A stretch of 54,105 nucleotides of DNA. It comes from a virus. The position numbers were made by a program, and so were the translations under genes. The DNA is taken from the IMG/VR virus record IMGVR_UViG_3300002242_000614, positions 3,381 through 57,485 of that record; one strand, 5' to 3'. Below, one piece after another: positions 1 through 54,105 of this stretch (positions are counted from its first letter, which is position 1; each line of letters opens with the position of its first letter). The notes beneath the pieces are model-generated. The model was not told where the DNA came from, made no database searches, and saw only the letters and a program-made list of their open reading frames with translations.

Positions 1-1757
1 TTTGACATCTTATACATTATATTTTCATTTTTATTTTTATTGCTCCGGACACAAGTTATTCTATTGAAATTTCTCATAAAATATCTATGATTTTTTAAAT
101 ATCTTTTTGGCATAATTGAATATTCATAATCATTAAAGATTTTTCCATATGAAAATCCATTGTTCAAAATATTAATATTATTGATTAATTGAAGTTTTCC
201 GCTGTTTAATTCTATAATAGAAGATGTATCAAAATATTTTTTCTCATTAAGTGAAAAGAAATTAGACGCCACATAAATTCCTTCTCTATAATGCTCAGTT
301 AGGAGTATTTCATCCCCGCTCTTTATTCTTACTCTAGATCCAAAATAAGAATAAAAGACTTTCTTATTGAAAGGGCGAATAATTTTTTCTATATTTTTAT
401 TGTAAATAAGAGTGATAAATTCTTTATCTTCACTCTTCAAAGTTATGGTTTTTATTTTTTCATAATTTCTTATTTTTTCTACTCTAAGAATTTTACTATT
501 TTTTGATGGCCATATAACTATTTTGCCTTTTTTGAAAAATGAGACCTTTGGCTCATACATGTAATTTTTTCGCTGATTTTTAATGATTTCAGCATATACT
601 GGAGGTGTTAAACTTATTTCCACAACTCTATCTTTTTCCAGGATGTTAGCTGTAATGACAACTTTATTCAAATAATTCAAAAACGCAAAACTATCTTTTT
701 CCACAATTTTTTCGATCAAAGGATCTTTTTCTTTTGTCTTATTTTCTATATTTCTTTTTATTTTATTGCTTATTCTATATGTTGCCCCCAGTATTTCATA
801 TTCATATTTGCCTATCTTAAAGGTATCATATTTATTATAAACAACAGAATTTAAAATTAAATCAGTGCAATGTTTAGTTTTTCTGCTGTAAACTACCTTG
901 GATAAATAATCATCCAAGCTCAAAAAATCCATATTGCTCTCATCAATAAAATGAGATGTTTTATGAGCAGGGATTAATTCTTCTGTCATAATCAAATATG
1001 AATTTTTCTCGCTTATTTTATCCCATAAGAAATAACTCCCATAAAATGTTTCTTTTTTCATATAATCTTCTATAACTTCTCTTAAATCATCATTAAAAAT
1101 ATTCCCCCAATAATTTTCAATTTCTATCCAAACATCTGTAAGAGATTCAAAAGTAGGTTCGTCGTGGCTTCCCAAACAATTTCTAAAATCTCTTTGCATA
1201 TTTGGAAAAGGAGGATAAAATATCATATCATCTAGAGTTTTTAATGGGGAAGGTCTAAACCCAACTCTAAAATCATAGCATAGAAACTTATCATCAGTGG
1301 GTCTAATTAATTTTATAAAATAAACAACATAGGGAAAAAATAATTCAAATTTCCAGGCTTTGTCCGTTTTTTTAGAACCATCATTCAGTCTTGAATTAGA
1401 AAAATATTTTCTGGCCAGTCTGGTAATATATTTTTTTGGTTTCGCTACCGGTGTCCTTTTTAACATTTCATGAATTATCTCAGAATCTATATCAAAATAA
1501 ATTGTTCTTTTTCTGGGAGGCTCCTCCAAAATCATATAAATTCCATTATTAATATGGTTCTTATATGTTTGGATATATTTGATCCCATCAGGCAATATCT
1601 GATTTTCTATTGTCATTATACTTTTTGGATTCGTATAATATTTTCTGACTTCCTTATCGAAATCAATTTTGCTCATTATTTCTATCTGTTGCGGTTCATG
1701 ATCTGTTCTTTTCTTAGGATAAAGATAAACCCTATCGTTTTCAAATTTGATATCCAT
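1..1757 (-). CDS. Large protein of unknown function, C-terminus beyond window
   Basis: An open frame starts at ATG 1757 and runs without a stop past position 1, giving at least 585 residues. A purine-rich site (rc AAAGGGAG) lies about 7 bases before the ATG. I do not recognise the family. The visible part is rich in aromatic and basic residues, has no obvious membrane segment or signal peptide, and contains a stretch around residues 160-230 rich in Phe, Pro, Asp and Trp (RDFRNCLGSHDEP lies in it). It is transcribed in the same direction as, and 24 bases after, the SbcC-like gene, so it probably belongs to that replication/recombination run. The frame was read by hand and may hold small translation errors, but no internal stop was seen. 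Confidence 0.75.
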   Translation of the reverse strand, partial: MDIKFENDRVYLYPKKRTDHEPQQIEIMSKIDFDKEVRKYYTNPKSIMTIENQILPDGIKYIQTYKNHINNGIYMILEEPPRKRTIYFDIDSEIIHEMLKRTPVAKPKKYITRLARKYFSNSRLNDGSKKTDKAWKFELFFPYVVYFIKLIRPTDDKFLCYDFRVGFRPSPLKTLDDMIFYPPFPNMQRDFRNCLGSHDEPTFESLTDVWIEIENYWGNIFNDDLREVIEDYMKKETFYGSYFLWDKISEKNSYLIMTEELIPAHKTSHFIDESNMDFLSLDDYLSKVVYSRKTKHCTDLILNSVVYNKYDTFKIGKYEYEILGATYRISNKIKRNIENKTKEKDPLIEKIVEKDSFAFLNYLNKVVITANILEKDRVVEISLTPPVYAEIIKNQRKNYMYEPKVSFFKKGKIVIWPSKNSKILRVEKIRNYEKIKTITLKSEDKEFITLIYNKNIEKIIRPFNKKVFYSYFGSRVRIKSGDEILLTEHYREGIYVASNFFSLNEKKYFDTSSIIELNSGKLQLINNINILNNGFSYGKIFNDYEYSIMPKRYLKNHRYFMRNFNRITCVRSNKNKNENIMYKMS

Positions 1758-1781
1758 TCTAAACTCCCTTTCATTTTTGGT

Positions 1782-3941
1782 TTAATTTAAATCAATCACA
1801 ACGTCATTTTCATGCATGTCATCAATATTTGTATGAGAAACGAAAAACATATTTACATCTTTAAATATTTCAATATCTTTTAAAGACCGTATTAATCCAA
1901 TCAAAAATCCCTTGTGATCGGAATCCAATCCATCCAACAATTCGTCCATCATAATAATATTGAATTTATGTTTACAAATCGAATAATTCAATGCATTGAA
2001 TGAGAAGAAAAGAGCAACATCGATCATTCTCCGATACCCACCAGAGACAGAACGATAGCCTTCTTTTTTTGTCTCATTGTCTAAAATGATAAGATTTGGT
2101 TTTTCATTTATAACTCCATCTTTAATTTTGGTCATGTCTATGGCAACTTTATATCTCCCTTGGGTTATATGGTCAGTGAAGAATGAAACCCATTTATTAA
2201 ATTGTGATATAGAATTGCTTATTATGAGATTTGGAATTCCGTTTTTAGAAAAAGCGGTTTTCCAAAAAAGAAGGATATCCATTTCTTCTTCAAATTCTTT
2301 TAATTTTTCATTTTCTTTTTCCAATGTTTTTATAATCTCTTTTTTCACATCTCCTTTTTCAACAACTTTGTTTTTAAAAGTATTTTTGATATATTTAATG
2401 TTTGAAACTTTTGCGGACCGATTTGATTTCTGCTGTTCCATTTTATGTATTAATTTTTCTTTTGTGTTTTTCATGGTTTCGATAATATTTATTTTCTCAT
2501 CAATATCATCCATGGTTTTATCTATTTCTTCAGCACGCTTTTTATATTTCTCTCTTTCCTCCCTTTCTTTTTCTTTCATTTTATTGCCGATATCTTTTTT
2601 CATATCGGACAATTTTTTATTTTTAGATTCAACAATATCATAATATTCCTGCTCAATTATTAATTTATCATTATCTCTGGTCTCCTTTAAAATTATCAAT
2701 TCTCTTTTATATTCAGAGATTTTATCTTCTATTTCATTTTTAATTTTTTCCAAAGATTCTTTCTTTTCTTTTTTTGAATTTATATCATCTTCAATCTTAT
2801 GAATTTCATTTTTAATATTTTCAATTGTGTGTTCGTCTATTTTGCTCAAACAGGTAGGACATCTTTTATTTTTTACCAAATCATCAATGTCATATTCACT
2901 TAAACTTCGAGTCAGATGTTTTATATCATTATTTAAGACTGACATTTCAGTATCGATTGAATTTTTCTTCTTCTGCTCCTCCTCCAGTTTTTCTTTTAAT
3001 TTATCTTCTTGCTCTTTTAATTTCTCCAAAACACCATTTAATCTTTCATCTTTTTTATTTCGGAGTTCTTCAAGTTCTTCATTTGTTTTTAATTTTATGC
3101 TATTAAATTCATTTGTTGCCTCTTCCATAAGTTTTTCCCTTATGGAATTAATGGCATTCACCATTTCCTTTTTCTCAACAATCAATTTCTGTTTTTCATC
3201 CAACAAATTTTTATATTCATCGTCATCTATTTCGATAGAACTTATTTCATCTGATATTTTGAGAATATTTTTATTGATATTGTTAATATCAGCTTTAATT
3301 TCAAATAATTTCTTGATATATCCCGACCTTTCAATCCTGAAAGAATTTTCTGCGTCTTTCATTCTTTCTTCGGAGATATAAATTTTATTCTTGATATCAT
3401 CTGTTGTTTTTTCTAATTTTTTAATATCTTCCTTGACTGCATCATATTTTTCTTTGTATGATTCAAGATTCAAAATTCTATAAAAGATATCTGAAAAGTT
3501 CGTGAAAAGATTTTTAAAATCTTGAACGAAATACAATGAATTATAAAAAACTTCAGGCGGGCATATCAATTCTTTAAGAAATGGAGTGACTTCTCTGTCG
3601 CCAGATTTTAAAACATTTCCATCTTTATCTTCAACTGTAACTCCAGAAGATAATTTTTCATGTTTATAAAATCTTTTTATTCTATATGGTTCGCCATTAA
3701 TTTTCAAATCCAATTGCAGGTATAAATTTTTTCCAACATCCACATTTATCAACTCTTTCACTTTTTCATTTTTTGGGGTCATTCCATAAAGAATAAAACC
3801 AAAACTATTCAAAAGAGTTGATTTTCCACAGCCGTTAGCGCCGAATATAAAAAAGAGAGAACCGGGCAAATCCAATTCGATTCTCTCTTTAAAGATTCCA
3901 AAATTTTCAAGAATAATTTTTTCAAAGGTGATTTCTTTCAT
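1782..3941 (-). CDS. sbcC: SbcC/Rad50-like recombination ATPase (T4 gp46 type)
   Basis: This is the ATPase subunit of an Mre11/Rad50-type nuclease complex. The Walker A motif GANGCGKS is at residues 34-41. A long charged coiled coil of about residues 170-550 is interrupted by a CPTC zinc hook near residue 360. The ABC signature (SVSGGYRR) is near 628 and Walker B (MMDELLDGLD) near 660. At 719 residues it is shorter than cellular SbcC (about 1000) and nearer phage gp46 in scale. The start is well supported (rc AAGGAG, 7 bases before ATG). The nuclease partner lies directly upstream with an 11-base gap, so the two are surely co-translated. The expected role is end processing for recombination-dependent replication. 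Confidence 0.95.
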   Translation of the reverse strand: MKEITFEKIILENFGIFKERIELDLPGSLFFIFGANGCGKSTLLNSFGFILYGMTPKNEKVKELINVDVGKNLYLQLDLKINGEPYRIKRFYKHEKLSSGVTVEDKDGNVLKSGDREVTPFLKELICPPEVFYNSLYFVQDFKNLFTNFSDIFYRILNLESYKEKYDAVKEDIKKLEKTTDDIKNKIYISEERMKDAENSFRIERSGYIKKLFEIKADINNINKNILKISDEISSIEIDDDEYKNLLDEKQKLIVEKKEMVNAINSIREKLMEEATNEFNSIKLKTNEELEELRNKKDERLNGVLEKLKEQEDKLKEKLEEEQKKKNSIDTEMSVLNNDIKHLTRSLSEYDIDDLVKNKRCPTCLSKIDEHTIENIKNEIHKIEDDINSKKEKKESLEKIKNEIEDKISEYKRELIILKETRDNDKLIIEQEYYDIVESKNKKLSDMKKDIGNKMKEKEREEREKYKKRAEEIDKTMDDIDEKINIIETMKNTKEKLIHKMEQQKSNRSAKVSNIKYIKNTFKNKVVEKGDVKKEIIKTLEKENEKLKEFEEEMDILLFWKTAFSKNGIPNLIISNSISQFNKWVSFFTDHITQGRYKVAIDMTKIKDGVINEKPNLIILDNETKKEGYRSVSGGYRRMIDVALFFSFNALNYSICKHKFNIIMMDELLDGLDSDHKGFLIGLIRSLKDIEIFKDVNMFFVSHTNIDDMHENDVVIDLN

Positions 3942-3952
3942 ATCACGTCTCC

Positions 3953-4990
3953 TTACTTTTCGCTGAAATATTTGAGTCCAATTTCCTTATATTTTTCGAT
4001 TTTACTTTCATCGATATTTTTATATGCTAAATACGCATTGATAATTTCTTCATTGCTGGAATATGATGATATATCTGCTCTCTTTTCAATATCCAATTCC
4101 CTTTTATCAATAAGATTGACATCATCCATTGAAGAAACTGATTCGTCAATTTCCGAAAGATCATCCATATCTTCTTTTATAACAATATTTATTTCACTTT
4201 CTTCGTCTGAATTTTTTAATTTTTTTGCCTCCCTCAGCATTTCATTTTTATTTTCATTTGTGATAACAAACTCATACAATTTTTTATAGCCGACCGTAGG
4301 CACAGATTCAACTTTATCAGTCTCTGTATCAAATATTAAAAATCTTTTTATTTCATTTTTTTCACCTTTTGTTAATTGAATTATAGACCCTGCGTAAAAA
4401 CATTTTATTCCTTTATCTATAATTTCTTGGGGCAGATGATAATGTCCAAGGAAAACATTTTTATATTTCCCCTTAAGATCAGATAACTTAATATCTGTTC
4501 TTATGCTCAAACCGGAATTCACCATAGCTTCATTTAAACCAAAATGAGAATACAATGTTCTTGCCGTGTTTTCTTTTATATATTCTGCCATTCCATTGAA
4601 ATAAGGAACATATAAAATATCATTTTCTTTATCCTGATACGGCTCCATATAGACATTCACATTTGGTTCATATTTTAATCCGAGAAGACAAGACGTTGGA
4701 TTATCTCCCTTGCTTGAAATATCGTGATTGCCTTGCAGACAATTAAAAGTCAAATTTGGATAAGATCTAATTATATTTAAAAAAACACTTTGCGCTAAAG
4801 AATATATTAAAAATTTATTATGATAAATATCTCCAAGAATATCTATTGTTTTAATATTATTTTCCATTGCATAATCGCAAATATTCGTGAAAGTTCTCTT
4901 CAGATAAAAAAGTTTTTCTGGTAAACCTTCTTTTATTTTTCCGGCAGAATAAACCGAGAAATGCAAATCCGCTACAATTATACGTTTCAT
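3953..4990 (-). CDS. sbcD: SbcD/Mre11-like nuclease (T4 gp47 type)
   Basis: This is the calcineurin-like metallophosphoesterase partner of the SbcC-like ATPase. Metal-binding motifs are in the usual order: D8-x-H10 (VADLH), GD at 53-54, GNHD at 87-90, a histidine in YSHFG near 150, and GHYH near 196-199. The C-terminal third is acidic and low complexity (about residues 250-300) and is probably the capping or partner-binding region. Its start overlaps the helicase stop by four bases (ATGA), and a strong site (rc AAAGGAG) precedes the ATG. The helicase, SbcD and SbcC genes therefore form one tightly coupled operon, as expected for a recombination module. Confidence 0.95.
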   Translation of the reverse strand: MKRIIVADLHFSVYSAGKIKEGLPEKLFYLKRTFTNICDYAMENNIKTIDILGDIYHNKFLIYSLAQSVFLNIIRSYPNLTFNCLQGNHDISSKGDNPTSCLLGLKYEPNVNVYMEPYQDKENDILYVPYFNGMAEYIKENTARTLYSHFGLNEAMVNSGLSIRTDIKLSDLKGKYKNVFLGHYHLPQEIIDKGIKCFYAGSIIQLTKGEKNEIKRFLIFDTETDKVESVPTVGYKKLYEFVITNENKNEMLREAKKLKNSDEESEINIVIKEDMDDLSEIDESVSSMDDVNLIDKRELDIEKRADISSYSSNEEIINAYLAYKNIDESKIEKYKEIGLKYFSEK

Positions 4991-6405
4991 TTTTTCTCCT
5001 TTCCTGTATTTTTCAATATATTATAAATATCAGATTTTTTTATTTTCTCTATTTTACCATTTTCCAAAACATTAAAAATATTAATATCTCCGCATCTTTT
5101 CTCATAAAAATCAATCCTGCGATGTATTGATCTGGATATATTTGAACAACCAATATCCACAATGTCAATTAATAATGGTTCTTTTTTCCCAGGAGCATTT
5201 CTTGAAATTCTTCCGCATAGTTGTTCAATATTTCTAATTGGGACAAAGATAATGGCTGAGTCTAAACTGGGGCAATCCAATGCGTCCCTGCATTTCATAG
5301 TTGTAGAAAAAATAATGCGCGAGTCTAATGCAGAAGAATCCGAATTAATAATAAATTTTGATTTATCTTCAAATGGAATCATTGAAAACAATTTATCAAT
5401 GATAGCATGTTGTTCTCCAAATAATATTATTTTTCTCCCATTTTTATACATCTTTTCAGTTATTTTCTTAATGAAATTTAATAATTTATCACTCTTTCTG
5501 ATTTGTTTTATATATCTTGATCTTTGAAATTTATTATTCCAATATAGATATCTTTTCGAAACTCCTTTCGTTATTCCAAAATCCATAAGAAAAATATAAA
5601 CATTTGGCGGGGTCGTTCCTTCCGCGTCTTCATTCTTAATAATATTTTTGAAATGATATTTGATTATTCTTTCTGTTGCCGTGGCGTTGAATGGAGTTGC
5701 GGAAGCCCCCCAATATCTTTTTGAAAAGATATTTAATGAGCATATTGAAAAGGTAGGAGCTCCGACCGTGGTATGGAGTTCATCATAAACCGAAAGCCCC
5801 AAACCTGAATTTTGAATTCTTTTACGGAAATCTTTTATTTTTAAAAGACTTCCGACTTGCTGAACTGTTGAAATTATTATTGGCTTTTTTAAATCATCTT
5901 TATATGTTTTTCTTTTCAAAATGCCAATGTTCTCTTCTTTAATATCCGTGAAAGACAGAAGTCTTTCTTTCCATTGTCTAACAATAAAATCTCTGTGAGT
6001 TAAAATTATTGTTTTTTCTTTAATGGTGCAAATTCCTTGGATAATTATAATTGTTTTCCCAGAGCCAGGAGGAGATTGCAAAATAACATTGTCATATTTT
6101 ACAATCTCCTCCATTAATTTTTTCTGGGCATCGCTTCTTGGTTTTATTTTTGATTTAATCTTAATTTTTTTGGCGTGTGGGTTCTCATCAATAATATTTA
6201 TTTTTCCCTTTATAAAATTTTCTATTGGATAATATCTTGGAATCAATAGAAAATCTTCAGTTTGTTGATAATAAGGAATATATGAAAAATCATTATCTTG
6301 ATAATTCCTTTTTATAACAAATAAATCTTGTTTAATCTTTTGAACCCATTTCTCACCAAAATATTTTTTATCTATCATGATTGAAGATTTTCTATTAAAT
6401 TCCAT
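4987..6405 (-). CDS. uvsW: Superfamily 2 helicase, UvsW-like
   Basis: A DEAD/DEAH-type helicase of 472 residues. Walker A (SPPGSGKT) is near residues 114-121, the DEAH-box variant DELH near 207, motif III GASATPF near 233, and motif VI (QLCGRISRN) near 405. The N-terminal hundred residues precede the helicase core and may form a substrate-binding domain, as in T4 UvsW, which unwinds R-loops and moves branches in recombination intermediates. The start at 6405 has a site (rc GAAGGAT) 8 bases upstream. Four-base overlap with the SbcD-like gene supports a shared role in recombination. Other RecG/UvsW-like SF2 helicases cannot be excluded. Confidence 0.88.
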   Translation of the reverse strand: MEFNRKSSIMIDKKYFGEKWVQKIKQDLFVIKRNYQDNDFSYIPYYQQTEDFLLIPRYYPIENFIKGKINIIDENPHAKKIKIKSKIKPRSDAQKKLMEEIVKYDNVILQSPPGSGKTIIIIQGICTIKEKTIILTHRDFIVRQWKERLLSFTDIKEENIGILKRKTYKDDLKKPIIISTVQQVGSLLKIKDFRKRIQNSGLGLSVYDELHTTVGAPTFSICSLNIFSKRYWGASATPFNATATERIIKYHFKNIIKNEDAEGTTPPNVYIFLMDFGITKGVSKRYLYWNNKFQRSRYIKQIRKSDKLLNFIKKITEKMYKNGRKIILFGEQHAIIDKLFSMIPFEDKSKFIINSDSSALDSRIIFSTTMKCRDALDCPSLDSAIIFVPIRNIEQLCGRISRNAPGKKEPLLIDIVDIGCSNISRSIHRRIDFYEKRCGDINIFNVLENGKIEKIKKSDIYNILKNTGKEKK

Positions 6406-6410
6406 TACAA

Positions 6411-7373
6411 TTATCCTTCTAAATTTTCAAGTTTATATGGAATTGATTCCTCCCAGGTTTTCCCATATTTTATACCACCTCGTTTTCCGACAAAGATATA
6501 TTTGCCCCTTTCTATCCCTGAGATAAATTTTACATATTTATCTGTTTTTTCTATTTTCCTTAATTTCTTTTCTTTGGATAGAAATTCACAAATAATATCT
6601 CGTTTTAATATCTTCTTGTTCTTATCATTGGAGTCTATTGAGGTGGATTTTCTTGGTCTTCCTCTTTTTGATTTTCCTCTGGGGGTGTCTCCATTTCCGT
6701 CATCTCTTTTTTCTCCGCCATCTCCTGTGGATTTTCTTGGTCTTCCTCTTTTTGATTTTCTTTTGGCGGGGATTCCGGTTGTGATTTGTTCCCCATCATT
6801 TTTTTCAGTCGTTCCATCATTTGGTTTTGATTCATCCCCCCTTGCTTCATGAGTTCCTTCATTTTTTTTCTCAGCTTTTTCATATTTAACTTTTTCTTTT
6901 TTCTTTCTGGGCCTTTTTTTCTTTTGCTCTCCGGAAATTGAAACATTTTCTTTTTTCTTGCTTCTACTTTTTGTTTTTTCTTTTTCTTCATTTATTGTCT
7001 CCTTATTATTGAATGATTCTAACTGTTTTTGTATCTTTTTATTTTTGCGTTTTAATTTTTTATTTACTTGTTCAATATTTTTTTCAATTGGGTAAGTCAT
7101 TAAATCCAATATTATTTTCTTTTCTTTACAACCGTAAACGCAAGAATCGTTTACACTTTGTCTATAAATACACGCTTCTGTATGCATAAAGCATTCCAAC
7201 TTTTTGCACCAGAATATTTTCGTTATAGAAAAATTTTCACATATTGGATGTCTACTATTTACCCAATCCCCAATATAGTCACAATATTTTTCTACTGATT
7301 TTTTTTTATCGGTTACCCATTCTATTCTCTTTTTTCTGTTTTCATTAAAAAATTTGCAATATTTACATTTCAT
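6411..7373 (-). CDS. Cys-rich protein with AT-hook DNA-binding motifs
   Basis: A 320-residue protein in three parts. Residues 1-90 hold a cluster of cysteines and histidines (CKYC near the start, then C..C..C up to CVYGC), probably binding metal. The middle, about residues 95-245, is very basic and low complexity, with two clear AT hooks (KRGRPRKS) and a weaker one (KRPRKKK). The last 75 residues look folded and end in an aromatic/basic stretch. AT hooks bind the minor groove of AT-rich DNA, which fits this genome. It follows no known phage protein I can name. It lies 5 bases upstream of the UvsW-like gene in the same operon, suggesting a nucleoid, replication or packaging-associated role. 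Start ATG 7373 follows rc AAGAGG. Confidence 0.85.
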   Translation of the reverse strand: MKCKYCKFFNENRKKRIEWVTDKKKSVEKYCDYIGDWVNSRHPICENFSITKIFWCKKLECFMHTEACIYRQSVNDSCVYGCKEKKIILDLMTYPIEKNIEQVNKKLKRKNKKIQKQLESFNNKETINEEKEKTKSRSKKKENVSISGEQKKKRPRKKKEKVKYEKAEKKNEGTHEARGDESKPNDGTTEKNDGEQITTGIPAKRKSKRGRPRKSTGDGGEKRDDGNGDTPRGKSKRGRPRKSTSIDSNDKNKKILKRDIICEFLSKEKKLRKIEKTDKYVKFISGIERGKYIFVGKRGGIKYGKTWEESIPYKLENLEG

Positions 7374-7385
7374 TGTGATAACCTC

Positions 7386-9095
7386 TTATGGGATTTTAAC
7401 ATGATGCCCATATCTTTTAATTTTATCTATGATTCCATTTTTAGAAATTATCCATATCATTTTTTTTGGGTATGCTTTAATATTTTCGGCACTTAAATTT
7501 TCAATATGCCCATCCGTGAATATCAAAGTGACGTCTGGTTTTAATTCTCTCGCTCTTTTCAAAGCGGGTGTTAAAAATGTTCCTCCTCTTCCTTTGAATT
7601 TAGGATCAATATCAGAAATTCTTTTGATCTCATACTCTTTTTGGATTTTCGCATCCACTTCTATTACAGTGATTTTCGTGTGTTTATCGTTCTCTAAAAG
7701 GCTTCTTGCGCCGATTAAAGATTCCTTCATCTCGTCTATATTCATAGAAGCGGATGTATCGACAATAATAACAACATTGAAGCTATAATCTTTGACCTTC
7801 CCCGGATACGGAAGAATCGTTGGCAACATCGTTTTATTCTCTTCCATATCCTTATTCAAAATAAAACTATATATCTTTTTCTTATTTAATCTCGTGGAGC
7901 TTCGTTTGAACTTAGAAACAATTGAAGCCCTTATTAAATTATGAATAATTTGATAATAAGGGAATTGTGGCGTTCCCAGCAAATCTTCACAAATTGTTGT
8001 TAAATAATTTGGAAGGTTGCCGATGGTTTTTTTGTTTCTCATGTCAGTTAATATTTCTCTGACATTTTTTTGAAGTTTAATATTTGCTTGGGTCATATTT
8101 TCTGCTTCTACATTTTTAACTCCCCAAAAATCATGATTGGATAGTAAATCTTTATTGCTGTTTAATCCACTGGTTTTCTCATTATTTTTCTGCCCACTTT
8201 CACAACCAGATTCTTTGTTTTTATCGCCAGATTTTTCATTATGTTTTTGATTTTTATCATCAGACTTTTCATTATGTTTTTGATTTTTATCATCAGACTT
8301 TTCATTATGTTTTTGATTTTTATCATCAGACTTTTCATCATGTTTTTTGTTGGTATTTTCTTCAGAAGAGCTATTATTATTTTCAATATTTTTTTCATTA
8401 ATATTATCATCATTTTTGCTGCGTACTTCATTATTTCTATCATCAGTTCCTTGATCAAAATTAGTATTCTCCTCGGACCCTGAACTTCCTCTATCGTCAT
8501 TACTTCGTTGTTCATTTTCACTTCTCCTTTTCAATAATTCCAAAAAATATTTATCCGATGAATAGTTTTTATCACGTGGAAGATCATAATCTTCCGGAAA
8601 TATAAGTTCATATGTTGCATTGTTTAAATAGATTTTTTTTGGTAAATTGGCATTGAAATTGATATACATGTCTGTTGCCAAATTATATAATTTTTCTTTT
8701 AAATTTATTTTATCTTCATCTGCTTCATATTTCAATATTTTATTTAACATTATCAAATGTTTATTTATTAAATGCATTCCTTCATGTTTAAGAAAATAAA
8801 AAAAGTTATTTTCATCGCATTGAAGAAGATATTCTGGATTATAATAAAGGACATAATTTCCATCTTTGAAAGAAACACCAAATGCCGCATCTAATTCTTT
8901 ACTCATTATTTTTTCTAAAGGCAAAAAAAGCCGCCCATAAAAACTTTTCTCAGCATTTAATTCATCGCCCTTTTTCCCAGAAAAACTCTTCCCCAATAAT
9001 GAAAATTTGGTTATATATTTTGAAATTAATTCTTCAGGCGTTTTTGTTTCACGTAAGGCTTTCGATTTTTTCATAGAAAAGTTTTCTGTATTCAT
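7386..9095 (-). CDS. Metallopeptidase-like / VWA-domain protein with repeat linker
   Basis: A 569-residue protein resembling the DUF2201 type, with an N-terminal putative metallopeptidase domain and a C-terminal von Willebrand A domain. An HEGMH sequence (HExxH form) occurs near residue 108. Residues about 190-320 form a hydrophilic Asn/Lys/Asp/Glu linker with four copies of an 11-residue unit (KSDDKNQKHNE). The VWA domain starts near 430 with the MIDAS motif DTSAS, followed by GGT and a TDGH segment. It overlaps by 47 bases the MoxR-type AAA+ gene just upstream. MoxR/VWA pairs generally act together to remodel protein complexes. Start ATG 9095 follows rc GAGGAT. Peptidase activity is inferred only from the motif. 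Confidence 0.85.
   Translation of the reverse strand: MNTENFSMKKSKALRETKTPEELISKYITKFSLLGKSFSGKKGDELNAEKSFYGRLFLPLEKIMSKELDAAFGVSFKDGNYVLYYNPEYLLQCDENNFFYFLKHEGMHLINKHLIMLNKILKYEADEDKINLKEKLYNLATDMYINFNANLPKKIYLNNATYELIFPEDYDLPRDKNYSSDKYFLELLKRRSENEQRSNDDRGSSGSEENTNFDQGTDDRNNEVRSKNDDNINEKNIENNNSSSEENTNKKHDEKSDDKNQKHNEKSDDKNQKHNEKSDDKNQKHNEKSGDKNKESGCESGQKNNEKTSGLNSNKDLLSNHDFWGVKNVEAENMTQANIKLQKNVREILTDMRNKKTIGNLPNYLTTICEDLLGTPQFPYYQIIHNLIRASIVSKFKRSSTRLNKKKIYSFILNKDMEENKTMLPTILPYPGKVKDYSFNVVIIVDTSASMNIDEMKESLIGARSLLENDKHTKITVIEVDAKIQKEYEIKRISDIDPKFKGRGGTFLTPALKRARELKPDVTLIFTDGHIENLSAENIKAYPKKMIWIISKNGIIDKIKRYGHHVKIP
8221..8352 (-). repeat. 33-base tandem repeats inside the VWA gene
   Basis: About four copies of a 33-base unit lie in frame, each encoding an 11-residue hydrophilic segment (KSDDKNQKHNE). 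The inner copies are almost identical in DNA sequence, so the array is recent or kept uniform by recombination, and copy number may vary between isolates or be misassembled. Confidence 0.85.
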
Positions 9096-10227
9096 TGCTT
9101 ATCCTCGATAATTCCATAGATAATTTGAATAAATATTTAAATTCAGGAGAATTTTTCTTGTATGAATCAAAATTCAAAATAAACAATGCGCCAATATCAC
9201 TTGGCACGACAGATAAAAATTTCCCAAAATTTTTAACATAATTTTCTTTCATCTCTGGTTTTGAAGAAGCAAGGAATGTGCAAAACGAATTCATCAAATC
9301 AGAGAGTTCACCATGTTTATTTTTCACAACCATATTTTTAATTTGATTTTCAATTGATGAATATTTAAACCATATGTCCTTTGGCGAAATTCCATCAGAA
9401 CTTTTAATAAAATCTATAAATGTCATTGCCGTATTTATATTTAATAATCCAGCAGACAAATGCAGCAAATCGTCCAAACTATTATTTATCTCTTTACCAT
9501 ATTTCCAGAGATGATTTGATACTTTTTCCCAAGAAGCCGGATTCGCATAAATCATCCCTTGTCTTTGGGCTTTGAAATCATACAAATAATTAGGATTTTT
9601 TTCAATAAAATCTTTTACTAAAGGATGGACATTAAATTCATCACAATATTTCAAAAAATCAGAAACACTTAACTCTACATACATGTGCAATTGTCTTCTC
9701 AACCCAGCCGCATCCTCAAGAATATCTAATGAATATTCCTGATCATCCGGATTGTCAAGTGATATAACAAACCATCCTTTTGGAAGTGGTTTCGTATGAA
9801 TCATATATTCATTTTGTATTTGCCACATCAACTGTTGAAATGCATGGTCTCCTCTTGAAAATTCATCTATTAAAAATATGCCTATGCTATCTTCTTCTGT
9901 GGGGATAAAATCAGAATAAAGCATTTTAAATTTCTTTTCTGAAGATGGGAATGGCAAAATCATATCATCTCTTGAAAACAGAGGAGCTTGAATTTTTATT
10001 AAATCAACTTTCTTGTCTTTTAATTTTGATTGAATTTTATCTCTGATTTGATATACAATTGATGTTTTGCCTATACCGGCAGGGCCTATTATATGAAAGG
10101 ATGTTTTTTCAATATCTTTATCTTTTTCCATCATTTTTAATGATAATAAAATATCTTTGCAAATGAGATCCCTTATTTTCATAATTGAAAGCGGTACAAT
10201 ATTCAATTTTTCAACATAACTTTCCAT
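9049..10227 (-). CDS. MoxR-type AAA+ ATPase
   Basis: An AAA+ ATPase of 392 residues. Walker A (GPAGIGKTS) is near residue 50, Walker B (IFLIDEFSR) near 115, a sensor-1 region (VISLDNPDD) follows, and GLRRQ near 177 is a likely arginine finger. The layout fits MoxR/RavA-type ATPases, which remodel target complexes together with VWA-domain partners, and such a partner overlaps its 3-prime end. I chose ATG 10227 over ATG 10239 because rc TGGAG lies six bases before it, while the upstream ATG has only a terminator T-run before it. It follows a strong hairpin after the candidate ssDNA-binding gene. Confidence 0.85.
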   Translation of the reverse strand: MESYVEKLNIVPLSIMKIRDLICKDILLSLKMMEKDKDIEKTSFHIIGPAGIGKTSIVYQIRDKIQSKLKDKKVDLIKIQAPLFSRDDMILPFPSSEKKFKMLYSDFIPTEEDSIGIFLIDEFSRGDHAFQQLMWQIQNEYMIHTKPLPKGWFVISLDNPDDQEYSLDILEDAAGLRRQLHMYVELSVSDFLKYCDEFNVHPLVKDFIEKNPNYLYDFKAQRQGMIYANPASWEKVSNHLWKYGKEINNSLDDLLHLSAGLLNINTAMTFIDFIKSSDGISPKDIWFKYSSIENQIKNMVVKNKHGELSDLMNSFCTFLASSKPEMKENYVKNFGKFLSVVPSDIGALFILNFDSYKKNSPEFKYLFKLSMELSRISNEYRKLFYEKIESLT

Positions 10228-10255
10228 AATTAACTCCATTTAAAAAATTATAAAA

Positions 10256-10294
10256 AATAAACGCCATGGAGATAAATTCCCCATGGCGTTTATT
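10256..10294 (-). terminator. Strong hairpin terminator after candidate SSB gene
   Basis: A perfect 14-base inverted repeat (AATAAACGCCATGG and its complement) with an 11-base loop. On the minus strand it is followed by T-rich sequence (TTTATTTTTTATAATTTTTT). It would end most transcripts of the candidate SSB gene while letting some read into the AAA+ gene. Confidence 0.85.
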
Positions 10295-10321
10295 ATGGAT
10301 TTAAAACTATCTCATCTGATT

Positions 10322-11272
10322 TTACAGCTCGATATCGTCGAACTCAAACACCGAGTCGCCTCCATCACCCACGCCATCATCAATATCATCTTCAGAATTA
10401 TTATCGTCATCATCATTTTTATCATCATTTTTATTTTCCTTTATTATGTTGTCAAGTGTTGTATTTGTTTCAGCATTTGTTTCTACTTTGCTGTTTGTTT
10501 TGTCAAATTTATCCAAAAACTCTTCCTGGAACTCGTCAGAATCCTCAAGCTTGAGGAGTTTTATGACGAAACTCTTAGGAATCTCTTTGCCTCGTTCCAG
10601 AACAAAGGTTGTATAGTCTTCCCCGTCTGTTCCTGTTGTCTCGCCCAGAGTGATCCTAACAATAAATCTCTTTGGATTCGCGATATTTTGTTCCGTTCTT
10701 TTATCCTTCCGGCTCGCCCATTCAAAAATCTGGCCATCGCTGAAATCCTTTTCCGGGTCCAGTTTTATTACATCTTTATAATAGTTGAATATGGATGAGA
10801 ATTTAATCCCCCTCCCTTTGACAAAACCGAGAGCGGGTTTCCCATCTATTCCATTGACCGGTTTTCCATTCCTATCGCAAAGCATGCCGATCATGTAGAG
10901 GGACGCTCTGCAACTTGAACAGAAAACGTCGGATCTCCGTTCAGCAGAATTTGCAGGACAAATTCTACCGGTAGAAGATTTCCGGCCATCCATAAAAGAA
11001 AAACACAAGGTCTTCTTTTTGAATTCCTTCCCAGATTTAATAGTGTCTATCTTTTCCAACACCATTTTGAATTTCATTGGTATCAGAAAAACCTCATCTT
11101 TGTTGTAATCAACTCCATAGATATGGAGTTTGTCTCTTTGGAGAACAACGTCCCCCATTTTTCTTTTCTTGGCTGTGAAATAGATTGAATGAAAATATTC
11201 CTCTTCCGGCTCCCTTTGAATTTTTCCCAAAACCTCGTCTTTGTTAATATTATTGAAATCTGAAAGCTTCAT
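10322..11272 (-). CDS. Candidate ssDNA-binding protein, zinc-containing
   Basis: A 316-residue protein with visibly higher G+C and more regular codon use than its neighbours, as expected for a highly expressed gene. Cysteines near residues 103-123 (CPAN...CSSC) could bind zinc, as in T4 gp32. Residues about 255-316 are an extreme Asp/Asn/Glu tail ending in an acidic-hydrophobic tip (FEFDDIEL), a hallmark of SSB-type proteins that recruit partners through the C-terminus. It has its own strong ribosome site (rc AAAGGAG) and strong terminator. The assignment rests on architecture and neighbourhood, not on a recognised OB-fold signature. Another abundant DNA-binding protein is possible. Confidence 0.6.
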   Translation of the reverse strand: MKLSDFNNINKDEVLGKIQREPEEEYFHSIYFTAKKRKMGDVVLQRDKLHIYGVDYNKDEVFLIPMKFKMVLEKIDTIKSGKEFKKKTLCFSFMDGRKSSTGRICPANSAERRSDVFCSSCRASLYMIGMLCDRNGKPVNGIDGKPALGFVKGRGIKFSSIFNYYKDVIKLDPEKDFSDGQIFEWASRKDKRTEQNIANPKRFIVRITLGETTGTDGEDYTTFVLERGKEIPKSFVIKLLKLEDSDEFQEEFLDKFDKTNSKVETNAETNTTLDNIIKENKNDDKNDDDDNNSEDDIDDGVGDGGDSVFEFDDIEL

Positions 11273-11315
11273 TTTTTACTCCTTTGTTTCGAAATTGATA
11301 ATAAAAATATAAATT

Positions 11316-11876
11316 TTATCCATTTATTCTGAAATTATATTTAAATCCATCACCTGGATAATATTCGAAAATCATTGTAAAATCCTTATTAAACCAAAAT
11401 TTCATCTTTATATTTTCGAATTTTTTATAGTCAATTGTTTTGACAGTGGATTTTTCCCATGCTTCTCTCATCTCTTTATTCTCTTGGAAAGTCATGGGAA
11501 TCACTTTGAATATTTCTTTGAATTCATATTTCTTGCAAAGAATGGTGTGGGGGCAATAAATAATAAGGAGATTATTATCTTTAAACGTAAAGATTTCATT
11601 CTCTGCAATACAAAACCGGGTCCCTTTTAAATAATAAAAAGATTCATTTTCAATATATTTTTTTATTCTATTTAATTCACTGTGGGATTTGCATGGCATA
11701 TCCTTTTTCGAATTTTTACAAAATTGGCATTCTCTTCCATTAATCGGATTTAAAAATATCTTTTCTTTATTTCCAATGCTCTTATAAAAATATTCCATGT
11801 CTTTCTTTCTCGCCAAAAATTTCACAAATGTCGGAGGATAAATTCCCATCGGTTTCAGTTCTCTATCCAAATTCAT
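11316..11876 (-). CDS. Hypothetical protein with Cys motif
   Basis: A 186-residue protein I do not recognise. A possible metal site is formed by CQFC and a following cysteine (residues about 50-62), with further cysteines near 107 and 114. The C-terminal half is aromatic and predicted mixed alpha/beta. It has a clear ribosome site (rc AAAGGAG) and lies 43 bases upstream of the candidate SSB gene. It is the first gene after the 12028 promoter-like motif, so the two genes may form one transcription unit. Confidence 0.75.
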   Translation of the reverse strand: MNLDRELKPMGIYPPTFVKFLARKKDMEYFYKSIGNKEKIFLNPINGRECQFCKNSKKDMPCKSHSELNRIKKYIENESFYYLKGTRFCIAENEIFTFKDNNLLIIYCPHTILCKKYEFKEIFKVIPMTFQENKEMREAWEKSTVKTIDYKKFENIKMKFWFNKDFTMIFEYYPGDGFKYNFRING

Positions 11877-11900
11877 TTTTTTCTCCTTTACTTTTTAATT

Positions 11901-11931
11901 AAAAATTCATAAAAAATTCATAAAAAATTCA
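11901..11931. repeat. 11-base tandem repeat in leader
   Basis: Three copies of an 11-base unit (ATTCATAAAAA) stand in tandem in the untranslated leader between the 12028 promoter-like motif and the gene at 11316-11876. The rest of the 180-base leader (11877-12057) holds no convincing gene, only a strong Shine-Dalgarno-like AAAGGAGGTGA without a well-placed start codon. Confidence 0.6.
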
Positions 11932-12027
11932 CATTAACAATTCACCCAACCATTCTCTAAAATTTCTACGCTCACCTCCTTTCTTTTGTTTTAAAATTAA
12001 ATAAAAAACATAGACTTCTCTATTCAG

Positions 12028-12044
12028 AAATAAATATATATAGC
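12028..12044 (-). promoter_or_regulatory. Promoter-like motif (TATATATATTTATT type)
   Basis: On the minus strand this reads GCTATATATATTTATTT followed by CTGAATAG. Closely similar sequences occur before other transcription units on both strands (32175, 45929, 47125, 48397). It lies about 150 bases upstream of the gene ending at 11316. The role as a promoter is inferred from recurrence and position. Confidence 0.5.
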
Positions 12045-12057
12045 ATTTATAAAAAGT

Positions 12058-12345
12058 TTATATATGGCCGAAAGAAATTGGTTGCGATTTATTATTGAGG
12101 TCAATGATCATATCAATATCGACGGAAGGTTTTATTTGATGTGAATGCACTTGAATAACATTTTTGACCGTATTTGGCATTTCTGGATCTGTGATTCTTA
12201 TTTCAACATCGGGTCTTGTAAGAAAAACAATTCCGTCACCAACTGGTTTACAATCAATTAAATCTCTTCTATCAATTTTTATTTCCATACTTCCTTTAAT
12301 AATTTTAATTTTACTCTCCCTAGTTTTTTCATTAGCATTACTCAT
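12058..12345 (-). CDS. Small hypothetical protein
   Basis: A 95-residue protein of unknown function with a basic N-terminus (about 20 residues) and a compact, probably beta-rich remainder containing several Asp/Val/Ile strands. No motif is recognised. It lies 14 bases downstream of the 202-residue gene at the end of the RNA polymerase operon and has a ribosome site (rc AAAGGAG) about 9 bases before ATG. It is the last gene before the leader region with a new promoter-like motif, so it probably ends the polymerase operon. Confidence 0.7.
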   Translation of the reverse strand: MSNANEKTRESKIKIIKGSMEIKIDRRDLIDCKPVGDGIVFLTRPDVEIRITDPEMPNTVKNVIQVHSHQIKPSVDIDMIIDLNNKSQPISFGHI

Positions 12346-12359
12346 TTTAAAATTCTCCT

Positions 12360-12968
12360 TTATTCTTGTTCTTGAAAAAATTCAGAAATGAATTCGTCGG
12401 AATATGTAACAATTTTATTTATAAAATAATTTGTCAATAATGTCTTATCATTGAATAAAATAAATGATAAAATTAAATGATTTTCTTTTTTTAAATAAAA
12501 TACCAGCCACTTGATTAGTTTGTCAATATTTATTTTTTCTTCAAAAAATGCTCCTTTATCTTTTTCTCTTAAAAATTGTATCGGATTAAAATCAAATTTG
12601 TGTTTAATTGTTTGAACAATAGCTTTTATTATCTCATATTCAATAAAATATAAAAAATTATAAAAACGCTCTATATCATCATTATCTGCTATTGTTATTT
12701 CTTTATGAAATTTAAGACCATATAATTCTTCTATTTTTTCCAATGCTTTTTCAACAAAAGTCTTTTGAATTGCAAGTTCTGAATTCCTGATATTATCTAT
12801 CCCGGAATCAAACAATAACTTAAATTTATCTGTCCCCATTGAAAGTACAATATTTTTTATATCATAATATGATGAAACAAATTTAATATGTTCATCTTCC
12901 ATTTCATATTCAGAACCGTTCTCAATATCAATTGGATCATTAAGAATTCTATCATTGTCGTGTAACAT
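12360..12968 (-). CDS. Hypothetical protein after RNA polymerase beta
   Basis: A 202-residue, mostly helical acidic protein starting two bases after the beta-subunit stop, with rc GGGAGAG as ribosome site. I see no catalytic motif. Tight coupling to the beta and beta-prime genes makes it a candidate accessory subunit or assembly factor of the phage RNA polymerase, but this is inference from position alone. Confidence 0.75.
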   Translation of the reverse strand: MLHDNDRILNDPIDIENGSEYEMEDEHIKFVSSYYDIKNIVLSMGTDKFKLLFDSGIDNIRNSELAIQKTFVEKALEKIEELYGLKFHKEITIADNDDIERFYNFLYFIEYEIIKAIVQTIKHKFDFNPIQFLREKDKGAFFEEKINIDKLIKWLVFYLKKENHLILSFILFNDKTLLTNYFINKIVTYSDEFISEFFQEQE

Positions 12969-12970
12969 AT

Positions 12971-15900
12971 TTAAACTCTCCCTAAACCCATAACTTTCAT
13001 ATAAGCATTTAATAAATCTTTCGTAGGAGAAACTCTTGGTTCTTTAAATCTTGTTTCTCCTTTTAAAATAATATCTGAAATCATTTCATTTTTTGTTTTT
13101 AAATCATCAGACAATGGACCAAAAAATTCTTTTAATAAGTGAGGTGCATTATATGTCAATAATGAATAAACTTCGCCTTCGCCCATTTTTTGGCCACCTT
13201 CTCTCCTTTTTCCAGCAGTTGGCTGGCCAACCTTTGTTCTTGGGCCAATATTTCTAGAATGAACTTTTTTTCGGCCGATGTGTTCCAGTTTGAAAAAATA
13301 CATATATCCAACTGGAACTTTATTATATGTTTTTGTTCCAAATTCAGGCATATTTAAAAAATAGCCATCTTTCAATCCCAGAATACTCATAGCTTTGAGA
13401 ATGTCATCATATTTTGGGGCTTTAAATGGAGGAATAATAATTGGAAAAAACCCATGTTCTTGAATTCCATTTTTTATTTTATCAAAATCACTTTTAGAGG
13501 CTGTTTTTATTTTATTGATAAAGCCACTGGATAAATTTCTGTTCTCTGTTTTATCTAAAATTGGCAAAACTTTTGACAATATTTTAACTGCATCGTTCTT
13601 ATTTGATTTAATAATCATATTTCCTAATTTTTTAGAAATCAAACCCGTATATAATTCATAAAATTGCCCAACATTGATTCGGTTGATAATTCCAATAGGA
13701 TTAACGATTATTTCCAAATGTTCTCCCCAAGGAGTCATTGGCATATTTTCTTCTTTTTCAACCAAAGAAATAATCCCTTTGGCCCCGTATCTATTGGTAA
13801 GCTTATCTCCTACACCAATTTTTAATGGACTTTCAATTTTAAATTTAATTAACATTCCTTTTATATTTTTTCCTCTTACCGTATATTTTGTTTTCCCTTT
13901 TCGTTTATGTAATCTATCTGTTTTTTCTATATATTTTTTTACCAATGGATAATCATCAGGATCTAAATTTGAAAATACTTCAATATCAACAATCTTACCG
14001 CCGGGACTTCTTAACAATAAATCTTTTCCTTCAATATAAATTCCCTCTGTGTCTTCTTCTTCAAATCCTAACAAAGATTCAATTTCGCCAACAGATTTTC
14101 TGACCAAAATATCTCCAGGTTCTGTGAAAGTTCCTTTTTCCGCAATAAATAATAAACGATCATCTTTTTCTACAGTAAAATCCAAAACAACCCCATGCAA
14201 TGATGTCAATGCATCATTTTTAACTAATTTATCACTTATGACAATTCCATCCTCAAAATTATATCCTTTATATTCCATCGCTCCAACAAGTAAATTTTTT
14301 CCCATAGATAACATACCATTTTTAATAAATGAACCTTCGGCAATAATTTGATTTTCTTTAACAGCTTGTTTTTCTTTCACAGTTGGTCTAAAAACACTTA
14401 AGCTATTTACCCCAGAACCAGAATGTAAATGTGCAGGAGTTATGGGAATTATTTCTGTCTCTTTATTCTTTTTAGATTGAATTTCTATGGCTTTATCATC
14501 AACAGAAATGACCTTGCCATCAAACGGACTTCTTTTAATGAATGCGTCAGATAAATATGAGGTCAAGATCGATTCATAACCAGATTGAACGGCAGGGGGT
14601 TCCGGTTCTTTAAGCGAAATAGTTTGTTTCATCTGATTTGATAACAAAATAACTCTTGGGCCATCATTATTTTCAATAAAGGGAACTTGACATGTTGTGG
14701 TTGAAAGCATCCCAGAATATTCTTTATCATTTATTTTTTTTATATTTATAAGTCCTCTCGCAGAAGTAATATTAGCATCAATCGCCAGATGCTGAACCAC
14801 ACCAATATTTCCACCTTCTGGAGTATCCAAAGGATCCACATTTCCAAAATATGAACTATGAATATTTAATGCAGAACCTTGGATTGCTCTTTTATCTGGA
14901 ATTCCGCCAAGATTTTTCCCAACCATGGTAATTCGTGTCAATGTGGCCATTTCTTCAGTTGGATTTGAATATTCCATATTTGTGACAAGCTGAGAATTAA
15001 CAACTTGACTTAATAATTTATTTGGATCTATTTCGAGTTTTGCATCCTCATTTCCAGCCAAAACTTTCGCTCGATATTCACTATATCCCCCATGAAATAG
15101 AGATTGCATTAAAGAAACAATAATTTCTGAACCTCTAACCCTTTGTTTGCTCAAATCATTTCTATCTTGTGCGTATCCAATAACAACTCTAGACGCCATA
15201 TATTCAATAATATCTTCTAAATCATATGGAAGTCTTTGATTTATTAAAACTTGTTTTGTAACAGGTTCAACGATATTTTTTACTGTGACATCGATAAGAT
15301 AAACAGATGATATTTTTCCAGTATCTTCTATTATCAATTTATTGAAATATTCTTTGGACGGAAATTCACTATCAATATTATATTTGCTTGGAGAAGCGTT
15401 TATAAACGAAACGCAAAGCTCATGTTTTAGCTGATTATCCACATTTTCAAAATGGACATATTTATCGGCTGATATTTTTACAAAATAATCGTCTTTTTTG
15501 CCTTTTTGATCATCAATATAATATTTTATGCCATATCTTTTGAGTGTGCGATCCCAACCATAAACATAGCTCAAAAATAACAGAAGAGGAACTTTAAAAG
15601 AACCAAAATAAATTTCTAAATATTGTAAATATTTAGTTCTTTTAGACCAAATATGAAATGATGAATATGCACTTTTAAATTTTGAAAAATATGGTTTTGG
15701 GAAAGATATTGGATTTAAAATAATTTGATTGATCAAGCATTTTTTTTGGCCGTTGACCAAAAATGTCCCATCCTTTTCATTTATTTTTGGAATCTTAAAA
15801 GATATTTCATGCACATTTTTATTTTTATCTATAAATGTCGCTTTAACTTCAGAGACATCTGACTTATCAACTTCAGTGGGTTTTTCTTCCACATGATTTA

Positions 15901-17089
15901 TTTCTAGTTTTTTTAATTTAAGAGGAACATCTCTATCACTTACAGTGCTTAAAACATTTTTAATATCTTTCTCTAAATTTATTGAAAAATCAATCTTGCG
16001 TTTTTCAAATAAATGAGATGGTGCCTTTTTATTTACCGCAACGGGAATATTATATTTTCCAATAGTCGGATCTGTGGAATTATTTTTAGCGGGCTCTTTA
16101 ACAAGCATTTCATCCAAATAATATTTATCTATAACTCTCACATTATTATCAACCTGACTAGGTAATGACAATTTATCTATTTTCTCAATAGTTTTTTTAT
16201 TTGCATTTAAATGCCTCAAAACCGCTTTGATTAATAATTTCTTCCTATTTAAATTATCTACTTCTTTGTCTCCACTCTGTGCCACCTTATCAAAAGTTTC
16301 TTCTATTTCTTGTGGAGGCATATCTTTTATATATAAAGAAACTATTTTTTTATATTTAATCTCGTCTTTTTTATCTATTGGCATATCTTTGGAAATAGTT
16401 TCAACTGTCTTTTCAATAATATCTTTAGCTTTTTCAGAATATTCTTTAATTGATGGAAGAACACTTGTTCTTCTCAAATAAATAAATATTTTTCTAATAT
16501 CAAATTGTCTATCTTTTACTAATAATCTATACTTTGTTGAATCTTCATCTATTTCGCCGAAAAATAAATGATCAAAATATATTCCATTTTTTTTAATATC
16601 ATTTAAAATTGCATATATTTTTCTATCCATAAATTTTGGAATTGGATTTGTTTTATCTATCGTATATATTAATATTTTTTTATATCCATCAGGAATTGTA
16701 TTGAACATTGTTCTCAAATAATTCTCTAAAATTGTTCCTGCTCGCTGTCTATAATTTTTAGGTTTTAATTTTTCTTCTATCATTTCTAAAAATGGACTAA
16801 GATCCAAAAATAGAATATTCTTCCCTTTGGGAATTGCTTTTGAAGAATACACTATGAATTTTTTATCTCGGTATTCTTTTCTGATTTCATTTGTTAGCAT
16901 TGTCCTTGGATATCTGGTCACGGGAACGACTATATTTCTTATCTCAACATGTTTAAAATTTAATTTATCCACATTTTCAAGAAAAGATGAATTTTCTCCC
17001 ATGTATATTATAAAATATTTATTTTTATCGATAAAAGATATATTTTTTACAATAGTATAGTATTGTTTTATCGTTGATAATTTACGCAT
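12971..17089 (-). CDS. rpoB: RNA polymerase beta subunit homologue, full length
   Basis: A 1372-residue homologue of bacterial beta (E. coli 1342). The N-terminal third is strongly diverged. From about residue 700 the conserved core is plain: the fork/rifampicin-pocket region (LDTPEGGNIG near 755), YKGYNFEDG near 940 (E. coli GYNFED), GDKLTNRYGAKG near 1092, and a C-terminal clamp region with GYMYFFKLEHI and KRREGGQKMGEGEV near 1270-1300. Active-site lysine and acidic positions appear retained. It starts one base into the beta-prime stop codon (TAATG), so the two are translationally coupled, in the reverse of the usual bacterial rpoB-rpoC order. Unlike phiKZ-type phages, whose polymerase subunits are split, this one is intact. 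No alpha, omega or sigma gene is recognised in the window. Confidence 0.97.
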   Translation of the reverse strand: MRKLSTIKQYYTIVKNISFIDKNKYFIIYMGENSSFLENVDKLNFKHVEIRNIVVPVTRYPRTMLTNEIRKEYRDKKFIVYSSKAIPKGKNILFLDLSPFLEMIEEKLKPKNYRQRAGTILENYLRTMFNTIPDGYKKILIYTIDKTNPIPKFMDRKIYAILNDIKKNGIYFDHLFFGEIDEDSTKYRLLVKDRQFDIRKIFIYLRRTSVLPSIKEYSEKAKDIIEKTVETISKDMPIDKKDEIKYKKIVSLYIKDMPPQEIEETFDKVAQSGDKEVDNLNRKKLLIKAVLRHLNANKKTIEKIDKLSLPSQVDNNVRVIDKYYLDEMLVKEPAKNNSTDPTIGKYNIPVAVNKKAPSHLFEKRKIDFSINLEKDIKNVLSTVSDRDVPLKLKKLEINHVEEKPTEVDKSDVSEVKATFIDKNKNVHEISFKIPKINEKDGTFLVNGQKKCLINQIILNPISFPKPYFSKFKSAYSSFHIWSKRTKYLQYLEIYFGSFKVPLLLFLSYVYGWDRTLKRYGIKYYIDDQKGKKDDYFVKISADKYVHFENVDNQLKHELCVSFINASPSKYNIDSEFPSKEYFNKLIIEDTGKISSVYLIDVTVKNIVEPVTKQVLINQRLPYDLEDIIEYMASRVVIGYAQDRNDLSKQRVRGSEIIVSLMQSLFHGGYSEYRAKVLAGNEDAKLEIDPNKLLSQVVNSQLVTNMEYSNPTEEMATLTRITMVGKNLGGIPDKRAIQGSALNIHSSYFGNVDPLDTPEGGNIGVVQHLAIDANITSARGLINIKKINDKEYSGMLSTTTCQVPFIENNDGPRVILLSNQMKQTISLKEPEPPAVQSGYESILTSYLSDAFIKRSPFDGKVISVDDKAIEIQSKKNKETEIIPITPAHLHSGSGVNSLSVFRPTVKEKQAVKENQIIAEGSFIKNGMLSMGKNLLVGAMEYKGYNFEDGIVISDKLVKNDALTSLHGVVLDFTVEKDDRLLFIAEKGTFTEPGDILVRKSVGEIESLLGFEEEDTEGIYIEGKDLLLRSPGGKIVDIEVFSNLDPDDYPLVKKYIEKTDRLHKRKGKTKYTVRGKNIKGMLIKFKIESPLKIGVGDKLTNRYGAKGIISLVEKEENMPMTPWGEHLEIIVNPIGIINRINVGQFYELYTGLISKKLGNMIIKSNKNDAVKILSKVLPILDKTENRNLSSGFINKIKTASKSDFDKIKNGIQEHGFFPIIIPPFKAPKYDDILKAMSILGLKDGYFLNMPEFGTKTYNKVPVGYMYFFKLEHIGRKKVHSRNIGPRTKVGQPTAGKRREGGQKMGEGEVYSLLTYNAPHLLKEFFGPLSDDLKTKNEMISDIILKGETRFKEPRVSPTKDLLNAYMKVMGLGRV

Positions 17090-20000
17090 TATATTTTTTC
17101 CCCTGTCAAAACCTTTTCCAATGGAGATGGAGATGTGTCTTTATACAATAATCCGTAACTTATTGCTTTATTTATATTTTCAAATTCTAAACCTTGAATA
17201 AATCCTGTTAAAAATACAATTTCTTTAATATTGGCAAAAGCAGGATTCCATTTTTTCCCTAACCTGGCAGGGATATGCATATTGTCTGCATCTCTTAAAA
17301 TGTTGGAAATCAAAACTTCAATATGAATTTGTTCAACATTTTTCAGAGATTTAATTGTCAATAATTTCCTAAGTATTTCTTCTGGAGTTTTATGTATTTT
17401 TTTACCGGCCAATAATCCTTCAACAAAAGGAAGCTTTGCTTTTAGATCTCCAACATCGATTGGTATTGATAAAAATAATATATCTTTATTTATAAGAATT
17501 TCCAACTCTTCTTTCGTATGCTTAGAAATTTCTCCATAATTGGCTAATTTTACTGTGTAATCTAAATTTACATCTAAAACAAACCCGTCTTCAAATTCCA
17601 AAACTCCAATCAAAGATTCCAGCAATATTCCATCGTCATCAAAAATAATTGTTTCGTTTTCGACATAATTTTCTAAATCTATTTTTAATTTAGCATCTAA
17701 TTTCGTTCCAATTTCATTTTCTTCTTGATAAATATATTTCGACAACGTTTTTCTATCTATCGATTCTAAAAGATTATCTAATATGTCCCCAATTATATCT
17801 TTCTTTTCAATTTTAACTGATGTGTCATGAAATGTACTCATCATAAACTGAGTGATTCGTTCACTCAATGTCTGAGCCGCCAAAACTCCTACGAAAGGAG
17901 ATCCATGTTTATATAAAAGTTCACCATAACAAGTATGGCATAATTGTTTACTTTTACAATATATTGGAGTTCTTAATTTTATAATGTCGCCAACTTTTTT
18001 TGTTTCCGGATTAAACAAAACTGGTTTTCCATTTTCAATAATATATCTCCCATTTAATTTTTTCATATTCGAGGAATCCAATTTTAAAACTAATGTTCTA
18101 TCTGTTCTGCAATCTTTTAAAGTTTTGTTTAGCTCAACATCATTCAATAAATACACAAGTTTCCTAGCAAAATATCCGGTGCTTGCTGTATTAACAACTC
18201 TATTAATAATTCCTCGTCTGGCAGATGCAGATGCATTGAAATATTCAGAATTTGATAATCCTTCTGAAAATGAGCTCGTAACTGTTGGCAATAAATTTCC
18301 CTCAGTATCTAAGACAATACCTTTTGCAGCCAATAATTGCATTGGCTGGGACCACCCCTTCGTGGCTCCAGCTTCTACCAAATCATTAAAAGGAGTTTTT
18401 TTCAAATTATCTTTGACAATATTATGTATTTCATCCAAAACTTTCTGAGAATTCTCAGGATCATTAACATCAATCTTTTTCTTCAATTTTTTAACTTTTT
18501 CAGGAAGTTCTAAATTTTTAAGGGTAAATGAATATGGATATAAAGTTGCATATTTGAATGAAATTTTTTGAATTCTATAAAAAACTTCTTTCATTGTTTT
18601 TTCATCATATTTTTTATATACTTCTAAAAAAATATCTTTCATTTTTGATTTATTCACCGTGTAATCTATAAATTTAAAATCCATCGGAAAACAACTATTA
18701 AAAATTGCTTTTCCTATGGTAGTTTTTCTCCCCTTAAAAAATGTTCCTTTATATATGTCTGTTTCTTGAGTTAATTCTTCTACGTTCCGGAAAGTTTTAA
18801 AAGGCTGAGATGGCGGCACATTTTTTGTAAGAACATGAACCCCACTTGCCATCCCCATAGATATTGAAGGCAATAAATCTGCAAAAGAAGAACTGGAATT
18901 TAATTTCATCAATTTCATTTTAGCCTCATTTTGAGCTTCTCTCGAAAGAGGCAAAAATATCGCCATCTGGTCCCCATCAAAATCTGCATTAAAACTTCCA
19001 ACTATCAATGGGCACAATTGAATCGTATCCCCATCCCATATTTTAATTTTAAAGGCCCTGATGCTTCCAAAATGAAGAACTGGGTCACGTTTAGTTATGA
19101 TGACCCTATCTTCAGAAACTCTATTCGCAGATTCAAAAATTATGGCTTTTAATTCTTCATCGATTTTTTCACCATTTTTAATAAATTTTAAAACTGTCTT
19201 TAAAGAATCTATATTAAAATCAACACCAGTTGCCTTTTTTACCAATTCTTTTAATTTTTCTCTGTCTGGATAATTATTGGTATAAACAAGATCGTGAATA
19301 ATATATGGCATTAAAATTGTAGTTGCCATGCGCAAAGGGATTCCAATCTCATCTGGTTTTAAATTTGGATTTGGTGTTATGACCGCACGCCCCGAAAAAT
19401 CCATTCTTTTCCCTAATAATTGTTCTCTTATGATTCCGGTTTTTTTTGAAATTTTAGTTTTTACATATTCATTTAAAGCTAAAACAGATTTTTGAACCCC
19501 GTAATTTAAAACATTATAAAGTTCTTCCTTTTCATTTGTTTTGCTTACTTGCGTAGATTTCTTTATTATATCTATGTAATAATCATTGATCTGATCAATC
19601 ATCCAAAGGCCATCTTCATCTTTATATGCCGGGCGAAATTCTGGCGGAATCACAATTACTCTCTGAATCCCCAAAAGTTTTTTATCATACATTTCATTTA
19701 AAAATTTAATATATTTTTCTCGTGTAGGTGTCTCGCCCCTTAATTTTATTTTTTTAAAATTATTTAGAAAATCAGTTATTCCAATTATTGCGCCTTCTTC
19801 ATCTTGTTCACAAGGAACCAAAGAGCCGTCGGATTCAATTTTAAAATAAGATTCTGTTGAAAATAAACTTTTTAAATTCCTTTGCAATTTAATTAAAATA
19901 TCATATATCACCGGATGTATGACTGTACAATATAAATCTATATAGGCATATGTTTTCTGTCTATCAGAAGAACCTTCAGGACCAAAAATTTTTTCAGAAA

Positions 20001-20100
20001 GAAGTCCATCGTCATCAAAATTTTCACCAGAAAATAAAATATGAGATTTGACTTCCATAAGATTTTTGGTGAAAGCATTAATGTCCATTATCTTTATCAT
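17089..20100 (-). CDS. rpoC: RNA polymerase beta-prime subunit homologue
   Basis: A 1003-residue homologue of bacterial beta-prime (E. coli 1407). Present are the lid/rudder-region sequence RMDFSGRAVITP near 229-240, the catalytic magnesium motif NADFDGDQM near 369-377, bridge-helix and trigger-loop segments (EGLSNSEYF and STGYFARKL near 615-645), a zinc site (CKSKQLCHTCYG near 713) and QFMMSTFHDTS near 750. The N-terminal zinc ribbon of bacterial beta-prime is missing: GLLSEKIFGP runs straight into a segment without the cysteine pairs. The C-terminus stops soon after the EVLISNILRDA segment, without an obvious omega-binding tail. It is a compact but complete catalytic subunit. Confidence 0.97.
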   Translation of the reverse strand: MIKIMDINAFTKNLMEVKSHILFSGENFDDDGLLSEKIFGPEGSSDRQKTYAYIDLYCTVIHPVIYDILIKLQRNLKSLFSTESYFKIESDGSLVPCEQDEEGAIIGITDFLNNFKKIKLRGETPTREKYIKFLNEMYDKKLLGIQRVIVIPPEFRPAYKDEDGLWMIDQINDYYIDIIKKSTQVSKTNEKEELYNVLNYGVQKSVLALNEYVKTKISKKTGIIREQLLGKRMDFSGRAVITPNPNLKPDEIGIPLRMATTILMPYIIHDLVYTNNYPDREKLKELVKKATGVDFNIDSLKTVLKFIKNGEKIDEELKAIIFESANRVSEDRVIITKRDPVLHFGSIRAFKIKIWDGDTIQLCPLIVGSFNADFDGDQMAIFLPLSREAQNEAKMKLMKLNSSSSFADLLPSISMGMASGVHVLTKNVPPSQPFKTFRNVEELTQETDIYKGTFFKGRKTTIGKAIFNSCFPMDFKFIDYTVNKSKMKDIFLEVYKKYDEKTMKEVFYRIQKISFKYATLYPYSFTLKNLELPEKVKKLKKKIDVNDPENSQKVLDEIHNIVKDNLKKTPFNDLVEAGATKGWSQPMQLLAAKGIVLDTEGNLLPTVTSSFSEGLSNSEYFNASASARRGIINRVVNTASTGYFARKLVYLLNDVELNKTLKDCRTDRTLVLKLDSSNMKKLNGRYIIENGKPVLFNPETKKVGDIIKLRTPIYCKSKQLCHTCYGELLYKHGSPFVGVLAAQTLSERITQFMMSTFHDTSVKIEKKDIIGDILDNLLESIDRKTLSKYIYQEENEIGTKLDAKLKIDLENYVENETIIFDDDGILLESLIGVLEFEDGFVLDVNLDYTVKLANYGEISKHTKEELEILINKDILFLSIPIDVGDLKAKLPFVEGLLAGKKIHKTPEEILRKLLTIKSLKNVEQIHIEVLISNILRDADNMHIPARLGKKWNPAFANIKEIVFLTGFIQGLEFENINKAISYGLLYKDTSPSPLEKVLTGEKI

Positions 20101-20121
20101 TACATAGCCTTTATATAAATT

Positions 20122-20538
20122 TTATTGTTTTCTAAGTGTGTTAATAAATTTCGTTATTCTAGCTTTCTTATATGACATCATTGGGTCTTTCGGTATCTCT
20201 TTTGAATATCTTTGATAAAACCACATAAGTTTTCTTTTGGCAGCTTCTAAGGAATCCGTGTCCAATTCATTTTCATCGAAAAATTCTTCTATGCGATTTA
20301 ATAAATCCACATAAAATGATATAATATTTTTATCTATGGTTCCATTTGTATTGCAAACACAAAAAAATGGAACTTCCGTTCCATCCCTCTTTTTGATTTT
20401 AATAAAACATCTTGGATATTTTTGAAATAATTTTTCCCGGTATGAATTAATTTTTTCTATTTCTTTTTCTGGGGTTCTATCATATATAATATGCGCTTCA
20501 ACCTTACGGATAAATTCCAATAAATTTTTTTTGGCCAT
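20122..20538 (-). CDS. Small hypothetical protein upstream of beta-prime
   Basis: A 138-residue, mostly helical, strongly basic protein with a central strand segment (CFIKIKKRDGTEVPFFCV). No family is recognised. It starts from a clear site (rc AAAGGAAT) and ends 21 bases before the beta-prime gene, placing it in the polymerase operon. A role with the polymerase is possible from position only. Confidence 0.7.
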   Translation of the reverse strand: MAKKNLLEFIRKVEAHIIYDRTPEKEIEKINSYREKLFQKYPRCFIKIKKRDGTEVPFFCVCNTNGTIDKNIISFYVDLLNRIEEFFDENELDTDSLEAAKRKLMWFYQRYSKEIPKDPMMSYKKARITKFINTLRKQ

Positions 20539-20561
20539 GGTCTTATTCCTTTCTTATAAAA

Positions 20562-20577
20562 ATTATAAATATATAAA
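20562..20577 (-). promoter_or_regulatory. Possible promoter motif before the polymerase genes
   Basis: On the minus strand this reads TTTATATATTTATAAT and sits about 25 bases upstream of the 138-residue gene. It resembles the recurring TATATATATTTATT motif, but the local sequence is so AT-rich that chance is a serious alternative. Confidence 0.3.
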
Positions 20578-20580
20578 TTT

Positions 20581-21270
20581 TTAAGTTTGTATAATAGCTG
20601 AGCTTTTTTTAAAATTTTTCAAATTTTTTAAAGACACACGCATTGCTTCCAATCCGATTTTTGAAATCGCTCCCTCTAAAATATATGCGCCGCTTCTTTG
20701 ATTTATATATAAATCCAAATTTGGAATCGTTCCAGTTCTTTTTGGTTTAATTGTATATCTATTCGCCAATGTGCTTTTGTCTAAAAGTTTTTTCAATAGC
20801 ATCCGACTGGTATTGACATTCATTTTTTTCTTCAATTCACAGATAATATGAAAAGAATTTTTTCCAGTAAATAATATATGCGCATCTTTTATAAATGGAG
20901 CATAATTTGTCAGAAAAATATATGTGCTTTTTGTTGCTTCTTTTGCTAAATCAAAATCCGAGGTATCAACATCAACAATTGCAAATTTTTCAGAGCCATT
21001 CATAACTCCATACATTGCAGTCAATCTTCCGGTTATCATTTCTTCATAATTAGAAGAAGTCAATTTAATAAAATTATTTTTCCCACCTTTTCTTCGAATA
21101 ACAAAATTATCATCTATCTTTAATACAAAAATAACATTTCGATTTTTAACTTGGGATAATATTTTATTTTTATTTTTTAAATAATGATTCCAAATATCTA
21201 ACTCTGTCAGACCAGACGGATAATACTTATTTTTAATTATTATTTTATCTGGATTTTTTGGGTAACTCAT
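20581..21270 (-). CDS. LigD polymerase-domain-like primase-polymerase (AEP)
   Basis: A 229-residue protein matching the polymerase domain of bacterial LigD, a member of the archaeo-eukaryotic primase family. The family signatures appear in order: YYPSGLTELDIWNHY near residues 16-30 (LigD YP..G.TK.D...YY), the metal-binding VDVDTSDF near 97-104, TGKNSFHI near 133-140 (the sxH motif), and a third acidic site LDLYINQRSGAY near 187-198. LigD-type polymerases extend DNA ends or prime with NTPs. It is directly abutted by the 494-residue gene upstream (stop and start adjoin), in the RNA polymerase operon. A separate LigD phosphoesterase-domain gene lies at 33885-34289. Confidence 0.85.
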   Translation of the reverse strand: MSYPKNPDKIIIKNKYYPSGLTELDIWNHYLKNKNKILSQVKNRNVIFVLKIDDNFVIRRKGGKNNFIKLTSSNYEEMITGRLTAMYGVMNGSEKFAIVDVDTSDFDLAKEATKSTYIFLTNYAPFIKDAHILFTGKNSFHIICELKKKMNVNTSRMLLKKLLDKSTLANRYTIKPKRTGTIPNLDLYINQRSGAYILEGAISKIGLEAMRVSLKNLKNFKKSSAIIQT

Positions 21271-22755
21271 TTAAAATTCCTTCATAATACGTTCCGATAT
21301 TAAATCTAAATCATTCAACATATTTTTTGAAAAAAATTTACTATAAAAATTTATAACATCCTTTTCCAGATCTTTTATGGAAAAAGAATTCATATGTTGG
21401 CCAGTAATAATATTAAATAATTTCATTCTTGTGCACTTTCCCACAAAAAACGAATATAATTTATATTGATATGTTTTTGTATTAAATCTTAAAAAATCAT
21501 CACCTTGTTTATTCAAAAATAAAGGCATATCTTTAATTTCATATGTACAAAACAAAGGCGGACGATTTAATGGCGCATATAAAAGTAAATTAAAAAAATT
21601 TGAATATTCATATTTATAAACATCGGTCAAAACATAATACATATACGCCGATAACACTTCAGAATCTGCCGGATCAGATGAAATTGTTTTTATGTATTTA
21701 TAATCTATATTCAAAACTTTTGATAATATTGGATAAACAAGAAAATCGACTATCGGATGAATATATTTTATATTATCAAGCCTTGATTGAAATTCAGTCA
21801 AAGCTTCATTCGAATTCTCATTGCCGTCATCTGCATTTTCGATCACATCAAAAATATATTTATATGAATTCATTTTTAATCTGCCGAGCGTATCGTTATA
21901 TGAAAAAACTTTTAAATTATTTATATTTGATGTGTGAATGTCTTCAGATGATATCGAATCTTCATAAACTAAAGAACCTTTATAAACAGATTTCAAAAAC
22001 CATTTTACAGATTCCTTGATAATTGAAACAAAATATTTAATAGGGTTCATATCTATTTTACAGAGAACCAAAATAGTATTCATTATAAAATTAAATATTT
22101 TTATAATGTGATCATCCATTCTTTCGCATTGAATAGTCTTCACATAAATCCACATATATTTATCTGAAAAATTATATCTGTATGTATGAGATCTGATTAT
22201 ATTTAAAATTTTATAAATTATATCTTTGTCTTTAATTGTGACATCCATCAATCTATTATAAATTTCTTTATTCAATCTTTCATTTATTTTAAACTCATCC
22301 GTATACAAAAATATTATATAAAATTTCAAACACGTAGAAAGATGAATTAATTGGGTTATTTCATCCAAATCAAAAAATATTGAATTTTTGGATTTCTTGT
22401 CTTCCTCTACGAAAGAAGAAAAATCAAATCCTTTCTTTTTAATATATTCTTTTACAAAATAAAAAACCCTTGGGATTTCACTATTCAATATATCAAAACG
22501 ATTTGAAGATAAGGCAACATCGTTATTAATTATATCTTTATTATATGTGGCTTTTTCATATCTCTGAATTAAATCAGAAAACCAATCATCAAATTCTTCA
22601 CCAAAAACTTTGGAAACATCTGTAATAAAATCTGAAACTATATTGAATTTATTTTTTATGGTAACACTGTTTATTGTTAAATCCGCAATAATTTCATCAT
22701 TTTTATAAATCTTTATGTTTTTATCGTGTTCATGCTTTCTTCTGAATTCAATCAT
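21271..22755 (-). CDS. Large hypothetical protein in the polymerase operon
   Basis: A 494-residue, largely helical protein rich in Tyr, Phe, Ile and Lys, with no motif I can name and no signal or clear transmembrane segment. Its start has a good site (rc AAAAGGT) and its stop directly abuts the start of the LigD-type primase gene. Because it is the largest unassigned gene upstream of beta-prime and beta in the same run, it is a candidate for a promoter-recognition or accessory subunit, but sequence evidence for that is lacking. Confidence 0.75.
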   Translation of the reverse strand: MIEFRRKHEHDKNIKIYKNDEIIADLTINSVTIKNKFNIVSDFITDVSKVFGEEFDDWFSDLIQRYEKATYNKDIINNDVALSSNRFDILNSEIPRVFYFVKEYIKKKGFDFSSFVEEDKKSKNSIFFDLDEITQLIHLSTCLKFYIIFLYTDEFKINERLNKEIYNRLMDVTIKDKDIIYKILNIIRSHTYRYNFSDKYMWIYVKTIQCERMDDHIIKIFNFIMNTILVLCKIDMNPIKYFVSIIKESVKWFLKSVYKGSLVYEDSISSEDIHTSNINNLKVFSYNDTLGRLKMNSYKYIFDVIENADDGNENSNEALTEFQSRLDNIKYIHPIVDFLVYPILSKVLNIDYKYIKTISSDPADSEVLSAYMYYVLTDVYKYEYSNFFNLLLYAPLNRPPLFCTYEIKDMPLFLNKQGDDFLRFNTKTYQYKLYSFFVGKCTRMKLFNIITGQHMNSFSIKDLEKDVINFYSKFFSKNMLNDLDLISERIMKEF

Positions 22756-22772
22756 AGCTTTTTACCTTTTGT

Positions 22773-23288
22773 TTACTGAATTACGAATCTTCTTAAATTT
22801 GCATATAACTTATCATCATTGAAAAAATATCCTGGGCACGAAAGATCCTTTTTTGTCGTGACGTCTCTATGTAATTTTATCAAACTTGGGGTTAAATGAT
22901 ATTGTTTCATCAGTGGATTGATAACTTTGTATGCCAAAACCTCGTAAAATCTTTTATCTGGAATTTTTAAATCATAATTTCCCATACATCCAATATGAAT
23001 TGATGAATTATTTATATCATTTGGAATGTCCGGATATTCACATAAATAAGGAAATGGCCTCGCCATGATAATTTGATAATCTGAATTAATTTTCTCAATG
23101 AGAAAATTATAATTTATATCGCCTTGTTTTAATTCTAAAACTCCATTATATATTTTCTCCGTTTGAAATTTTGGATTATCCACCAATGTTGCCGGATTCG
23201 AATACTGTTCGGCCGTATGATGGATAATTATATATCTTAATTTCGTTCGCCTGACTTTTAATTTAGAAGGTCTGAATTGTAATTTCAT
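22773..23288 (-). CDS. N-acetylmuramoyl-L-alanine amidase (Amidase_2/PGRP type)
   Basis: A 171-residue zinc amidase of the PGRP/T7-lysozyme fold. The first zinc ligand is in IIIHHTA (residues 20-26), the IHIGCMGNYD segment lies near 95-104, and the last ligands are the histidine in KLHRDV near 141 and the cysteine in SCPGYFF near 152. It cuts the bond between the glycan and the peptide of peptidoglycan. There is no signal peptide. Its place between the polymerase operon and virion genes suits either an endolysin or a virion-associated lysin. It shows that the host has peptidoglycan. Confidence 0.88.
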   Translation of the reverse strand: MKLQFRPSKLKVRRTKLRYIIIHHTAEQYSNPATLVDNPKFQTEKIYNGVLELKQGDINYNFLIEKINSDYQIIMARPFPYLCEYPDIPNDINNSSIHIGCMGNYDLKIPDKRFYEVLAYKVINPLMKQYHLTPSLIKLHRDVTTKKDLSCPGYFFNDDKLYANLRRFVIQ

Positions 23289-23326
23289 AATATTATACCT
23301 TTTTATTATAATGCGAACCGTACACC

Positions 23327-24376
23327 TTAAATTATGTCTTCGGGATAATCAAATTGAGTTTCATTGGTTTGAAAAAGAAATACATCGGCAGATAAAGAAC
23401 CATAAGATAAACTTGTTGTTTCAATGACAAATGAATTAAGACCTACTGTGTAGGTGTTATTATTATCATATACTGTGTTATTTTTTAAAGGGCAAATGAT
23501 CGTATCTCGATGTGTTTTTACATATTCCATTAAATCCGTGCCGTCATAAAAATCAATATGCCCAGAATTAAAACTGCTATCTATACCGGTCAGCCTATTT
23601 ACAGCAAATAAATTTTTCTGGGTGCCAGTGATGGGTTCAAAAACATATAATGAATATGTGCTTCCAGTTCCATCATCATGGTCTATTTTATCCTCTGACG
23701 TAACATTTTCTTTCTCAATTGTCATTGTATGATGCGGATAATTATTTAAAAAATCCTCTGGAGAAGATGAAAGCAATTTCATTATATAGTCTTCTTCCAT
23801 ACAGTTTTTCATATGTTCAAAAGATGTTTCTGAAAAATATAATGTATTGTCATAATCCATGGGGACATTAAAACTCAAAAAAGGAGTCAATTGTGCCGGA
23901 GTCCTTTCTATTACATCCGTAGTTGTTCCATAATATTTTGATGCGGGAATTTGATAGAGAATAATTTGTTTATGAATATTCATCATCTCAAGATATATAT
24001 TTTCTATTGTTCTCCATGTATTTGATGAATTTGAATTCAAAGGTGGATCAGAAAATACATAATCTTCTTCATTTATTTTTATGCGATATGATTTTATTAA
24101 AGAATATAAAAAATCTATGGCATTTGGATTTAATGAAATTTCCGTAGAGCCTGGTATTTCCCCTTGCATCCCAGGGCTGGATTCTTGTGAATCCATGATC
24201 ATGACATTATTTTTTATAACAGAATTCAAAACAATTTTTATTTTTTCCCATTCTGTCTCTATCTCTGGAAAAAATTTTTTTAAAAATGCATTGCGATTGA
24301 AACAATATTTGTAAATTAAATCATTTATTCTAAATAAACATGCTGAAGCATATATTGCACTTTGTACGTTTACCAT
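23327..24376 (-). CDS. Probable virion (baseplate region) protein
   Basis: A 349-residue protein I do not recognise. The N-terminal half is helical. The C-terminal half, from about residue 215, is rich in Thr, Ser, Asn, Gly and Asp with a beta-rich look typical of structural proteins. It lies just downstream of the PAAR-like tip, helical and gp5-like spike genes in the same direction, with a strong ribosome site (rc GAGGAG), so a baseplate or tail role is likely. Confidence 0.65.
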   Translation of the reverse strand: MVNVQSAIYASACLFRINDLIYKYCFNRNAFLKKFFPEIETEWEKIKIVLNSVIKNNVMIMDSQESSPGMQGEIPGSTEISLNPNAIDFLYSLIKSYRIKINEEDYVFSDPPLNSNSSNTWRTIENIYLEMMNIHKQIILYQIPASKYYGTTTDVIERTPAQLTPFLSFNVPMDYDNTLYFSETSFEHMKNCMEEDYIMKLLSSSPEDFLNNYPHHTMTIEKENVTSEDKIDHDDGTGSTYSLYVFEPITGTQKNLFAVNRLTGIDSSFNSGHIDFYDGTDLMEYVKTHRDTIICPLKNNTVYDNNNTYTVGLNSFVIETTSLSYGSLSADVFLFQTNETQFDYPEDII

Positions 24377-24438
24377 TTTTTTCTCCTCTTTTGTTTATTT
24401 CTTGATTTTCTTTTTTTAGGAATTCATATTTTCTTTTT

Positions 24439-24726
24439 CTAAACAATAAATGTCGGATCCCCTGTTATGACAAATCCATTTAAACAACCAATGATAACAT
24501 CTGTTAATCTAGACGTGGGGGAAAATGCATCCAAAGCTGTATAATTTCCAGTTACTAAAAAACCAATGCCCATTACATCAAAAACTATATCCCCAACTCT
24601 CGCATTTGGTCTATATCCATCTAATGTTCCTATATTTCCAGTTATAATAGGAGCCGGAATCGGATAGGGCATAAAGAAACAATAATTCGAAACAAGCCCT
24701 AAATCAAATATTCTTGCATTATTCAA
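24439..24726 (-). CDS. PAAR-like spike tip protein
   Basis: A 95-residue protein built of short Gly/Pro/Asp-rich repeats with the PAAR-like rhythm (PAPIITG, ARVGDIVFD, SRLTDVIIG). PAAR proteins cap the central spike of phages and type VI systems and are usually about 90-100 residues, as here. The start appears to be TTG 24726, with rc AAAGGA 9 bases upstream and an 8-base overlap with the preceding gene. The only in-frame ATG is at residue 19 and would cut into the fold. Position right after the gp5-like spike gene supports the call. Confidence 0.75.
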   Translation of the reverse strand: MNNARIFDLGLVSNYCFFMPYPIPAPIITGNIGTLDGYRPNARVGDIVFDVMGIGFLVTGNYTALDAFSPTSRLTDVIIGCLNGFVITGDPTFIV

Positions 24727-25537
24727 AACCTATTTCCTTTCTGATATCAGAAACTTTATTTTTGACATTTTCCACAATATTATTTTTTACATTTTCTTTA
24801 GTCGAATCCAATGAATCTACAATGTAAGAAGCATTTGATTTCATTTGTCCTGGTACATCTAAATTATTAATAAATGACGTTTTATCAAAATCTCCATTAT
24901 CAGTCATATGTAAATTATCTTGTATTAAATTCATATTGTCCATAATATTTTGAATGTCAGCCGACATGTCAGGACAGATTTGGCTCAAACAATTCAGAAT
25001 TTTATCTGCTGAATTCATAATATTTTTAATTCCAGTGTCTTTAATTTCATTATTTGATATTTCTATATTATCAATAATCAATTTTTCTCCGTACTTTGAA
25101 ATGCTTCCTAAAACATGGTCAAGATTTTCATTTATTTTATCATTAAAAAAATCTGACAGTCCGCCTGCCGCGCTATCAGTATCTAAAAATGTATCAAATA
25201 TAGATGAAGAAAGCTCTCCGGGAAAATCTGGCAATTCATCTAACAATGAAGAAAGATCTCCCCCTAAACAATTTTGTAAAACAGAATTTAAATTATCTGC
25301 CATACTAGACACATCTGGAACATATTCTTGAATCTTTGAGGTGGAATCCGCTACGACATCGTCTACTTCATCGACAGAAATTAGCGGCATATCAGTTACT
25401 TTAGCTATTTTTCTTTTAGCATCATTTAATTTTTCTGCTATATTAACATTTAATTTAGTTATTTGTTCATTCAATTTTTCAGCAACAGAAAATAATTCTG
25501 AACAAAATTTTTTGGTTGGATCGATTGTATCATTCAT
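24719..25537 (-). CDS. Helical baseplate-region protein
   Basis: A 272-residue acidic protein with long predicted helices and coiled-coil character, rich in Asn, Asp, Ser and Leu. It has no cysteine-based motif or membrane segment. It lies between the gp5-like spike and the PAAR-like tip, overlapping the latter by 8 bases, so it is probably a structural or chaperone component of the central hub. The family is not recognised. Confidence 0.65.
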   Translation of the reverse strand: MNDTIDPTKKFCSELFSVAEKLNEQITKLNVNIAEKLNDAKRKIAKVTDMPLISVDEVDDVVADSTSKIQEYVPDVSSMADNLNSVLQNCLGGDLSSLLDELPDFPGELSSSIFDTFLDTDSAAGGLSDFFNDKINENLDHVLGSISKYGEKLIIDNIEISNNEIKDTGIKNIMNSADKILNCLSQICPDMSADIQNIMDNMNLIQDNLHMTDNGDFDKTSFINNLDVPGQMKSNASYIVDSLDSTKENVKNNIVENVKNKVSDIRKEIGFE

Positions 25538-25548
25538 ATTGCAAAACC

Positions 25549-26613
25549 CTAATCTCGATTACCTAATGGCGGAATAATGACTGGTGTTATAGCCGGGGTC
25601 GCCGGAGTTCCTGGGATTGCTGGCAATGACATATTCATTTGTGTAAATAGAGTTGCACCATCAATTGCCACATTTGCAATTGATTTAAGATGCAATGCCG
25701 CCATAGCAGTAATTTTTGTCATCGCAGTTGAATACATATCGATTTCTGCCCCTGATGTCAATGATAATTTAATATCTGAAAAAATATCAAGATTTAATGA
25801 ACTCATAAATAATGATTTATCTGCTTTAATATTCATCACTCCCTTTGTAGAAATGTTGAATAAATTTTTAGAGGATATATGAAAATCATTTTTCGCAGAA
25901 ACTTTTAATGATTTTCGTGCCAAAATATTTGCGTTTTTCCCAACATCTATAAATAAATTCCCATCGGTTTTTATTTTAATATCACTTTTCATTGATATTT
26001 GTAATTGTTGTTTTTCAATATCAAGATTAATGAAATCCCCTTTGTATGTTCTTATTAATAATTTTTCCTTCCCGCTTCTTTCATCCAATAAAATAGATGT
26101 TTGATTCCCATCTATTTTATAAACTGAATCTTCATCACCGCTCGGTGGATTTTTCAATGTCCTTTTTTTGCCAGTTATTTCAACACGTTGATCATCTGGG
26201 TCATCTGATATAATAACTGTTCTGCCAGCATGGGATTTAAATAATGTCCATTTTTTTTCATAATTGCTCCCAACCCTATTTTCAGGCAGAACAGGTGCAT
26301 TTTCAATATCTAAGGCTGAAAAATAATATGGTCGATTTGGATTTCCATCTTCAAAAAACACCCAAACCCACGAATCTTTTAATGGAATAAAAGAAGAACC
26401 GGCATAAAAATTATCTTCTCCCCCCTCAGTATTTCTCCCGCCAATTGGATTATTAGCGGGTCTTGCCCAAAGTCCGGCATCTAAAGAATTAGAATTATTA
26501 AGTTCAATCCCATGCATTAATGTTGGGATCCACACCAAAACTCTACCGAATTTTCGAGGGTCTTTATTATCTATGACTCTTGCCCGATAAAATCCATATC
26601 TTTTTCCATCCAT
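25549..26613 (-). CDS. gp5-like central baseplate spike protein
   Basis: A 354-residue protein. Residues 1-115 match the OB-fold domain of T4 gp5 and its relatives (YRARVIDNKDPRKFGRVLVW near the start, then SWVWVFFEDGNPNRPYYF near 80-97). From about 190 to 320 the sequence becomes a repetitive beta-helix (alternating Lys/Asn/Ser with Ile/Leu/Phe: IKIKTDGNLFIDVG and similar), then ends in a Pro/Ala-rich tail. This is the needle that punctures the host envelope. No lysozyme domain is inserted, unlike T4 gp5, so lytic activity may come from the separate amidase nearby. Confidence 0.9.
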   Translation of the reverse strand: MDGKRYGFYRARVIDNKDPRKFGRVLVWIPTLMHGIELNNSNSLDAGLWARPANNPIGGRNTEGGEDNFYAGSSFIPLKDSWVWVFFEDGNPNRPYYFSALDIENAPVLPENRVGSNYEKKWTLFKSHAGRTVIISDDPDDQRVEITGKKRTLKNPPSGDEDSVYKIDGNQTSILLDERSGKEKLLIRTYKGDFINLDIEKQQLQISMKSDIKIKTDGNLFIDVGKNANILARKSLKVSAKNDFHISSKNLFNISTKGVMNIKADKSLFMSSLNLDIFSDIKLSLTSGAEIDMYSTAMTKITAMAALHLKSIANVAIDGATLFTQMNMSLPAIPGTPATPAITPVIIPPLGNRD

Positions 26614-26667
26614 TCATTTTTTCCATTTTTTAAGTATTTTATTATTTGTTAAATTGCCTTCAATTTT

Positions 26668-26973
26668 CTATAATTTTCTTTTTCTGAAGATAAAATTTTT
26701 TTTATTATAAAATCCATCATGCTCTATGCTTTTTAATGCTTTGTCTGCATCTTCTTCTTTTACATATTTTTTCCACGTAAGCCATTCCCCACGTTTCTTA
26801 GGAAACATTCTAAAAAAAATACTGTTTCTATCTTCTTTAATCGGAGTATATTCTATAATCCATTCTTTCTTACGTTTGGTTGTTCTTCTATGTTTTGGAA
26901 TTTCAGGACCTGATTTTGTGTGTCTGAAGTCAGATCTTTTTATAGATCTTTCTTTCCACGAATCCATAAACAT
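26668..26973 (-). CDS. Small basic hypothetical protein
   Basis: A very basic protein of 101 residues with several Trp and Arg/Lys clusters (HRRTTKRKKEW), suggesting nucleic-acid or virion-interior binding. No family is recognised. Two in-frame ATGs (26973 and 26967) could serve; rc AAAAGG sits 4 or 10 bases before them. It is 55 bases upstream of the spike gene. Confidence 0.65.
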   Translation of the reverse strand: MFMDSWKERSIKRSDFRHTKSGPEIPKHRRTTKRKKEWIIEYTPIKEDRNSIFFRMFPKKRGEWLTWKKYVKEEDADKALKSIEHDGFYNKKNFIFRKRKL

Positions 26974-26989
26974 TTACCTTTTTGTAAAA

Positions 26990-27247
26990 TTATTTGGATG
27001 TTTTACTCTTTTTTAATTTCTTTGAAGCGTTTTTTAAAATCTTTATTATCAACGGAACAATGCCATCACTTCTTTTATGCGAAACATTTCCTTTTATAAG
27101 CTCACCTATTTCTGGTTCATAATACTCAAAAATATATTCCGATTCATCTAAATTTTTTAAATTGTCATATGCACTATATTGTGTTATATTTCTTCCGTAG
27201 ATATGGGCAATCATCGATCCATTGAGTTTGATTTCAACTGAAAACAT
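26990..27247 (-). CDS. Small hypothetical protein
   Basis: An 85-residue protein with a lysine-rich C-terminus (KKLKKSK). I place the start at ATG 27247 because rc AAGGAG lies seven bases before it; an upstream alternative would add 13 residues without a ribosome site. The function is unknown. It is the first minus-strand gene next to the divergent plus-strand gene at 27307, so a promoter should lie in the 59 bases between. Confidence 0.65.
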   Translation of the reverse strand: MFSVEIKLNGSMIAHIYGRNITQYSAYDNLKNLDESEYIFEYYEPEIGELIKGNVSHKRSDGIVPLIIKILKNASKKLKKSKTSK

Positions 27248-27306
27248 GTTTGACTCCTTGTAGATAAAGTTAAAAAACATTAACAAAAAATAAAAGGAAT
27301 AATGAA

Positions 27307-27639
27307 ATGAAAAACATTATTTTAATGTTCATTGGCGCAGGTGGAATTGCAACAATCGCTTTTTTCATAAGTCAATTATTTGATAAAAAGTCTGGAATTA
27401 GAAATGCTATTCATAATATAAAACAATCAGATATCATAGATAATATCAAAAATATTGGAAAAGAACAAAATACGATTAAAATTAAAATAGATAAATATGA
27501 CAAAATGTCAGAAGCATCAAAGAAAAAAATAGATGCGATAAAAAAAGAAGCTGAACAAAAAATTCAAGTTGTAAAACAAAATGAAAATAATCTTGTAGAA
27601 ACACAAAAAACAATTGATAATTTATGGGATGATATTTGA
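27307..27639 (+). CDS. Membrane-anchored coiled-coil protein, spanin-like layout
   Basis: A 110-residue protein on the otherwise rare plus strand. Residues 3-23 form one hydrophobic segment (IILMFIGAGGIATIAFFISQL), followed by a basic, charged coiled coil to the end. This N-in anchor plus coiled coil resembles inner-membrane spanins (Rz type) or phage membrane-anchored accessory proteins. No outer partner with a lipobox overlaps it, so spanin is only a possibility. The site rc-free AAAGGAAT precedes the ATG. A strong bidirectional hairpin follows. Confidence 0.7.
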   Translation: MKNIILMFIGAGGIATIAFFISQLFDKKSGIRNAIHNIKQSDIIDNIKNIGKEQNTIKIKIDKYDKMSEASKKKIDAIKKEAEQKIQVVKQNENNLVETQKTIDNLWDDI

Positions 27640-27644
27640 TTTTT

Positions 27645-27678
27645 ATTGGGGGTCATAAATTTTTATATGACCCCCAAT
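27645..27678. terminator. Bidirectional terminator
   Basis: A perfect 13-base inverted repeat (ATTGGGGGTCATA and complement) with an 8-base loop lies between convergent genes, with T-rich sequence on both sides. It would end transcripts from the plus-strand membrane gene and from the minus-strand GroES-like gene. Confidence 0.88.
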
Positions 27679-27691
27679 AATCATAATAAAT

Positions 27692-28003
27692 TTATTTTTT
27701 CTTTATATTAATAACTTTCCCGGAACTTTCATCATGTTCCATGACAAATAAAACTCCGCTTTCTGGAATCACAACAACAATATCATTTCCTATTTTAACT
27801 TCCATTGCATTCATTTGTAGGGATGTTATAAGATCTCCCACTTTAACTTCTTTGACATCCTCCCCGACTGAAATTACTTGATAAATACTTTGATTTATCT
27901 TTTCTTGAACTGACTCAGGAATAATAATTGAATTATTATTTTCGACTTCTAATTTAATTTCCTTGCAAACGATTTTATCCATGACAGCTTTGTATTTAAA
28001 CAT
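27692..28003 (-). CDS. GroES-like co-chaperonin
   Basis: A 103-residue protein with the GroES beta-barrel pattern: an N-terminal strand (YKAVMDKIVCKEI), a mobile-loop region at about 22-36 with IIIPESV, then ISVGEDVKEVKVGDLI near 45-60 and a C-terminal ESGVLFVME. GroES-type proteins cap GroEL, and phage versions such as T4 gp31 adapt the host chaperonin to fold the capsid protein. The gene overlaps the bS21-like gene by 8 bases, linking translation and folding. No GroEL gene is in the window, so it would have to work with the host chaperonin. Confidence 0.82.
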   Translation of the reverse strand: MFKYKAVMDKIVCKEIKLEVENNNSIIIPESVQEKINQSIYQVISVGEDVKEVKVGDLITSLQMNAMEVKIGNDIVVVIPESGVLFVMEHDESSGKVINIKKK

Positions 28004-28277
28004 TCTTTGTTCCCTCCATAGGTTTAAAATTATTTTTCATTCTTTTTTTATTATTTTTTTTCGATAAGGTAGCGTATTTTCTACTCAGCTTCTGTTTTGC
28101 AATTTTCTCTCTTTTCCTCTCAGACGGCGAGGAATAAATTTTAGACCTCCAATAATCTTTAACAATACCAAATTTTTGCATCTTCTTTGATAATTTTTTA
28201 ATGGCTTTCTCTAACGGATAATTTTTGTCCAAATAAATTTCAGTGCCATTTCCCATGTAATGTTTGTTCCTTGCCAT
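27996..28277 (-). CDS. rpsU: Ribosomal protein bS21 homologue
   Basis: A 93-residue basic protein with the bS21 pattern: EIYLDKNYPLEKAIKKLSKK near 13-32 (E. coli: basic strand, then helix with F-x-x-A-L-R-R-F), then FGIVKDYWRSKIYSSPSERKR near 37-57 (E. coli G-V-x-x-x-x-R-R-x-x-Y-x-x-P-x-x-x-R-K-R), and a Lys-rich tail. bS21 sits on the 30S subunit near the anti-Shine-Dalgarno helix and aids initiation. Phage copies have been proposed to bias ribosomes towards phage mRNA. Many genes here have strong AAAGGAGG-type sites, which fits. Start ATG follows rc AGGGGG. Confidence 0.88.
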   Translation of the reverse strand: MARNKHYMGNGTEIYLDKNYPLEKAIKKLSKKMQKFGIVKDYWRSKIYSSPSERKREKIAKQKLSRKYATLSKKNNKKRMKNNFKPMEGTKNV

Positions 28278-28304
28278 GTTGCCCCCTTATTTTTTTTTTA
28301 ATGT

Positions 28305-31300
28305 TTATAATGAAATATTATCAAATCCAAAAATATGATCCAATGAATTTTTTCTTGGGTTTCTTTCAACCTCCTGTGCTTTAAATATTGGTTTCAATAA
28401 ATAATCTTTTCTATCTTCAAATGCAAATTTCATATTCGCATCTATATCAATAATAAAATATTCTGGCAATCTTTTTTCTTCATATGGCAATGCAATCATA
28501 TTCAAATTTTTTACAGAAGAAGAATATGAAATAAATTTCTTAGCTATATCTTTGCCTGCTTTCTCTTTGTCAATCCCTTTTATTTTAAAAAGATATCCTT
28601 TGGAAGATGGTATATGATAATCATAAACCAATTCATTCCAAGCCAACATTGCCAAAACAGCGGGCGGGACTTGTTTATAATCATCAATTGGTTTATTCCA
28701 AGTCGCTGGCCTGGCAATTCTTGGATCTCCGGAAACAACCATATTTAAAAACTTCTTTCTTTCAGTTCTTATAAACTCTTCTATCTCTTTCAAGGAAATT
28801 TCATCGTTATATAAAATTATATGTAATAAATCTTTTAAAAATCTTTTACTTTCAGATGGAAAATCAGATCTTCTGATTTCAATTCCTCTATTCACAACTT
28901 CATCTATTTTTTTACCTTCCTGAAAAATAACTCTTGTTGAATATCTCTTTTTCGCAAGAAATATTCCTCTTCTTATGATAAGCTCATTTTTAAGATTTAC
29001 AAAATTATGCTCATCCGGATTAATATTATGTTTTCTAATAATATTGGTCATAATATTATTATTCAAAAAATCTTGAATTTTTTCACAGCTTTCTAAAACA
29101 TATTCCACCGTTTGTTTTTCTTTTGGAAAATCATTGAATGAAATAAAAATAGAATCTGTATCACCAGTTACAATATATGGATATTTTTCAGCATCCATCT
29201 CTTTAGAAAAAAAGGTATCTTCATCCAAAGGATTTGGCTCTACATATTTGCCTTTATTTAAAGAATCCATAAAGGCATTGCCATAAATAATAGATGATTT
29301 GGTTACTTCTTGACCAGACAAAGTTATTGCTTCTGACATGGATAAATTATAAAATCTAAAATTCTTATTAGAAATAATTCCATAAAGCGCATTGGCCAAA
29401 ATTTTATACGCTTTCTGTCTTATATCAAAAAATTTGGATACATCTTTGTTTCCTTTTTCTTTCTCATCTAACATTTTACTTTTATACCCTTTTCTTTTCT
29501 TTATAAGAGATTGTAATATTTCTGAATAATATGAAAGCTTTTTATTATAGGATGTAAAAAAACATCCATTAATTGTTACAGAATATTTTTGTTCGGAAAT
29601 TTCTTTTAATAAATCTGTTTTTTTTATTTTTTCAACATTATCATTGATGAGAGGCTTTCTGATTATTTCTAATTCATCTGGCAATTCATCGGGATTATAA
29701 ATTAAATTAAAACCATATTTTTCATTTTTTAATTTTAATTCAAATGTTTCCACACCAATATTATATTGCATAATCATACTTGGATACAAACTTGTAAAAT
29801 CCAAATCTGCAAGCCAATCATAAATTCCTGGAATTGGTTCAAGAACAAATGCGCCTTTATTTTTTCTAATCTGTTTCACGTCAAGTGCATTCCGCACAGT
29901 ATAACCATGTTTTCTCAAATTAGAAATAACCGTGCTATCTACAAAACCAAATGGGCTTGAATAACTGAATGTTGTATTACAAACGGCTCTCAATTCATCA
30001 AACAAATCTATGTGGCAAACTTTTTTCTCAATATCTTCAAGCAATTCAACATCTCGAATATTGTATTCTATCGCTTTATTTATATCATGATAAAAAACAT
30101 AATTAAATCCCTCTTCTATCTCAATCTTAGTTTTATCCAGTTCAACATTTCCTATGTATCCCAATTTATAACTTTCTCGTTTATTTTGATTAAATCGTTT
30201 ATACAATTCCAATTGGTCAACAACAACATATCCACAAATATTGAAAATATTTGCTTTTTTATTTATATAAACTTTTCTAAACGGAGATAATAGATTTGTA
30301 TCCATGCCTAAATTTTTTAATCGATTATAAATATATAAAATATCAAATTGTTTAAAATTCCAACCAGAAAGAAAATCCGGGTTCATTGAGTGAAGATCAT
30401 TTATCATAGCAAGCAAAAGATTTTTTTCCGATTTGAAAGTTTTCAAATCCCATTTTTCAGGCGCATCAATTTTATTTTTATCGCATTTATTATTGGAATC
30501 CAATAAATAGGTTATATATCTCCCGTTGTATTTTATTGTGGCCATAACAATTGGATATTCTGCTTTATCAGGAATAGGGAAATTTCCTCGATCCCCATTC
30601 ATAGTCGAAGCAACTTCGATATCGCAATACCATATATTTTTATTGCCAGGATTTGCCTCACCTTTATTTTTAGAATAATAATCAATAGAATGTTTAACAG
30701 TTGGATCAATATCTCCTTCAAAAATATTGTCTTTGTCCGGAAAAAATTCTGAATATTCTATTTCTTTTAACTCCAATTCATCAAAAGCACATATTTTTCT
30801 CCCATCATCATTTCTTAAAATATAATAAGGATAAATATTTGGAAGTTGATGAAAAATTTTTCTATTCTTTTTATCTCTAAAAATATATAAAATTTTATCT
30901 CCCAGTGATTGAATATCAACCAATTTATAATTATCTGTGTAAAATTTATCTGGAAGATCAAATGTTTTCATTCCATTTTTTTGTTCGCCATCTTCCTTTT
31001 GAGATTGTTCTATTTCGATAGGTTTCCCTTTTTCCAAAAAGGTTTTTATTTGTTTAAAATTTTCTTCATATAATGGAAGCATAGTTTTTTGTTTTCTTAA
31101 AATATAAGAAGGATGATATATGAAAAAAATATCATAACCATTCCATTTTTTAAACTTTCCAACTAGTTGATTTATTTTTTCTGGGAAATCAAAGGCAAAA
31201 GCTCCGCTTCCACCCATAATGACAATTAATTTTGGGTTACAGGTTTCTATTATTTTAAATACATTTTTTCTGCAATTTAGTATCGTGTTTATAGATGGGT

Positions 31301-31586
31301 TTCCCGTTCTCCCATCTGGGAGGAGAGTTTGACAAAGAACAACATTTGTTATTAAATAATTAATTTTATCCAAATTAAATTTGCGAAAAAAATTTCTAAA
31401 GAGTCTTCCACTTCTACCAACTAATGGCTTGCCTCTCAAAGTTTCTGTTTTGCCGGGATTCTCAGCAATATAAATTACATCAACTTTAGATAAATCATCT
31501 TCACAGTTTGTTTCAAGAATGCATGAAGGAGCATTTATTAATTCGCAAGAAAAACAATCTGCTTGTGATTCAATTATTGAAAACAT
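28305..31586 (-). CDS. Uracil-DNA glycosylase - family B DNA polymerase fusion
   Basis: A 1093-residue fusion. Residues 1-190 are a family-4-type uracil-DNA glycosylase: four iron-sulfur cysteines (C11, C14 in CFSC; NVVLC and ILNC near 105 and 125), AENPGKTE near 47-54, GKPLVGRSG, and the HPSYILR motif near 158. The polymerase follows: exonuclease I YCDIEVAS near 318, exo II SGWNFKQFD near 395, exo III YNIRDVELLED near 490, motif A DLDFTSLYPS near 590, motif B with NALYG near 730, and motif C TGDTDS near 803. All catalytic acids are present, so it should be an active replicative polymerase with proofreading and a built-in uracil sensor. It is the only DNA polymerase seen in the window. Confidence 0.95.
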   Translation of the reverse strand: MFSIIESQADCFSCELINAPSCILETNCEDDLSKVDVIYIAENPGKTETLRGKPLVGRSGRLFRNFFRKFNLDKINYLITNVVLCQTLLPDGRTGNPSINTILNCRKNVFKIIETCNPKLIVIMGGSGAFAFDFPEKINQLVGKFKKWNGYDIFFIYHPSYILRKQKTMLPLYEENFKQIKTFLEKGKPIEIEQSQKEDGEQKNGMKTFDLPDKFYTDNYKLVDIQSLGDKILYIFRDKKNRKIFHQLPNIYPYYILRNDDGRKICAFDELELKEIEYSEFFPDKDNIFEGDIDPTVKHSIDYYSKNKGEANPGNKNIWYCDIEVASTMNGDRGNFPIPDKAEYPIVMATIKYNGRYITYLLDSNNKCDKNKIDAPEKWDLKTFKSEKNLLLAMINDLHSMNPDFLSGWNFKQFDILYIYNRLKNLGMDTNLLSPFRKVYINKKANIFNICGYVVVDQLELYKRFNQNKRESYKLGYIGNVELDKTKIEIEEGFNYVFYHDINKAIEYNIRDVELLEDIEKKVCHIDLFDELRAVCNTTFSYSSPFGFVDSTVISNLRKHGYTVRNALDVKQIRKNKGAFVLEPIPGIYDWLADLDFTSLYPSMIMQYNIGVETFELKLKNEKYGFNLIYNPDELPDELEIIRKPLINDNVEKIKKTDLLKEISEQKYSVTINGCFFTSYNKKLSYYSEILQSLIKKRKGYKSKMLDEKEKGNKDVSKFFDIRQKAYKILANALYGIISNKNFRFYNLSMSEAITLSGQEVTKSSIIYGNAFMDSLNKGKYVEPNPLDEDTFFSKEMDAEKYPYIVTGDTDSIFISFNDFPKEKQTVEYVLESCEKIQDFLNNNIMTNIIRKHNINPDEHNFVNLKNELIIRRGIFLAKKRYSTRVIFQEGKKIDEVVNRGIEIRRSDFPSESKRFLKDLLHIILYNDEISLKEIEEFIRTERKKFLNMVVSGDPRIARPATWNKPIDDYKQVPPAVLAMLAWNELVYDYHIPSSKGYLFKIKGIDKEKAGKDIAKKFISYSSSVKNLNMIALPYEEKRLPEYFIIDIDANMKFAFEDRKDYLLKPIFKAQEVERNPRKNSLDHIFGFDNISL

Positions 31587-31601
31587 TTTTCATGACCTTT
31601 C

Positions 31602-31639
31602 ATTGCCCCTTATGAAACCGAAGTTCCATAAGGGGCAAT
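31602..31639 (-). terminator. Hairpin between DnaJ-like and polymerase genes
   Basis: A perfect 13-base inverted repeat (ATTGCCCCTTATG and complement) with a 12-base loop. On the minus strand it is not followed by a clear T-run, so it may act as an RNA-processing or stabilising hairpin, or as a weak terminator. Confidence 0.7.
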
Positions 31640-31642
31640 TTG

Positions 31643-32122
31643 TTATGCTTCAAATATTAATTTGGTTATTGTTTCTGCCACATCCTCAATGTTGTGTGCA
31701 AGTATGGCATTTAAAAATGGAGACTTTATTCCCCAGCCCATACATTCTGGGCATTCTTCAAAAACGGATGCTTCTGGGGTTTTGAGAATAACCATGCCGT
31801 GGTTGCATTTTGGGCATGGAGCGGGCGTTCTCTTCTTCCCCGTGTAGTTGCAATCAGAGCATCCTTGCCCCTTGCATCTTTTGCAAGTATATGTCTTTTT
31901 GCCAGTCCCCTGGCAATAAAAACATTTCGCCTTTTTTATCTTATATGTTACCTTTTTTAATATGACCCCTCCTTGGCAATGGGGACAATCAAAGGTGGTT
32001 GGGATTTTCTTCCCGGATAGAATTAATCTTTTTACTGCGTTGTTTTTTTCACGTTTAAAGAAATATGCCCCGTTAAAATCCCCATTCTCCAATTTTGCAA
32101 AAAATTTACTGATTGCTTTCAT
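31643..32122 (-). CDS. DnaJ-type zinc-finger protein
   Basis: A 159-residue protein with the cysteine-rich repeats of the DnaJ central domain: CPHCQGG, CFYCQGTGK, CKRCKGQGCSDCNYTGK, CPKCNHG and CPECMGWG, from about residue 42 to 130. There is no J domain, so it cannot by itself stimulate DnaK. The zinc domain of DnaJ binds unfolded protein. The gene is G+C-richer than its neighbours, has a perfect ribosome site (rc AAAGGAGG) and its own promoter-like motif and hairpin, suggesting strong independent expression. It could help folding together with the GroES-like protein, or bind nucleic acid instead. Confidence 0.85.
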   Translation of the reverse strand: MKAISKFFAKLENGDFNGAYFFKREKNNAVKRLILSGKKIPTTFDCPHCQGGVILKKVTYKIKKAKCFYCQGTGKKTYTCKRCKGQGCSDCNYTGKKRTPAPCPKCNHGMVILKTPEASVFEECPECMGWGIKSPFLNAILAHNIEDVAETITKLIFEA

Positions 32123-32174
32123 AATACCTCCTTTAAATTAAATTAAATTAAAAAAAATAACTCTAACTATCACT

Positions 32175-32189
32175 AATAAATATATATAG
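32175..32189 (-). promoter_or_regulatory. Promoter-like motif (TATATATATTTATT type)
   Basis: On the minus strand it reads CTATATATATTTATT, then AGTGATAG, about 55 bases before the DnaJ-like gene. It shares the TATATATATTTATT core with the motif at 12028 and is close to those at 45929, 47125 and 48397. Confidence 0.5.
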
Positions 32190-32208
32190 AAAACATATTA
32201 TCTAAATT

Positions 32209-32787
32209 CTATGAAGTGGATTTTTCAAATTCAACTATTTTAAAATTATCTTGGAGGAATTTTTTAAGTGGGATTTTTTTATGAGGGGTTTTATTTTCAA
32301 TAGATTCAATTTTTTTATGTTTTCTCGTTTTCTTTTTTCCTTTTATTTTACGTTTACTATAATTTTGTTTTAAGCCAAGATTTTTATAAATATCATTTTT
32401 ATTTTCATCTGCTAATATTTTATCAATCAATATTTTTATTTCATAATTTTTTAAGAGAGGAAATTTTTCTTCAACAAATTCTTCCAGATTTGTCTTTTTC
32501 TTTCCCTTTAAAAAATATGTGACTTCATTTCTTTTTACTCTAAATCTTAAAGTCATTTCTTTAATAAATCTAAACATTTCTTCTTTGTCTATATAAAATA
32601 GACTCATATTATTCATATATTTATCTAGAAAATAATTTAATTCTGGATTACGAATGAATACTTTGATGAGGAATAAATTATTGATTGGGGATTTATATGA
32701 GGATAAATGTATGCCATTCCCATAAGTCGGAATTTCAGAATTCAAATCGCCATCGAAAACCCAGTTTATAAAAGTCTTGTATGGCAT
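32209..32787 (-). CDS. Hypothetical protein with basic C-terminal region
   Basis: A 192-residue protein. The first 110 residues look folded with many aromatics. Residues about 140-175 are a Lys/Arg stretch (KRKIKGKKKTRKHKK) that could bind nucleic acid. The family is not recognised. A site (rc AAAAGGTG) precedes the ATG. It ends just before the promoter-like motif of the DnaJ-type gene. Confidence 0.7.
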   Translation of the reverse strand: MPYKTFINWVFDGDLNSEIPTYGNGIHLSSYKSPINNLFLIKVFIRNPELNYFLDKYMNNMSLFYIDKEEMFRFIKEMTLRFRVKRNEVTYFLKGKKKTNLEEFVEEKFPLLKNYEIKILIDKILADENKNDIYKNLGLKQNYSKRKIKGKKKTRKHKKIESIENKTPHKKIPLKKFLQDNFKIVEFEKSTS

Positions 32788-32810
32788 TTATTCACCTTTT
32801 TCTTTCGGCA

Positions 32811-33017
32811 TTAAATTTTAATCAAAATCCTTTTCTTACCATTTTTACATTTTCTAACAATTTTTCTTCTTTCATCTTCAAAAGGAATTATATAATAGTG
32901 AATCATTCCGCATTCAGGGCATCTTACTTGAACATTCTTTTTATTCATAATCATAAACAAAGTACCGTTTGTGGATTTCATATTTTTCACTGTTCTCATA
33001 GATTTCATATGCTCCAT
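32811..33017 (-). CDS. Small zinc-ribbon-like protein
   Basis: A 68-residue protein with CPECG near residue 33 and a later cysteine in RKCKNGKKR, a partial zinc-ribbon pattern, followed by a basic C-terminus. The start is uncertain: ATG 33017 has a weak site, and internal ATGs (33008, 33002) could be used. It lies 23 bases upstream of the 192-residue gene. Confidence 0.55.
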   Translation of the reverse strand: MEHMKSMRTVKNMKSTNGTLFMIMNKKNVQVRCPECGMIHYYIIPFEDERRKIVRKCKNGKKRILIKI

Positions 33018-33102
33018 TGATAAAAGAAAATATCTTCTTTCATCAACCCCCCTTCGGTTTGTTCGTTAATAAAAATTATATCTTATTTTCACATGATTTA
33101 AT

Positions 33103-33309
33103 CTATCGACTTAACATTTCTTTGAGGCTTGTTGTCAATTTTGAAATCTTTTCTTTTATTTCTTTTATATCATTTTGGATCTCTATATTATTCTTATTGA
33201 CTTCCAAAGCTTTTTCTTTTAAACTCGAAAGATTCTGTTTGATCTTTGAAAAAATTTTATCGAATCTTTCTTTTTCTTCTTCCAGATTAACTTTTTCTTT
33301 GTTTTCCAT
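33103..33309 (-). CDS. Small coiled-coil protein
   Basis: A 68-residue protein that is almost wholly a charged helix with heptad spacing of Leu, Ile and Phe, predicted to form a coiled coil. I place the start at ATG 33309 because rc AGAGGTG lies seven bases before it; this also overlaps the end of the small membrane-protein gene. The pair may act together at the membrane. Function unknown. Confidence 0.65.
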   Translation of the reverse strand: MENKEKVNLEEEKERFDKIFSKIKQNLSSLKEKALEVNKNNIEIQNDIKEIKEKISKLTTSLKEMLSR

Positions 33310-33311
33310 TT

Positions 33312-33446
33312 TTAACACCTCTTTTTTATATGTTTATATTTCATCATTTCTTTTGTTAAACCAACAACCAAAAATACTAAATACAATGCAAAAATTATAA
33401 AAATGAAAGTGGGAATAAAAATTATTTGTAATGGATTTGAATTCAT
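33312..33446 (-). CDS. Small single-pass membrane protein
   Basis: A 44-residue frame from ATG 33446 with one long hydrophobic segment (residues about 8-29: IIFIPTFIFIIFALYLVFLVV) and a basic C-terminal tail. The ribosome site before it is poor, so expression is uncertain, but the membrane-like composition and tight junction with the coiled-coil gene downstream argue for a real gene. It may be a holin-like or accessory membrane peptide; nothing more can be said. Confidence 0.45.
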   Translation of the reverse strand: MNSNPLQIIFIPTFIFIIFALYLVFLVVGLTKEMMKYKHIKKRC

Positions 33447-33476
33447 ATTATTTTTTTGAAACAAATTTAACATATC

Positions 33477-33809
33477 TTAAGATTCCAACCATTGATTTAA
33501 AATATGCATAAAAGAAGAACTCAATGCTTTAAATGTCCTGCGTTCTTGTCTGTCGATATTATTATTTTTTGAATAGTTGAAAAAATAAACTACATGATTC
33601 ATATTATTAAGTTTTTTCAATATATTTGATTCAAATTTAATTTTATCATCCATAATAATGATATCGAATTTTTTACATTCGTCTGTAAAATTTAATATTT
33701 TTTCTGGAATATCTTTTTCTTTTAACAATTTAATATTAAAAAAGGAATCATAAGTCTTCAATGTTTTTTTGACATCCGAATTGCTGATAATCATCAAATT
33801 TAACTTCAT
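33477..33809 (-). CDS. Hypothetical protein
   Basis: A 110-residue protein with an alternating strand/helix pattern (LNLMIISNSD at the start, FDIIIMDDKIKF near 50), reminiscent of a small Rossmann or receiver-like fold, although the usual receiver aspartate and lysine pattern is not convincing. It has a good ribosome site (rc GAAGGAT). It follows the LigD-phosphoesterase/RuvC pair in the same direction. Confidence 0.6.
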   Translation of the reverse strand: MKLNLMIISNSDVKKTLKTYDSFFNIKLLKEKDIPEKILNFTDECKKFDIIIMDDKIKFESNILKKLNNMNHVVYFFNYSKNNNIDRQERRTFKALSSSFMHILNQWLES

Positions 33810-33884
33810 TGTTTTAAATCCTTCGAAATATTAATTTACTTTCCGATGCTTAAATTCGAGCATCCGCCACTTGCCTTTTAAAAA

Positions 33885-34289
33885 CTATTTTCCTTTAAAT
33901 AGGATATATTCTTTTTGTTTTGATTTGTTTTTTGAAGATATGTGCTGAACTGAAATTAAATGATACAAGCCTTTAACTTTATGCCCATGAAAATTAATCG
34001 CAATGTGTTTTTTATCAAATTTTAAAATTTCACAAGATCCACCATCAAACTTTTTAAATGTTCCTGCTCCATAACCACTTTTCAATACGCCTGTAAATGT
34101 AGCGTCTGCATATGAATGATCATTTGTTCTAATGGCAAGAACTTTAACTCCAGTTGTGAGAGGGACTCTTTTCTTAACGGCAAAAGATGCCCACATAGGA
34201 CTATTTGGGAGTTTAAATCTTAAATCTTGATGTTTGCCAGCCTTCAATGCATTATGGTCAATGACAACAAACTCGGATACTTTATTCAT
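33885..34289 (-). CDS. Stand-alone LigD-type 3-prime phosphoesterase domain
   Basis: A 134-residue protein matching the phosphoesterase domain of LigD: FVVIDHNALKAGKHQDLRFKL near 7-27 (LigD FVVQ.H.A..LHYDFRLE), WASFAVKK near 33-40, RTNDHSYADATFTGVLKSGYGAGTF near 54-78 (LigD EDHPL.YA.FEG.IP.G.YGAG), and GLYHLIS near 107. The expected metal and phosphate ligands (His, Asp, Arg of HQDLR; His of NDH) are in place. Such domains trim 3-prime phosphates or ribonucleotides from DNA ends. It is three bases downstream of the RuvC-like gene. The matching LigD polymerase domain is separately encoded at 20581-21270. Confidence 0.85.
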   Translation of the reverse strand: MNKVSEFVVIDHNALKAGKHQDLRFKLPNSPMWASFAVKKRVPLTTGVKVLAIRTNDHSYADATFTGVLKSGYGAGTFKKFDGGSCEILKFDKKHIAINFHGHKVKGLYHLISVQHISSKNKSKQKEYILFKGK

Positions 34290-34292
34290 TTT

Positions 34293-34763
34293 TTATCCTT
34301 TATATTCTTCAAAAACATATCTAGCAAGACTATACGCGTCTGCCAGATCATCTATCTCTGTATCATAGCCCCATTTTTTATAGACATATTTTAACATCAA
34401 CGCTTTACTTCCATTTCCTCGACCAATTACAAATTTAACTAATTTTTTAGGCGGGATAACAATATATTTTATTTTATTTTTAAATAGAAAAATTCTTAGG
34501 TAATAATTCAATGCCCCAATATTTAAAAGGGCATTGCCTTTAGACATAAAAGACGGGCCTTCAATACCAACAATTATTTTTGAAAAATCCAAATCCGAAA
34601 TTAAATCATTTATCTTTTTTTCAATAAATAAAATTCTTTCCTCTGTTGTTTCATTTGAAGCTGTTTTGATATTTAATTCTCTAAAGACATTGCCATCTGA
34701 ACTCAAAATAACAAGTCCACTGGATGTGAATGATGGATCGATTCCCATGTAAAAATTATACAT
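34293..34763 (-). CDS. ruvC: RuvC-like Holliday junction resolvase
   Basis: A 156-residue RNase H-fold nuclease. The acidic residues expected for RuvC are visible: D9 in MGIDPS, E in GIEGPS near 68, and the C-terminal DDLADAY near 139-145, with a lysine-rich helix before it. It resolves four-way DNA junctions made in recombination and before packaging. The ribosome site is good (rc AAAGGAG). It directly precedes the LigD-type phosphoesterase gene. Confidence 0.88.
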   Translation of the reverse strand: MYNFYMGIDPSFTSSGLVILSSDGNVFRELNIKTASNETTEERILFIEKKINDLISDLDFSKIIVGIEGPSFMSKGNALLNIGALNYYLRIFLFKNKIKYIVIPPKKLVKFVIGRGNGSKALMLKYVYKKWGYDTEIDDLADAYSLARYVFEEYKG

Positions 34764-34775
34764 AATTCTCCTTTC

Positions 34776-34794
34776 AATAAATATCTATATATCG
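34776..34794 (-). promoter_or_regulatory. Possible promoter motif before RuvC-like gene
   Basis: On the minus strand it reads CGATATATAGATATTTATT, directly before the AAAGGAG ribosome site. It is a looser match to the recurring TATATATATTTATT motif. If it is a -10-type element the leader would be very short. Confidence 0.35.
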
Positions 34795-34812
34795 AAAAAA
34801 TCTAAAAATTTA

Positions 34813-35148
34813 TTATTTTTCTTGCTTCACATTTTGATGAGCTTTAACATCCGCTTTAATTCTCATTTGTGATTTACCTTTGCCTCTCCAATATGTGCTT
34901 CCGGTATATTCATCAGCAATTGCGGCACAAAACCTTCGTGCCCTATCTTCCCCGAATTGTTTCTTCATTTTTTCTTCACATTTGTAAAACCAATCTTTGC
35001 TCATCGGTTTAACTTTCATCGTTTTTGAAAGGGTGTCTACGAATTTCTCAACACTCTCATGTGTCCATCCTTTCGGAAGGCCCTCAAGACCTTCAGCTTT
35101 TTCTTCTGCCTCATTTAAAAAGCGTAAATACTTGTCTGCGATACCCAT
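34813..35148 (-). CDS. Small hypothetical protein with conserved GW...WRG pattern
   Basis: A 111-residue protein with the pattern GWTHESVEKF (residues 27-36), a cysteine in YKCEEKM near 55, FCAAIADEYTGSTYWRG near 73-89, and a basic tail. The spacing of Trp, Cys and Gly suggests a compact conserved domain, but I cannot name it. It has its own sigma70-like promoter just upstream (35179-35208), so it may be expressed early by host polymerase. Confidence 0.7.
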   Translation of the reverse strand: MGIADKYLRFLNEAEEKAEGLEGLPKGWTHESVEKFVDTLSKTMKVKPMSKDWFYKCEEKMKKQFGEDRARRFCAAIADEYTGSTYWRGKGKSQMRIKADVKAHQNVKQEK

Positions 35149-35178
35149 GTTTAAACTCCTTATTTGTTATTTAGATTG

Positions 35179-35208
35179 ATATTAACACTGTATTTTCTAT
35201 GATGTCAA
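35179..35208 (-). promoter_or_regulatory. Sigma70-like promoter
   Basis: On the minus strand, a perfect TTGACA is followed after 18 bases by TAATAT, about 30 bases before the start of the 111-residue gene. This is one of the best host-type promoter matches in the window and differs from the TATATATATTTATT-type motif. Confidence 0.6.
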
Positions 35209-35225
35209 GAATAATTTATAAAGAG

Positions 35226-35945
35226 TTAGCCTAAAGAAACTCTAATATTTGGAATTTGAGTGTTTTCCATTTTTTCCATCAATTTTTCTTTTAATTCTTT
35301 TCCTTCTTCAAAAATTTCTGCTCCGATTGGAATTTCTCCAAAAGGAGTCTTTAAATTGCCATCGCCATATCGTTTTCTTATTCTTCCGATTAACATCATT
35401 ATATCAGCTAAACATAAATCTAAGAATAATCTTTGAAATTCATTTGGAATCTTGGAAAAATCTGGTGGCTGAACTCTTTCATAAATTAATATTATATATT
35501 CCATATCGCCGGGGACGGGTCTTATTCTAAAAATATTTGGAGACTCAAACTCAAATTTGAAATCCCAAATAGAATATTTTCTTCCCCATCTGGCGATTTC
35601 TGTTTGTAAAATAAAATTCGGCAATTGGAGGCCACTCATAACTCCCATATATGGATGCCCGAAAAATAAATAACTCCCCATGGGATATGCTATATCAACA
35701 ATTCCTAATATTTCTAAATTATCAGGTTCATAGATATAAAAAGCATTTTGTTCCCCAGGAACTTTATTTTGTTCAATTCCTAAATTGAGACCATATTTTT
35801 GTTTATCTGGAAAAAATCTTGAAAAATCATAGAGCGTGCTATCTCTTATATAATCAAGGATATCGTTATCTTCTATCTCCAATTTCATATTTGGGAATCC
35901 AAGATTTTGCTTTATATATCTAAGAACCTTATTTTCATTTAACAT
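35226..35945 (-). CDS. Probable virion structural (neck/connector-like) protein
   Basis: A 239-residue protein. The N-terminus has a helical acidic segment (DILDYIRDSTLYDFSRFFP), the middle is beta-rich with many Pro, Gly and Tyr (YIYEPDNLEILGIVD), and the C-terminus is a long charged helix. This layout is typical of head-tail connector or neck proteins, but I do not recognise a family signature. The ribosome site is good (rc AAGGAT). Neighbours are not structural, so the call is tentative. Confidence 0.5.
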   Translation of the reverse strand: MLNENKVLRYIKQNLGFPNMKLEIEDNDILDYIRDSTLYDFSRFFPDKQKYGLNLGIEQNKVPGEQNAFYIYEPDNLEILGIVDIAYPMGSYLFFGHPYMGVMSGLQLPNFILQTEIARWGRKYSIWDFKFEFESPNIFRIRPVPGDMEYIILIYERVQPPDFSKIPNEFQRLFLDLCLADIMMLIGRIRKRYGDGNLKTPFGEIPIGAEIFEEGKELKEKLMEKMENTQIPNIRVSLG

Positions 35946-35986
35946 GTGGAATGATCCTTATCCAATATTTTATTATTTGTTAAACA

Positions 35987-37096
35987 TTACTCAAATAAAT
36001 AATAAATATCATCTTCATAAAAATCTATATTCATTTTGATTAACAATTCAATAATATTATCAGGATTTAATATTTCTTCTTTTTTTAAAATTGATTTTAT
36101 ATATTTTTTATTATTGGCAAAATATTCTTTACTGCTGTTTAAAATTTTTTGAGATAAAATATTGAAAGAAATCAATTTTAAATTTCTGACAATTATATCT
36201 TCATCGATGACTTTATTTTTCACATCATCAGAGTGTGATTTCAAATTTCCATTTTCCATTATATTTTTCTCAATATCTTCAATATCCCCAAATATTTTAA
36301 TAACGTCTGGCAGAATTTTAATACATCTGGCAGGTCCTATTCCATTAATTCCTGGGATTTCATCAGACGAATCTCCCACGATAGATAAAAATAAAGGAAA
36401 ATATTTATCGTCTATCCTATCATATTTTTTCTTGTTTTTAATCTCACTTTGAATTGCCATTCCTTCAGACAAAATATTATTGGAATTCCTTTTCCGTTGA
36501 TATATTTTTGTATTTGGTAAAGAAAGACATTGTTTCATATCATGATCTGAAGAATAGATAATATTCACAAAAAAATCATCCTTAGAAATATTTGTATATT
36601 TTATCAGAAAATATGGGATGAAATCTGCTTCCAAATTTCTCATATTAAAATAATATACGTTTGGAAATTTATTTAAAAACTTTTCCATAAGGAGAATATT
36701 TTTTTTAACAATATTATTTAATTTTTCCATGCTCGCCATATCTAATAAATAAAAATCATTTATATGACGATTGGCCTTATATTTTTTAAAAATATTTTTA
36801 TGATAATATGATCCCCCCATTTCTGAAAAAATCAAAAATCTTATTTTCTTATTTTTTTTCAGACTGTATTTTTTATGATAGATTAACATAAACAATAATG
36901 ATGAGAATATTGATGTGTCTATAGTATTTGAAATGTCAGTATTATCAATTATTTCTGATATAATATCTTTTACGAATAAACCAGTGGCACATGCTTTAAG
37001 GTCAATAAAAAGGTTTATAAATTTTTTATCTTCAGAAATGATATTATCCAATATTTGATATGTTGGATAATATGGTATAATTGAATTGATGTTCAA
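35987..37096 (-). CDS. FEN-like 5-prime to 3-prime nuclease / RNase H (T4 rnh type)
   Basis: A 369-residue member of the 5-prime exonuclease family. Seen in order are an N-terminal FIDLKACATG, an arch region with the basic KKYKANR near 100, RNLEADF near 150 (acidic metal site), IYSSDHDMKQ near 180, and the helix-three-turn-helix GDSSDEIPGINGIGPARC near 240-257 that grips duplex DNA. It would remove RNA primers and flaps from lagging strands. The start is TTG 37096, with rc GAGGAG eight bases upstream and a four-base overlap (TTGA) with the radical SAM stop; no in-frame ATG has a comparable site. Confidence 0.87.
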   Translation of the reverse strand: MNINSIIPYYPTYQILDNIISEDKKFINLFIDLKACATGLFVKDIISEIIDNTDISNTIDTSIFSSLLFMLIYHKKYSLKKNKKIRFLIFSEMGGSYYHKNIFKKYKANRHINDFYLLDMASMEKLNNIVKKNILLMEKFLNKFPNVYYFNMRNLEADFIPYFLIKYTNISKDDFFVNIIYSSDHDMKQCLSLPNTKIYQRKRNSNNILSEGMAIQSEIKNKKKYDRIDDKYFPLFLSIVGDSSDEIPGINGIGPARCIKILPDVIKIFGDIEDIEKNIMENGNLKSHSDDVKNKVIDEDIIVRNLKLISFNILSQKILNSSKEYFANNKKYIKSILKKEEILNPDNIIELLIKMNIDFYEDDIYYLFE

Positions 37097-37848
37097 TTTT
37101 CATTCTCCTCTTCCTCTTCGATTTTTTCTTTTATATCATCTAGCCATTCATTAATATCTAAATTCTCAACTGTATTTTTAAAAGGATATGGAATATTTCT
37201 TTGTCTATCATAAGATAAATCACAATTCAATAATATTTCACCATTACAATTTAAATAAAATACAATATCGATATCATAATCTGATATACATACTTCATAA
37301 TCAGATACTTCAACTTTCTCTTTATCAACTATATTTCTTGCCCTGCCTTCGTTTAAAACGGATGTAGTTCTACTGTTTCTAAACCCAACCATTTTAAAGA
37401 TTTTCCAAAAATTTTCTTGTTCTTCTGTAAGCGGTTCATGATAGATATCATTAGAAATTTCTATGCAACGGAGTTCTGAGTCACTATATGAATTTACACA
37501 TTCCATAAGATAATCTATCACAAAATTTTTTACATCTTCATTTATTATGGTTCCATTTGTTGCGATATAATATGATAATTCATTGTCATTATATTTTTTA
37601 ATTATTTCTATTAATTCTCTGATAATATTTGGGACTAAAAATGGTTCTCCGCCAGAAAAAACTACATTGCTCAATTGAAACTCATAGCCTTTTATTTTTT
37701 TTAATTTTGATAAAAAAATGTCTAAAAATTTTGTGTTAAAATCAATATTCTCTTTCTCGCCTCTTAAGCAATGTTCACAACTGAGATTACATCTTCTTGT
37801 TGTTTCGATAACTATATCGCAAGTCAGAAAATTATCATAGATTTCCAT
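37093..37848 (-). CDS. Radical SAM protein
   Basis: A 251-residue radical SAM enzyme. The iron-sulfur motif CNLSCEHC is near residues 20-27, the SAM-contacting GGEP near 67-70, and TNGT near 99. The C-terminal part has three more cysteines (CISDY, LNCNG, LNCDLS, about 187-215), which may bind an auxiliary cluster in the manner of SPASM/twitch-type enzymes. The substrate is unknown: peptide or nucleotide modification are both plausible. I place the start at ATG 37848, six bases after rc GAGAGG. It overlaps the nuclease gene by four bases, so it is in a DNA-metabolism operon. Confidence 0.88.
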   Translation of the reverse strand: MEIYDNFLTCDIVIETTRRCNLSCEHCLRGEKENIDFNTKFLDIFLSKLKKIKGYEFQLSNVVFSGGEPFLVPNIIRELIEIIKKYNDNELSYYIATNGTIINEDVKNFVIDYLMECVNSYSDSELRCIEISNDIYHEPLTEEQENFWKIFKMVGFRNSRTTSVLNEGRARNIVDKEKVEVSDYEVCISDYDIDIVFYLNCNGEILLNCDLSYDRQRNIPYPFKNTVENLDINEWLDDIKEKIEEEEENEN

Positions 37849-37876
37849 TTTCAACCTCTCCCGAGAGTAAAAATAA

Positions 37877-37913
37877 AAAAATCAAAGGGGAGATAAACCC
37901 CCCTTTGATTTTT
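37877..37913 (-). terminator. Terminator after DNA ligase
   Basis: A perfect 14-base inverted repeat (AAAAATCAAAGGGG and complement) with a 9-base loop and flanking A/T runs, so it reads as an intrinsic terminator on the minus strand downstream of the ligase. It separates the ligase from the radical SAM/nuclease pair. Confidence 0.88.
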
Positions 37914-37938
37914 AAATTCCTTTTGTTTGAATAATTTT

Positions 37939-39807
37939 CTATTTTAAAGCTTCGAAATCGGAATAAGTTATTATTTTAACTCCGTATTTTCTTGCCTTTT
38001 TCATTTTGCTTGTATCACTGTTCAAATCATTTGTAACTAATATATCCAGATTTTTACTTACTTTATTGATAAATTCATATCCAATTTTCTTTGCTTCAGA
38101 AATTAACTCACTTCTCTTTTTATCTGCTTTTCCAGTAAAACATATAGTCTTCATTTTATGTTCTCCTGTTTCATTTTTCGTAATTTTAACATTCAAAACT
38201 TTAAGCATTTTATCAATTAATTTCTTATGCTTTTTGATATTTTTTACCAGTGTTTCAGATCTTTTATCAGACATTCCTTCAATCTCATTCAACATTTTAA
38301 TATCAGATTCAATTAATTCATTCAGTGTAAATTTTGATAAAATATTTTTTGATATTCTTTTTCCAAATCCCTCAATATTTAAGGATGCCAAAATTCTCCA
38401 GTCTTCAATTGGAGTTTCTTTTATTTTCCTTATATTATTCAATAGATTTTCCGCAGACTTATCTTTGAATCCTTCCAATTTTAAAATGTCATCTTTGGTA
38501 AGATTAAGAATAGACAGAATATCCTTATGACCATTTTTGATTAATTTCTCAATGGTTGGTTTGCCAAGCCTCTCAATCCCTAATCTTACAACCGAATCAT
38601 ATAATTTGGAAACCAATTTCCCTTCGCAATTTTCATTTGTGCAATACAAATGAGGGGAAATGAATTTTGTTTTTGAATTGCAATATGGGCATCTTTCAGG
38701 GATTGTAATTTCCTTCCTGTCGGCTGGTCTGAAAATAATTTCTTTAAGCTGTGGAATAATTTCTCCACATCTTTCTATTATAATCGTATCGCCTATTGAT
38801 AAATCATTATCAATAATATATTGATAATTATGCAAACTTATTCTTTTATTCATAACCCCTTCAATTTCGACCGGCTCTGTAATTCCCACCGGGATTAATT
38901 CTTCTTTGCCAATTGTGATTTCAATATCTTTGAGAATTGTTTCTCCAAAAGGATTTCCAAGTTTAACAGCTATCTGTCCTTTTGGATGATGGCTTGTCGT
39001 TCCAAGAGATTCCGAATATTTTTTATCTTTTAATTTTACAACAATTCCGTCTACCGCAACTTTATTTTTATTCATATTAATAACATATTGAACATATTGA
39101 TTATAAATACTTTCGTTGAAATATCTCAATTCAATTTCAAAATATTCATAATCATAATTGATAAATGTAATCAAACCTTTATATGCAACATCTGTCTCAT
39201 CTTCATTTATCAATCCGGCGACTGCACTTCTTGGAATTTTATATGGCTCACCTTTTTTATTAATAAATAAATTTCTATTGTTTTTAAAATCACTATTCAA
39301 AATAACCAATTCCCCTCTTAGGGTTTCATTCTCCAATTCCTCAAATTTATAGAATTTGTCTATTTCTTCAACATTTTTCAATATTTTTATAAATGGCATT
39401 TTATCTGAAATATCTTCTCCGACAAACCCATCCCCTCGTTTAGAGAGCACTCCGTTTTCATAACAAGCTGCCATTCCATCATATTTTGGTTCCAACAAAA
39501 ATTTCTCTCTATCATTTCTGGCAACCTTTTTCATCCATTTTAAAAGTTCCGAATAACTATATACTTTATCTAAAGAAAGCATTGGAACTTCATGCTTTAT
39601 TTTTCTTCGTTTAGGATTTTCAATATCTATTATTTCATTTAAAATTTTATGTTCTGGATTTATTTCTTTAACTTTCTTAATTAATTGCTCATACTTAAAA
39701 TCAGAGATTACAGGTTCTCCTTCAAGATATTTTTGATTATAAAACAAAACTTTATCAATCAATTCTTTTTCAACCATTTCCTCATCATTCAACTCTTTAT
39801 CAATCAT
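37939..39807 (-). CDS. ligA: NAD-dependent DNA ligase
   Basis: A 622-residue LigA-type ligase (bacterial ones are about 670). The adenylation lysine is K108 in EPKYDG. Later nucleotidyltransferase motifs are GELVI near 172, VDGIVVKLKD near 255 and AVKLG near 280. Then come the OB domain, a four-cysteine zinc finger (CPYC...CTNENC near 370-390), helix-hairpin-helix repeats (about 430-530) and a C-terminal BRCT domain (CFTGKADKKRSE near 552). The N-terminal NAD-binding Ia domain seems present but short. It seals nicks in replication. Most T4-like phages use ATP ligases instead, so an NAD enzyme is worth noting. Confidence 0.95.
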   Translation of the reverse strand: MIDKELNDEEMVEKELIDKVLFYNQKYLEGEPVISDFKYEQLIKKVKEINPEHKILNEIIDIENPKRRKIKHEVPMLSLDKVYSYSELLKWMKKVARNDREKFLLEPKYDGMAACYENGVLSKRGDGFVGEDISDKMPFIKILKNVEEIDKFYKFEELENETLRGELVILNSDFKNNRNLFINKKGEPYKIPRSAVAGLINEDETDVAYKGLITFINYDYEYFEIELRYFNESIYNQYVQYVINMNKNKVAVDGIVVKLKDKKYSESLGTTSHHPKGQIAVKLGNPFGETILKDIEITIGKEELIPVGITEPVEIEGVMNKRISLHNYQYIIDNDLSIGDTIIIERCGEIIPQLKEIIFRPADRKEITIPERCPYCNSKTKFISPHLYCTNENCEGKLVSKLYDSVVRLGIERLGKPTIEKLIKNGHKDILSILNLTKDDILKLEGFKDKSAENLLNNIRKIKETPIEDWRILASLNIEGFGKRISKNILSKFTLNELIESDIKMLNEIEGMSDKRSETLVKNIKKHKKLIDKMLKVLNVKITKNETGEHKMKTICFTGKADKKRSELISEAKKIGYEFINKVSKNLDILVTNDLNSDTSKMKKARKYGVKIITYSDFEALK

Positions 39808-39842
39808 GATTTACTCCCATTCTAAGTTTTTTATTTTAAGTT

Positions 39843-40073
39843 TTACTTGCTCAACAAATCTCTGAAACAATTTTGACAAATATCGCATGCTATTTTATCT
39901 CTATCCTCAAAAACAGAAACGTAATTTCCTTCGTGGTCAATAGAAATAAATTCCTCAATTTCCAATTCGTTATAATATGCCGTTCTGCACACATCACAGA
40001 TTACTGCGTCTATTTTTGGGGGCGGTATTTCATCCATTTCCATTGGCATTTCAAACAGTTTTGAATTCTTCAT
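39843..40073 (-). CDS. Small zinc-finger-like protein
   Basis: A 76-residue acidic protein with two cysteine pairs, CDVC near 26 and CDICQNC near 63, probably forming one zinc site. It has a near-perfect ribosome site (rc AAAGGAGG). Function unknown; it lies between the HTH protein and the ligase. Confidence 0.7.
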   Translation of the reverse strand: MKNSKLFEMPMEMDEIPPPKIDAVICDVCRTAYYNELEIEEFISIDHEGNYVSVFEDRDKIACDICQNCFRDLLSK

Positions 40074-40093
40074 CTCTACCTCCTTTCGACATA

Positions 40094-40130
40094 AATGAGC
40101 CCTCTGCCATTTAATAGCTGAGGACTCATT
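40094..40130 (-). terminator. Hairpin after HTH gene
   Basis: Eleven-base arms (AATGAGCCCTC against GAGGACTCATT, one wobble pair in the RNA) with a 15-base loop, just after the HTH gene stop. No T-run follows on the minus strand, so it may be a processing hairpin or weak terminator. Confidence 0.5.
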
Positions 40131-40145
40131 GTTTATTAAAAATCA

Positions 40146-40583
40146 TTAATTGGAATTTTCTCGCCATAAATAGTTAATATAATATTCTGGAACATTAAAT
40201 TCTTTTGCCCATTCATATAATGGTTTATCATATCGATGTTCCAAAAAATATTCAAGTTCTTCATCATTTAAACGTCTATAATTTCGCCTTTTAGTTTTAT
40301 AGAACAAATCCACACCTTTTTTTCTAAGCCCAGTCGCATATGACCTTATTGTCGATGGGGCAACGCCAAAAAAATCAGACAATTCTAACGTATCCATTTC
40401 TCCCCAAAGTAAAATAAATGTTTTTTCATCAATTTTACTTTTATTTTTGACAGATTCACTTTCAATCGATTTTTGTTTATTTGATGAATTGTTTTCAAAT
40501 TTGATGTTGATAGAACAGTTTATAGTTATCTCTGCCTTGTTGACATTTCCTTCTTGTTCTTGATTTTTAAAATACGTTTCCAT
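40146..40583 (-). CDS. Helix-turn-helix DNA-binding protein
   Basis: A 145-residue protein. Residues about 58-90 form a helix-turn-helix (LELSDFFGVAPSTIRSYATG), and a second similar segment near the C-terminus (LYEWAKEFNVPEYYINYLW) may be another. The N-terminal 50 residues are Ser/Asn/Lys-rich and probably disordered. It is likely a transcription regulator, but no operator is obvious near its start. The ribosome site is good (rc AAAGGGAG). Confidence 0.72.
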   Translation of the reverse strand: METYFKNQEQEGNVNKAEITINCSINIKFENNSSNKQKSIESESVKNKSKIDEKTFILLWGEMDTLELSDFFGVAPSTIRSYATGLRKKGVDLFYKTKRRNYRRLNDEELEYFLEHRYDKPLYEWAKEFNVPEYYINYLWRENSN

Positions 40584-40607
40584 TTTCAGCTCCCTTTCGT
40601 TTTGAAA

Positions 40608-41315
40608 TTATTTTTTGTATGTTCTTAATTTTGCCAACTCTTCTGCATATCCATAAATATGCAAACCTTTTGAAGCCGCAACAATTGGGCCTGCCTCAAT
40701 TCCAATTTCATCAGCCATATATTTTTGAAGAACTGCAATACCTGCTAAATTTGCTGGAAACCCCCCCCATAAATCCCATGATCTGAAATAGGGATAAAAA
40801 ATAAGTTTTTCATTTTTTATAATTTTTATATCAATGTGTCTCAAACACGGAGGATCAGAAAGCTTAGAATCAGTTGGTTGACCAACCTGCAAAATGGCTT
40901 GATTCGTATTTGGGGTTTCTTTTAGAATATTTATCCAATATTCGATTTGATTATAATATTCATCGGAATTAATATCTTTAACTTTACAAATTCTTTCACC
41001 ATATGTGTATTCTTCATTTTCTTTTTTAACTGATGATAAAAGATACGGAAGATATTGTTCAACATATCCGGCTTCGACTGGATCTGGGATATTTAAATGT
41101 GCAGGAATCTTTGGAAGCATACTATCATACGGCTCTGAATATGGATGTTCTATTAAAATAGTTGCCCAGTCAAATTCAATCCTTTTTTCTCCCACAAACG
41201 AACCATATTGGACTTCATACTTTCTCCCAAAATCAATAATATTATAAACACACTGAAACCAAGCATCCGGAATGTTTGTTGCTCTGATGAAAATCGGGTC
41301 CAGATATTTTGTCAT
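40608..41315 (-). CDS. ThyA-family thymidylate synthase
   Basis: A 235-residue protein of the thymidylate synthase / dCMP hydroxymethylase family, of the shorter type. The catalytic cysteine C157 is in DPPCLRH, followed by the phosphate-binding FRSWD (177-181), GGFPANLAG (184-192) and the HIY motif (219-221). The residue that discriminates the base appears to be Asn (N189), as in thymidylate synthases; dCMP enzymes have Asp there. It therefore probably makes dTMP from dUMP with methylene-tetrahydrofolate. dUMP-consuming activity fits a phage whose polymerase carries a uracil glycosylase. Confidence 0.82.
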   Translation of the reverse strand: MTKYLDPIFIRATNIPDAWFQCVYNIIDFGRKYEVQYGSFVGEKRIEFDWATILIEHPYSEPYDSMLPKIPAHLNIPDPVEAGYVEQYLPYLLSSVKKENEEYTYGERICKVKDINSDEYYNQIEYWINILKETPNTNQAILQVGQPTDSKLSDPPCLRHIDIKIIKNEKLIFYPYFRSWDLWGGFPANLAGIAVLQKYMADEIGIEAGPIVAASKGLHIYGYAEELAKLRTYKK

Positions 41316-41331
41316 AAAAATTCCTTTCAGT

Positions 41332-41592
41332 TCAATCTTCGTCGTGTTTTAACATTCCTTCTTTTTTAGCATCTTCTTCCATTTTAGCCAATCTTGTATA
41401 ATAATCTGGGATTTCAGTTAAATGGTCCAATGCTATCTTTGCAGATACAATTGGATTAGTCGTATGTTCCATTTCAACTTTAATCCCCATTTTTAATTGT
41501 TGTGGATCAACATCACTTGCTTTTGTTGAATATTTACCGGAAAGACCGCTGTTCATGAACTCTTTTATAAAATCGATTTTTTTTACATCCAT
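41332..41592 (-). CDS. DUF5661-like small protein
   Basis: An 86-residue protein with the pattern QLKMGIKVEMEHTTNP and IALDHLTEIPDYYTRLAKME, which I recall as the signature of DUF5661, a small family found in phages and bacteria; its function is unknown. The conserved His, Glu and Tyr residues suggest a metal or ligand site. It lies 16 bases upstream of the ThyA-family gene. Confidence 0.72.
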   Translation of the reverse strand: MDVKKIDFIKEFMNSGLSGKYSTKASDVDPQQLKMGIKVEMEHTTNPIVSAKIALDHLTEIPDYYTRLAKMEEDAKKEGMLKHDED

Positions 41593-41624
41593 GATTTTCC
41601 TTTCATAATTTAAGATTCATCCTT

Positions 41625-42044
41625 TTATTCATTAAAAAAATCCCATACCTTTTTCTCAAATCTCAAAATTTCAATAATTTTTTTAAATTTTTTATATAAA
41701 CTTTCTACTGTCATATTCAAATCTGTTATTTTAATATATGGGAAAAAATCAATAGTTAACGGAGCGTACATATAAGTTCCGTCAAACGAAACCATCATTC
41801 CACCTGGGTATTCATCTCCTTTTTCATGCATTAATATAAAAGGCAATTTCTCTTTGGCACATCTCATTAACTCAAGGTGATATGCATAATTTGCTCCTTC
41901 TGTAATGCATTCGGCCATTTTTTCATTAAATGTTATGGTATCATAAAAATGCTCACGCCCTGGATTATCTTCTAAAATTATTTTGTCAATTTTTTCAAGA
42001 TCATCTTTTAAACATATAATTTTAGCCCAACAACAATCTGACAT
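41625..42044 (-). CDS. Hypothetical protein
   Basis: A 139-residue protein starting at ATG 42044, with rc AAAGGGGG five bases upstream. The sequence is mixed alpha/beta, with paired cysteines near the N-terminus (MSDCCWAK) and others near 42 and 58. No family is recognised. It sits in a run of small genes between the ThyA region and the tRNA. Confidence 0.65.
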   Translation of the reverse strand: MSDCCWAKIICLKDDLEKIDKIILEDNPGREHFYDTITFNEKMAECITEGANYAYHLELMRCAKEKLPFILMHEKGDEYPGGMMVSFDGTYMYAPLTIDFFPYIKITDLNMTVESLYKKFKKIIEILRFEKKVWDFFNE

Positions 42045-42076
42045 TTTTCCCCCTTTCAATTTTAATGAGTGTTCAT

Positions 42077-42268
42077 TCAGAATTTTTCACAGTTCATATT
42101 TTTTATAATAAAATCATTAATCATATCACTAGCCACATCATCTTTCATTTTTTCCATTTTCAAAATGGGTGGAATCTTTGCCAAATAATTTTCATTAAAA
42201 AAATCATATGCGATAACTGCTGATATCATCTTTTTACGTTCATCTGAAATTATTTTTTCATTTTTCAT
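42077..42268 (-). CDS. Small hypothetical protein
   Basis: A 63-residue, mostly helical protein. The start is ATG 42268, ten bases after rc AAGGAAA. It has no recognised motif. It lies 33 bases upstream of the 139-residue gene. Confidence 0.6.
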   Translation of the reverse strand: MKNEKIISDERKKMISAVIAYDFFNENYLAKIPPILKMEKMKDDVASDMINDFIIKNMNCEKF

Positions 42269-42341
42269 TTTTTCACTTTTCCTTATGTTTATCAATTTTT
42301 GTCAAGCAATTCAACTAAATTTATTTTTTTATTATAAAAAA

Positions 42342-42581
42342 TTATTTCACAACATACCCAACTTTTCTAAATGGATCAACATGATACATAATCATTTCTC
42401 TATTTGTGGCTTTTTCATTAAATGTGCAATCCTCTTCATCAAGATTTTCCCAATCATATTTTCCAAAAATATCTTCAAGTTCAGATCTTTTATAATATAA
42501 AGTTCCAACCCATGTCTCATTTGAATAATGCCTTTCGGGATTGACTCTAATCTTTATGTTGCCTGTTCTCGTAACTTCCAT
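42342..42581 (-). CDS. Small hypothetical protein
   Basis: A 79-residue protein, acidic in the middle, with conserved-looking aromatics (WVGTLYYKR, KYDWENLDEED). It starts from ATG with rc AAAGGGGG seven bases upstream. Function unknown. The next frame upstream is the frame-disrupted gene at 42598-42778. Confidence 0.65.
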   Translation of the reverse strand: MEVTRTGNIKIRVNPERHYSNETWVGTLYYKRSELEDIFGKYDWENLDEEDCTFNEKATNREMIMYHVDPFRKVGYVVK

Positions 42582-42597
42582 TTCATCCCCCTTTCGA

Positions 42598-42778
42598 TTA
42601 TTTTATAATAAACCCAAAACCAGCCTTTTCCTCAAGAGTATTTCTTATTAATTCAATATATCTCTCATCCAAAGATGCTATTTCATGGTATGGAATCACA
42701 GAACCAATCCCATACCTTTTTATAAGCTCTTTTATTGGACCTTTATAAATATTATTTTTTTTCTTATTTTTTTTTCAT
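42598..42778 (-). pseudogene. Small gene interrupted by an A9 run (frameshift)
   Basis: A very strong ribosome site (rc AAAGGAGG) precedes ATG 42778, but the frame stops after four codons (ATG AAA AAA AAA TAA). With one A fewer in the 9-base run the frame would stay open for about 60 codons to the stop at 42598-42600; the total span of 181 bases is exactly one base too long. The restored protein is Lys-rich at the start, then runs through YKGPIKELIKRYGIGSVIPY to its C-terminus. This could be transcriptional slippage, a real mutation, or a homopolymer sequencing error. Confidence 0.6.
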
Positions 42779-42849
42779 ATTTCACCTCCTTTCTTTGAAT
42801 TAAAATAAAATTAATATTTAAAAAATATTATTAATAAAAAATTAAATCG

Positions 42850-42891
42850 TGGGGGAATTGAATCATAATTACTTGGAGATTCAATCCCCCA
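42850..42891 (-). terminator. Terminator after the 129-residue gene
   Basis: An inverted repeat (TGGGGG with ATTGAATC, bulged A, against GATTCAATCCCCCA) lies just after the gene at 42900. A near-copy of this hairpin stands at 43351-43389, after the truncated sister gene, so both were duplicated together with the coding unit. Confidence 0.8.
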
Positions 42892-42899
42892 GATTATAT

Positions 42900-43289
42900 T
42901 CAGGATGGTATTTCAATTTGAATTTCAAACCCATCCTGAATCCAAGTCAAATAAATGTTGTTGTGATTATCCTTGTATATACTTGGGGATGTATTTATTC
43001 CAAGATTTGCCGATGTTATGGTAGCATCCAAATAAACCCCCTGTATATCCTTTTCAGGTTGCCACCATGTCAATCCATTTCTACCAAAAATAGGATGATG
43101 TATTTTGATTTCATGTTTGAAATTATTTTTATAATATATTAAAAACAATTTGCTTGAATCCGCCTTTCCGTATGGGGGCCATCTATACTCCGGCCTTGCC
43201 ACAATATCATCCACGAAAATAAGGTGTGGAAATATTTTTTCATTTGTCTTTTCACGAGAAATCATCTCGAATTTAATTTTTTCTGACAT
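42900..43289 (-). CDS. Hypothetical protein, duplicated unit (long copy)
   Basis: A 129-residue protein rich in aromatics with a beta-type pattern (YRWPPYG, LTWWQPEKD), ending in WIQDGFEIQIEIPS. The same ending and the same MSE beginning occur in the 20-residue frame directly upstream (43401-43463), which has lost the middle. The flanking ribosome site (rc AAGGAGG) and terminator are also duplicated. No family is recognised. Confidence 0.7.
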   Translation of the reverse strand: MSEKIKFEMISREKTNEKIFPHLIFVDDIVARPEYRWPPYGKADSSKLFLIYYKNNFKHEIKIHHPIFGRNGLTWWQPEKDIQGVYLDATITSANLGINTSPSIYKDNHNNIYLTWIQDGFEIQIEIPS

Positions 43290-43350
43290 GTTTTCCTCCT
43301 TGTAATAAAATTTAAAGTTAAAAATATTATCAATAAGAAATTAAATTATA

Positions 43351-43389
43351 GGGGGATTGAACCATAATTACTCAGAGATTCAATCCCCC
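43351..43389 (-). terminator. Terminator after the truncated copy
   Basis: An inverted repeat of 11 bases (GGGGGATTGAA and complement), almost the same as the hairpin at 42850-42891. Confidence 0.78.
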
Positions 43390-43400
43390 GTTTATATTTA

Positions 43401-43463
43401 TCAGGATGGTATCTCAATGTGTATTTCAAAACCATCCTGAAGCCACATCATTCTCTCGCTCAT
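43401..43463 (-). CDS. 20-residue mini-gene, deleted paralogue of the 129-residue gene
   Basis: A short frame with an excellent ribosome site (rc AAAGGAGGAG, seven bases before ATG 43463). It encodes MSE, a few residues, then WLQDGFEIHIEIPS, matching the first three and last fourteen residues of the 129-residue neighbour. The most economical reading is tandem duplication, then loss of about 110 central codons in frame. It could still be translated into a short peptide. Confidence 0.6.
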   Translation of the reverse strand: MSERMMWLQDGFEIHIEIPS

Positions 43464-43519
43464 AGTCTCCTCCTTTTTTTTTTGAAAAAATAAAAAACAT
43501 ATCTATCCTATCATTGATT

Positions 43520-43531
43520 CATATATATAAC
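43520..43531 (+). promoter_or_regulatory. Possible promoter motif before the protease gene
   Basis: The sequence CATATATATAAC lies 23 bases before the start of the plus-strand gene at 43554 and 10 bases before its AAAGGA site. It resembles the TATATATA core of the recurring motif and is placed where a promoter would be needed, since this gene is flanked by minus-strand genes. Confidence 0.35.
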
Positions 43532-43553
43532 AAATTTAAAAAGGATTATTTAA

Positions 43554-44189
43554 ATGTTGAAAATGACATATTTTAAATATCTTTATTTAACTTTAATAAA
43601 CATTTTCTTAAATTTTAAAATCAAATACAAAACTGATATTAAAAAATATAAAATCGAAGAAAGATGGACAGTCAATTTCAAAGAAGGGGATTGTGATGAT
43701 TATACATTGACGAAATTATATTTTTTAATAACACATTTTGGGAAAAAATTATTTAATCCAAAAAATTTATGCATAGCTGAATGCTTTGTTGAAGATGAAG
43801 AGACTGGAGAAGTTGGAGGTGGGGAAGGTCATTTAGTTTTGATTGTCAGAACAAACAAAGGTGATTATGTTCTGGATAATAGATTTCTTATAATTCCACC
43901 ATATTATAAGCAGAGATATTATTATAAAAATATTTTATATGGAAAAGATTGGTATTCGATAAAAAATGATGATCATGAAAAATTTAAATTCAGAAAAACC
44001 AAATTTGAAAAGGCAATATTTAATTTAATATATTTTTTAAGAATATTATTTTTTGGCGTTCCGAGATCTAAAAGCATGATTTTAAAAGAGCTAGTCATTA
44101 TGCCATATGGTTTTTATGATTTATTAAAAAGAAAAAACAAAACCGATGAAGAAAAAGAAATAATAAAATTTTGGGGACTTGAAAAATAA
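43554..44189 (+). CDS. Transglutaminase-like cysteine protease (BTLCP type)
   Basis: A 211-residue protein matching the bacterial transglutaminase-like cysteine proteinase family (DUF920/peptidase C93 type). The catalytic cysteine is in KEGDCDDYTL near residue 46, the histidine in GEGHLVLIVR near 91, and the aspartate in DYVLDNRF near 104-107. A hydrophobic N-terminal stretch (residues 5-22) could be a membrane anchor. It stands alone on the plus strand, with the site AAAGGA, just before the tRNA gene on the other strand. Family members are often linked to secretion or periplasmic processing; the target here is unknown. Confidence 0.8.
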   Translation: MLKMTYFKYLYLTLINIFLNFKIKYKTDIKKYKIEERWTVNFKEGDCDDYTLTKLYFLITHFGKKLFNPKNLCIAECFVEDEETGEVGGGEGHLVLIVRTNKGDYVLDNRFLIIPPYYKQRYYYKNILYGKDWYSIKNDDHEKFKFRKTKFEKAIFNLIYFLRILFFGVPRSKSMILKELVIMPYGFYDLLKRKNKTDEEKEIIKFWGLEK

Positions 44190-44192
44190 TTA

Positions 44193-44278
44193 TGGTGCTC
44201 GGGAAGGGAATCGAACCCTTACGGCCAATGGCCCAGGGATTTTAAGTCCCTTGTGTCTACCAGTTCCACCACCCGAGC
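44193..44278 (-). tRNA. tRNA-Leu (anticodon UAA), CCA encoded
   Basis: The minus strand folds into a class II tRNA: acceptor GCTCGGG/CCCGAGC, D arm with TGGTAGACA, anticodon stem AGGGA/TCCCT with loop CTTAAAA (anticodon TAA), a long variable arm (GGCCATTGGCC region), T arm GGGTTCGATTCCC, discriminator A, and an encoded CCA. The length is 86 bases. It reads UUA/UUG leucine codons, which are frequent in this AT-rich genome. No other tRNA was seen in the window. Confidence 0.96.
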
Positions 44279-44287
44279 ATCATAAAA

Positions 44288-44485
44288 TCAATAATTATCC
44301 AAAATAGTTGAAAGTTCATTAATTGTGTTTTTCATATTTTTCAATGTTTTCTTCATTGCACACATATTTCTATTTTCAAAGAAATCATCGAATTTATCAA
44401 GATGTTCAACCAAATCCCTCACTAGTAGATCTATATTTTTAATATCTGAATCATATATTGCTTCTGAAACTTTTTGTTTGATCAT
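44288..44485 (-). CDS. Small helical hypothetical protein
   Basis: A 65-residue, all-helical protein with charged heptads. The start is ATG 44485, six bases after rc GGGAG. It ends ten bases before the tRNA gene, so the two may be co-transcribed. Function unknown. Confidence 0.65.
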   Translation of the reverse strand: MIKQKVSEAIYDSDIKNIDLLVRDLVEHLDKFDDFFENRNMCAMKKTLKNMKNTINELSTILDNY

Positions 44486-44516
44486 AATCAACTCCCTTCA
44501 AAAAATATAAATTAAT

Positions 44517-45236
44517 TTAATTATTCTCATATGTTAACCCAAATATATTTATATCAATCCCATCAAATAATACATTATAATTGAACAGAAATTGTCCTTT
44601 CTTTTCAGCGTGTACTGAAAATGAAACATCTTCTTCATTTTCAATCATGAAAGCATCTGATGGAAAGAACATTTCAAAATCAATATTTTCAACCATATCA
44701 ATATTATCTATAAAAACCATATTTTGATCTTTTGAAAGAGAATCAACCATAATGGATGCTTTGCCATCTTTTGATTTCAATTTCAAACTGTCTATATCAA
44801 ATATCTGTAATGCCACTCTTATTCTATCTGAAATTATTTTAGGTATGCTTGTTTTTAAAATGCAATTTTTGTAAAAAATATCATAAATATTATCAATGCT
44901 TTCAATATATGGAGTTTGGCAATATGATGAATCTGTTTTGTTTATTGTTAATTTTGAATATCCATCTTTAATAATTAAGGATTTATCGTCAACCTCTATT
45001 TTTACATCATCTCTGAATGTCTCAAATAATTTGATCTTTCTTTTCATATCATGAAAATTAAAAGTGAGTTCTCCAAGAATATCAACTAAATTTATATCAT
45101 AAACAACTCTTCTTGAATCATCATATTGTGCAATTCTTCCATTTTTTATATCTATGAATGTCATGTTTTCTTTTAATATTTTAAACAATTTCACAACCGT
45201 TGAAAAATCTTTCCCTAAAACGTCAATGCTATACAT
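44517..45236 (-). CDS. Candidate sliding clamp (T4 gp45/PCNA type)
   Basis: A 239-residue acidic protein with the size and beta/alpha rhythm of gp45 and PCNA: two similar halves of alternating strands, a central linker near 120, and a C-terminal strand (DGIDINIFGLTYENN) that resembles the closing strand of gp45-type clamps. A clamp is expected because a clamp-loader gene is at 49810. No residue is diagnostic by eye, so the call is moderately sure. It overlaps the gene at 45229-45432 by 8 bases. Confidence 0.65.
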   Translation of the reverse strand: MYSIDVLGKDFSTVVKLFKILKENMTFIDIKNGRIAQYDDSRRVVYDINLVDILGELTFNFHDMKRKIKLFETFRDDVKIEVDDKSLIIKDGYSKLTINKTDSSYCQTPYIESIDNIYDIFYKNCILKTSIPKIISDRIRVALQIFDIDSLKLKSKDGKASIMVDSLSKDQNMVFIDNIDMVENIDFEMFFPSDAFMIENEEDVSFSVHAEKKGQFLFNYNVLFDGIDINIFGLTYENN

Positions 45237-45432
45237 TTGACATCATTTCCTTTCGTGTTTTATTGATTTTTATTTTTCCCTTTGTATAATATTTTTTTAA
45301 ATATTTATAATATTGTTCTCTTTTGAATAATACAGTTTTTCCAATGCCTATCAATTTTCTTAGATTTTGAATTAATTCTTCATCTCCTCTTAACAATTCT
45401 TTTTTTAATGATTTAGCCATTTTTCCATTCAC
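45229..45432 (-). CDS. Small basic protein, coupled to the clamp gene
   Basis: A 67-residue basic helical protein. The likely start is GTG 45432, eight bases after rc AAAGGAG; the next ATG (45420) is too far from the site. Its stop overlaps the start of the candidate clamp. T4 carries a small protein near gp45 (RpbA); I see no specific likeness to it. Confidence 0.6.
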   Translation of the reverse strand: MNGKMAKSLKKELLRGDEELIQNLRKLIGIGKTVLFKREQYYKYLKKYYTKGKIKINKTRKEMMSNV

Positions 45433-45453
45433 AACAATTTCTCCTTTCAATTA

Positions 45454-45825
45454 TCATGAAAAAATTATTTTAATATATTTCTTCCCTTTCTCATTTATAT
45501 ATTTAATATCAAAAATATAGTCAAAATTCAATTCTATATATTTGAGAAATGTAATTATATATTCATTCCTCTTTTTTAACTCTTCAATATCATTGAAAAA
45601 TAATATTAAACAATATTTATTGTTATTTAATAATGCGAATGAATTTATGTTGGATATGATGTTTTGGGATTCCCCAGAAAATGAAATGATATCTTCATAA
45701 GATATATCATCAAATTGATGATCAATTGTTTTGGCTGAATCTATGATCTTCTTTAGATTTTTATTTATGATTTCTATTTCTATTTCCGAAATATTCGATT
45801 TCTCTTTAGTTCCTTTTTTAGCCAT
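45454..45825 (-). CDS. Hypothetical protein
   Basis: A 123-residue protein with a basic start and a mixed alpha/beta body (YCLILFFNDIEELKKRNEY near 71-89). It starts at ATG with rc AAAGGTG eight bases upstream. It is the first gene of the candidate clamp operon. No family is recognised. Confidence 0.65.
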   Translation of the reverse strand: MAKKGTKEKSNISEIEIEIINKNLKKIIDSAKTIDHQFDDISYEDIISFSGESQNIISNINSFALLNNNKYCLILFFNDIEELKKRNEYIITFLKYIELNFDYIFDIKYINEKGKKYIKIIFS

Positions 45826-45870
45826 TTATAAACACCTTTCTTATATTTCGATGATATCTAAACATGTCTT

Positions 45871-45881
45871 TTAATATATAG
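45871..45881 (-). promoter_or_regulatory. Possible promoter for the clamp operon
   Basis: On the minus strand CTATATATTAA lies about 45 bases upstream of the first clamp-operon gene, 10 bases after TTGACA. The core resembles the recurring TATATATA motif. It is back to back with the plus-strand motif at 45929, as expected for a divergent intergenic region. Confidence 0.4.
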
Positions 45882-45928
45882 GAATAGTTTTGTCAAGTAT
45901 TTTTATGAATAAAAAACTATTTGAAATT

Positions 45929-45949
45929 GCTATATATATTAATAAATAG
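45929..45949 (+). promoter_or_regulatory. Promoter-like motif before the GC-rich island
   Basis: GCTATATATATT, followed by AATAAATAG, lies just before the structured leader of the MYG1-like gene. It shares GCTATATATATT with the motif at 12028 on the other strand and closely resembles those at 47125 and 48397. Confidence 0.55.
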
Positions 45950-45960
45950 TAGTATAAGGC

Positions 45961-46025
45961 TTGTCTTCGGTAAAGGCCAGTTCTCTCGGGGGGAGAATGT
46001 TTGGAGCTACACTGACCGAAGACAA
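45961..46025 (+). ncRNA. Structured leader RNA, element 1
   Basis: Eleven-base arms TTGTCTTCGGT (45961-45971) and ACCGAAGACAA (46015-46025) pair perfectly. Directly inside, CAGT (45978-45981) pairs with ACTG (46011-46014), with a 6-base bulge on the 5-prime side. An inner hairpin TCTC/GAGA encloses a G-rich loop. The element lies between a promoter-like motif and the MYG1-like gene in a region far richer in G+C than the flanks. No known riboswitch class is recognised. Confidence 0.6.
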
Positions 46026-46054
46026 TGGCACCCCGTTTATTAACCATTAACGTC

Positions 46055-46126
46055 CCCGTCAACAATACGGGATATAAACCGAGGGTGATATCGTCCTCGG
46101 GGAAGTTCTCGGAATAACTTGACGGG
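46055..46126 (+). promoter_or_regulatory. Structured leader element 2 with alternative pairings before the RBS
   Basis: CCCGTCAA (46055-46062) pairs with TTGACGGG (46119-46126), enclosing a hairpin CCGAGG/CCTCGG (46079-46100). The same CCCGT can instead pair with a nearby ACGGG (46067-46071) across a 7-base loop. The outer 3-prime arm ends three bases before the ribosome site GGAGGG of the MYG1-like gene, so the choice of fold could affect translation. This is a riboswitch-like layout; a ligand cannot be guessed. Confidence 0.55.
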
Positions 46127-46138
46127 CCGGAGGGTGCG

Positions 46139-46975
46139 ATGGTTAAGTACATCGTCACTCACTCCGGGGGAGCTCACCGGGATGAGATCCTGGCGGTTGC
46201 CCTCGCTCTCAACGTAGAGAAATTCGTTGGGACTCCGAGGGTATATCGCCGGGATCCGAATCCCGGTGAGTTCGAGGACCCCCAAGTCCTCGTCCTTGAC
46301 GTAGGGCTGAGGCACGAGCCGACGCTCAACAACTTCGACCATCATCAGATGGAACCGAAGGTTGAGACGGCTGAGTGCGCGCTCAGTCTCTATGCCAAGG
46401 CAAGAGGACTTGAGGATTCCCTCAGGTACCAGAAATGGTACCGCACAAGCATCATTCTTGATGCTTGTGGGCCGTTTAAAACGGCGGGGGATCTGGGGTT
46501 GCCTCGTTTTCCGATGGAGCTGTTGTCTCCCATCGAAAGCGTTCTCATAGACGCTTTCCAGGGATGCGGCTCCGAGGTTAACGAGGCCGTCCTTGAGATC
46601 CTGGCGGGTCTCGGCAAGCGTATTCTGGCGAAAGCCAAAGAATACGTTTCCATAATCGAAGACCTTAAAAGCAAGGTCAAAATTATGGATATTGCCGGGG
46701 TCCAGGCCCTTGTTCTTGAGCAATCAGGAACAAAAGGGCTACAGGATCTTAGGGATGACCTCTTCCCGCAGGCTGGGATTTCCATTCTCCACGATGACCG
46801 TGGAGATGGATGGATCCTCTATCGTTTCAATGACGATAGAAGGGTCGATTTCAGCCTGCTGGGGGAGGACCCTAGAGTCCTCTTCGCCCACAAGGGGGGT
46901 TTTATTGCCAAAACCCTCCATCGGCTACCTCTTAATGAGGTGGTCGAGCTTGCTGCCAAAGGCGTAATAGCCTAG
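46139..46975 (+). CDS. MYG1-like DHH-type phosphoesterase (UPF0160)
   Basis: A 278-residue protein of the MYG1/UPF0160 family. The N-terminal metal motif THSGGAHRDE (7-16; MYG1 THxGxxHxDE) and NFDHHQ near 64-69 (the DHH motif) are clear, with further acidic residues in DVGLRHEP. MYG1 relatives are DHH-superfamily 3-prime to 5-prime RNA exonucleases or nanoRNases. The gene is visibly GC-rich compared with the AT-rich genome, is on the plus strand, and has a strong ribosome site (GGAGGG). It is shorter than eukaryotic MYG1 (about 380). Recent transfer is likely. Confidence 0.85.
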   Translation: MVKYIVTHSGGAHRDEILAVALALNVEKFVGTPRVYRRDPNPGEFEDPQVLVLDVGLRHEPTLNNFDHHQMEPKVETAECALSLYAKARGLEDSLRYQKWYRTSIILDACGPFKTAGDLGLPRFPMELLSPIESVLIDAFQGCGSEVNEAVLEILAGLGKRILAKAKEYVSIIEDLKSKVKIMDIAGVQALVLEQSGTKGLQDLRDDLFPQAGISILHDDRGDGWILYRFNDDRRVDFSLLGEDPRVLFAHKGGFIAKTLHRLPLNEVVELAAKGVIA

Positions 46976-47004
46976 GCACAAGTTGTGGGTGGCCCCGGTG
47001 CGGT

Positions 47005-47050
47005 TACCACGCCGCCTCAAGAAATGTGGTAGGGGTTTGGCAATAAACCC
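47005..47050 (+). other. Tandem hairpins after the MYG1-like gene
   Basis: TACCAC (47005-47010) pairs with GTGGTA (47026-47031), and GGGTTT (47033-47038) with AAACCC (47045-47050). Together with the terminator hairpin just downstream they form a three-hairpin 3-prime region of about 75 bases. It could be a stabilising 3-prime UTR or part of a small RNA. Confidence 0.45.
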
Positions 47051-47053
47051 TGG

Positions 47054-47084
47054 GAAGAGGAGGATATCCCACTCTTCTTTTTTG
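47054..47084 (+). terminator. Terminator of the MYG1-like gene
   Basis: GAAGAG pairs with CTCTTC across a loop containing the palindrome GGATATCC, followed by a T-run (TTTTTTG). Confidence 0.75.
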
Positions 47085-47124
47085 TAAAAATATTTTTCTT
47101 TTTAATCATAAAAGATATTAAAAA

Positions 47125-47149
47125 CATTATATATATTTCTTAATGAAAG
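47125..47149 (+). promoter_or_regulatory. Promoter-like motif before the 231-residue gene
   Basis: CATTATATATATTT, then CTTAATGAAAG. Together with about 20 upstream bases (AAAAGATATTAAAAAC) it closely matches the region at 48381-48420, showing a conserved upstream block of about 40 bases before two genes of the island. Confidence 0.55.
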
Positions 47150-47185
47150 ATATAGACATATAACAAAAAATCAAAGGAGACCATT

Positions 47186-47881
47186 ATGAAAACCGCACCA
47201 AACCCCACCCCAAACAGCGTCAAAGAGTCCCTCTCAATTGCCAAGCAGGTCAGGTGTTGTCCTCCTCCCGGCCTGAAGTCCAACGGCTATGAAAAATTTT
47301 TAAAAAAGCACATGGGCCTGTGCCCGTACTGCGGCACGGATCTTTCCATTTATGATAACAATGATGCACCGTGGGAAAAACTCGCAGACCGGCTGCAGAG
47401 GGTGCTGAAAAAAAGTAAATCGGAAGGCCCAATTAAAAAAGGTGAGCTAAGGAGGATTGCATCCAGGCTTGCCGGATGGCGAGATGGTTTTTATTACAAC
47501 CCGCCCCTTGTAATTGTTTATGAAGTAGATGCCGATTTCCCGGAAATTGTGCAGGTCGTACAGGTGTATGACGACATTCTGCTTGCCGGACCCGGGGATC
47601 TAATATTAACCGAAGATATGACCAACGGTACGGGCAGCCTCCTGGTAGAATGCTGGAATTCCTATACCATTAAGGCTTCTTTCTTAGATCCAACAATCTC
47701 TGTATTATCCGAAGAGATTATGGATGCCGTTTGTGAAATGGTGACAAACGAGGCATATACCCCGTCCTGGGCTCTTCTGCCCCCGCCTATGACTGAACAT
47801 GATCCCAGAAGATATTTCCGAAAACTCGAGGTTGATGTGGCCTATACCTTTGGTTCATATGCCGCCTCTGAACTCATCTAA
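47186..47881 (+). CDS. Zinc-finger-like protein of the GC-rich island
   Basis: A 231-residue protein. Near the N-terminus, CCPPPGL, a spaced His and CPYCGTDL (about residues 24-52) resemble the small zinc domain of anti-sigma factors (zf-HC2 type). The remainder is mixed alpha/beta with many acidic residues and no membrane segment. Codon use is G+C-richer than the flanking minus-strand genes. It has its own promoter-like block, a ribosome site (AAAGGAG) and a strong terminator. Function is not established; a regulator binding a sigma-like partner is only a guess. Confidence 0.65.
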   Translation: MKTAPNPTPNSVKESLSIAKQVRCCPPPGLKSNGYEKFLKKHMGLCPYCGTDLSIYDNNDAPWEKLADRLQRVLKKSKSEGPIKKGELRRIASRLAGWRDGFYYNPPLVIVYEVDADFPEIVQVVQVYDDILLAGPGDLILTEDMTNGTGSLLVECWNSYTIKASFLDPTISVLSEEIMDAVCEMVTNEAYTPSWALLPPPMTEHDPRRYFRKLEVDVAYTFGSYAASELI

Positions 47882-47887
47882 CCACAT

Positions 47888-47928
47888 CCCCCCTGCACAT
47901 TACAATAGTGCAGGGGGGCAATTTTTTT
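47888..47928 (+). terminator. Strong terminator
   Basis: A perfect 11-base stem (CCCCCCTGCAC and complement) with a 9-base loop, followed by CAATTTTTTTG. A textbook intrinsic terminator for the 231-residue gene. Confidence 0.95.
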
Positions 47929-47960
47929 GTAACTTTTCAAACAACTTAAGGAGGTGTTAT

Positions 47961-48152
47961 ATGGAAAAATATATAAACATACCACTGTACTGCGAAAAAT
48001 GTCGCCACTGTCTCAGACAAGGCGACATAATGGTTGGTACCGATAAAACTGGAGGTGGGCCAGAAGATTCATATTCCTGTACTAAAAACAGGAACATGAC
48101 ACACTATTGGTTCCACAATACCAACTGCCCAGACTTTGAAGATTATTATTAG
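47961..48152 (+). CDS. Small Cys/His-rich protein
   Basis: A 63-residue protein with cysteines and histidines spaced as a possible zinc-binding knuckle (YCEKCRHC near 10-17, then a cysteine near 40 and HNTNC near 52-56). The start ATG 47961 has a very good site (AAGGAGG, seven bases upstream), which is why I reject the longer upstream frame. A strong terminator follows. Function unknown. Confidence 0.72.
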   Translation: MEKYINIPLYCEKCRHCLRQGDIMVGTDKTGGGPEDSYSCTKNRNMTHYWFHNTNCPDFEDYY

Positions 48153-48168
48153 AATTATTAATTAACAA

Positions 48169-48198
48169 GCAGGGGGCTGATTCAAATCAGTTCCCTGC
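48169..48198 (+). terminator. Terminator after the small Cys-rich gene
   Basis: A 14-base stem (GCAGGG, GG/TT wobble pairs, CTGATT against AATCAG and CCCTGC) with a two-base loop, which in practice will open to four or more. A-T-rich sequence follows. The remaining bases up to 48396 hold no gene. Confidence 0.8.
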
Positions 48199-48396
48199 AC
48201 AAATTTTAATTTTCAAATTTATTAACAGAGTGACAAACATCAAACTAAAATCTCTATTCAAAACAATAATCATGAGAACAAATAAATTCTCTATCACTTT
48301 AATAACAATATCAAAATCAATTTAGTATAATAATATCCCACTCTTTTTTTTTTTTTTTAAAAATAATTCCCCTTATTTATAAAAGATCTTAAAAAC

Positions 48397-48420
48397 GCTA
48401 TATATATAAATTAATGAAAG
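48397..48420 (+). promoter_or_regulatory. Promoter-like motif before the 57-residue gene
   Basis: GCTATATATATAAATTAATG, then AAAG. Preceded by AAAAGATCTTAAAAAC, it matches the block before the 231-residue gene (47107-47149) over about 40 bases. Confidence 0.55.
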
Positions 48421-48463
48421 AAATAGATGAATTAAAATAAATAATGAAAGGAGGTGATGATGT

Positions 48464-48637
48464 ATGAGAATTATAGGTGTAGATAAGAATGGAGTCGTGG
48501 TCTTCTCGGCCACATCTGAATCCGAGGCCCGAAGAAAGCTCCTCGATAGGAGCTGGGGCAGGGGCAGGGATCGGAAGGTTCGCGAGGAGACTGAGGCAAA
48601 CGATGATGTAACCGAGGCGAAGGACACGCCTCGATAA
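48464..48637 (+). CDS. Small charged protein of the GC-rich island
   Basis: A 57-residue protein: a short beta-like start (MRIIGVDKNGVVVFSA), then an Arg/Glu-rich helical part. The G+C content is high. The site AAAGGAGG lies 8 bases before ATG 48464; a competing ATG at 48458 gives only a nine-codon frame. A terminator follows. It was too short and unlike its flanks to be grouped with any known gene. Function unknown. Confidence 0.62.
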   Translation: MRIIGVDKNGVVVFSATSESEARRKLLDRSWGRGRDRKVREETEANDDVTEAKDTPR

Positions 48638-48653
48638 ACAAAAAAAAAAAACC

Positions 48654-48681
48654 ACGGGGCTACCATCATGCCCGTTTTTTT
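48654..48681 (+). terminator. Terminator after the 57-residue gene
   Basis: ACGGG pairs with CCCGT (12-base loop) and is followed by TTTTTTT. It marks the right end of the plus-strand, GC-rich island. The 110 bases up to 48790 hold no gene. Confidence 0.75.
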
Positions 48682-48790
48682 ATCATCGTTTATTTATAAA
48701 ATTTAACTTTATAATCGATGTTAAACAAAAACACAAAACCATTTTTTTGTCCAAAAAATATTATCTACAAATATATTTTTAATCAACATA

Positions 48791-49789
48791 TTAAATTTTA
48801 AATTTATTAACAATAACAGGCATTTCTGCAAAATCTCCCCCAGAAGTATTATAATAAACATCCATTGAATTTAATAAATATGATCTTTCTTTTTTAAATT
48901 TTTTATAATATTCTATTGGGATATTTGAATCGGATAAGACAATCAAATCAAATTTACCAACATATTCATATAATAATATGGAATTTATAATCCCATAAAA
49001 ATTTTGTGATAATGCAGAATAATACCCAAAAATTTTTTTGTCAGTTTTTATAAAATCAAAATATTTTTGAGCATATATATCGAATATTCCTTCCCCGATT
49101 AAAATTCCAGTTCCATTCAAATTTCCATCTATTTTATAATAATCCGGAAACGAATTGGTTTTTTTATTTCCTATAAAAAGTTTATAATATCTAAAATCAT
49201 CAAAAGAATCAATATTTCTACAAACAATCATTGTTTTATGTTCTGTTAAAAATCCAATGAATTTATCTTGGAGAAAATTTATCATATGATTTCTTTTATT
49301 ACCTTTGGGGAAAGATATATTATTTCTTCTTAAAAAATGTTTAAAATCAAAGATTAATCCTTTGATATCATTGAAATCATTTTTTATAAATCCCAATCTT
49401 TTTTTCAAATATATTTTCTTATATGGGAATCTGTCTTTATCATCATCTATTATATAATTTTTATCATACTCTTTTTTTGTAAGAATTTTATCTGTGTGAA
49501 TATATTTTAATTTATCTTCATCAACAAATTTGCCTATCTCTTTTTTATTTAAAGAAAAAACTTTTTTAATAAACTTTCCTATGAATCCATGGCCATCTTT
49601 ACAATCTTTTCTAAAACAATTAAAAATTGGAACTTCCAAAGAAATATAAAGATGATAATGAGATCTTTTTTGTGGGTATTCACAATAGGGACATGGGCAA
49701 ATAATATTTGAAGATGTTATTTTTACATTCTCTTCCCCAAATACATCCTTTAACCTTTCAATAAATTCTTCCTTATAAATTCCAATCAT
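48791..49789 (-). CDS. DnaG-type DNA primase (T4 gp61 type)
   Basis: A 332-residue primase. An N-terminal zinc ribbon is formed by C31, C33, C36 and later C58 and C63. A TOPRIM core is visible from about 225 (GILIGEGIFD, with the catalytic Glu) to 285 (LIVLSDSN, the Asp site). It would make RNA primers for the lagging strand. It lies 20 bases downstream of the clamp-loader gene, with a ribosome site (rc GGAG) before ATG. A second, unrelated LigD-type primase-polymerase is at 20581. Confidence 0.85.
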   Translation of the reverse strand: MIGIYKEEFIERLKDVFGEENVKITSSNIICPCPYCEYPQKRSHYHLYISLEVPIFNCFRKDCKDGHGFIGKFIKKVFSLNKKEIGKFVDEDKLKYIHTDKILTKKEYDKNYIIDDDKDRFPYKKIYLKKRLGFIKNDFNDIKGLIFDFKHFLRRNNISFPKGNKRNHMINFLQDKFIGFLTEHKTMIVCRNIDSFDDFRYYKLFIGNKKTNSFPDYYKIDGNLNGTGILIGEGIFDIYAQKYFDFIKTDKKIFGYYSALSQNFYGIINSILLYEYVGKFDLIVLSDSNIPIEYYKKFKKERSYLLNSMDVYYNTSGGDFAEMPVIVNKFKI

Positions 49790-49809
49790 TTTTTAAAAAT
49801 CTCCGATTA

Positions 49810-50811
49810 TCATTTCTTAGATGATAATATTAACATTTCCTTTATCATATTTCCAATCTCAAATATCATTGCCACAAAATGCATTTCATCAACAAGACAA
49901 TCTTTATGATTATTGGCATATTTATTTATTATGACTTTTACATTGGATGGAATATTTTTATCTGCAAATAACTTTGTGTAAAGATTTGAATAATTTATAT
50001 CTTTATTTGAAGATAATATATCAACTATATTGTGTAAATTATTGGAAGCTTTTCTTTTATTCTTTTTGATAAAATTTTGAATGATTTCTTTGACAAGTAA
50101 AATTATCTTATTTTCATTATCATCAAGAACATTTTTATCAATAAACAATTCAGTTCCTGATATAGATGATCTTTCAAGTTTATTAATTATTTTTCTTACA
50201 TCAGGATAAAACATTTCAATTATTTTTTTGACATCTTCTTCTTTATATTTGATATTTTCTTTTTCTAAAATATTTTTACAAAAGATAAGCGTTTTATCAA
50301 AAGATATTTGTTTGAAATAATACTCATCGAATCTACTTCTAACTGGGTCTGGAATTTTATTTGGATAATTACATGTGAGAATAAATCGGCCTGACTTTTT
50401 TGAGAATTTTTCAATGATATATCTCAAAGACAAAAAGGCATCTGGAGATAGATTATCTCCCTCATCTATAAAAACAACTTTATAATTATCTTCTCCAAAA
50501 GGAGGGGAAACCAAAAATGGTTCAACAACTTCATCAATAAATTTAATTGATCTATGCTTTTTTGATGAACCACTTACAAATAGAACATTCTCCATTGGAT
50601 GTTGAATTATTCCATTTGGACTGCAAATGATTAAAGCTAATGTTGTCTTTCCACCCCCAGGACTCCCATAAAATAAAAGATTTGTTAATTTCTTTTCTTT
50701 AAAATATCTTTCTATGCTTTTTCTGAAATCATCGTCGAGAATCATATCATCTAACGTTTTCGGTCTCCATTTTTCATACCATAACGATTCGACTCTTTCT
50801 TTAATTTCCAT
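49810..50811 (-). CDS. Clamp loader ATPase (RFC small subunit / T4 gp44 type)
   Basis: A 333-residue AAA+ protein. WYEKWRPKTLDDMI (11-24) is the RFC box, Walker A GSPGGGKTT is at 49-57, Walker B VVFIDEGD near 112-119, sensor 1 LTCNYPNKI near 145, and the SRF arginine finger near 158 is the interface typical of clamp loaders. It opens and loads the sliding clamp. No gp62-like partner is recognised in the window; one of the unknown genes may serve. The ribosome site is rc GGAGTG. Confidence 0.92.
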   Translation of the reverse strand: MEIKERVESLWYEKWRPKTLDDMILDDDFRKSIERYFKEKKLTNLLFYGSPGGGKTTLALIICSPNGIIQHPMENVLFVSGSSKKHRSIKFIDEVVEPFLVSPPFGEDNYKVVFIDEGDNLSPDAFLSLRYIIEKFSKKSGRFILTCNYPNKIPDPVRSRFDEYYFKQISFDKTLIFCKNILEKENIKYKEEDVKKIIEMFYPDVRKIINKLERSSISGTELFIDKNVLDDNENKIILLVKEIIQNFIKKNKRKASNNLHNIVDILSSNKDINYSNLYTKLFADKNIPSNVKVIINKYANNHKDCLVDEMHFVAMIFEIGNMIKEMLILSSKK

Positions 50812-50925
50812 TCTTTCACTCCTTAAAAATCATTTTCAGTTTTCGATTATTAAAAAAGGGATTCCAAGGATCTTTTTTTTTTAAACTTTCTATGATATTG
50901 CATATTTATAAAAAAGGAGGTCGCC

Positions 50926-51030
50926 TTGAAATCCCCATGCTACAAACCATATCATTTACTTTTTCAAAATTCAACAGTTTTTTTGATTGTGTTGTTTTTG
51001 TTTTCATGTCTTATAATTAGTGATCAATAA
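50926..51030 (+). CDS. Possible tiny membrane or lipoprotein-like peptide
   Basis: A 34-residue frame from TTG 50926, five bases after AAAAAAGGAGG. Residues 18-31 are strongly hydrophobic (VFLIVLFLFSCLII), with FSC resembling a lipobox. It overlaps the 3-prime end of the Dam gene on the other strand. The excellent site argues for use; the TTG start and size argue for caution. The rest of the 190-base gap holds no other gene. Confidence 0.3.
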   Translation: MKSPCYKPYHLLFQNSTVFLIVLFLFSCLIISDQ

Positions 51031-51918
51031 TTCATTTATTGATCCTCGTTTATTTCCTTTACAATTTATTATTCTATTGACACTCACTTTGTGTATATAA
51101 AATTCATTGAATAACTCATCAAAAAAGGTATCATCAGGATTTTTGTTCTTTGGATCTGAATTACTTAACATCAATTTTGGTTTTCTTTCAATGTGTAATT
51201 TATGAAAATACTCAGCCAATTGAATTTGTTCAGATTCACCAAAATTATATTTTGAATATAAAGTAAAATTAGATGTCTTGCTTATTGGTCTATATGGCGG
51301 ATCAAAATAAACAAATGAATCTTCATCAATTTTGTGTTCAGTTGAATCAAAATTGCCAATGTTTATTTCAGCAATTTGAAGAATTTTAGAAAGACCAATA
51401 ATATTTTTTCCATCTAAAATTTTAGGATTTTTGTATTTTCCAAAAGAAGCGTTAAATTCTCCTTTTTTGTTTAACCTAAATAATCCATTGAAACAAGTTT
51501 TATTTAAAAAAATTAATTGAGCCGTTCTTGATATCCAATTATCTGAATATCTCTGATAATCAATTTGTGTTTTTTGGAAATTAAAATTTGTTCTCACTTC
51601 ATAAAAATATTTTTGTTGATTTTCTTCAGAAGATTTATAATATCGATTTGAGTGCGTCTTCAAACAATCTATCAAATCATCCGGGCTTCTTTGAATTACT
51701 TTATAAGCCATTATTAAATCTTCATTTATATCTGTCAAAAAAGCTGATTCTATTTTGAACTTTTGAGCTATGTCTATGAACACAGCACCACCGCCTACAA
51801 ATGGTTCAAAATATTTTTTGATTTTGCCATTTATTAATTCTTTTGGATAATATTTTTGATATTGTTTTAATAATCGAGTTTTCCCACCAACCCATTTTAT
51901 AAATGGTCTTATCTCCAT
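51004..51918 (-). CDS. dam: Dam-type DNA adenine methyltransferase
   Basis: A 304-residue N6-adenine methylase. Motif X (FIKWVGGKT, residues 6-14), motif I (FEPFVGGGAVF near 42-52) and motif IV (YFDPPY near 204-209) are in the order of the alpha class to which E. coli and T4 Dam belong. E. coli Dam is 278 residues. It probably methylates GATC or a related site and may shield phage DNA. The window is AT-rich, yet GATC sites are not rare. The ribosome site is rc GGAGG. Confidence 0.93.
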   Translation of the reverse strand: MEIRPFIKWVGGKTRLLKQYQKYYPKELINGKIKKYFEPFVGGGAVFIDIAQKFKIESAFLTDINEDLIMAYKVIQRSPDDLIDCLKTHSNRYYKSSEENQQKYFYEVRTNFNFQKTQIDYQRYSDNWISRTAQLIFLNKTCFNGLFRLNKKGEFNASFGKYKNPKILDGKNIIGLSKILQIAEINIGNFDSTEHKIDEDSFVYFDPPYRPISKTSNFTLYSKYNFGESEQIQLAEYFHKLHIERKPKLMLSNSDPKNKNPDDTFFDELFNEFYIHKVSVNRIINCKGNKRGSINELLITNYKT

Positions 51919-51960
51919 TCATTGCCTCCTGATAAATATGGTTTTTATAATATTTAAATT

Positions 51961-53190
51961 CTAAATATTATTAATTATTATTAATTTTTCTTTTGCCCTC
52001 GTAATTCCAGTATATAGCCATCTTAAAATATATTTTTCATCCCACATATGACTTTTCTGATTAAATAAAATTACATTTTTGAATTCAGAGCCTTGACTCT
52101 TATGAACAGAAATAGCATAACCAAAATCAAAGTAGTATATATTTTTATACTCTTCATCTTCTTTCTTTTTGTAACTACTTTCATCTTTTATTATCAATTT
52201 TTCTTTGTTAAAACAGTCCCTTGAGATAATTAGTTCAATTTTATCTTCGTAAAAATCTGTGACCAAATTAACTTTGAATAATTTTTCATCCCAGATTGAA
52301 CATCTCAAAACTTGAGCTATTTGTCCATTTTTAAATAACTCTTTATTTTTTAAACAAATTATTTTTTCTCCTGGATATATAATGTCTTCATCAAATCCAA
52401 AGCTTTCTCTTATTTTTCTATTTAACAAAACTCTGAATTTATTAAACGCACATAAAATGCAATTATCAATATTCATAAAATTTATTTTATAAAATTTTTC
52501 TTCAAACTCTTTATTCCATTCAAAAACTCTAACTTGATTTGAATTTTTTGGTATTATAAGTTCCCCATATTTTCTCAAATTTTCTGAGACTTTTAGAATA
52601 TCTGAATTCTCAGAAACTCTTACAATTTCGGTTAACTTAATATCTGGGGTTTTTAAAATATTTGATTCTCCAGAAATTGGTGGAAGTTGAAAATCATCTC
52701 CAAATAATAAAATTTTTTCTCCAAATCTTTTTAATTCTCTAAGTATTTCTTCATTTAACATCGAAGCTTCATCGACAATAATCAGATCAAAAATACTTGA
52801 ATTTATGTCTCTTGGTTCCCATCCTGTAATTACATAAACATATTCGCCTTTCTCATTCATTATTTTTTTATAAGCCGGTTTATAGACCAAAGAATGGATT
52901 GTTCCAACTGTGATTGAATAATCTGTAAAAACTTCAATATTATCTGTGTTTGCAAATTTATTTAATTTTTCATTTAAAACAACAACTGCTCGCCCTGTAT
53001 ATGACGTAAAAAATATTCTCAATTTCTTATTTGTCTTATGCAAATCTAAGGCAAACTTAGCAGCTATTGTTGTCTTTCCAGTTCCTGCATAACCAACAAC
53101 TTTCAAAATATTATATGAATATTTTGAATGAAACCATTCATTGATTTTCGCTATAGCTTCCTTTTGATTTTCAGTCAATTCAATATTCAT
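51961..53190 (-). CDS. SF1B helicase, Dda/RecD-like
   Basis: A 409-residue helicase. Walker A (GYAGTGKTT) is near 33-41, motif II (IVDEASM) near 139, motif III (GDDFQLPPISG) near 165, motif V (ISVHKSQGSE) near 372 and motif VI (YTGITRAKEKL) near 395. This matches T4 Dda and other RecD-type helicases, which move 5-prime to 3-prime and help replication forks start. The ribosome site is rc AGAGGTG. Confidence 0.92.
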   Translation of the reverse strand: MNIELTENQKEAIAKINEWFHSKYSYNILKVVGYAGTGKTTIAAKFALDLHKTNKKLRIFFTSYTGRAVVVLNEKLNKFANTDNIEVFTDYSITVGTIHSLVYKPAYKKIMNEKGEYVYVITGWEPRDINSSIFDLIIVDEASMLNEEILRELKRFGEKILLFGDDFQLPPISGESNILKTPDIKLTEIVRVSENSDILKVSENLRKYGELIIPKNSNQVRVFEWNKEFEEKFYKINFMNIDNCILCAFNKFRVLLNRKIRESFGFDEDIIYPGEKIICLKNKELFKNGQIAQVLRCSIWDEKLFKVNLVTDFYEDKIELIISRDCFNKEKLIIKDESSYKKKEDEEYKNIYYFDFGYAISVHKSQGSEFKNVILFNQKSHMWDEKYILRWLYTGITRAKEKLIIINNI

Positions 53191-53223
53191 TTTTCACCTC
53201 TTTGAATAATATCAAATATTTAT

Positions 53224-53448
53224 TCACAATTTATCATTTAATACTTTTAAAACAGCTTTTAACTTCTTTTCTATTTTATCAATATTCTCATCTGTTATTT
53301 TAGATTCTAGTAAATTTTGAAAATGAACAATAAATTTTGCAATTACTTCTGCTTTTCTCCCAGACCTAGGAGCATTTGGACATATCTTTTGTCCTGGCAA
53401 TAATGGCGGGTGTTTCATTCCACATTGTGGACAATCAATTAATTCCAT
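53224..53448 (-). CDS. Small zinc-ribbon protein
   Basis: A 74-residue protein with CPQCG near residue 6, a second cysteine near 22, and a helical C-terminal half. It could be a DNA-binding or partner-binding adaptor. It lies 33 bases upstream of the Dda-type helicase and has a sigma70-like promoter whose -10 lies inside a large inverted repeat. Confidence 0.68.
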   Translation of the reverse strand: MELIDCPQCGMKHPPLLPGQKICPNAPRSGRKAEVIAKFIVHFQNLLESKITDENIDKIEKKLKAVLKVLNDKL

Positions 53449-53498
53449 AATTCATTCTCCCATTTTGTTTTGATTGTTTATTCATTTATTTTTTGTTC

Positions 53499-53541
53499 AA
53501 TATGCGATGATAAAATATTTTTTATTTTATCATCGCATATT
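53499..53541. repeat. 19-base perfect inverted repeat
   Basis: AATATGCGATGATAAAATA (53499-53517) and its exact complement (53523-53541) are separated by five T. It stands in the leader of the zinc-ribbon gene and contains the candidate -10 of its promoter, so it may be an operator, or a terminator for transcripts entering from the right. Confidence 0.85.
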
Positions 53542-53554
53542 CAAAAATGTCAAG
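53525..53554 (-). promoter_or_regulatory. Sigma70-like promoter for the zinc-ribbon gene
   Basis: On the minus strand TTGACA (53554-53549) is followed after 18 bases by TAAAAT, 80 bases before the gene start. The -10 lies in one arm of the 19-base inverted repeat. Confidence 0.5.
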
Positions 53555-53793
53555 AAAATTAAATTTGTAGATTCAATTTTAAACTTGAAATAAAATATAT
53601 TTTAAATAAAAATAATAATTTACCCTTATTTTTTAAACTATAACTTGAAGAAATATATTTTAATTTGTATTTGTAATTACTATAATTACATTTAACTTGA
53701 AATATTCTAAAATTTAAAAATTGAATTTAAGGGGTCTATAATCCGATTCTGTGGCTTTTAAAATTGAACCTATATCATATCATTACTTTGGAT

Positions 53794-53841
53794 TAAAACG
53801 CGATAATTTGGCCCTATCCGTTCGAATTTGAACGCGTTTTA
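53794..53841. repeat. Inverted repeat around TTCGAATTTGAA
   Basis: TAAAACGCG (53794-53802) and CGCGTTTTA (53833-53841) are complementary, enclosing 30 bases including TTCGAATTTGAA. It sits in the middle of the ACTTGAA region. Confidence 0.6.
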
Positions 53842-54018
53842 TTTGAAGTTGAATTGTAATTTAATCATGACTTGAAAACTTATTTATTTTTGATTTTGAA
53901 TAAACATAATACAAGCATTTATTTTAACTTGAAAATTAGTTTAATCCATGATTTTAAAACACTCTAAATACTTGAAAATACAAATAATTCTCGCCCTAAA
54001 TATTTATATAAAATTATT

Positions 54019-54036
54019 ATAAAGCTTTCGCTTTAT
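54019..54036. other. Short hairpin near window end
   Basis: ATAAAGC and GCTTTAT are complementary around TTTC. Both sides are AT-rich. It may be a weak terminator or part of the repeat region. Confidence 0.5.
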
Positions 54037-54105
54037 AGAAGTCTTAGAATAACTTGAATTAAATTTATTATATAATATTATATAATATTTTATTATTATT
54101 TATTT

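Follow-up and report, generated by a model that had tools for sequence, protein, structure and literature searches.

The locus studied here raises the question whether a phage DNA polymerase can carry its own uracil-DNA glycosylase (UDG) within one polypeptide, and what such a domain would do at the site of DNA synthesis. We analyzed the window, i.e. the whole stretch of 54 105 nt, which belongs to a 57-kb virus record that is probably a fragment. In this window an open reading frame at 28305–31586 encodes a protein of 1093 amino acids without an internal stop; its coordinates had been given correctly in the initial annotation, from which the strand was missing. It is the minus strand, as for all window coordinates given below.

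One reading frame for a glycosylase and a polymerase

Three Pfam matches were found in the protein, all over their cut-offs: UDG at residues 34–172 (PF03167; E = 3e-18, 66.6 bits compared to a cut-off of 24.3), DNA_pol_B_exo1 at residues 310–477 and DNA_pol_B at residues 551–942. From the Pfam match, a match to the solved structure 1ui0, AlphaFold2 and Foldseek we assigned residues 1–186 (31029–31586) to an N-terminal iron–sulfur UDG domain. It is followed by a linker (residues 187–206; 30969–31028) with low AlphaFold2 confidence at 193–201, and by the N-terminal domain of a family B polymerase (PolB; residues 207–309; 30660–30968), which was delimited by alignment with T4-type polymerases and by AlphaFold2. 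The 3′–5′ exonuclease domain (about residues 310–530; 29997–30659) contains the motifs DIE, GWNxxxFD and YNIRD, and the palm, fingers and thumb (28308–29996) contain SLYPS, KxLANALYG and DTDS. Exonuclease motifs I–III and polymerase motifs A, B and C are thus all present, and the initial description of a complete proofreading family B polymerase joined to a UDG holds for this protein. The closest solved structures by sequence are T4/RB69 gp43 for the polymerase and Thermus thermophilus (Tth) UDGA, 1ui0, for the UDG (E = 1e-16). Structure prediction, which had been proposed as a check, agrees with this assignment: using an alignment of viral loci as input, AlphaFold2 modeled the full chain with a mean pLDDT of 90.4, a pTM of 0.78 and a break at 193–201, and Foldseek matched the whole-chain model to RB69 gp43, while the UDG half modeled alone (pLDDT 93.5) gave 1ui0 as best Foldseek match (TM 0.80). 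This architecture links a family-4-like UDG domain through a short disordered stretch to a family B polymerase of the T4/RB69 type, which is complete and equipped for proofreading. We also considered a separate UDG-less polymerase translated from Met206. This candidate was dropped, as the nearest Shine–Dalgarno-like stretch lies about 20 nt off and no internal start is conserved, Met206 itself not being conserved. Directly upstream of the gene, before the ribosome-binding region, there is a hairpin (31602–31639) with a 17-bp stem, a UUCG loop and −26.8 kcal/mol, which is possibly a terminator or a translational control element. At the other end of the gene the polymerase C-terminus reads SLDHIFGF (28323–28346) and resembles a T4-type clamp-binding peptide; other members of the clade have short ILTF/LTI tails in its place.

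The search for the same fusion in other family B polymerases, likewise suggested earlier, depended on the query. Scanning viral contigs with a single protein (either the entire protein or its UDG half) returned no fusion relative; a scan with a UDG alignment gave 4 contigs with the same fusion, and after two further scans 37 contigs, the window among them, were known to carry a fused and complete UDG half. These encode 34 distinct proteins, since a few contigs share identical ones, and the contigs reach 312 kb, with others of 277 and 248 kb. Linkers of 22–26 residues were observed at the same junction across the 37 contigs, which come from many datasets, and the G+C content is even across the UDG/PolB junction. 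An assembly error, which the initial annotation had kept in view, is therefore excluded by the 36 further, independent contigs; with the shared junction, the even G+C content and a conserved gene neighborhood, an assembly or annotation artifact that fused two genes is vanishingly improbable. As a test of fixation we scanned with polymerase-only sequences: wherever the contig includes the N-terminus of a clade polymerase, the UDG is found in the same reading frame; three loci (L212, L221 and L241) are without UDG because their reading frames run past the contig end. One of the fusions (L205, DAOVGR010000022.1) comes from a contig of 48.5 kb that had been placed in a Thermoplasmatales MAG. An archaeal host was considered for this reason and rejected: the contig shares the phage gene order, and the window carries genes for bacterial-type bS21 and a β/β′ RNA polymerase, so that L205 is probably a misbinned virus contig.

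Conservation and decay of the active site

For the analysis of the active site we compared the fusions to a set of 89 other viral family-4-like UDGs. The initial annotation had ascribed to the N-terminal half both the four iron–sulfur cysteines and the active-site motifs of family 4; the cysteines are confirmed, and the motifs only in part. C11, C14, C85 and C105, the putative 4Fe–4S ligands, occur in all 37 complete fusions, and the clade has two extra conserved cysteines, Cys22 and Cys116. In Tth UDGa the uracil pocket comprises E41, G42, E47, F54, N80 and H155, with N80 as uracil-binding and H155 as leaving-group residue, and N89 has been proposed to hold water (PMC5387724). Of these, the glutamates are kept as E42 (36 of 37 fusions) and E48 (the equivalent of Tth E47), the uracil-recognition Asn as N81 (31344–31346; 36 of 37), and the catalytic His of motif 2 as H158 (31113–31115), which is replaced by Asn in L193 and by Ser in L242 and is His in all other fusions. 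The remaining positions are changed throughout the clade. Motif 1, which is GE[AG]PG in family 4, reads AENPG in the window protein (A41–G45, including E42 and N43; 31452–31466), and (A/S)ENPG was found in 35 of 37 fusions compared to GE(A/G)PG in 82 of 89 comparison UDGs, so that an Asn stands at the Tth G42 position in 35/37 versus 1/89. At the position of the uracil-stacking Phe (Tth F54) the window protein has L55 (31422–31424); this residue is Leu in 36 fusions and Met in one, compared to 84 Phe and 4 Leu in the comparison set. The Asn of motif 3 (Tth N89) is present in 0 of 29 fusions and in 77 of the 89 comparison UDGs, and the loop of the clade is longer there. Substitutions at the same three positions of Tth UDGa lower its activity by about two orders of magnitude (G42D), about 17-fold (F54A) and about 6-fold (N89A) (PMC5387724).

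The UDG domain also scores below the NCBIfam cut-off for UDG family 4 (TIGR00758; 73.6 versus 125.3 bits). It likewise remains under the cut-off of the UdgX model (TIGR03914; 63.5 versus 189.95 bits), and the KRRIH loop of UdgX with its cross-linking His is absent from the aligned sequences. GxNPG, with Asn at the third position, is motif 1 of MUG, SMUG1 and HDG. In MUG this Asn binds water (PMC5387724), and since the motif-1 Asn of the fusions is of the same type, a relocated water-positioning residue is plausible: judging from the alignment, N43 probably takes over the role of the lost motif-3 Asn.

Next, we considered selection on the two halves. Mean pairwise identity is 60% for the UDG half versus 51% for the polymerase, and dN/dS values are similar (0.06–0.19 versus 0.09–0.22), these being rough, as dS is high for several pairs. 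Purifying selection acts on the UDG half. A loss of catalytic residues, named at the outset as an observation that would speak against the glycosylase, is confined to two fusions, and E42, N81 and H158 are retained together in the other 35 of 37. In L193 (fusion at 1705–4917) motif 1 reads EFPS and the catalytic His is Asn; in L242 (2374–5625) motif 1, the Asn and the His are all lost. The fusion, all four cysteines and the polymerase motifs are still intact in both, and as the two stand apart on the polymerase tree the losses are independent. A search for a second UDG in these two records, which may be fragments, found none. A standalone UDG (305-aa frame) does occur besides the fusion in the 119-kb record L226, and in no other of the 14 records checked. 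Since L193 and L242 lost catalytic residues and kept the domain, a purely catalytic role fails to cover the family; the UDG domain seems to have a value that outlasts catalysis and may do more than excise uracil.

Origin of the fusion and its gene neighborhood

It had been suggested that the fusion might be convergent with the glycosylase-like domains of SPO1-type polymerases, and the trees bear this out. In a UDG tree of 104 domains, a branch of 1.2 changes per column leads to a single clade (100/100) that unites the PolB-fused domains and stands apart from all 26 domains fused to family A polymerases (PolA). As this clade holds no PolA-fused domain, and as the polymerase is of family B and not A, the two fusions look independent. 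The polymerase halves form one clade as well (100/100), in which the window is the first branch. Record L203 encodes at 6001–6675 an unfused UDG of 224 aa with the AENPG and PLVG motifs of the clade, adjoining a 5′–3′ exonuclease gene. We considered it as an ancestral standalone UDG; it nests among the fused domains on the tree, although a sister position is not rejected by an AU test (p 0.39), and it may be a split-off domain.

Outside the viral contigs, in which UDG–PolA fusions are common, no PolB fusion was found in 50 697 phage records or among 72 556 plasmids. With the UDG half as query the phage records returned standalone UDGs and UDG–PolA fusions only, and with the polymerase half T4-type polymerases, all without UDG. 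Another 80 T4-type loci outside the clade, gathered with an alignment of the window polymerase and four cultured-phage polymerases, contain no UDG either and are too distant to inform on the clade. One further T4-type polymerase (L002, 7773–10808) contains an intein-like insert that disrupts motif C (DTDS), starting after DTDSVAGDS and ending in VHN. In openly licensed papers, a coverage with subscription journals mostly outside it, we found no description of a UDG–PolB fusion, and a broad survey of the diversity of PolB (PMC7544198) makes no mention of a glycosylase. UDG–PolA has been described for PaBG and relatives (PMC7412058), and the phiLo polymerase, a UDG–PolA fusion, has a solved structure (PDB 9qhs). 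The fusion of a UDG to a replicase was hitherto known only for family A polymerases. With the distinct PolB fusion, UDG–replicase coupling appears to have arisen independently in the two main phage polymerase families, and the clade offers many natural variants for studying the coordination between excision of bases and DNA synthesis.

The neighborhood of the fusion is conserved. A homolog of the 192-aa protein encoded upstream (32209–32787), for which neither a family nor a PHROG match was found, precedes the fusion in 24 of 27 loci; a GroES-like co-chaperonin (27692–28003) follows it in 20 of 27, and a divergent thymidylate-synthase-like (TS-like) protein (40608–41315), which retains the TS residues PPC, RSxD and the downstream Asn, lies nearby in 19 of 27. 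The window also encodes bS21, a clamp loader homolog, SbcCD, RuvC, an NAD ligase and a 5′–3′ exonuclease, together with a standalone LigD-type 3′-phosphoesterase domain protein of 134 aa (33885–34289) that was found in 5 of 8 related records versus 1 of 14 control genomes. Two large genes of the RNA polymerase β/β′ family (1372 and 1003 aa; 12971–20100), whose nearest named relatives are about 29% identical and occur in Rhizobium phages such as RHph_Y65, are predicted to specify a multisubunit RNA polymerase of the phage's own. Near the fusion, a radical SAM gene occurs in the window and in L198, and the TS-like gene is present in 7 of 8 records. A dUTPase match occurs in one of the 8 records and in none of the other 7, which may be fragments; AP endonuclease 2 was likewise found in one, the other 7, possibly incomplete, giving no match to an AP endonuclease family. 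Exo_endo_phos is absent from eight largely overlapping, possibly incomplete records. No gp45-type clamp was found over the cut-off in 8 records, six of which show weak matches in reading frames of about 1000 aa. All these gene absences carry little weight, given that the records may be incomplete.

Possible function and comparison with known systems

Our preferred reading is a tethered glycosylase for uracil surveillance at the replicase combined with a non-catalytic role of the domain, and on the sequence data we give it about an even chance. Under this reading, large, uncultured tailed phages of one lineage would use the protein as their replicative DNA polymerase, with an Fe–S UDG-like domain covalently tethered to it. 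We infer a position at the fork, where the domain would bind DNA beside the polymerase, flip out and excise uracil or a close deaminated base, most likely dUMP incorporated into nascent DNA out of the dUTP pool, or else template uracil; the abasic site would then be repaired. Uracil sensing at the fork, which the initial annotation had taken the fusion to imply, is in this view a proposed function. A DNA grip or a contribution to holoenzyme architecture would be the second function, which would account for the persistence of the domain in L193 and L242. In favor of the tethered glycosylase we count the fusion on 37 contigs, its fixation, the conserved UDG half and the retained Glu, Asn, His and Cys residues; furthermore the missing dUTPase match in 7 of 8 possibly fragmentary records and the nearby genes for the LigD-type 3′-phosphoesterase, 5′–3′ exonuclease, NAD ligase and RuvC, and, for its non-catalytic part, the two catalytic losses with the fusion kept. 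Against it count the changed G42, F54 and N89 positions, since Tth mutants there lose activity, the family 4 score under the cut-off and the AP endonuclease family in just one of 8 records. Moreover, if uracil were excised from the single-stranded template in front of the polymerase, this would in itself cause stalling.

Two rival readings are both compatible with the data. The domain could be mainly a non-catalytic module for DNA binding or holoenzyme assembly, a built-in processivity element whose glycosylase activity is secondary or absent. This would suit the decayed active sites of L193 and L242, the clade-wide changes at the three Tth positions and the finding that none of 8 records has a canonical gp45 clamp scoring above the cut-off, and there is a precedent in vaccinia D4, which together with A20 forms the poxvirus processivity factor and acts in trans (PMC5682278). 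However, a purely structural role would not demand E42, N81 and H158, which 35 of 37 members retain together, and the window has a clamp loader homolog and a polymerase ending in a T4-like clamp-type peptide; we regard this reading as possible but unlikely. Alternatively, the glycosylase could be active with an altered specificity, ENPG and Leu suiting another deaminated, a mismatched or a phage-modified base. Within the clade both features hardly vary, while they are rare elsewhere, and motif 1 is of the type seen in MUG, SMUG1 and HDG. Compared with family 4, a wider range of bases is processed by UDG families 2, 3, 5 and 6 (PMC5387724). The conserved TS-like gene nearby and the radical SAM gene near the fusion in the window and L198 would fit a modified base as well, but the TS-like protein keeps its TS residues and so gives no pointer to one, and the uracil-recognition Asn N81 is retained; we regard an altered specificity as quite unlikely. 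A bolder combination of these elements, a huge-phage replicase with an integral Fe–S UDG-like fork component in which a hybrid site (family-4 Glu and SMUG/MUG-type Asn) would survey bases with a new specificity and a structural or processivity element would have outlived catalysis twice, appears quite unlikely. As catalysis decayed twice and the domain stayed, UDG roles at forks beyond excision, comparable to that of vaccinia D4, can be tested here in one polypeptide, and a polymerase that combines proofreading with a built-in domain for handling uracil may also be of practical use.

Among known systems, the UDG–PolA phages (SPO1-type; the PaBG/Lupandier group, PMC7412058; Thermus phage phiLo, 9qhs) likewise join an N-terminal family-4-like UDG to a phage polymerase. 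Their polymerase, however, is of family A, and their UDG domains nearly always have GEAPG, and Phe in 25 of 28, whereas ENPG and Leu are found here. Archaeal PolB is also a family B replicase that handles uracil but, as described in the PolB survey (PMC7544198, citing Wardle 2008), relies for this on the N-terminal domain of the polymerase, to which no glycosylase domain is added. T4/RB69 gp43 resembles the window protein in fold, in exonuclease and polymerase motifs and in the T4-like clamp-type C-terminal peptide; it has no UDG domain, and the window polymerase is about 28–32% identical to T4-type phage polymerases. With Tth UDGa (1ui0) the UDG half shares the fold, the four cysteines and the equivalents of E41, E47, N80 and H155, and it differs in G42 to N, F54 to L, the loss of N89 with a longer loop, the extra Cys22 and Cys116 and the fusion to PolB. 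Vaccinia D4 is a family 1 UDG without an Fe–S cluster. In the vaccinia E9–A20–D4 holoenzyme a UDG is likewise physically tied to a family B replicase (PMC5682278), but there it is a polypeptide of its own held via A20, whereas in the phages described here the link is covalent.

Follow-up and report, generated by a model that had tools for sequence, protein, structure and literature searches.

A GC-rich four-gene block encoding a MYG1-type phosphoesterase amid the replication genes of an AT-rich phage

Gene content, composition and site of the block

The window analyzed here is a stretch of 54,105 nucleotides, corresponding to bases 3381-57485 of a 57,485-base IMG/VR virus record. No DNA-level match of this phage to known phages was found. 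The phage encodes its own RNA polymerase subunits (beta, 12971-17089; beta', 17089-20100), and the window contains a T4-like replication set, with genes for DNA polymerase (28305-31586; match to phrog_262), clamp loader (49810-50811; phrog_168, 1.4e-58) and a Dda-like helicase. A gene at 44517-45236, which shares 24% identity with the gene at the equivalent position in a related phage (L003), probably encodes the sliding clamp, judging from its position and the T4 gene order. The gene at 48791-49789 (minus strand) is called primase-like for its location and its Cys/His pattern; it had no family match in Pfam or PHROGs. Between this gene and a minus-strand gene of 123 codons (45454-45825) lies a block with four genes spanning 46139-48637 (Table 1). 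All four are on the plus strand and nearly all remaining genes of the window are on the minus strand, as the original prediction had noted.

Table 1. Features of the block, in positions of the window
Feature	Position	Strand	Evidence or remarks
Inserted block	45826-48790		Between the primase-like gene and the 123-aa gene
Promoter 1	45910-45965	+	TATATATAT at 45931; shared motif with 2 mismatches to the pattern; upstream of the MYG1-type gene
Structured 5' leader, ~190 nt, GC-rich	45945-46138	+	Fold z -2.6; Shine-Dalgarno sequence and AUG predicted to be buried
MYG1-type DHH-DHHA1 phosphoesterase, 278 aa	46139-46975	+	Pfam, AlphaFold2 (AF2), fold search
Hairpin and T-run, terminator-like	47052-47083	+	After the MYG1-type gene; whole 108-nt stretch z -1.1
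100-bp repeat, copy 1	47072-47171	+	Contains promoter 2 (TATATATAT at 47128) and the 3' arm of the preceding MYG1 terminator
Gene 2, 231 aa, orphan with one CxxC	47186-47881	+	No significant database match
Strong terminator hairpin, then T7	47888-47918	+	After gene 2; z -4.6
Gene 3, 63-aa Cys/His-rich protein	47961-48152	+	No promoter of its own
Stem-loop, no strong T-run	48169-48198	+	After gene 3; z -6.3
100-bp repeat, copy 2	48343-48442	+	Promoter 3 (TATATATAT at 48399)
Gene 4, 57-aa charged protein, orphan	48464-48637	+	No relatives found
Terminator between convergent units	48645-48681		z -2.4; T-runs on both strands

Base composition and codon usage were computed for each gene and in sliding windows, and both deviated strongly from the flanking genome, in agreement with the raised G+C reported originally. 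The G+C contents of the four genes in order are 0.54, 0.48, 0.40 and 0.54 (z 6.1, 4.6, 2.6 and 6.1), compared with 0.285 ± 0.042 (maximum 0.394) for the 42 other genes that served as background. Their codon log-likelihood z values are -8.1, -5.9, -2.7 and -8.1, where the worst background gene scores -3.4, and GC3 is 0.41-0.61 versus a genome mean of 0.23. The richest 500-bp window inside the block reaches 0.566 and the richest outside 0.432; over successive 1-kb steps, the values are 0.54 and 0.44 at 46001-48000 and do not exceed 0.36 outside the block. Composition is not uniform among the four genes, and in the intergenic DNA inside the block G+C falls back to 15-37%, so that the block consists of GC-rich genes alternating with AT-rich regulatory DNA. 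Its composition is not yet adapted to the phage genome.

Three related phages (L003, L090 and L100) keep the clamp loader gene, the primase-like gene, a small gene and the clamp gene in this order. In them the primase-like gene and the small one are 8, 34 and 9 bp apart, respectively, compared with 2,965 bp in the window. The site is therefore empty in these relatives, and relative to them the block is an insertion into the DNA-replication cluster. Note that the three relatives are distant (36-42% identity for the primase-like protein, 24-26% for the clamp), and that the 123-aa gene on the left flank could not be aligned with its counterparts and was equated with them by size and position only, which leaves the exact ends of the insert uncertain. 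Relatives thus do not all carry identical genes of identical composition at this place, and the recent uptake of foreign DNA proposed in the original prediction is borne out by the unadapted composition together with the three empty sites. These sequence comparisons give good support to a clear and rather recent acquisition of cargo, an event whose general kind is known. A self-mobile element such as a homing endonuclease, transposon or integron was considered and rejected; none of the four proteins matches a recombinase or nuclease for its own transfer.

Regulatory sequences

The motif TATATATAT occurs at six distinct sites in the window, all of them intergenic (listed open reading frames occupy 82% of the window) and each upstream of a correctly oriented gene. 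Three are in the block, on the plus strand, and three are native minus-strand sites outside it (43529, 32188 and 12042). The consensus common to the six is TATATATAT..ATtAaTGA.AG. The extended motif was observed four times against 0.13 expected, and a pattern search for it returned five sites against none in the reversed control. Promoters 2 and 3 lie within a 100-bp repeat whose copies are 74% identical, the next best match in the window being 57%. The start of the repeat falls inside the 3' arm of the MYG1 terminator, which fits with the copying of a promoter segment. The promoter portions of the block are AT-rich. A generic scan for sigma-70 promoters and terminators did not single out the promoter or terminator sites of the block.

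Gene 3 lacks its own promoter, and only ~25 nt separate the strong terminator of gene 2 from its ribosome-binding site; its expression therefore probably depends on read-through past that terminator. Separate promoters and terminators around the genes had been predicted. Hairpins do follow all four genes, but three promoter-like sites serve four genes and none belongs to gene 3. Likewise, the description of the genes as independent expression cassettes holds for the existence of promoters and terminators inside the block but not for their character, since the regulatory DNA is phage-type and partly duplicated and one gene lacks a promoter. Because the motif is common to three native promoters and the 100-bp segment is duplicated, the cargo would be run by phage-type promoters. 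The regulatory DNA thus looks like the phage's own, with promoter activity, its timing and the polymerase that reads these sites being our inferences from sequence.

The MYG1 message would begin with a structured leader. Only one of 200 shuffled sequences folds as well, and the predicted probability of being unpaired is 0.01 for the ribosome-binding site and 0.00 for the AUG. Both were still predicted to be paired when most of the leader was removed, so part of the pairing is local, with the coding start. The leader also contains TTAACCAT, an 8-nt complement of the start region, although ~2% of shuffled leaders have one too. No Rfam family was found for this leader or for that of the MYG1-type gene in phage contig L001, which argues against a known riboswitch or noncoding RNA, and no counterpart of the leader was found beside the MYG1-type genes of L005, L007 and L010. 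On the folding predictions, a translational switch is possible.

The MYG1-type protein, its relatives and its neighbors

The original assignment of the first gene to the MYG1-type phosphoesterases is confirmed. The protein matches Pfam PF03690 (MYG1_exonuc, UPF0160) at 5.6e-10 (39.8 bits; cut-off 22.1), with the match confined to residues 5-72 and Pfam positions 2-66 of 318. All 29 relatives in the alignment match the same family, and residues H8, H13, D15, D54 and D67-H68-H69 are invariant in 29/29 sequences, leaving the catalytic motifs of the DHH superfamily intact. A profile built from the 29 relatives retrieved solved MYG1 exonucleases at 3e-13 over the N-terminal part; the match of the C-terminal F-x-H-x-x-G-F motif to the solved chains was collinear but not significant. 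The putative DHHA1 half is recognized by predicted fold and alignment alone, hence the name “MYG1-type”.

The AF2 model has a pLDDT of 95.3. Foldseek returned 16 PDB matches with E below 0.001, of which all or almost all are DHH enzymes, and the leading folds (the pGpG phosphodiesterase PggH, RecJ, nanoRNases and NrN) are all DHH-DHHA1 proteins, with middling VIA Z values of up to 7.1. This comparison should be considered one with the wider DHH superfamily; the MYG1 entries (24xx) of the sequence search are outside the fold library. With MYG1/UPF0160 proteins the phage protein shares the HxGxxHxD(D/E), DxG and DHHQ motifs, the DHH and DHHA1-like domains and the C-terminal F-x-H-x-x-G-F. It differs from the solved members in length (~280 versus 327 residues), in being scored by Pfam in its N-terminal part only and in belonging to a phage-borne group. 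The standalone DHH-DHHA1 enzymes of the nanoRNase A/B and PggH types have the two-domain fold in common with it, but identity is ~8-15% and sequence profiles do not retrieve them.

In IMG/VR, relatives were found in L001 (52% identity), L005 and L006 (43%), L007 (40%) and L009 (27%). In a GTDB scan, contig L010 was best (45-47%), followed by cellular proteins at 30-37%. The closest kin are thus phage-borne, at 40-53% identity, and group apart from cellular MYG1 proteins (31-37%). The tree places the window, L001, L010, L005 and L006 together (94/87), with L007 nearby but not firmly placed; long branches limit the deeper order. L010, a 7.6-kb contig in a DPANN bin with weak PHROGs matches only, is the sole close relative with a cellular label and may be a misbinned piece of phage. 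The group was not found in PHROGs or, by tblastn, in 50,697 phage records, and tblastn found no plasmid relatives. A search of host genomes had originally been proposed, with the implication of host origin; the GTDB scan and the tree disfavor acquisition of this gene from the host. Since its nearest relatives are phage-borne, the donor was probably another, GC-richer phage.

The remaining three proteins, listed as unknown in the original prediction, are still orphans after database searches. Gene 2 had no significant match in Pfam, PHROGs, NCBIfam, PADLOC, the phage records or IMG/VR, and its product, modeled alone by AF2, gave a pLDDT of 34; of its earlier description as zinc-finger-like, the single CxxC stands and a family match does not. 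The product of gene 3 shows weak, non-significant similarity to haloarchaeal tailed-virus proteins (E 0.1), and gene 4 has no relatives in IMG/VR.

MYG1 relatives sit in unrelated gene neighborhoods. Small genes also follow the MYG1-type gene in L001, where the stem-loop AACAACCGYGGTNCTGANNGCCRCAGAA occurs three times within 1.6 kb near this gene and nowhere else in 100 kb. A Zn-ribbon protein beside it shares 57% identity over its last 37 residues with one beside the MYG1-type gene of L010, which is suggestive of a link between MYG1 and small Zn-ribbon proteins, seen at two loci only. The Cys-containing proteins of the block showed no relation to these Zn-ribbon proteins where compared, and homology of gene 2 or 4 to the MYG1 neighbors in L001 was rejected on comparison.

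Origin and probable role of the cargo

We consider it fairly probable (about 0.6) that the block is horizontally acquired cargo under phage-type promoters, with a MYG1-type 3'-5' nuclease as its lead product. GC-rich genes, of which at least the MYG1-type gene would have come from a GC-richer phage, would have entered the replication cluster of this AT-rich phage on the opposite strand, and would have come to lie downstream of copies of a promoter type native to the phage, with terminators at their ends. Human and yeast MYG1 have been reported to be 3'-5' RNA exonucleases (PMC10089162, PMC11167044), and the phage product is most likely a metal-dependent 3'-5' exonuclease whose substrates during infection are RNA or short oligonucleotides, and which could serve host RNA turnover and nucleotide recycling. 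The buried start of its message may hold translation down until something opens it.

Sequence does not decide the substrate, since the family points to RNA trimming and the fold neighbors include enzymes of signal dinucleotides and SAM-AMP. The main rival to an RNA exonuclease is accordingly an enzyme that hydrolyzes a defense signal nucleotide (SAM-AMP, linear or cyclic oligoadenylate, or the pApA/pGpG type), with the small Cys-rich proteins as further inhibitors. We regard this as a minority possibility, though one to be taken seriously. DHH-DHHA1 relatives by fold do act on dinucleotide signals (PggH on pGpG; TM1595 and Rv2837c with pApA); NrN, which acts on SAM-AMP, the signal described for type III CRISPR (PMC10600005), is among them; and the gene is in accessory cargo on the opposite strand. 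However, identity to any signal-specific enzyme is only ~8-15%, and the family takes its name from RNA exonucleases. There was also no PADLOC match, although PADLOC covers defense and not counter-defense genes. A more elaborate proposal is somewhat more doubtful still: an unnamed phage MYG1-type lineage, passing between unrelated phages with Zn-ribbon or Cys-rich partners and directed against a defense signal or host RNA, would here be translated under control of the leader and transcribed from promoters of the phage's own RNA polymerase. That the nuclease serves superinfection or takeover by destroying RNA of the host or of co-infecting elements is unlikely; the L-A RNA virus is restricted by yeast MYG1, for which human MYG1 can substitute (PMC10089162), and opposite-strand cargo with its own promoters would fit, but the parallel comes from an RNA virus of a eukaryote and not from phages.

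As to the block itself, we give about as little weight to ancestral genes that were lost in the relatives and stayed GC-rich under selection. The distance of the compared relatives leaves room for this, but the GC3 values, the uninterrupted order common to three relatives and the unrelated neighborhoods of MYG1 relatives all argue against it. Least probable is an assembly artifact, in which a GC-rich fragment was fused into an AT-rich contig. The contig is metagenomic and its steps in composition are sharp; however, the GC-rich genes are separated by AT-rich stretches that carry the phage's own promoter motif, and the genes on either side are members of a single conserved cluster, a layout that a chance join would not produce.

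The closest known parallel to the preferred reading, acquired cargo behind phage-type promoters, is the PeSL promoter/stem-loop modules of T4-type phages (Arbiol 2010 and Comeau 2014, as cited in PMC4503421), a phage group for which shuffling mediated by such modules is well known. The block resembles them to a degree, in that promoter segments recur and stem-loops stand among accessory genes. Relative to the modules as that article presents them, its promoter motif differs, the phage has its own RNA polymerase and there is no dense array of near-identical units; in the test for early sigma-70-like promoters of the PeSL kind, the TATATATAT-type motif of the block proved to be one common to native sites. 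What comes nearest to a PeSL-type unit is one 100-bp duplicate with a promoter and half a terminator, a third promoter lacking the rest; the duplicate could serve recombination. In having beta and beta' genes, the phage resembles the mReC phages, described in PMC7481178 as Caudovirales with a multi-subunit RNA polymerase.

Less usual are the phage-borne MYG1 group and, in a phage with an RNA polymerase of its own, a single promoter motif in front of imported as well as native genes. The finding points to a phage-borne MYG1-type group missing from PHROGs and from the phage records searched. It shows how, in an uncultured phage, foreign genes can be adopted into the replication core and put under phage-type promoters, and it offers the promoter motif of a phage that encodes its own RNA polymerase as a candidate recognition site.

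Genes behind the shared promoter motif and other genes of the window

Among the minus-strand reading frames outside the GC-rich block that lie behind its promoter motif, TATATATAT, two stand out. The six-CxxC protein gene, with the motif immediately upstream at 32188, has raised G+C and atypical codon usage (z -2.4). The 20-residue ORF repeats the C-terminus (WIQDGFEIQIEIPS) of the adjacent gene at 42900-43289; it looks like a shrunken duplicate and a remnant of gene turnover beneath a shared promoter type. The peptidase gene, a further plus-strand gene surrounded by minus-strand ones, is AT-rich. Haloarchaeal tailed-virus hypothetical proteins weakly match the block's 63-aa Cys-rich protein (47961-48152; 42% over 37 aa, E 0.1).

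Features discussed, in window coordinates unless prefixed
Feature	Position	Strand	Details
RNA polymerase beta	12971-17089	-	Pfam RNA_pol_Rpb2_6, 2.1e-41
RNA polymerase beta'	17089-20100	-	Pfam Rpb1_2, 1.6e-34
159-aa protein	31643-32122	-	six CxxC motifs (DnaJ/TFIIB-like zinc ribbons)
20-residue ORF MSERMMWLQDGFEIHIEIPS	about 43400-43529	-	downstream of TATATATAT promoter
Transglutaminase-like cysteine peptidase	43554-44189	+	Pfam Peptidase_C93, 3.1e-20
tRNA-Leu	44193-44278	-	adjoins peptidase gene
Stem-loop leaders AACAACCGYGGTNCTGANNGCCRCAGAA, three copies	L001:5900-7470		upstream of small genes
Small zinc-ribbon genes	L003:9969-10554, L100:6914-7560		between clamp loader and primase-like gene
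L010	JAADFO010000023.1		7.6-kb contig, bin label DPANN archaeon

MYG1 surroundings elsewhere

In L001, the phage with the closest MYG1 relative, the leader-bearing small genes directly follow the MYG1 gene, and this stretch is a module array in a different phage. In L010 a MYG1 of the phage lineage is accompanied by small genes of unknown function that have strong Shine-Dalgarno sites; the contig is possibly a misbinned phage fragment.

Phage group and replication cluster

The phage encoding beta and beta' also has a T4-like replisome and is a possible mReC group member (PMC7481178). Unlike the syntenic relatives L003 and L100, the window has no small zinc-ribbon gene between clamp loader and primase-like gene; the replication cluster thus has more than one site that takes up short insertions.

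What the first reader, a model, noticed from the sequence alone, without database searches (positions are those of the whole stretch)
45961..46138. Structured leader with alternative pairings before the MYG1-like gene
Element 1 is an 11-base perfect stem with inner helices. Element 2 offers two exclusive pairings for CCCGT: a short hairpin, or a long-range stem whose end is next to the ribosome site. This is the layout of a riboswitch or other cis-regulator and matches no class I know.
Basis: partly seen in the sequence, partly recalled or inferred. Interest (0 to 1): 0.72.

Follow-up and report, generated by a model that had tools for sequence, protein, structure and literature searches.

The report
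Phage mRNA folded end to end
In a DNA phage, one gene makes a messenger RNA that is predicted to fold into stems along its whole length, more tightly than the genome of RNA phage MS2 and with its start signal locked away, which suggests that the message is built to survive and to be translated only under tight control.

Summary
The leader is real (11-bp stem in 0 of 300 shuffles; leader z -3.3), but it is only the first sixth of something larger. The whole transcript, window ~45944-47083 (leader, 278-codon MYG1-like gene, 3' end), is folded. Against shuffles that keep protein and codon usage, the coding region has z about -12 (-8 if dinucleotides are kept too). Its energy excess (-17 kcal/mol per 120 nt) is about twice that of MS2 genes (-7.5 to -9.5). 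It is the extreme of about 60 ORFs here and of more than 1,300 ORFs sampled from phages and bacteria; bacterial homologues show none. The excess sits on the sense RNA. Mean unpaired probability is 0.23 against 0.36 for shuffles. The Shine-Dalgarno site and AUG are sealed (opening cost 27.5 kcal/mol; window median 7.9). The 'alternative pairing' is one-sided: the long stem wins by 5.3 kcal/mol. No Rfam family matches and the leader is not conserved, so a riboswitch is not supported. Best reading: a natural 'superfolder' mRNA, protected from ribonucleases, translated only by ribosomes that load on nascent RNA or arrive from upstream, limiting a DHH phosphoesterase related to the RNA exonuclease MYG1. 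RNA-level selection is well supported; the mechanism is inferred.

The parts
45919..45950 (+). Promoter-like region (TTGAAA ... GCTATATATATTAAT); transcript start inferred at about 45944-45950
   Evidence: Matches with 3 mismatches a 22-base element found at 7 places in the window against 1.1 expected, 0 of 100 shuffles reach 7; perfect copies precede the next + strand genes at 47126 and 48397. Start site is inferred, not mapped.
45961..46025 (+). Leader element 1: 11-bp closing stem with inner helices, close to the inferred 5' end
   Evidence: Perfect 11-bp stem; z -3.1; 0/300 shuffles with such a helix; pair probability 0.99
46025..46117 (+). 30-codon upstream ORF MAPRLLTINVPVNNTGYKPRVISSSGKFSE*, stop 21 nt before the MYG1 AUG; may be chance
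   Evidence: Read directly from the sequence; no strong Shine-Dalgarno site; an ORF this long is not rare by chance
46055..46126 (+). Leader element 2: long-range stem CCCGTCAA/TTGACGGG enclosing hairpins; the rival short hairpin is 46055-46071
   Evidence: Long stem probability 0.97, short hairpin 0.00, difference 5.3 kcal/mol
46127..46170 (+). Start hairpin that holds the Shine-Dalgarno sequence (46129-46134) and AUG (46139-46141) in a stem with codons 4-10
   Evidence: z -3.6 on 46127-46175; SD unpaired 0.04, AUG 0.00; opening cost 27.5 kcal/mol, highest of the window genes tested
46139..46975 (+). MYG1-like gene, 278 aa, DHH-family phosphoesterase; its coding RNA is hyper-structured (76% of bases paired)
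   Evidence: Pfam PF03690 E 5.6e-10; invariant DHH and H/D residues; synonymous-shuffle z -12.2, -8.3 with dinucleotides kept
46976..47066 (+). 3' untranslated region that pairs back into the end of the gene (46877-46911 with 47037-47065)
   Evidence: Global fold and 20-nt inverted repeat 46898-46917/47031-47050
47054..47083 (+). Likely intrinsic terminator GAAGAG-12 nt-CTCTTC then TTTTTT
   Evidence: Read directly from the sequence; the loop is longer than the scan allows

Best explanation
Window ~45944-47083 is one short phage transcription unit whose whole mRNA has been shaped, at synonymous positions, to fold into stable local domains. Shown by computation: the excess structure, its place on the sense RNA, its absence in bacterial homologues, and a sealed ribosome site. 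Inferred: the fold acts as armour and lock. The 5' stem, packed coding region and 3' pairing leave little single-stranded RNA for endo- and exoribonucleases, so the message lasts. At equilibrium the start hairpin keeps it silent, so translation starts only on nascent RNA before about base 46165 is made, or from a ribosome arriving from upstream that opens the start hairpin. This would give a long-lived but tightly dosed supply of a DHH phosphoesterase whose eukaryotic relative MYG1 is a 3'-5' RNA exonuclease, and may shield the message from its own product.
For: Coding region z -12.2 against protein- and codon-preserving shuffles, -8.3 when dinucleotides are kept too; MFE -454.8 against -291.6 +/- 11.5 kcal/mol. 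Energy-independent check: 11 perfect helices of at least 8 bp against 2.75 expected. Most extreme of about 60 ORFs in the window, of 348 bacterial ORFs (minimum dE -4.5) and of about 1,000 phage ORFs; MS2 genes -7.5 to -9.5. Sense minus antisense energy -10.3 against -2.9 +/- 1.3 in shuffles. 30 bacterial MYG1 genes z -1.7 to +2.3. Mean unpaired probability 0.234 against 0.359 for shuffles and 0.32-0.33 for MS2; engineered superfolder mRNAs reach 0.15-0.21 (PMC8499941). Start sealed: 27.5 kcal/mol to open, window median 7.9, T7 maximum 18.6, MS2 maturation gene 15.4. During synthesis the SD is about 30% free until about base 46160, then closes. The MS2 precedent for translation before the leader folds is described in PMC6733600. 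MYG1 as a 3'-5' RNA exonuclease: PMC10089162. The phage's own promoter-like element lies upstream.
Against: No close relative was found, so no covariation test of this RNA was possible. The closest protein relative (L002, 53% identity) has only moderate coding structure (z -3.1) and L003-L005 have little or none, so structure is not a general need of the protein. Enzyme activity, transcript ends and stability are untested. A start hairpin this strong could mean almost no translation, and the 30-codon upstream ORF may be chance. All structure is predicted by one energy model at 37 C.
Confidence: 0.5

Rival explanations
1. The leader alone is a discrete riboswitch or attenuator that senses a ligand, and the coding structure is incidental.
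For: Structured leader with z -3.3 and exclusive pairings next to the ribosome site; L002 also has a fairly structured leader, z -2.6.
Against: One pairing holds 97% of the ensemble and the other essentially none; no Rfam match even at E 5 beyond chance; leader sequence not shared by relatives; the coding region is far more structured than the leader.
Confidence: 0.1
2. The fold hides the message from phage defence that acts on single-stranded RNA (RNA-guided type III or VI CRISPR, toxin RNases), so that an early counter-defence enzyme can be made.
For: Sense-RNA structure; phage-type promoter upstream, in line with the other + strand genes; DHH phosphoesterase fold whose nearest solved folds include pGpG and oligo-RNA phosphodiesterases, so it could act on signal nucleotides.
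Against: No PADLOC match; host and its defences unknown; neighbouring + strand genes are not comparably structured (47186: z -1.8).
Confidence: 0.2
3. The RNA has a second job as a folded RNA (packaged RNA, protein scaffold or sponge) and happens to encode a protein.
For: Multi-branched, closed domains up to about 190 nt across over the whole unit, unusual for an mRNA.
Against: The protein is well conserved with intact catalytic residues, a confident model and a Shine-Dalgarno site; no RNA family match.
Confidence: 0.1
4. The hairpins come from a DNA-level process (palindrome repair by template switching, or selection on single-stranded DNA) and mean nothing for the RNA.
For: The antisense strand is also more folded than its shuffles (z -6.4), as for any inverted repeat.
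Against: The sense strand gains far more than the antisense (difference -10.3 against -2.9 +/- 1.3); 43 G-U pairs in the sense fold; long-range domain stems are not local palindromes; the rest of the genome lacks it.
Confidence: 0.05
5. The gene is simply a recent GC-rich import and high GC content alone makes it fold.
For: Gene 54% GC in a 28% GC genome.
Against: Shuffles keep codon usage and therefore GC content; the next gene, 48% GC, is not structured; bacterial homologues at 45-72% GC are not structured.
Confidence: 0.02

Closest known systems
Genome-scale ordered RNA structure of single-stranded RNA phages (MS2, Leviviricetes)
   Same: Ordered folding of coding RNA beyond codon-preserving chance; start sites under structural control; MS2's maturation gene is translated before its leader closes (PMC6733600)
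   Different: This is one gene of a double-stranded DNA phage, not an RNA genome; its excess folding is about twice that of MS2 genes and its start is sealed more tightly
Engineered superfolder mRNAs (PMC8499941)
   Same: Synonymous choice lowers unpaired probability across the coding region, expected to protect from cleavage
   Different: Natural; mean unpaired probability 0.23 is a little above optimised designs (0.15-0.21); the start is closed, which is not a stated goal of those designs
Type I toxin mRNAs with translationally inert folded forms (aapA3, hok; PMC6733600)
   Same: Very stable fold that sequesters the ribosome site; possible short-lived structures during transcription
   Different: The message is longer, encodes a catalytic enzyme, and no antisense RNA or processing switch was identified
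MYG1 exonuclease family (PF03690)
   Same: N-terminal DHH domain and motifs; profile match to solved MYG1 at E 1.6e-13
   Different: Homology is confined to about 70 N-terminal residues by profile; cellular homologues have unstructured coding RNA

Membership tests
Riboswitch (any known class) | Match to a known aptamer model | tested here: not met
   Rfam gathering scan gives only a tRNA; permissive scan gives only a chance lncRNA hit, E 1.2
Riboswitch (any known class) | Conserved aptamer with covariation in relatives | tested here: not met
   Upstream regions of phage relatives do not share the leader; no close relative was available
Riboswitch (any known class) | Two alternative states of comparable stability | tested here: not met
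   0.97 against 0.00; 5.3 kcal/mol apart
Riboswitch (any known class) | Ligand binding | not testable with these tools
   Needs in-line probing or a reporter
Globally ordered coding RNA (as in ssRNA phages) | Coding region folds better than protein- and codon-preserving shuffles | tested here: met
   z -12.2, -8.3 with dinucleotides kept
Globally ordered coding RNA (as in ssRNA phages) | Structure on the sense strand | tested here: met
   Sense minus antisense -10.3 against -2.9 +/- 1.3
Globally ordered coding RNA (as in ssRNA phages) | Structure maintained in relatives | tested here: inconclusive
   L002 z -3.1, L007 z -6.8, L003-L005 +0.9 to -2.0; for another structured phage gene, L006/L109 at 72% protein identity, both copies are structured
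Single-stranded RNA phage or replicon | RNA genome with replicase | tested here: not met
   The unit lies inside a dsDNA phage record with phage genes on both sides and encodes no replicase
MYG1 / DHH phosphoesterase family | DHH motif and metal-binding H/D residues | tested here: met
   H8, H13, D15, D54, D67-H68-H69, H251 invariant in 24 sequences; model pLDDT 92.7; DHH-family folds are the top matches
MYG1 / DHH phosphoesterase family | 3'-5' RNA exonuclease activity | not testable with these tools
   Known for eukaryotic MYG1 (PMC10089162); not assayed here

The most novel reading that the evidence does not exclude
Some dsDNA phages encode a class of naturally evolved superfolder mRNAs, often next to MYG1-like nuclease genes, in which synonymous positions are under selection to make the message nuclease-resistant and translationally locked, so that it survives RNA degradation (by the phage's own nuclease or host defence) and is translated only under defined conditions.
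Probability: 0.35. Interest if true: 0.85.

Novelty: new variant of a known kind. Interest (0 to 1): 0.72.

Why it matters
Whole-message folding on this scale is known from RNA virus genomes and from designed therapeutic mRNAs. A DNA phage gene that exceeds MS2 and nears designed superfolder mRNAs would be a natural experiment on how far a message can be folded and still be used. If it protects the message, it gives a phage route around RNA decay or RNA-targeting defence and a natural design principle for stable mRNAs. It can be tested directly with a native and a synonymous-scrambled copy in E. coli.

Tried and rejected
Rfam at gathering and at permissive thresholds: no family. Alignment of the leader with L002 and L007 leaders: no convincing homology. 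Relatives of MYG1, of the clamp-loader-like gene and of the next gene in IMG/VR: one or a few distant loci only; none in GenBank phages. The relative L088 of the phage carries no such unit: no MYG1 match in its 121 kb record and no comparable structure. GC content as cause: rejected. DNA-level palindromes: disfavoured. Leader switch by the CCCGT alternative: rejected as an equilibrium switch; it could only be a transient. The long antisense ORF 46040-46723 is not taken as a gene: stems tend to pair codons in register (125 of 291 pairs). I did not compute the maximum structure the protein allows, because that means optimising changed virus sequences. Two scripts failed on a file name.

Full report
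What the window is. It belongs to an IMG/VR virus record of 57,485 bases, about 28% GC, with genes mostly on the minus strand. A GC-rich stretch, 45961 to about 47080, carries the leader and a 278-codon gene on the plus strand that matches MYG1_exonuc (PF03690, E 5.6e-10, residues 5-72).

The leader. The leader folds at -67.7 kcal/mol, z -3.3, 1 of 500 dinucleotide shuffles as good; no shuffle of 300 had an 11-bp perfect stem. The two pairings for CCCGT exist, but the long stem is 5.3 kcal/mol better and takes 97% of the ensemble.

The structure does not stop at the start codon. I compared the coding sequence with sequences in which synonymous codons were exchanged within the gene, so that protein, codon usage and GC content stay the same. 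Mean folding energy of 120-base windows was -53.8 against -36.5 +/- 1.4 kcal/mol, z -12.2. With dinucleotides preserved as well, z was -8.3, none of 200 shuffles came near. The count of perfect helices of 8 bp or more was 11 against 2.75, which does not depend on the energy model. In the fold of the whole unit 76% of coding bases are paired, with stems of up to 16 bp closing multi-branched domains. Mean unpaired probability is 0.234, against 0.359 for shuffles (range 0.336-0.385), 0.32-0.33 for two stretches of MS2 and 0.32-0.40 for four bacterial homologues. Computer- and player-designed superfolder mRNAs reach 0.15-0.21, ordinary designs 0.34-0.40 (PMC8499941).

How unusual is it? Of about 60 ORFs in the window none comes near: the next is an SSB-like gene at z -5 (the SSB label is my own reading of the sequence). 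In energy per 120 bases, the gene lies 17 kcal/mol below its shuffles. MS2 genes lie 7.5 to 9.5 below, T4 and T7 ORFs at most 7, 348 bacterial ORFs at most 4.5, ORFs of two other large phage records at most 8.1. Thirty bacterial homologues of the protein have z between -1.7 and +2.3. These ORF sets were picked mechanically, so some are not genes.

Which strand? The sense strand is 10.3 kcal/mol per window more stable than the antisense; shuffles give 2.9 +/- 1.3. The fold uses 43 G-U pairs. Selection has therefore most likely acted on the RNA that is the message, which argues against a DNA-level cause.

The start is locked. Opening a ribosome footprint around the AUG costs 27.5 kcal/mol; the median of the window's larger genes is 7.9, the maximum of 20 T7 genes 18.6, MS2 maturation 15.4. 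Other structured phage genes keep a more open start, with one exception (L097 7595-8104, 24.0). Folding of growing RNA ends leaves the Shine-Dalgarno site about 30% free until about base 46160 and then closes it. A 30-codon ORF ends 21 bases before the AUG and could deliver ribosomes, but it may be chance. In MS2 the maturation gene is translated from a transient fold before its leader closes (described in PMC6733600).

The unit. A promoter-like element found 7 times in the window (1.1 expected) lies at 45929-45950, and the next plus-strand genes carry perfect copies. A likely terminator lies at 47054-47083 (by eye). The message would be monocistronic, about 1.13 kb, with element 1 close to its 5' end. 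Ends are inferred.

The protein. All motif residues of the DHH family are present; the model is confident (pLDDT 92.7). Nearest solved folds are pGpG phosphodiesterase, NrnA and RecJ, with low overall TM-scores, so the match is to the domain type; by sequence the solved MYG1 exonuclease matches at E 1.6e-13 over about 65 residues. MYG1 is described as a 3'-5' RNA exonuclease with antiviral action in yeast (PMC10089162). That the phage protein cuts RNA is inference.

Related cases. In three other phage records that hold a MYG1-like gene, a strongly structured gene lies at or near it: L007 (MYG1 itself z -6.8; the second ORF downstream z -6.8), L002 (second gene downstream z -5.5), L006 (gene upstream z -6.7). 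In L003-L005 there is none of that strength. The L006 gene has a relative, L109 at 72% protein identity, that is also structured (z -7.7 and -5.1), with 8 pairs changed on both sides and kept, 5-6 changed on both sides and broken. This suggests that the state is kept while individual helices turn over, but it is a small sample.

Judgement. Structure of the whole message by RNA-level selection: about 0.9. Armour plus locked start as its function: about 0.5. I found no report of such a message in a DNA phage in the papers searched, which cover open-licence papers only.

Noticed in passing
L006:2001-2408 (+) and L109:3001-3399 (+): A 135-aa gene of unknown function with a hyper-structured coding region (z -6.7 to -9.0), 45% GC in a 36% GC locus, about 500 bases upstream of a MYG1-like gene; its relative L109 (72% protein identity) is structured too.
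   Followed up: partly
L097:7595-8104 (-) and L097:10677-11300 (-): Two further structured genes (z -6.8 and -4.2) close to the MYG1-like gene of a 183 kb phage record; the first also has a sealed start (24 kcal/mol to open).
   Followed up: partly
L002:4365-4934 (+): Structured gene (z -5.5) with a C-terminal zinc-ribbon-like CxxC...CxxC pattern, two genes after the MYG1-like gene; both it and window 47186-47881 carry CxxC motifs.
   Followed up: no
window 10322-11272 (-): SSB-like gene with the second strongest coding structure of the window (z -5.0) and locally raised GC content.
   Followed up: no
window 45880-45950, 47065-47185, 48325-48465 (+): Repeated intergenic module (CCCACTCTT-T run, AT-rich spacer, TTAAAAAC..TATATATA..AATTAATGAAAG; only weakly matched before 45961) before successive GC-rich plus-strand genes, looking like exchangeable gene cassettes.
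   Followed up: partly
window 46040-46723 (-): A 227-codon ORF lies antisense to the gene, probably a by-product of stems that pair codons in register.
   Followed up: partly
window 8214-8347: Tandem repeat of 33 bases, 4.1 copies, 95% identical, inside a long minus-strand ORF.
   Followed up: no
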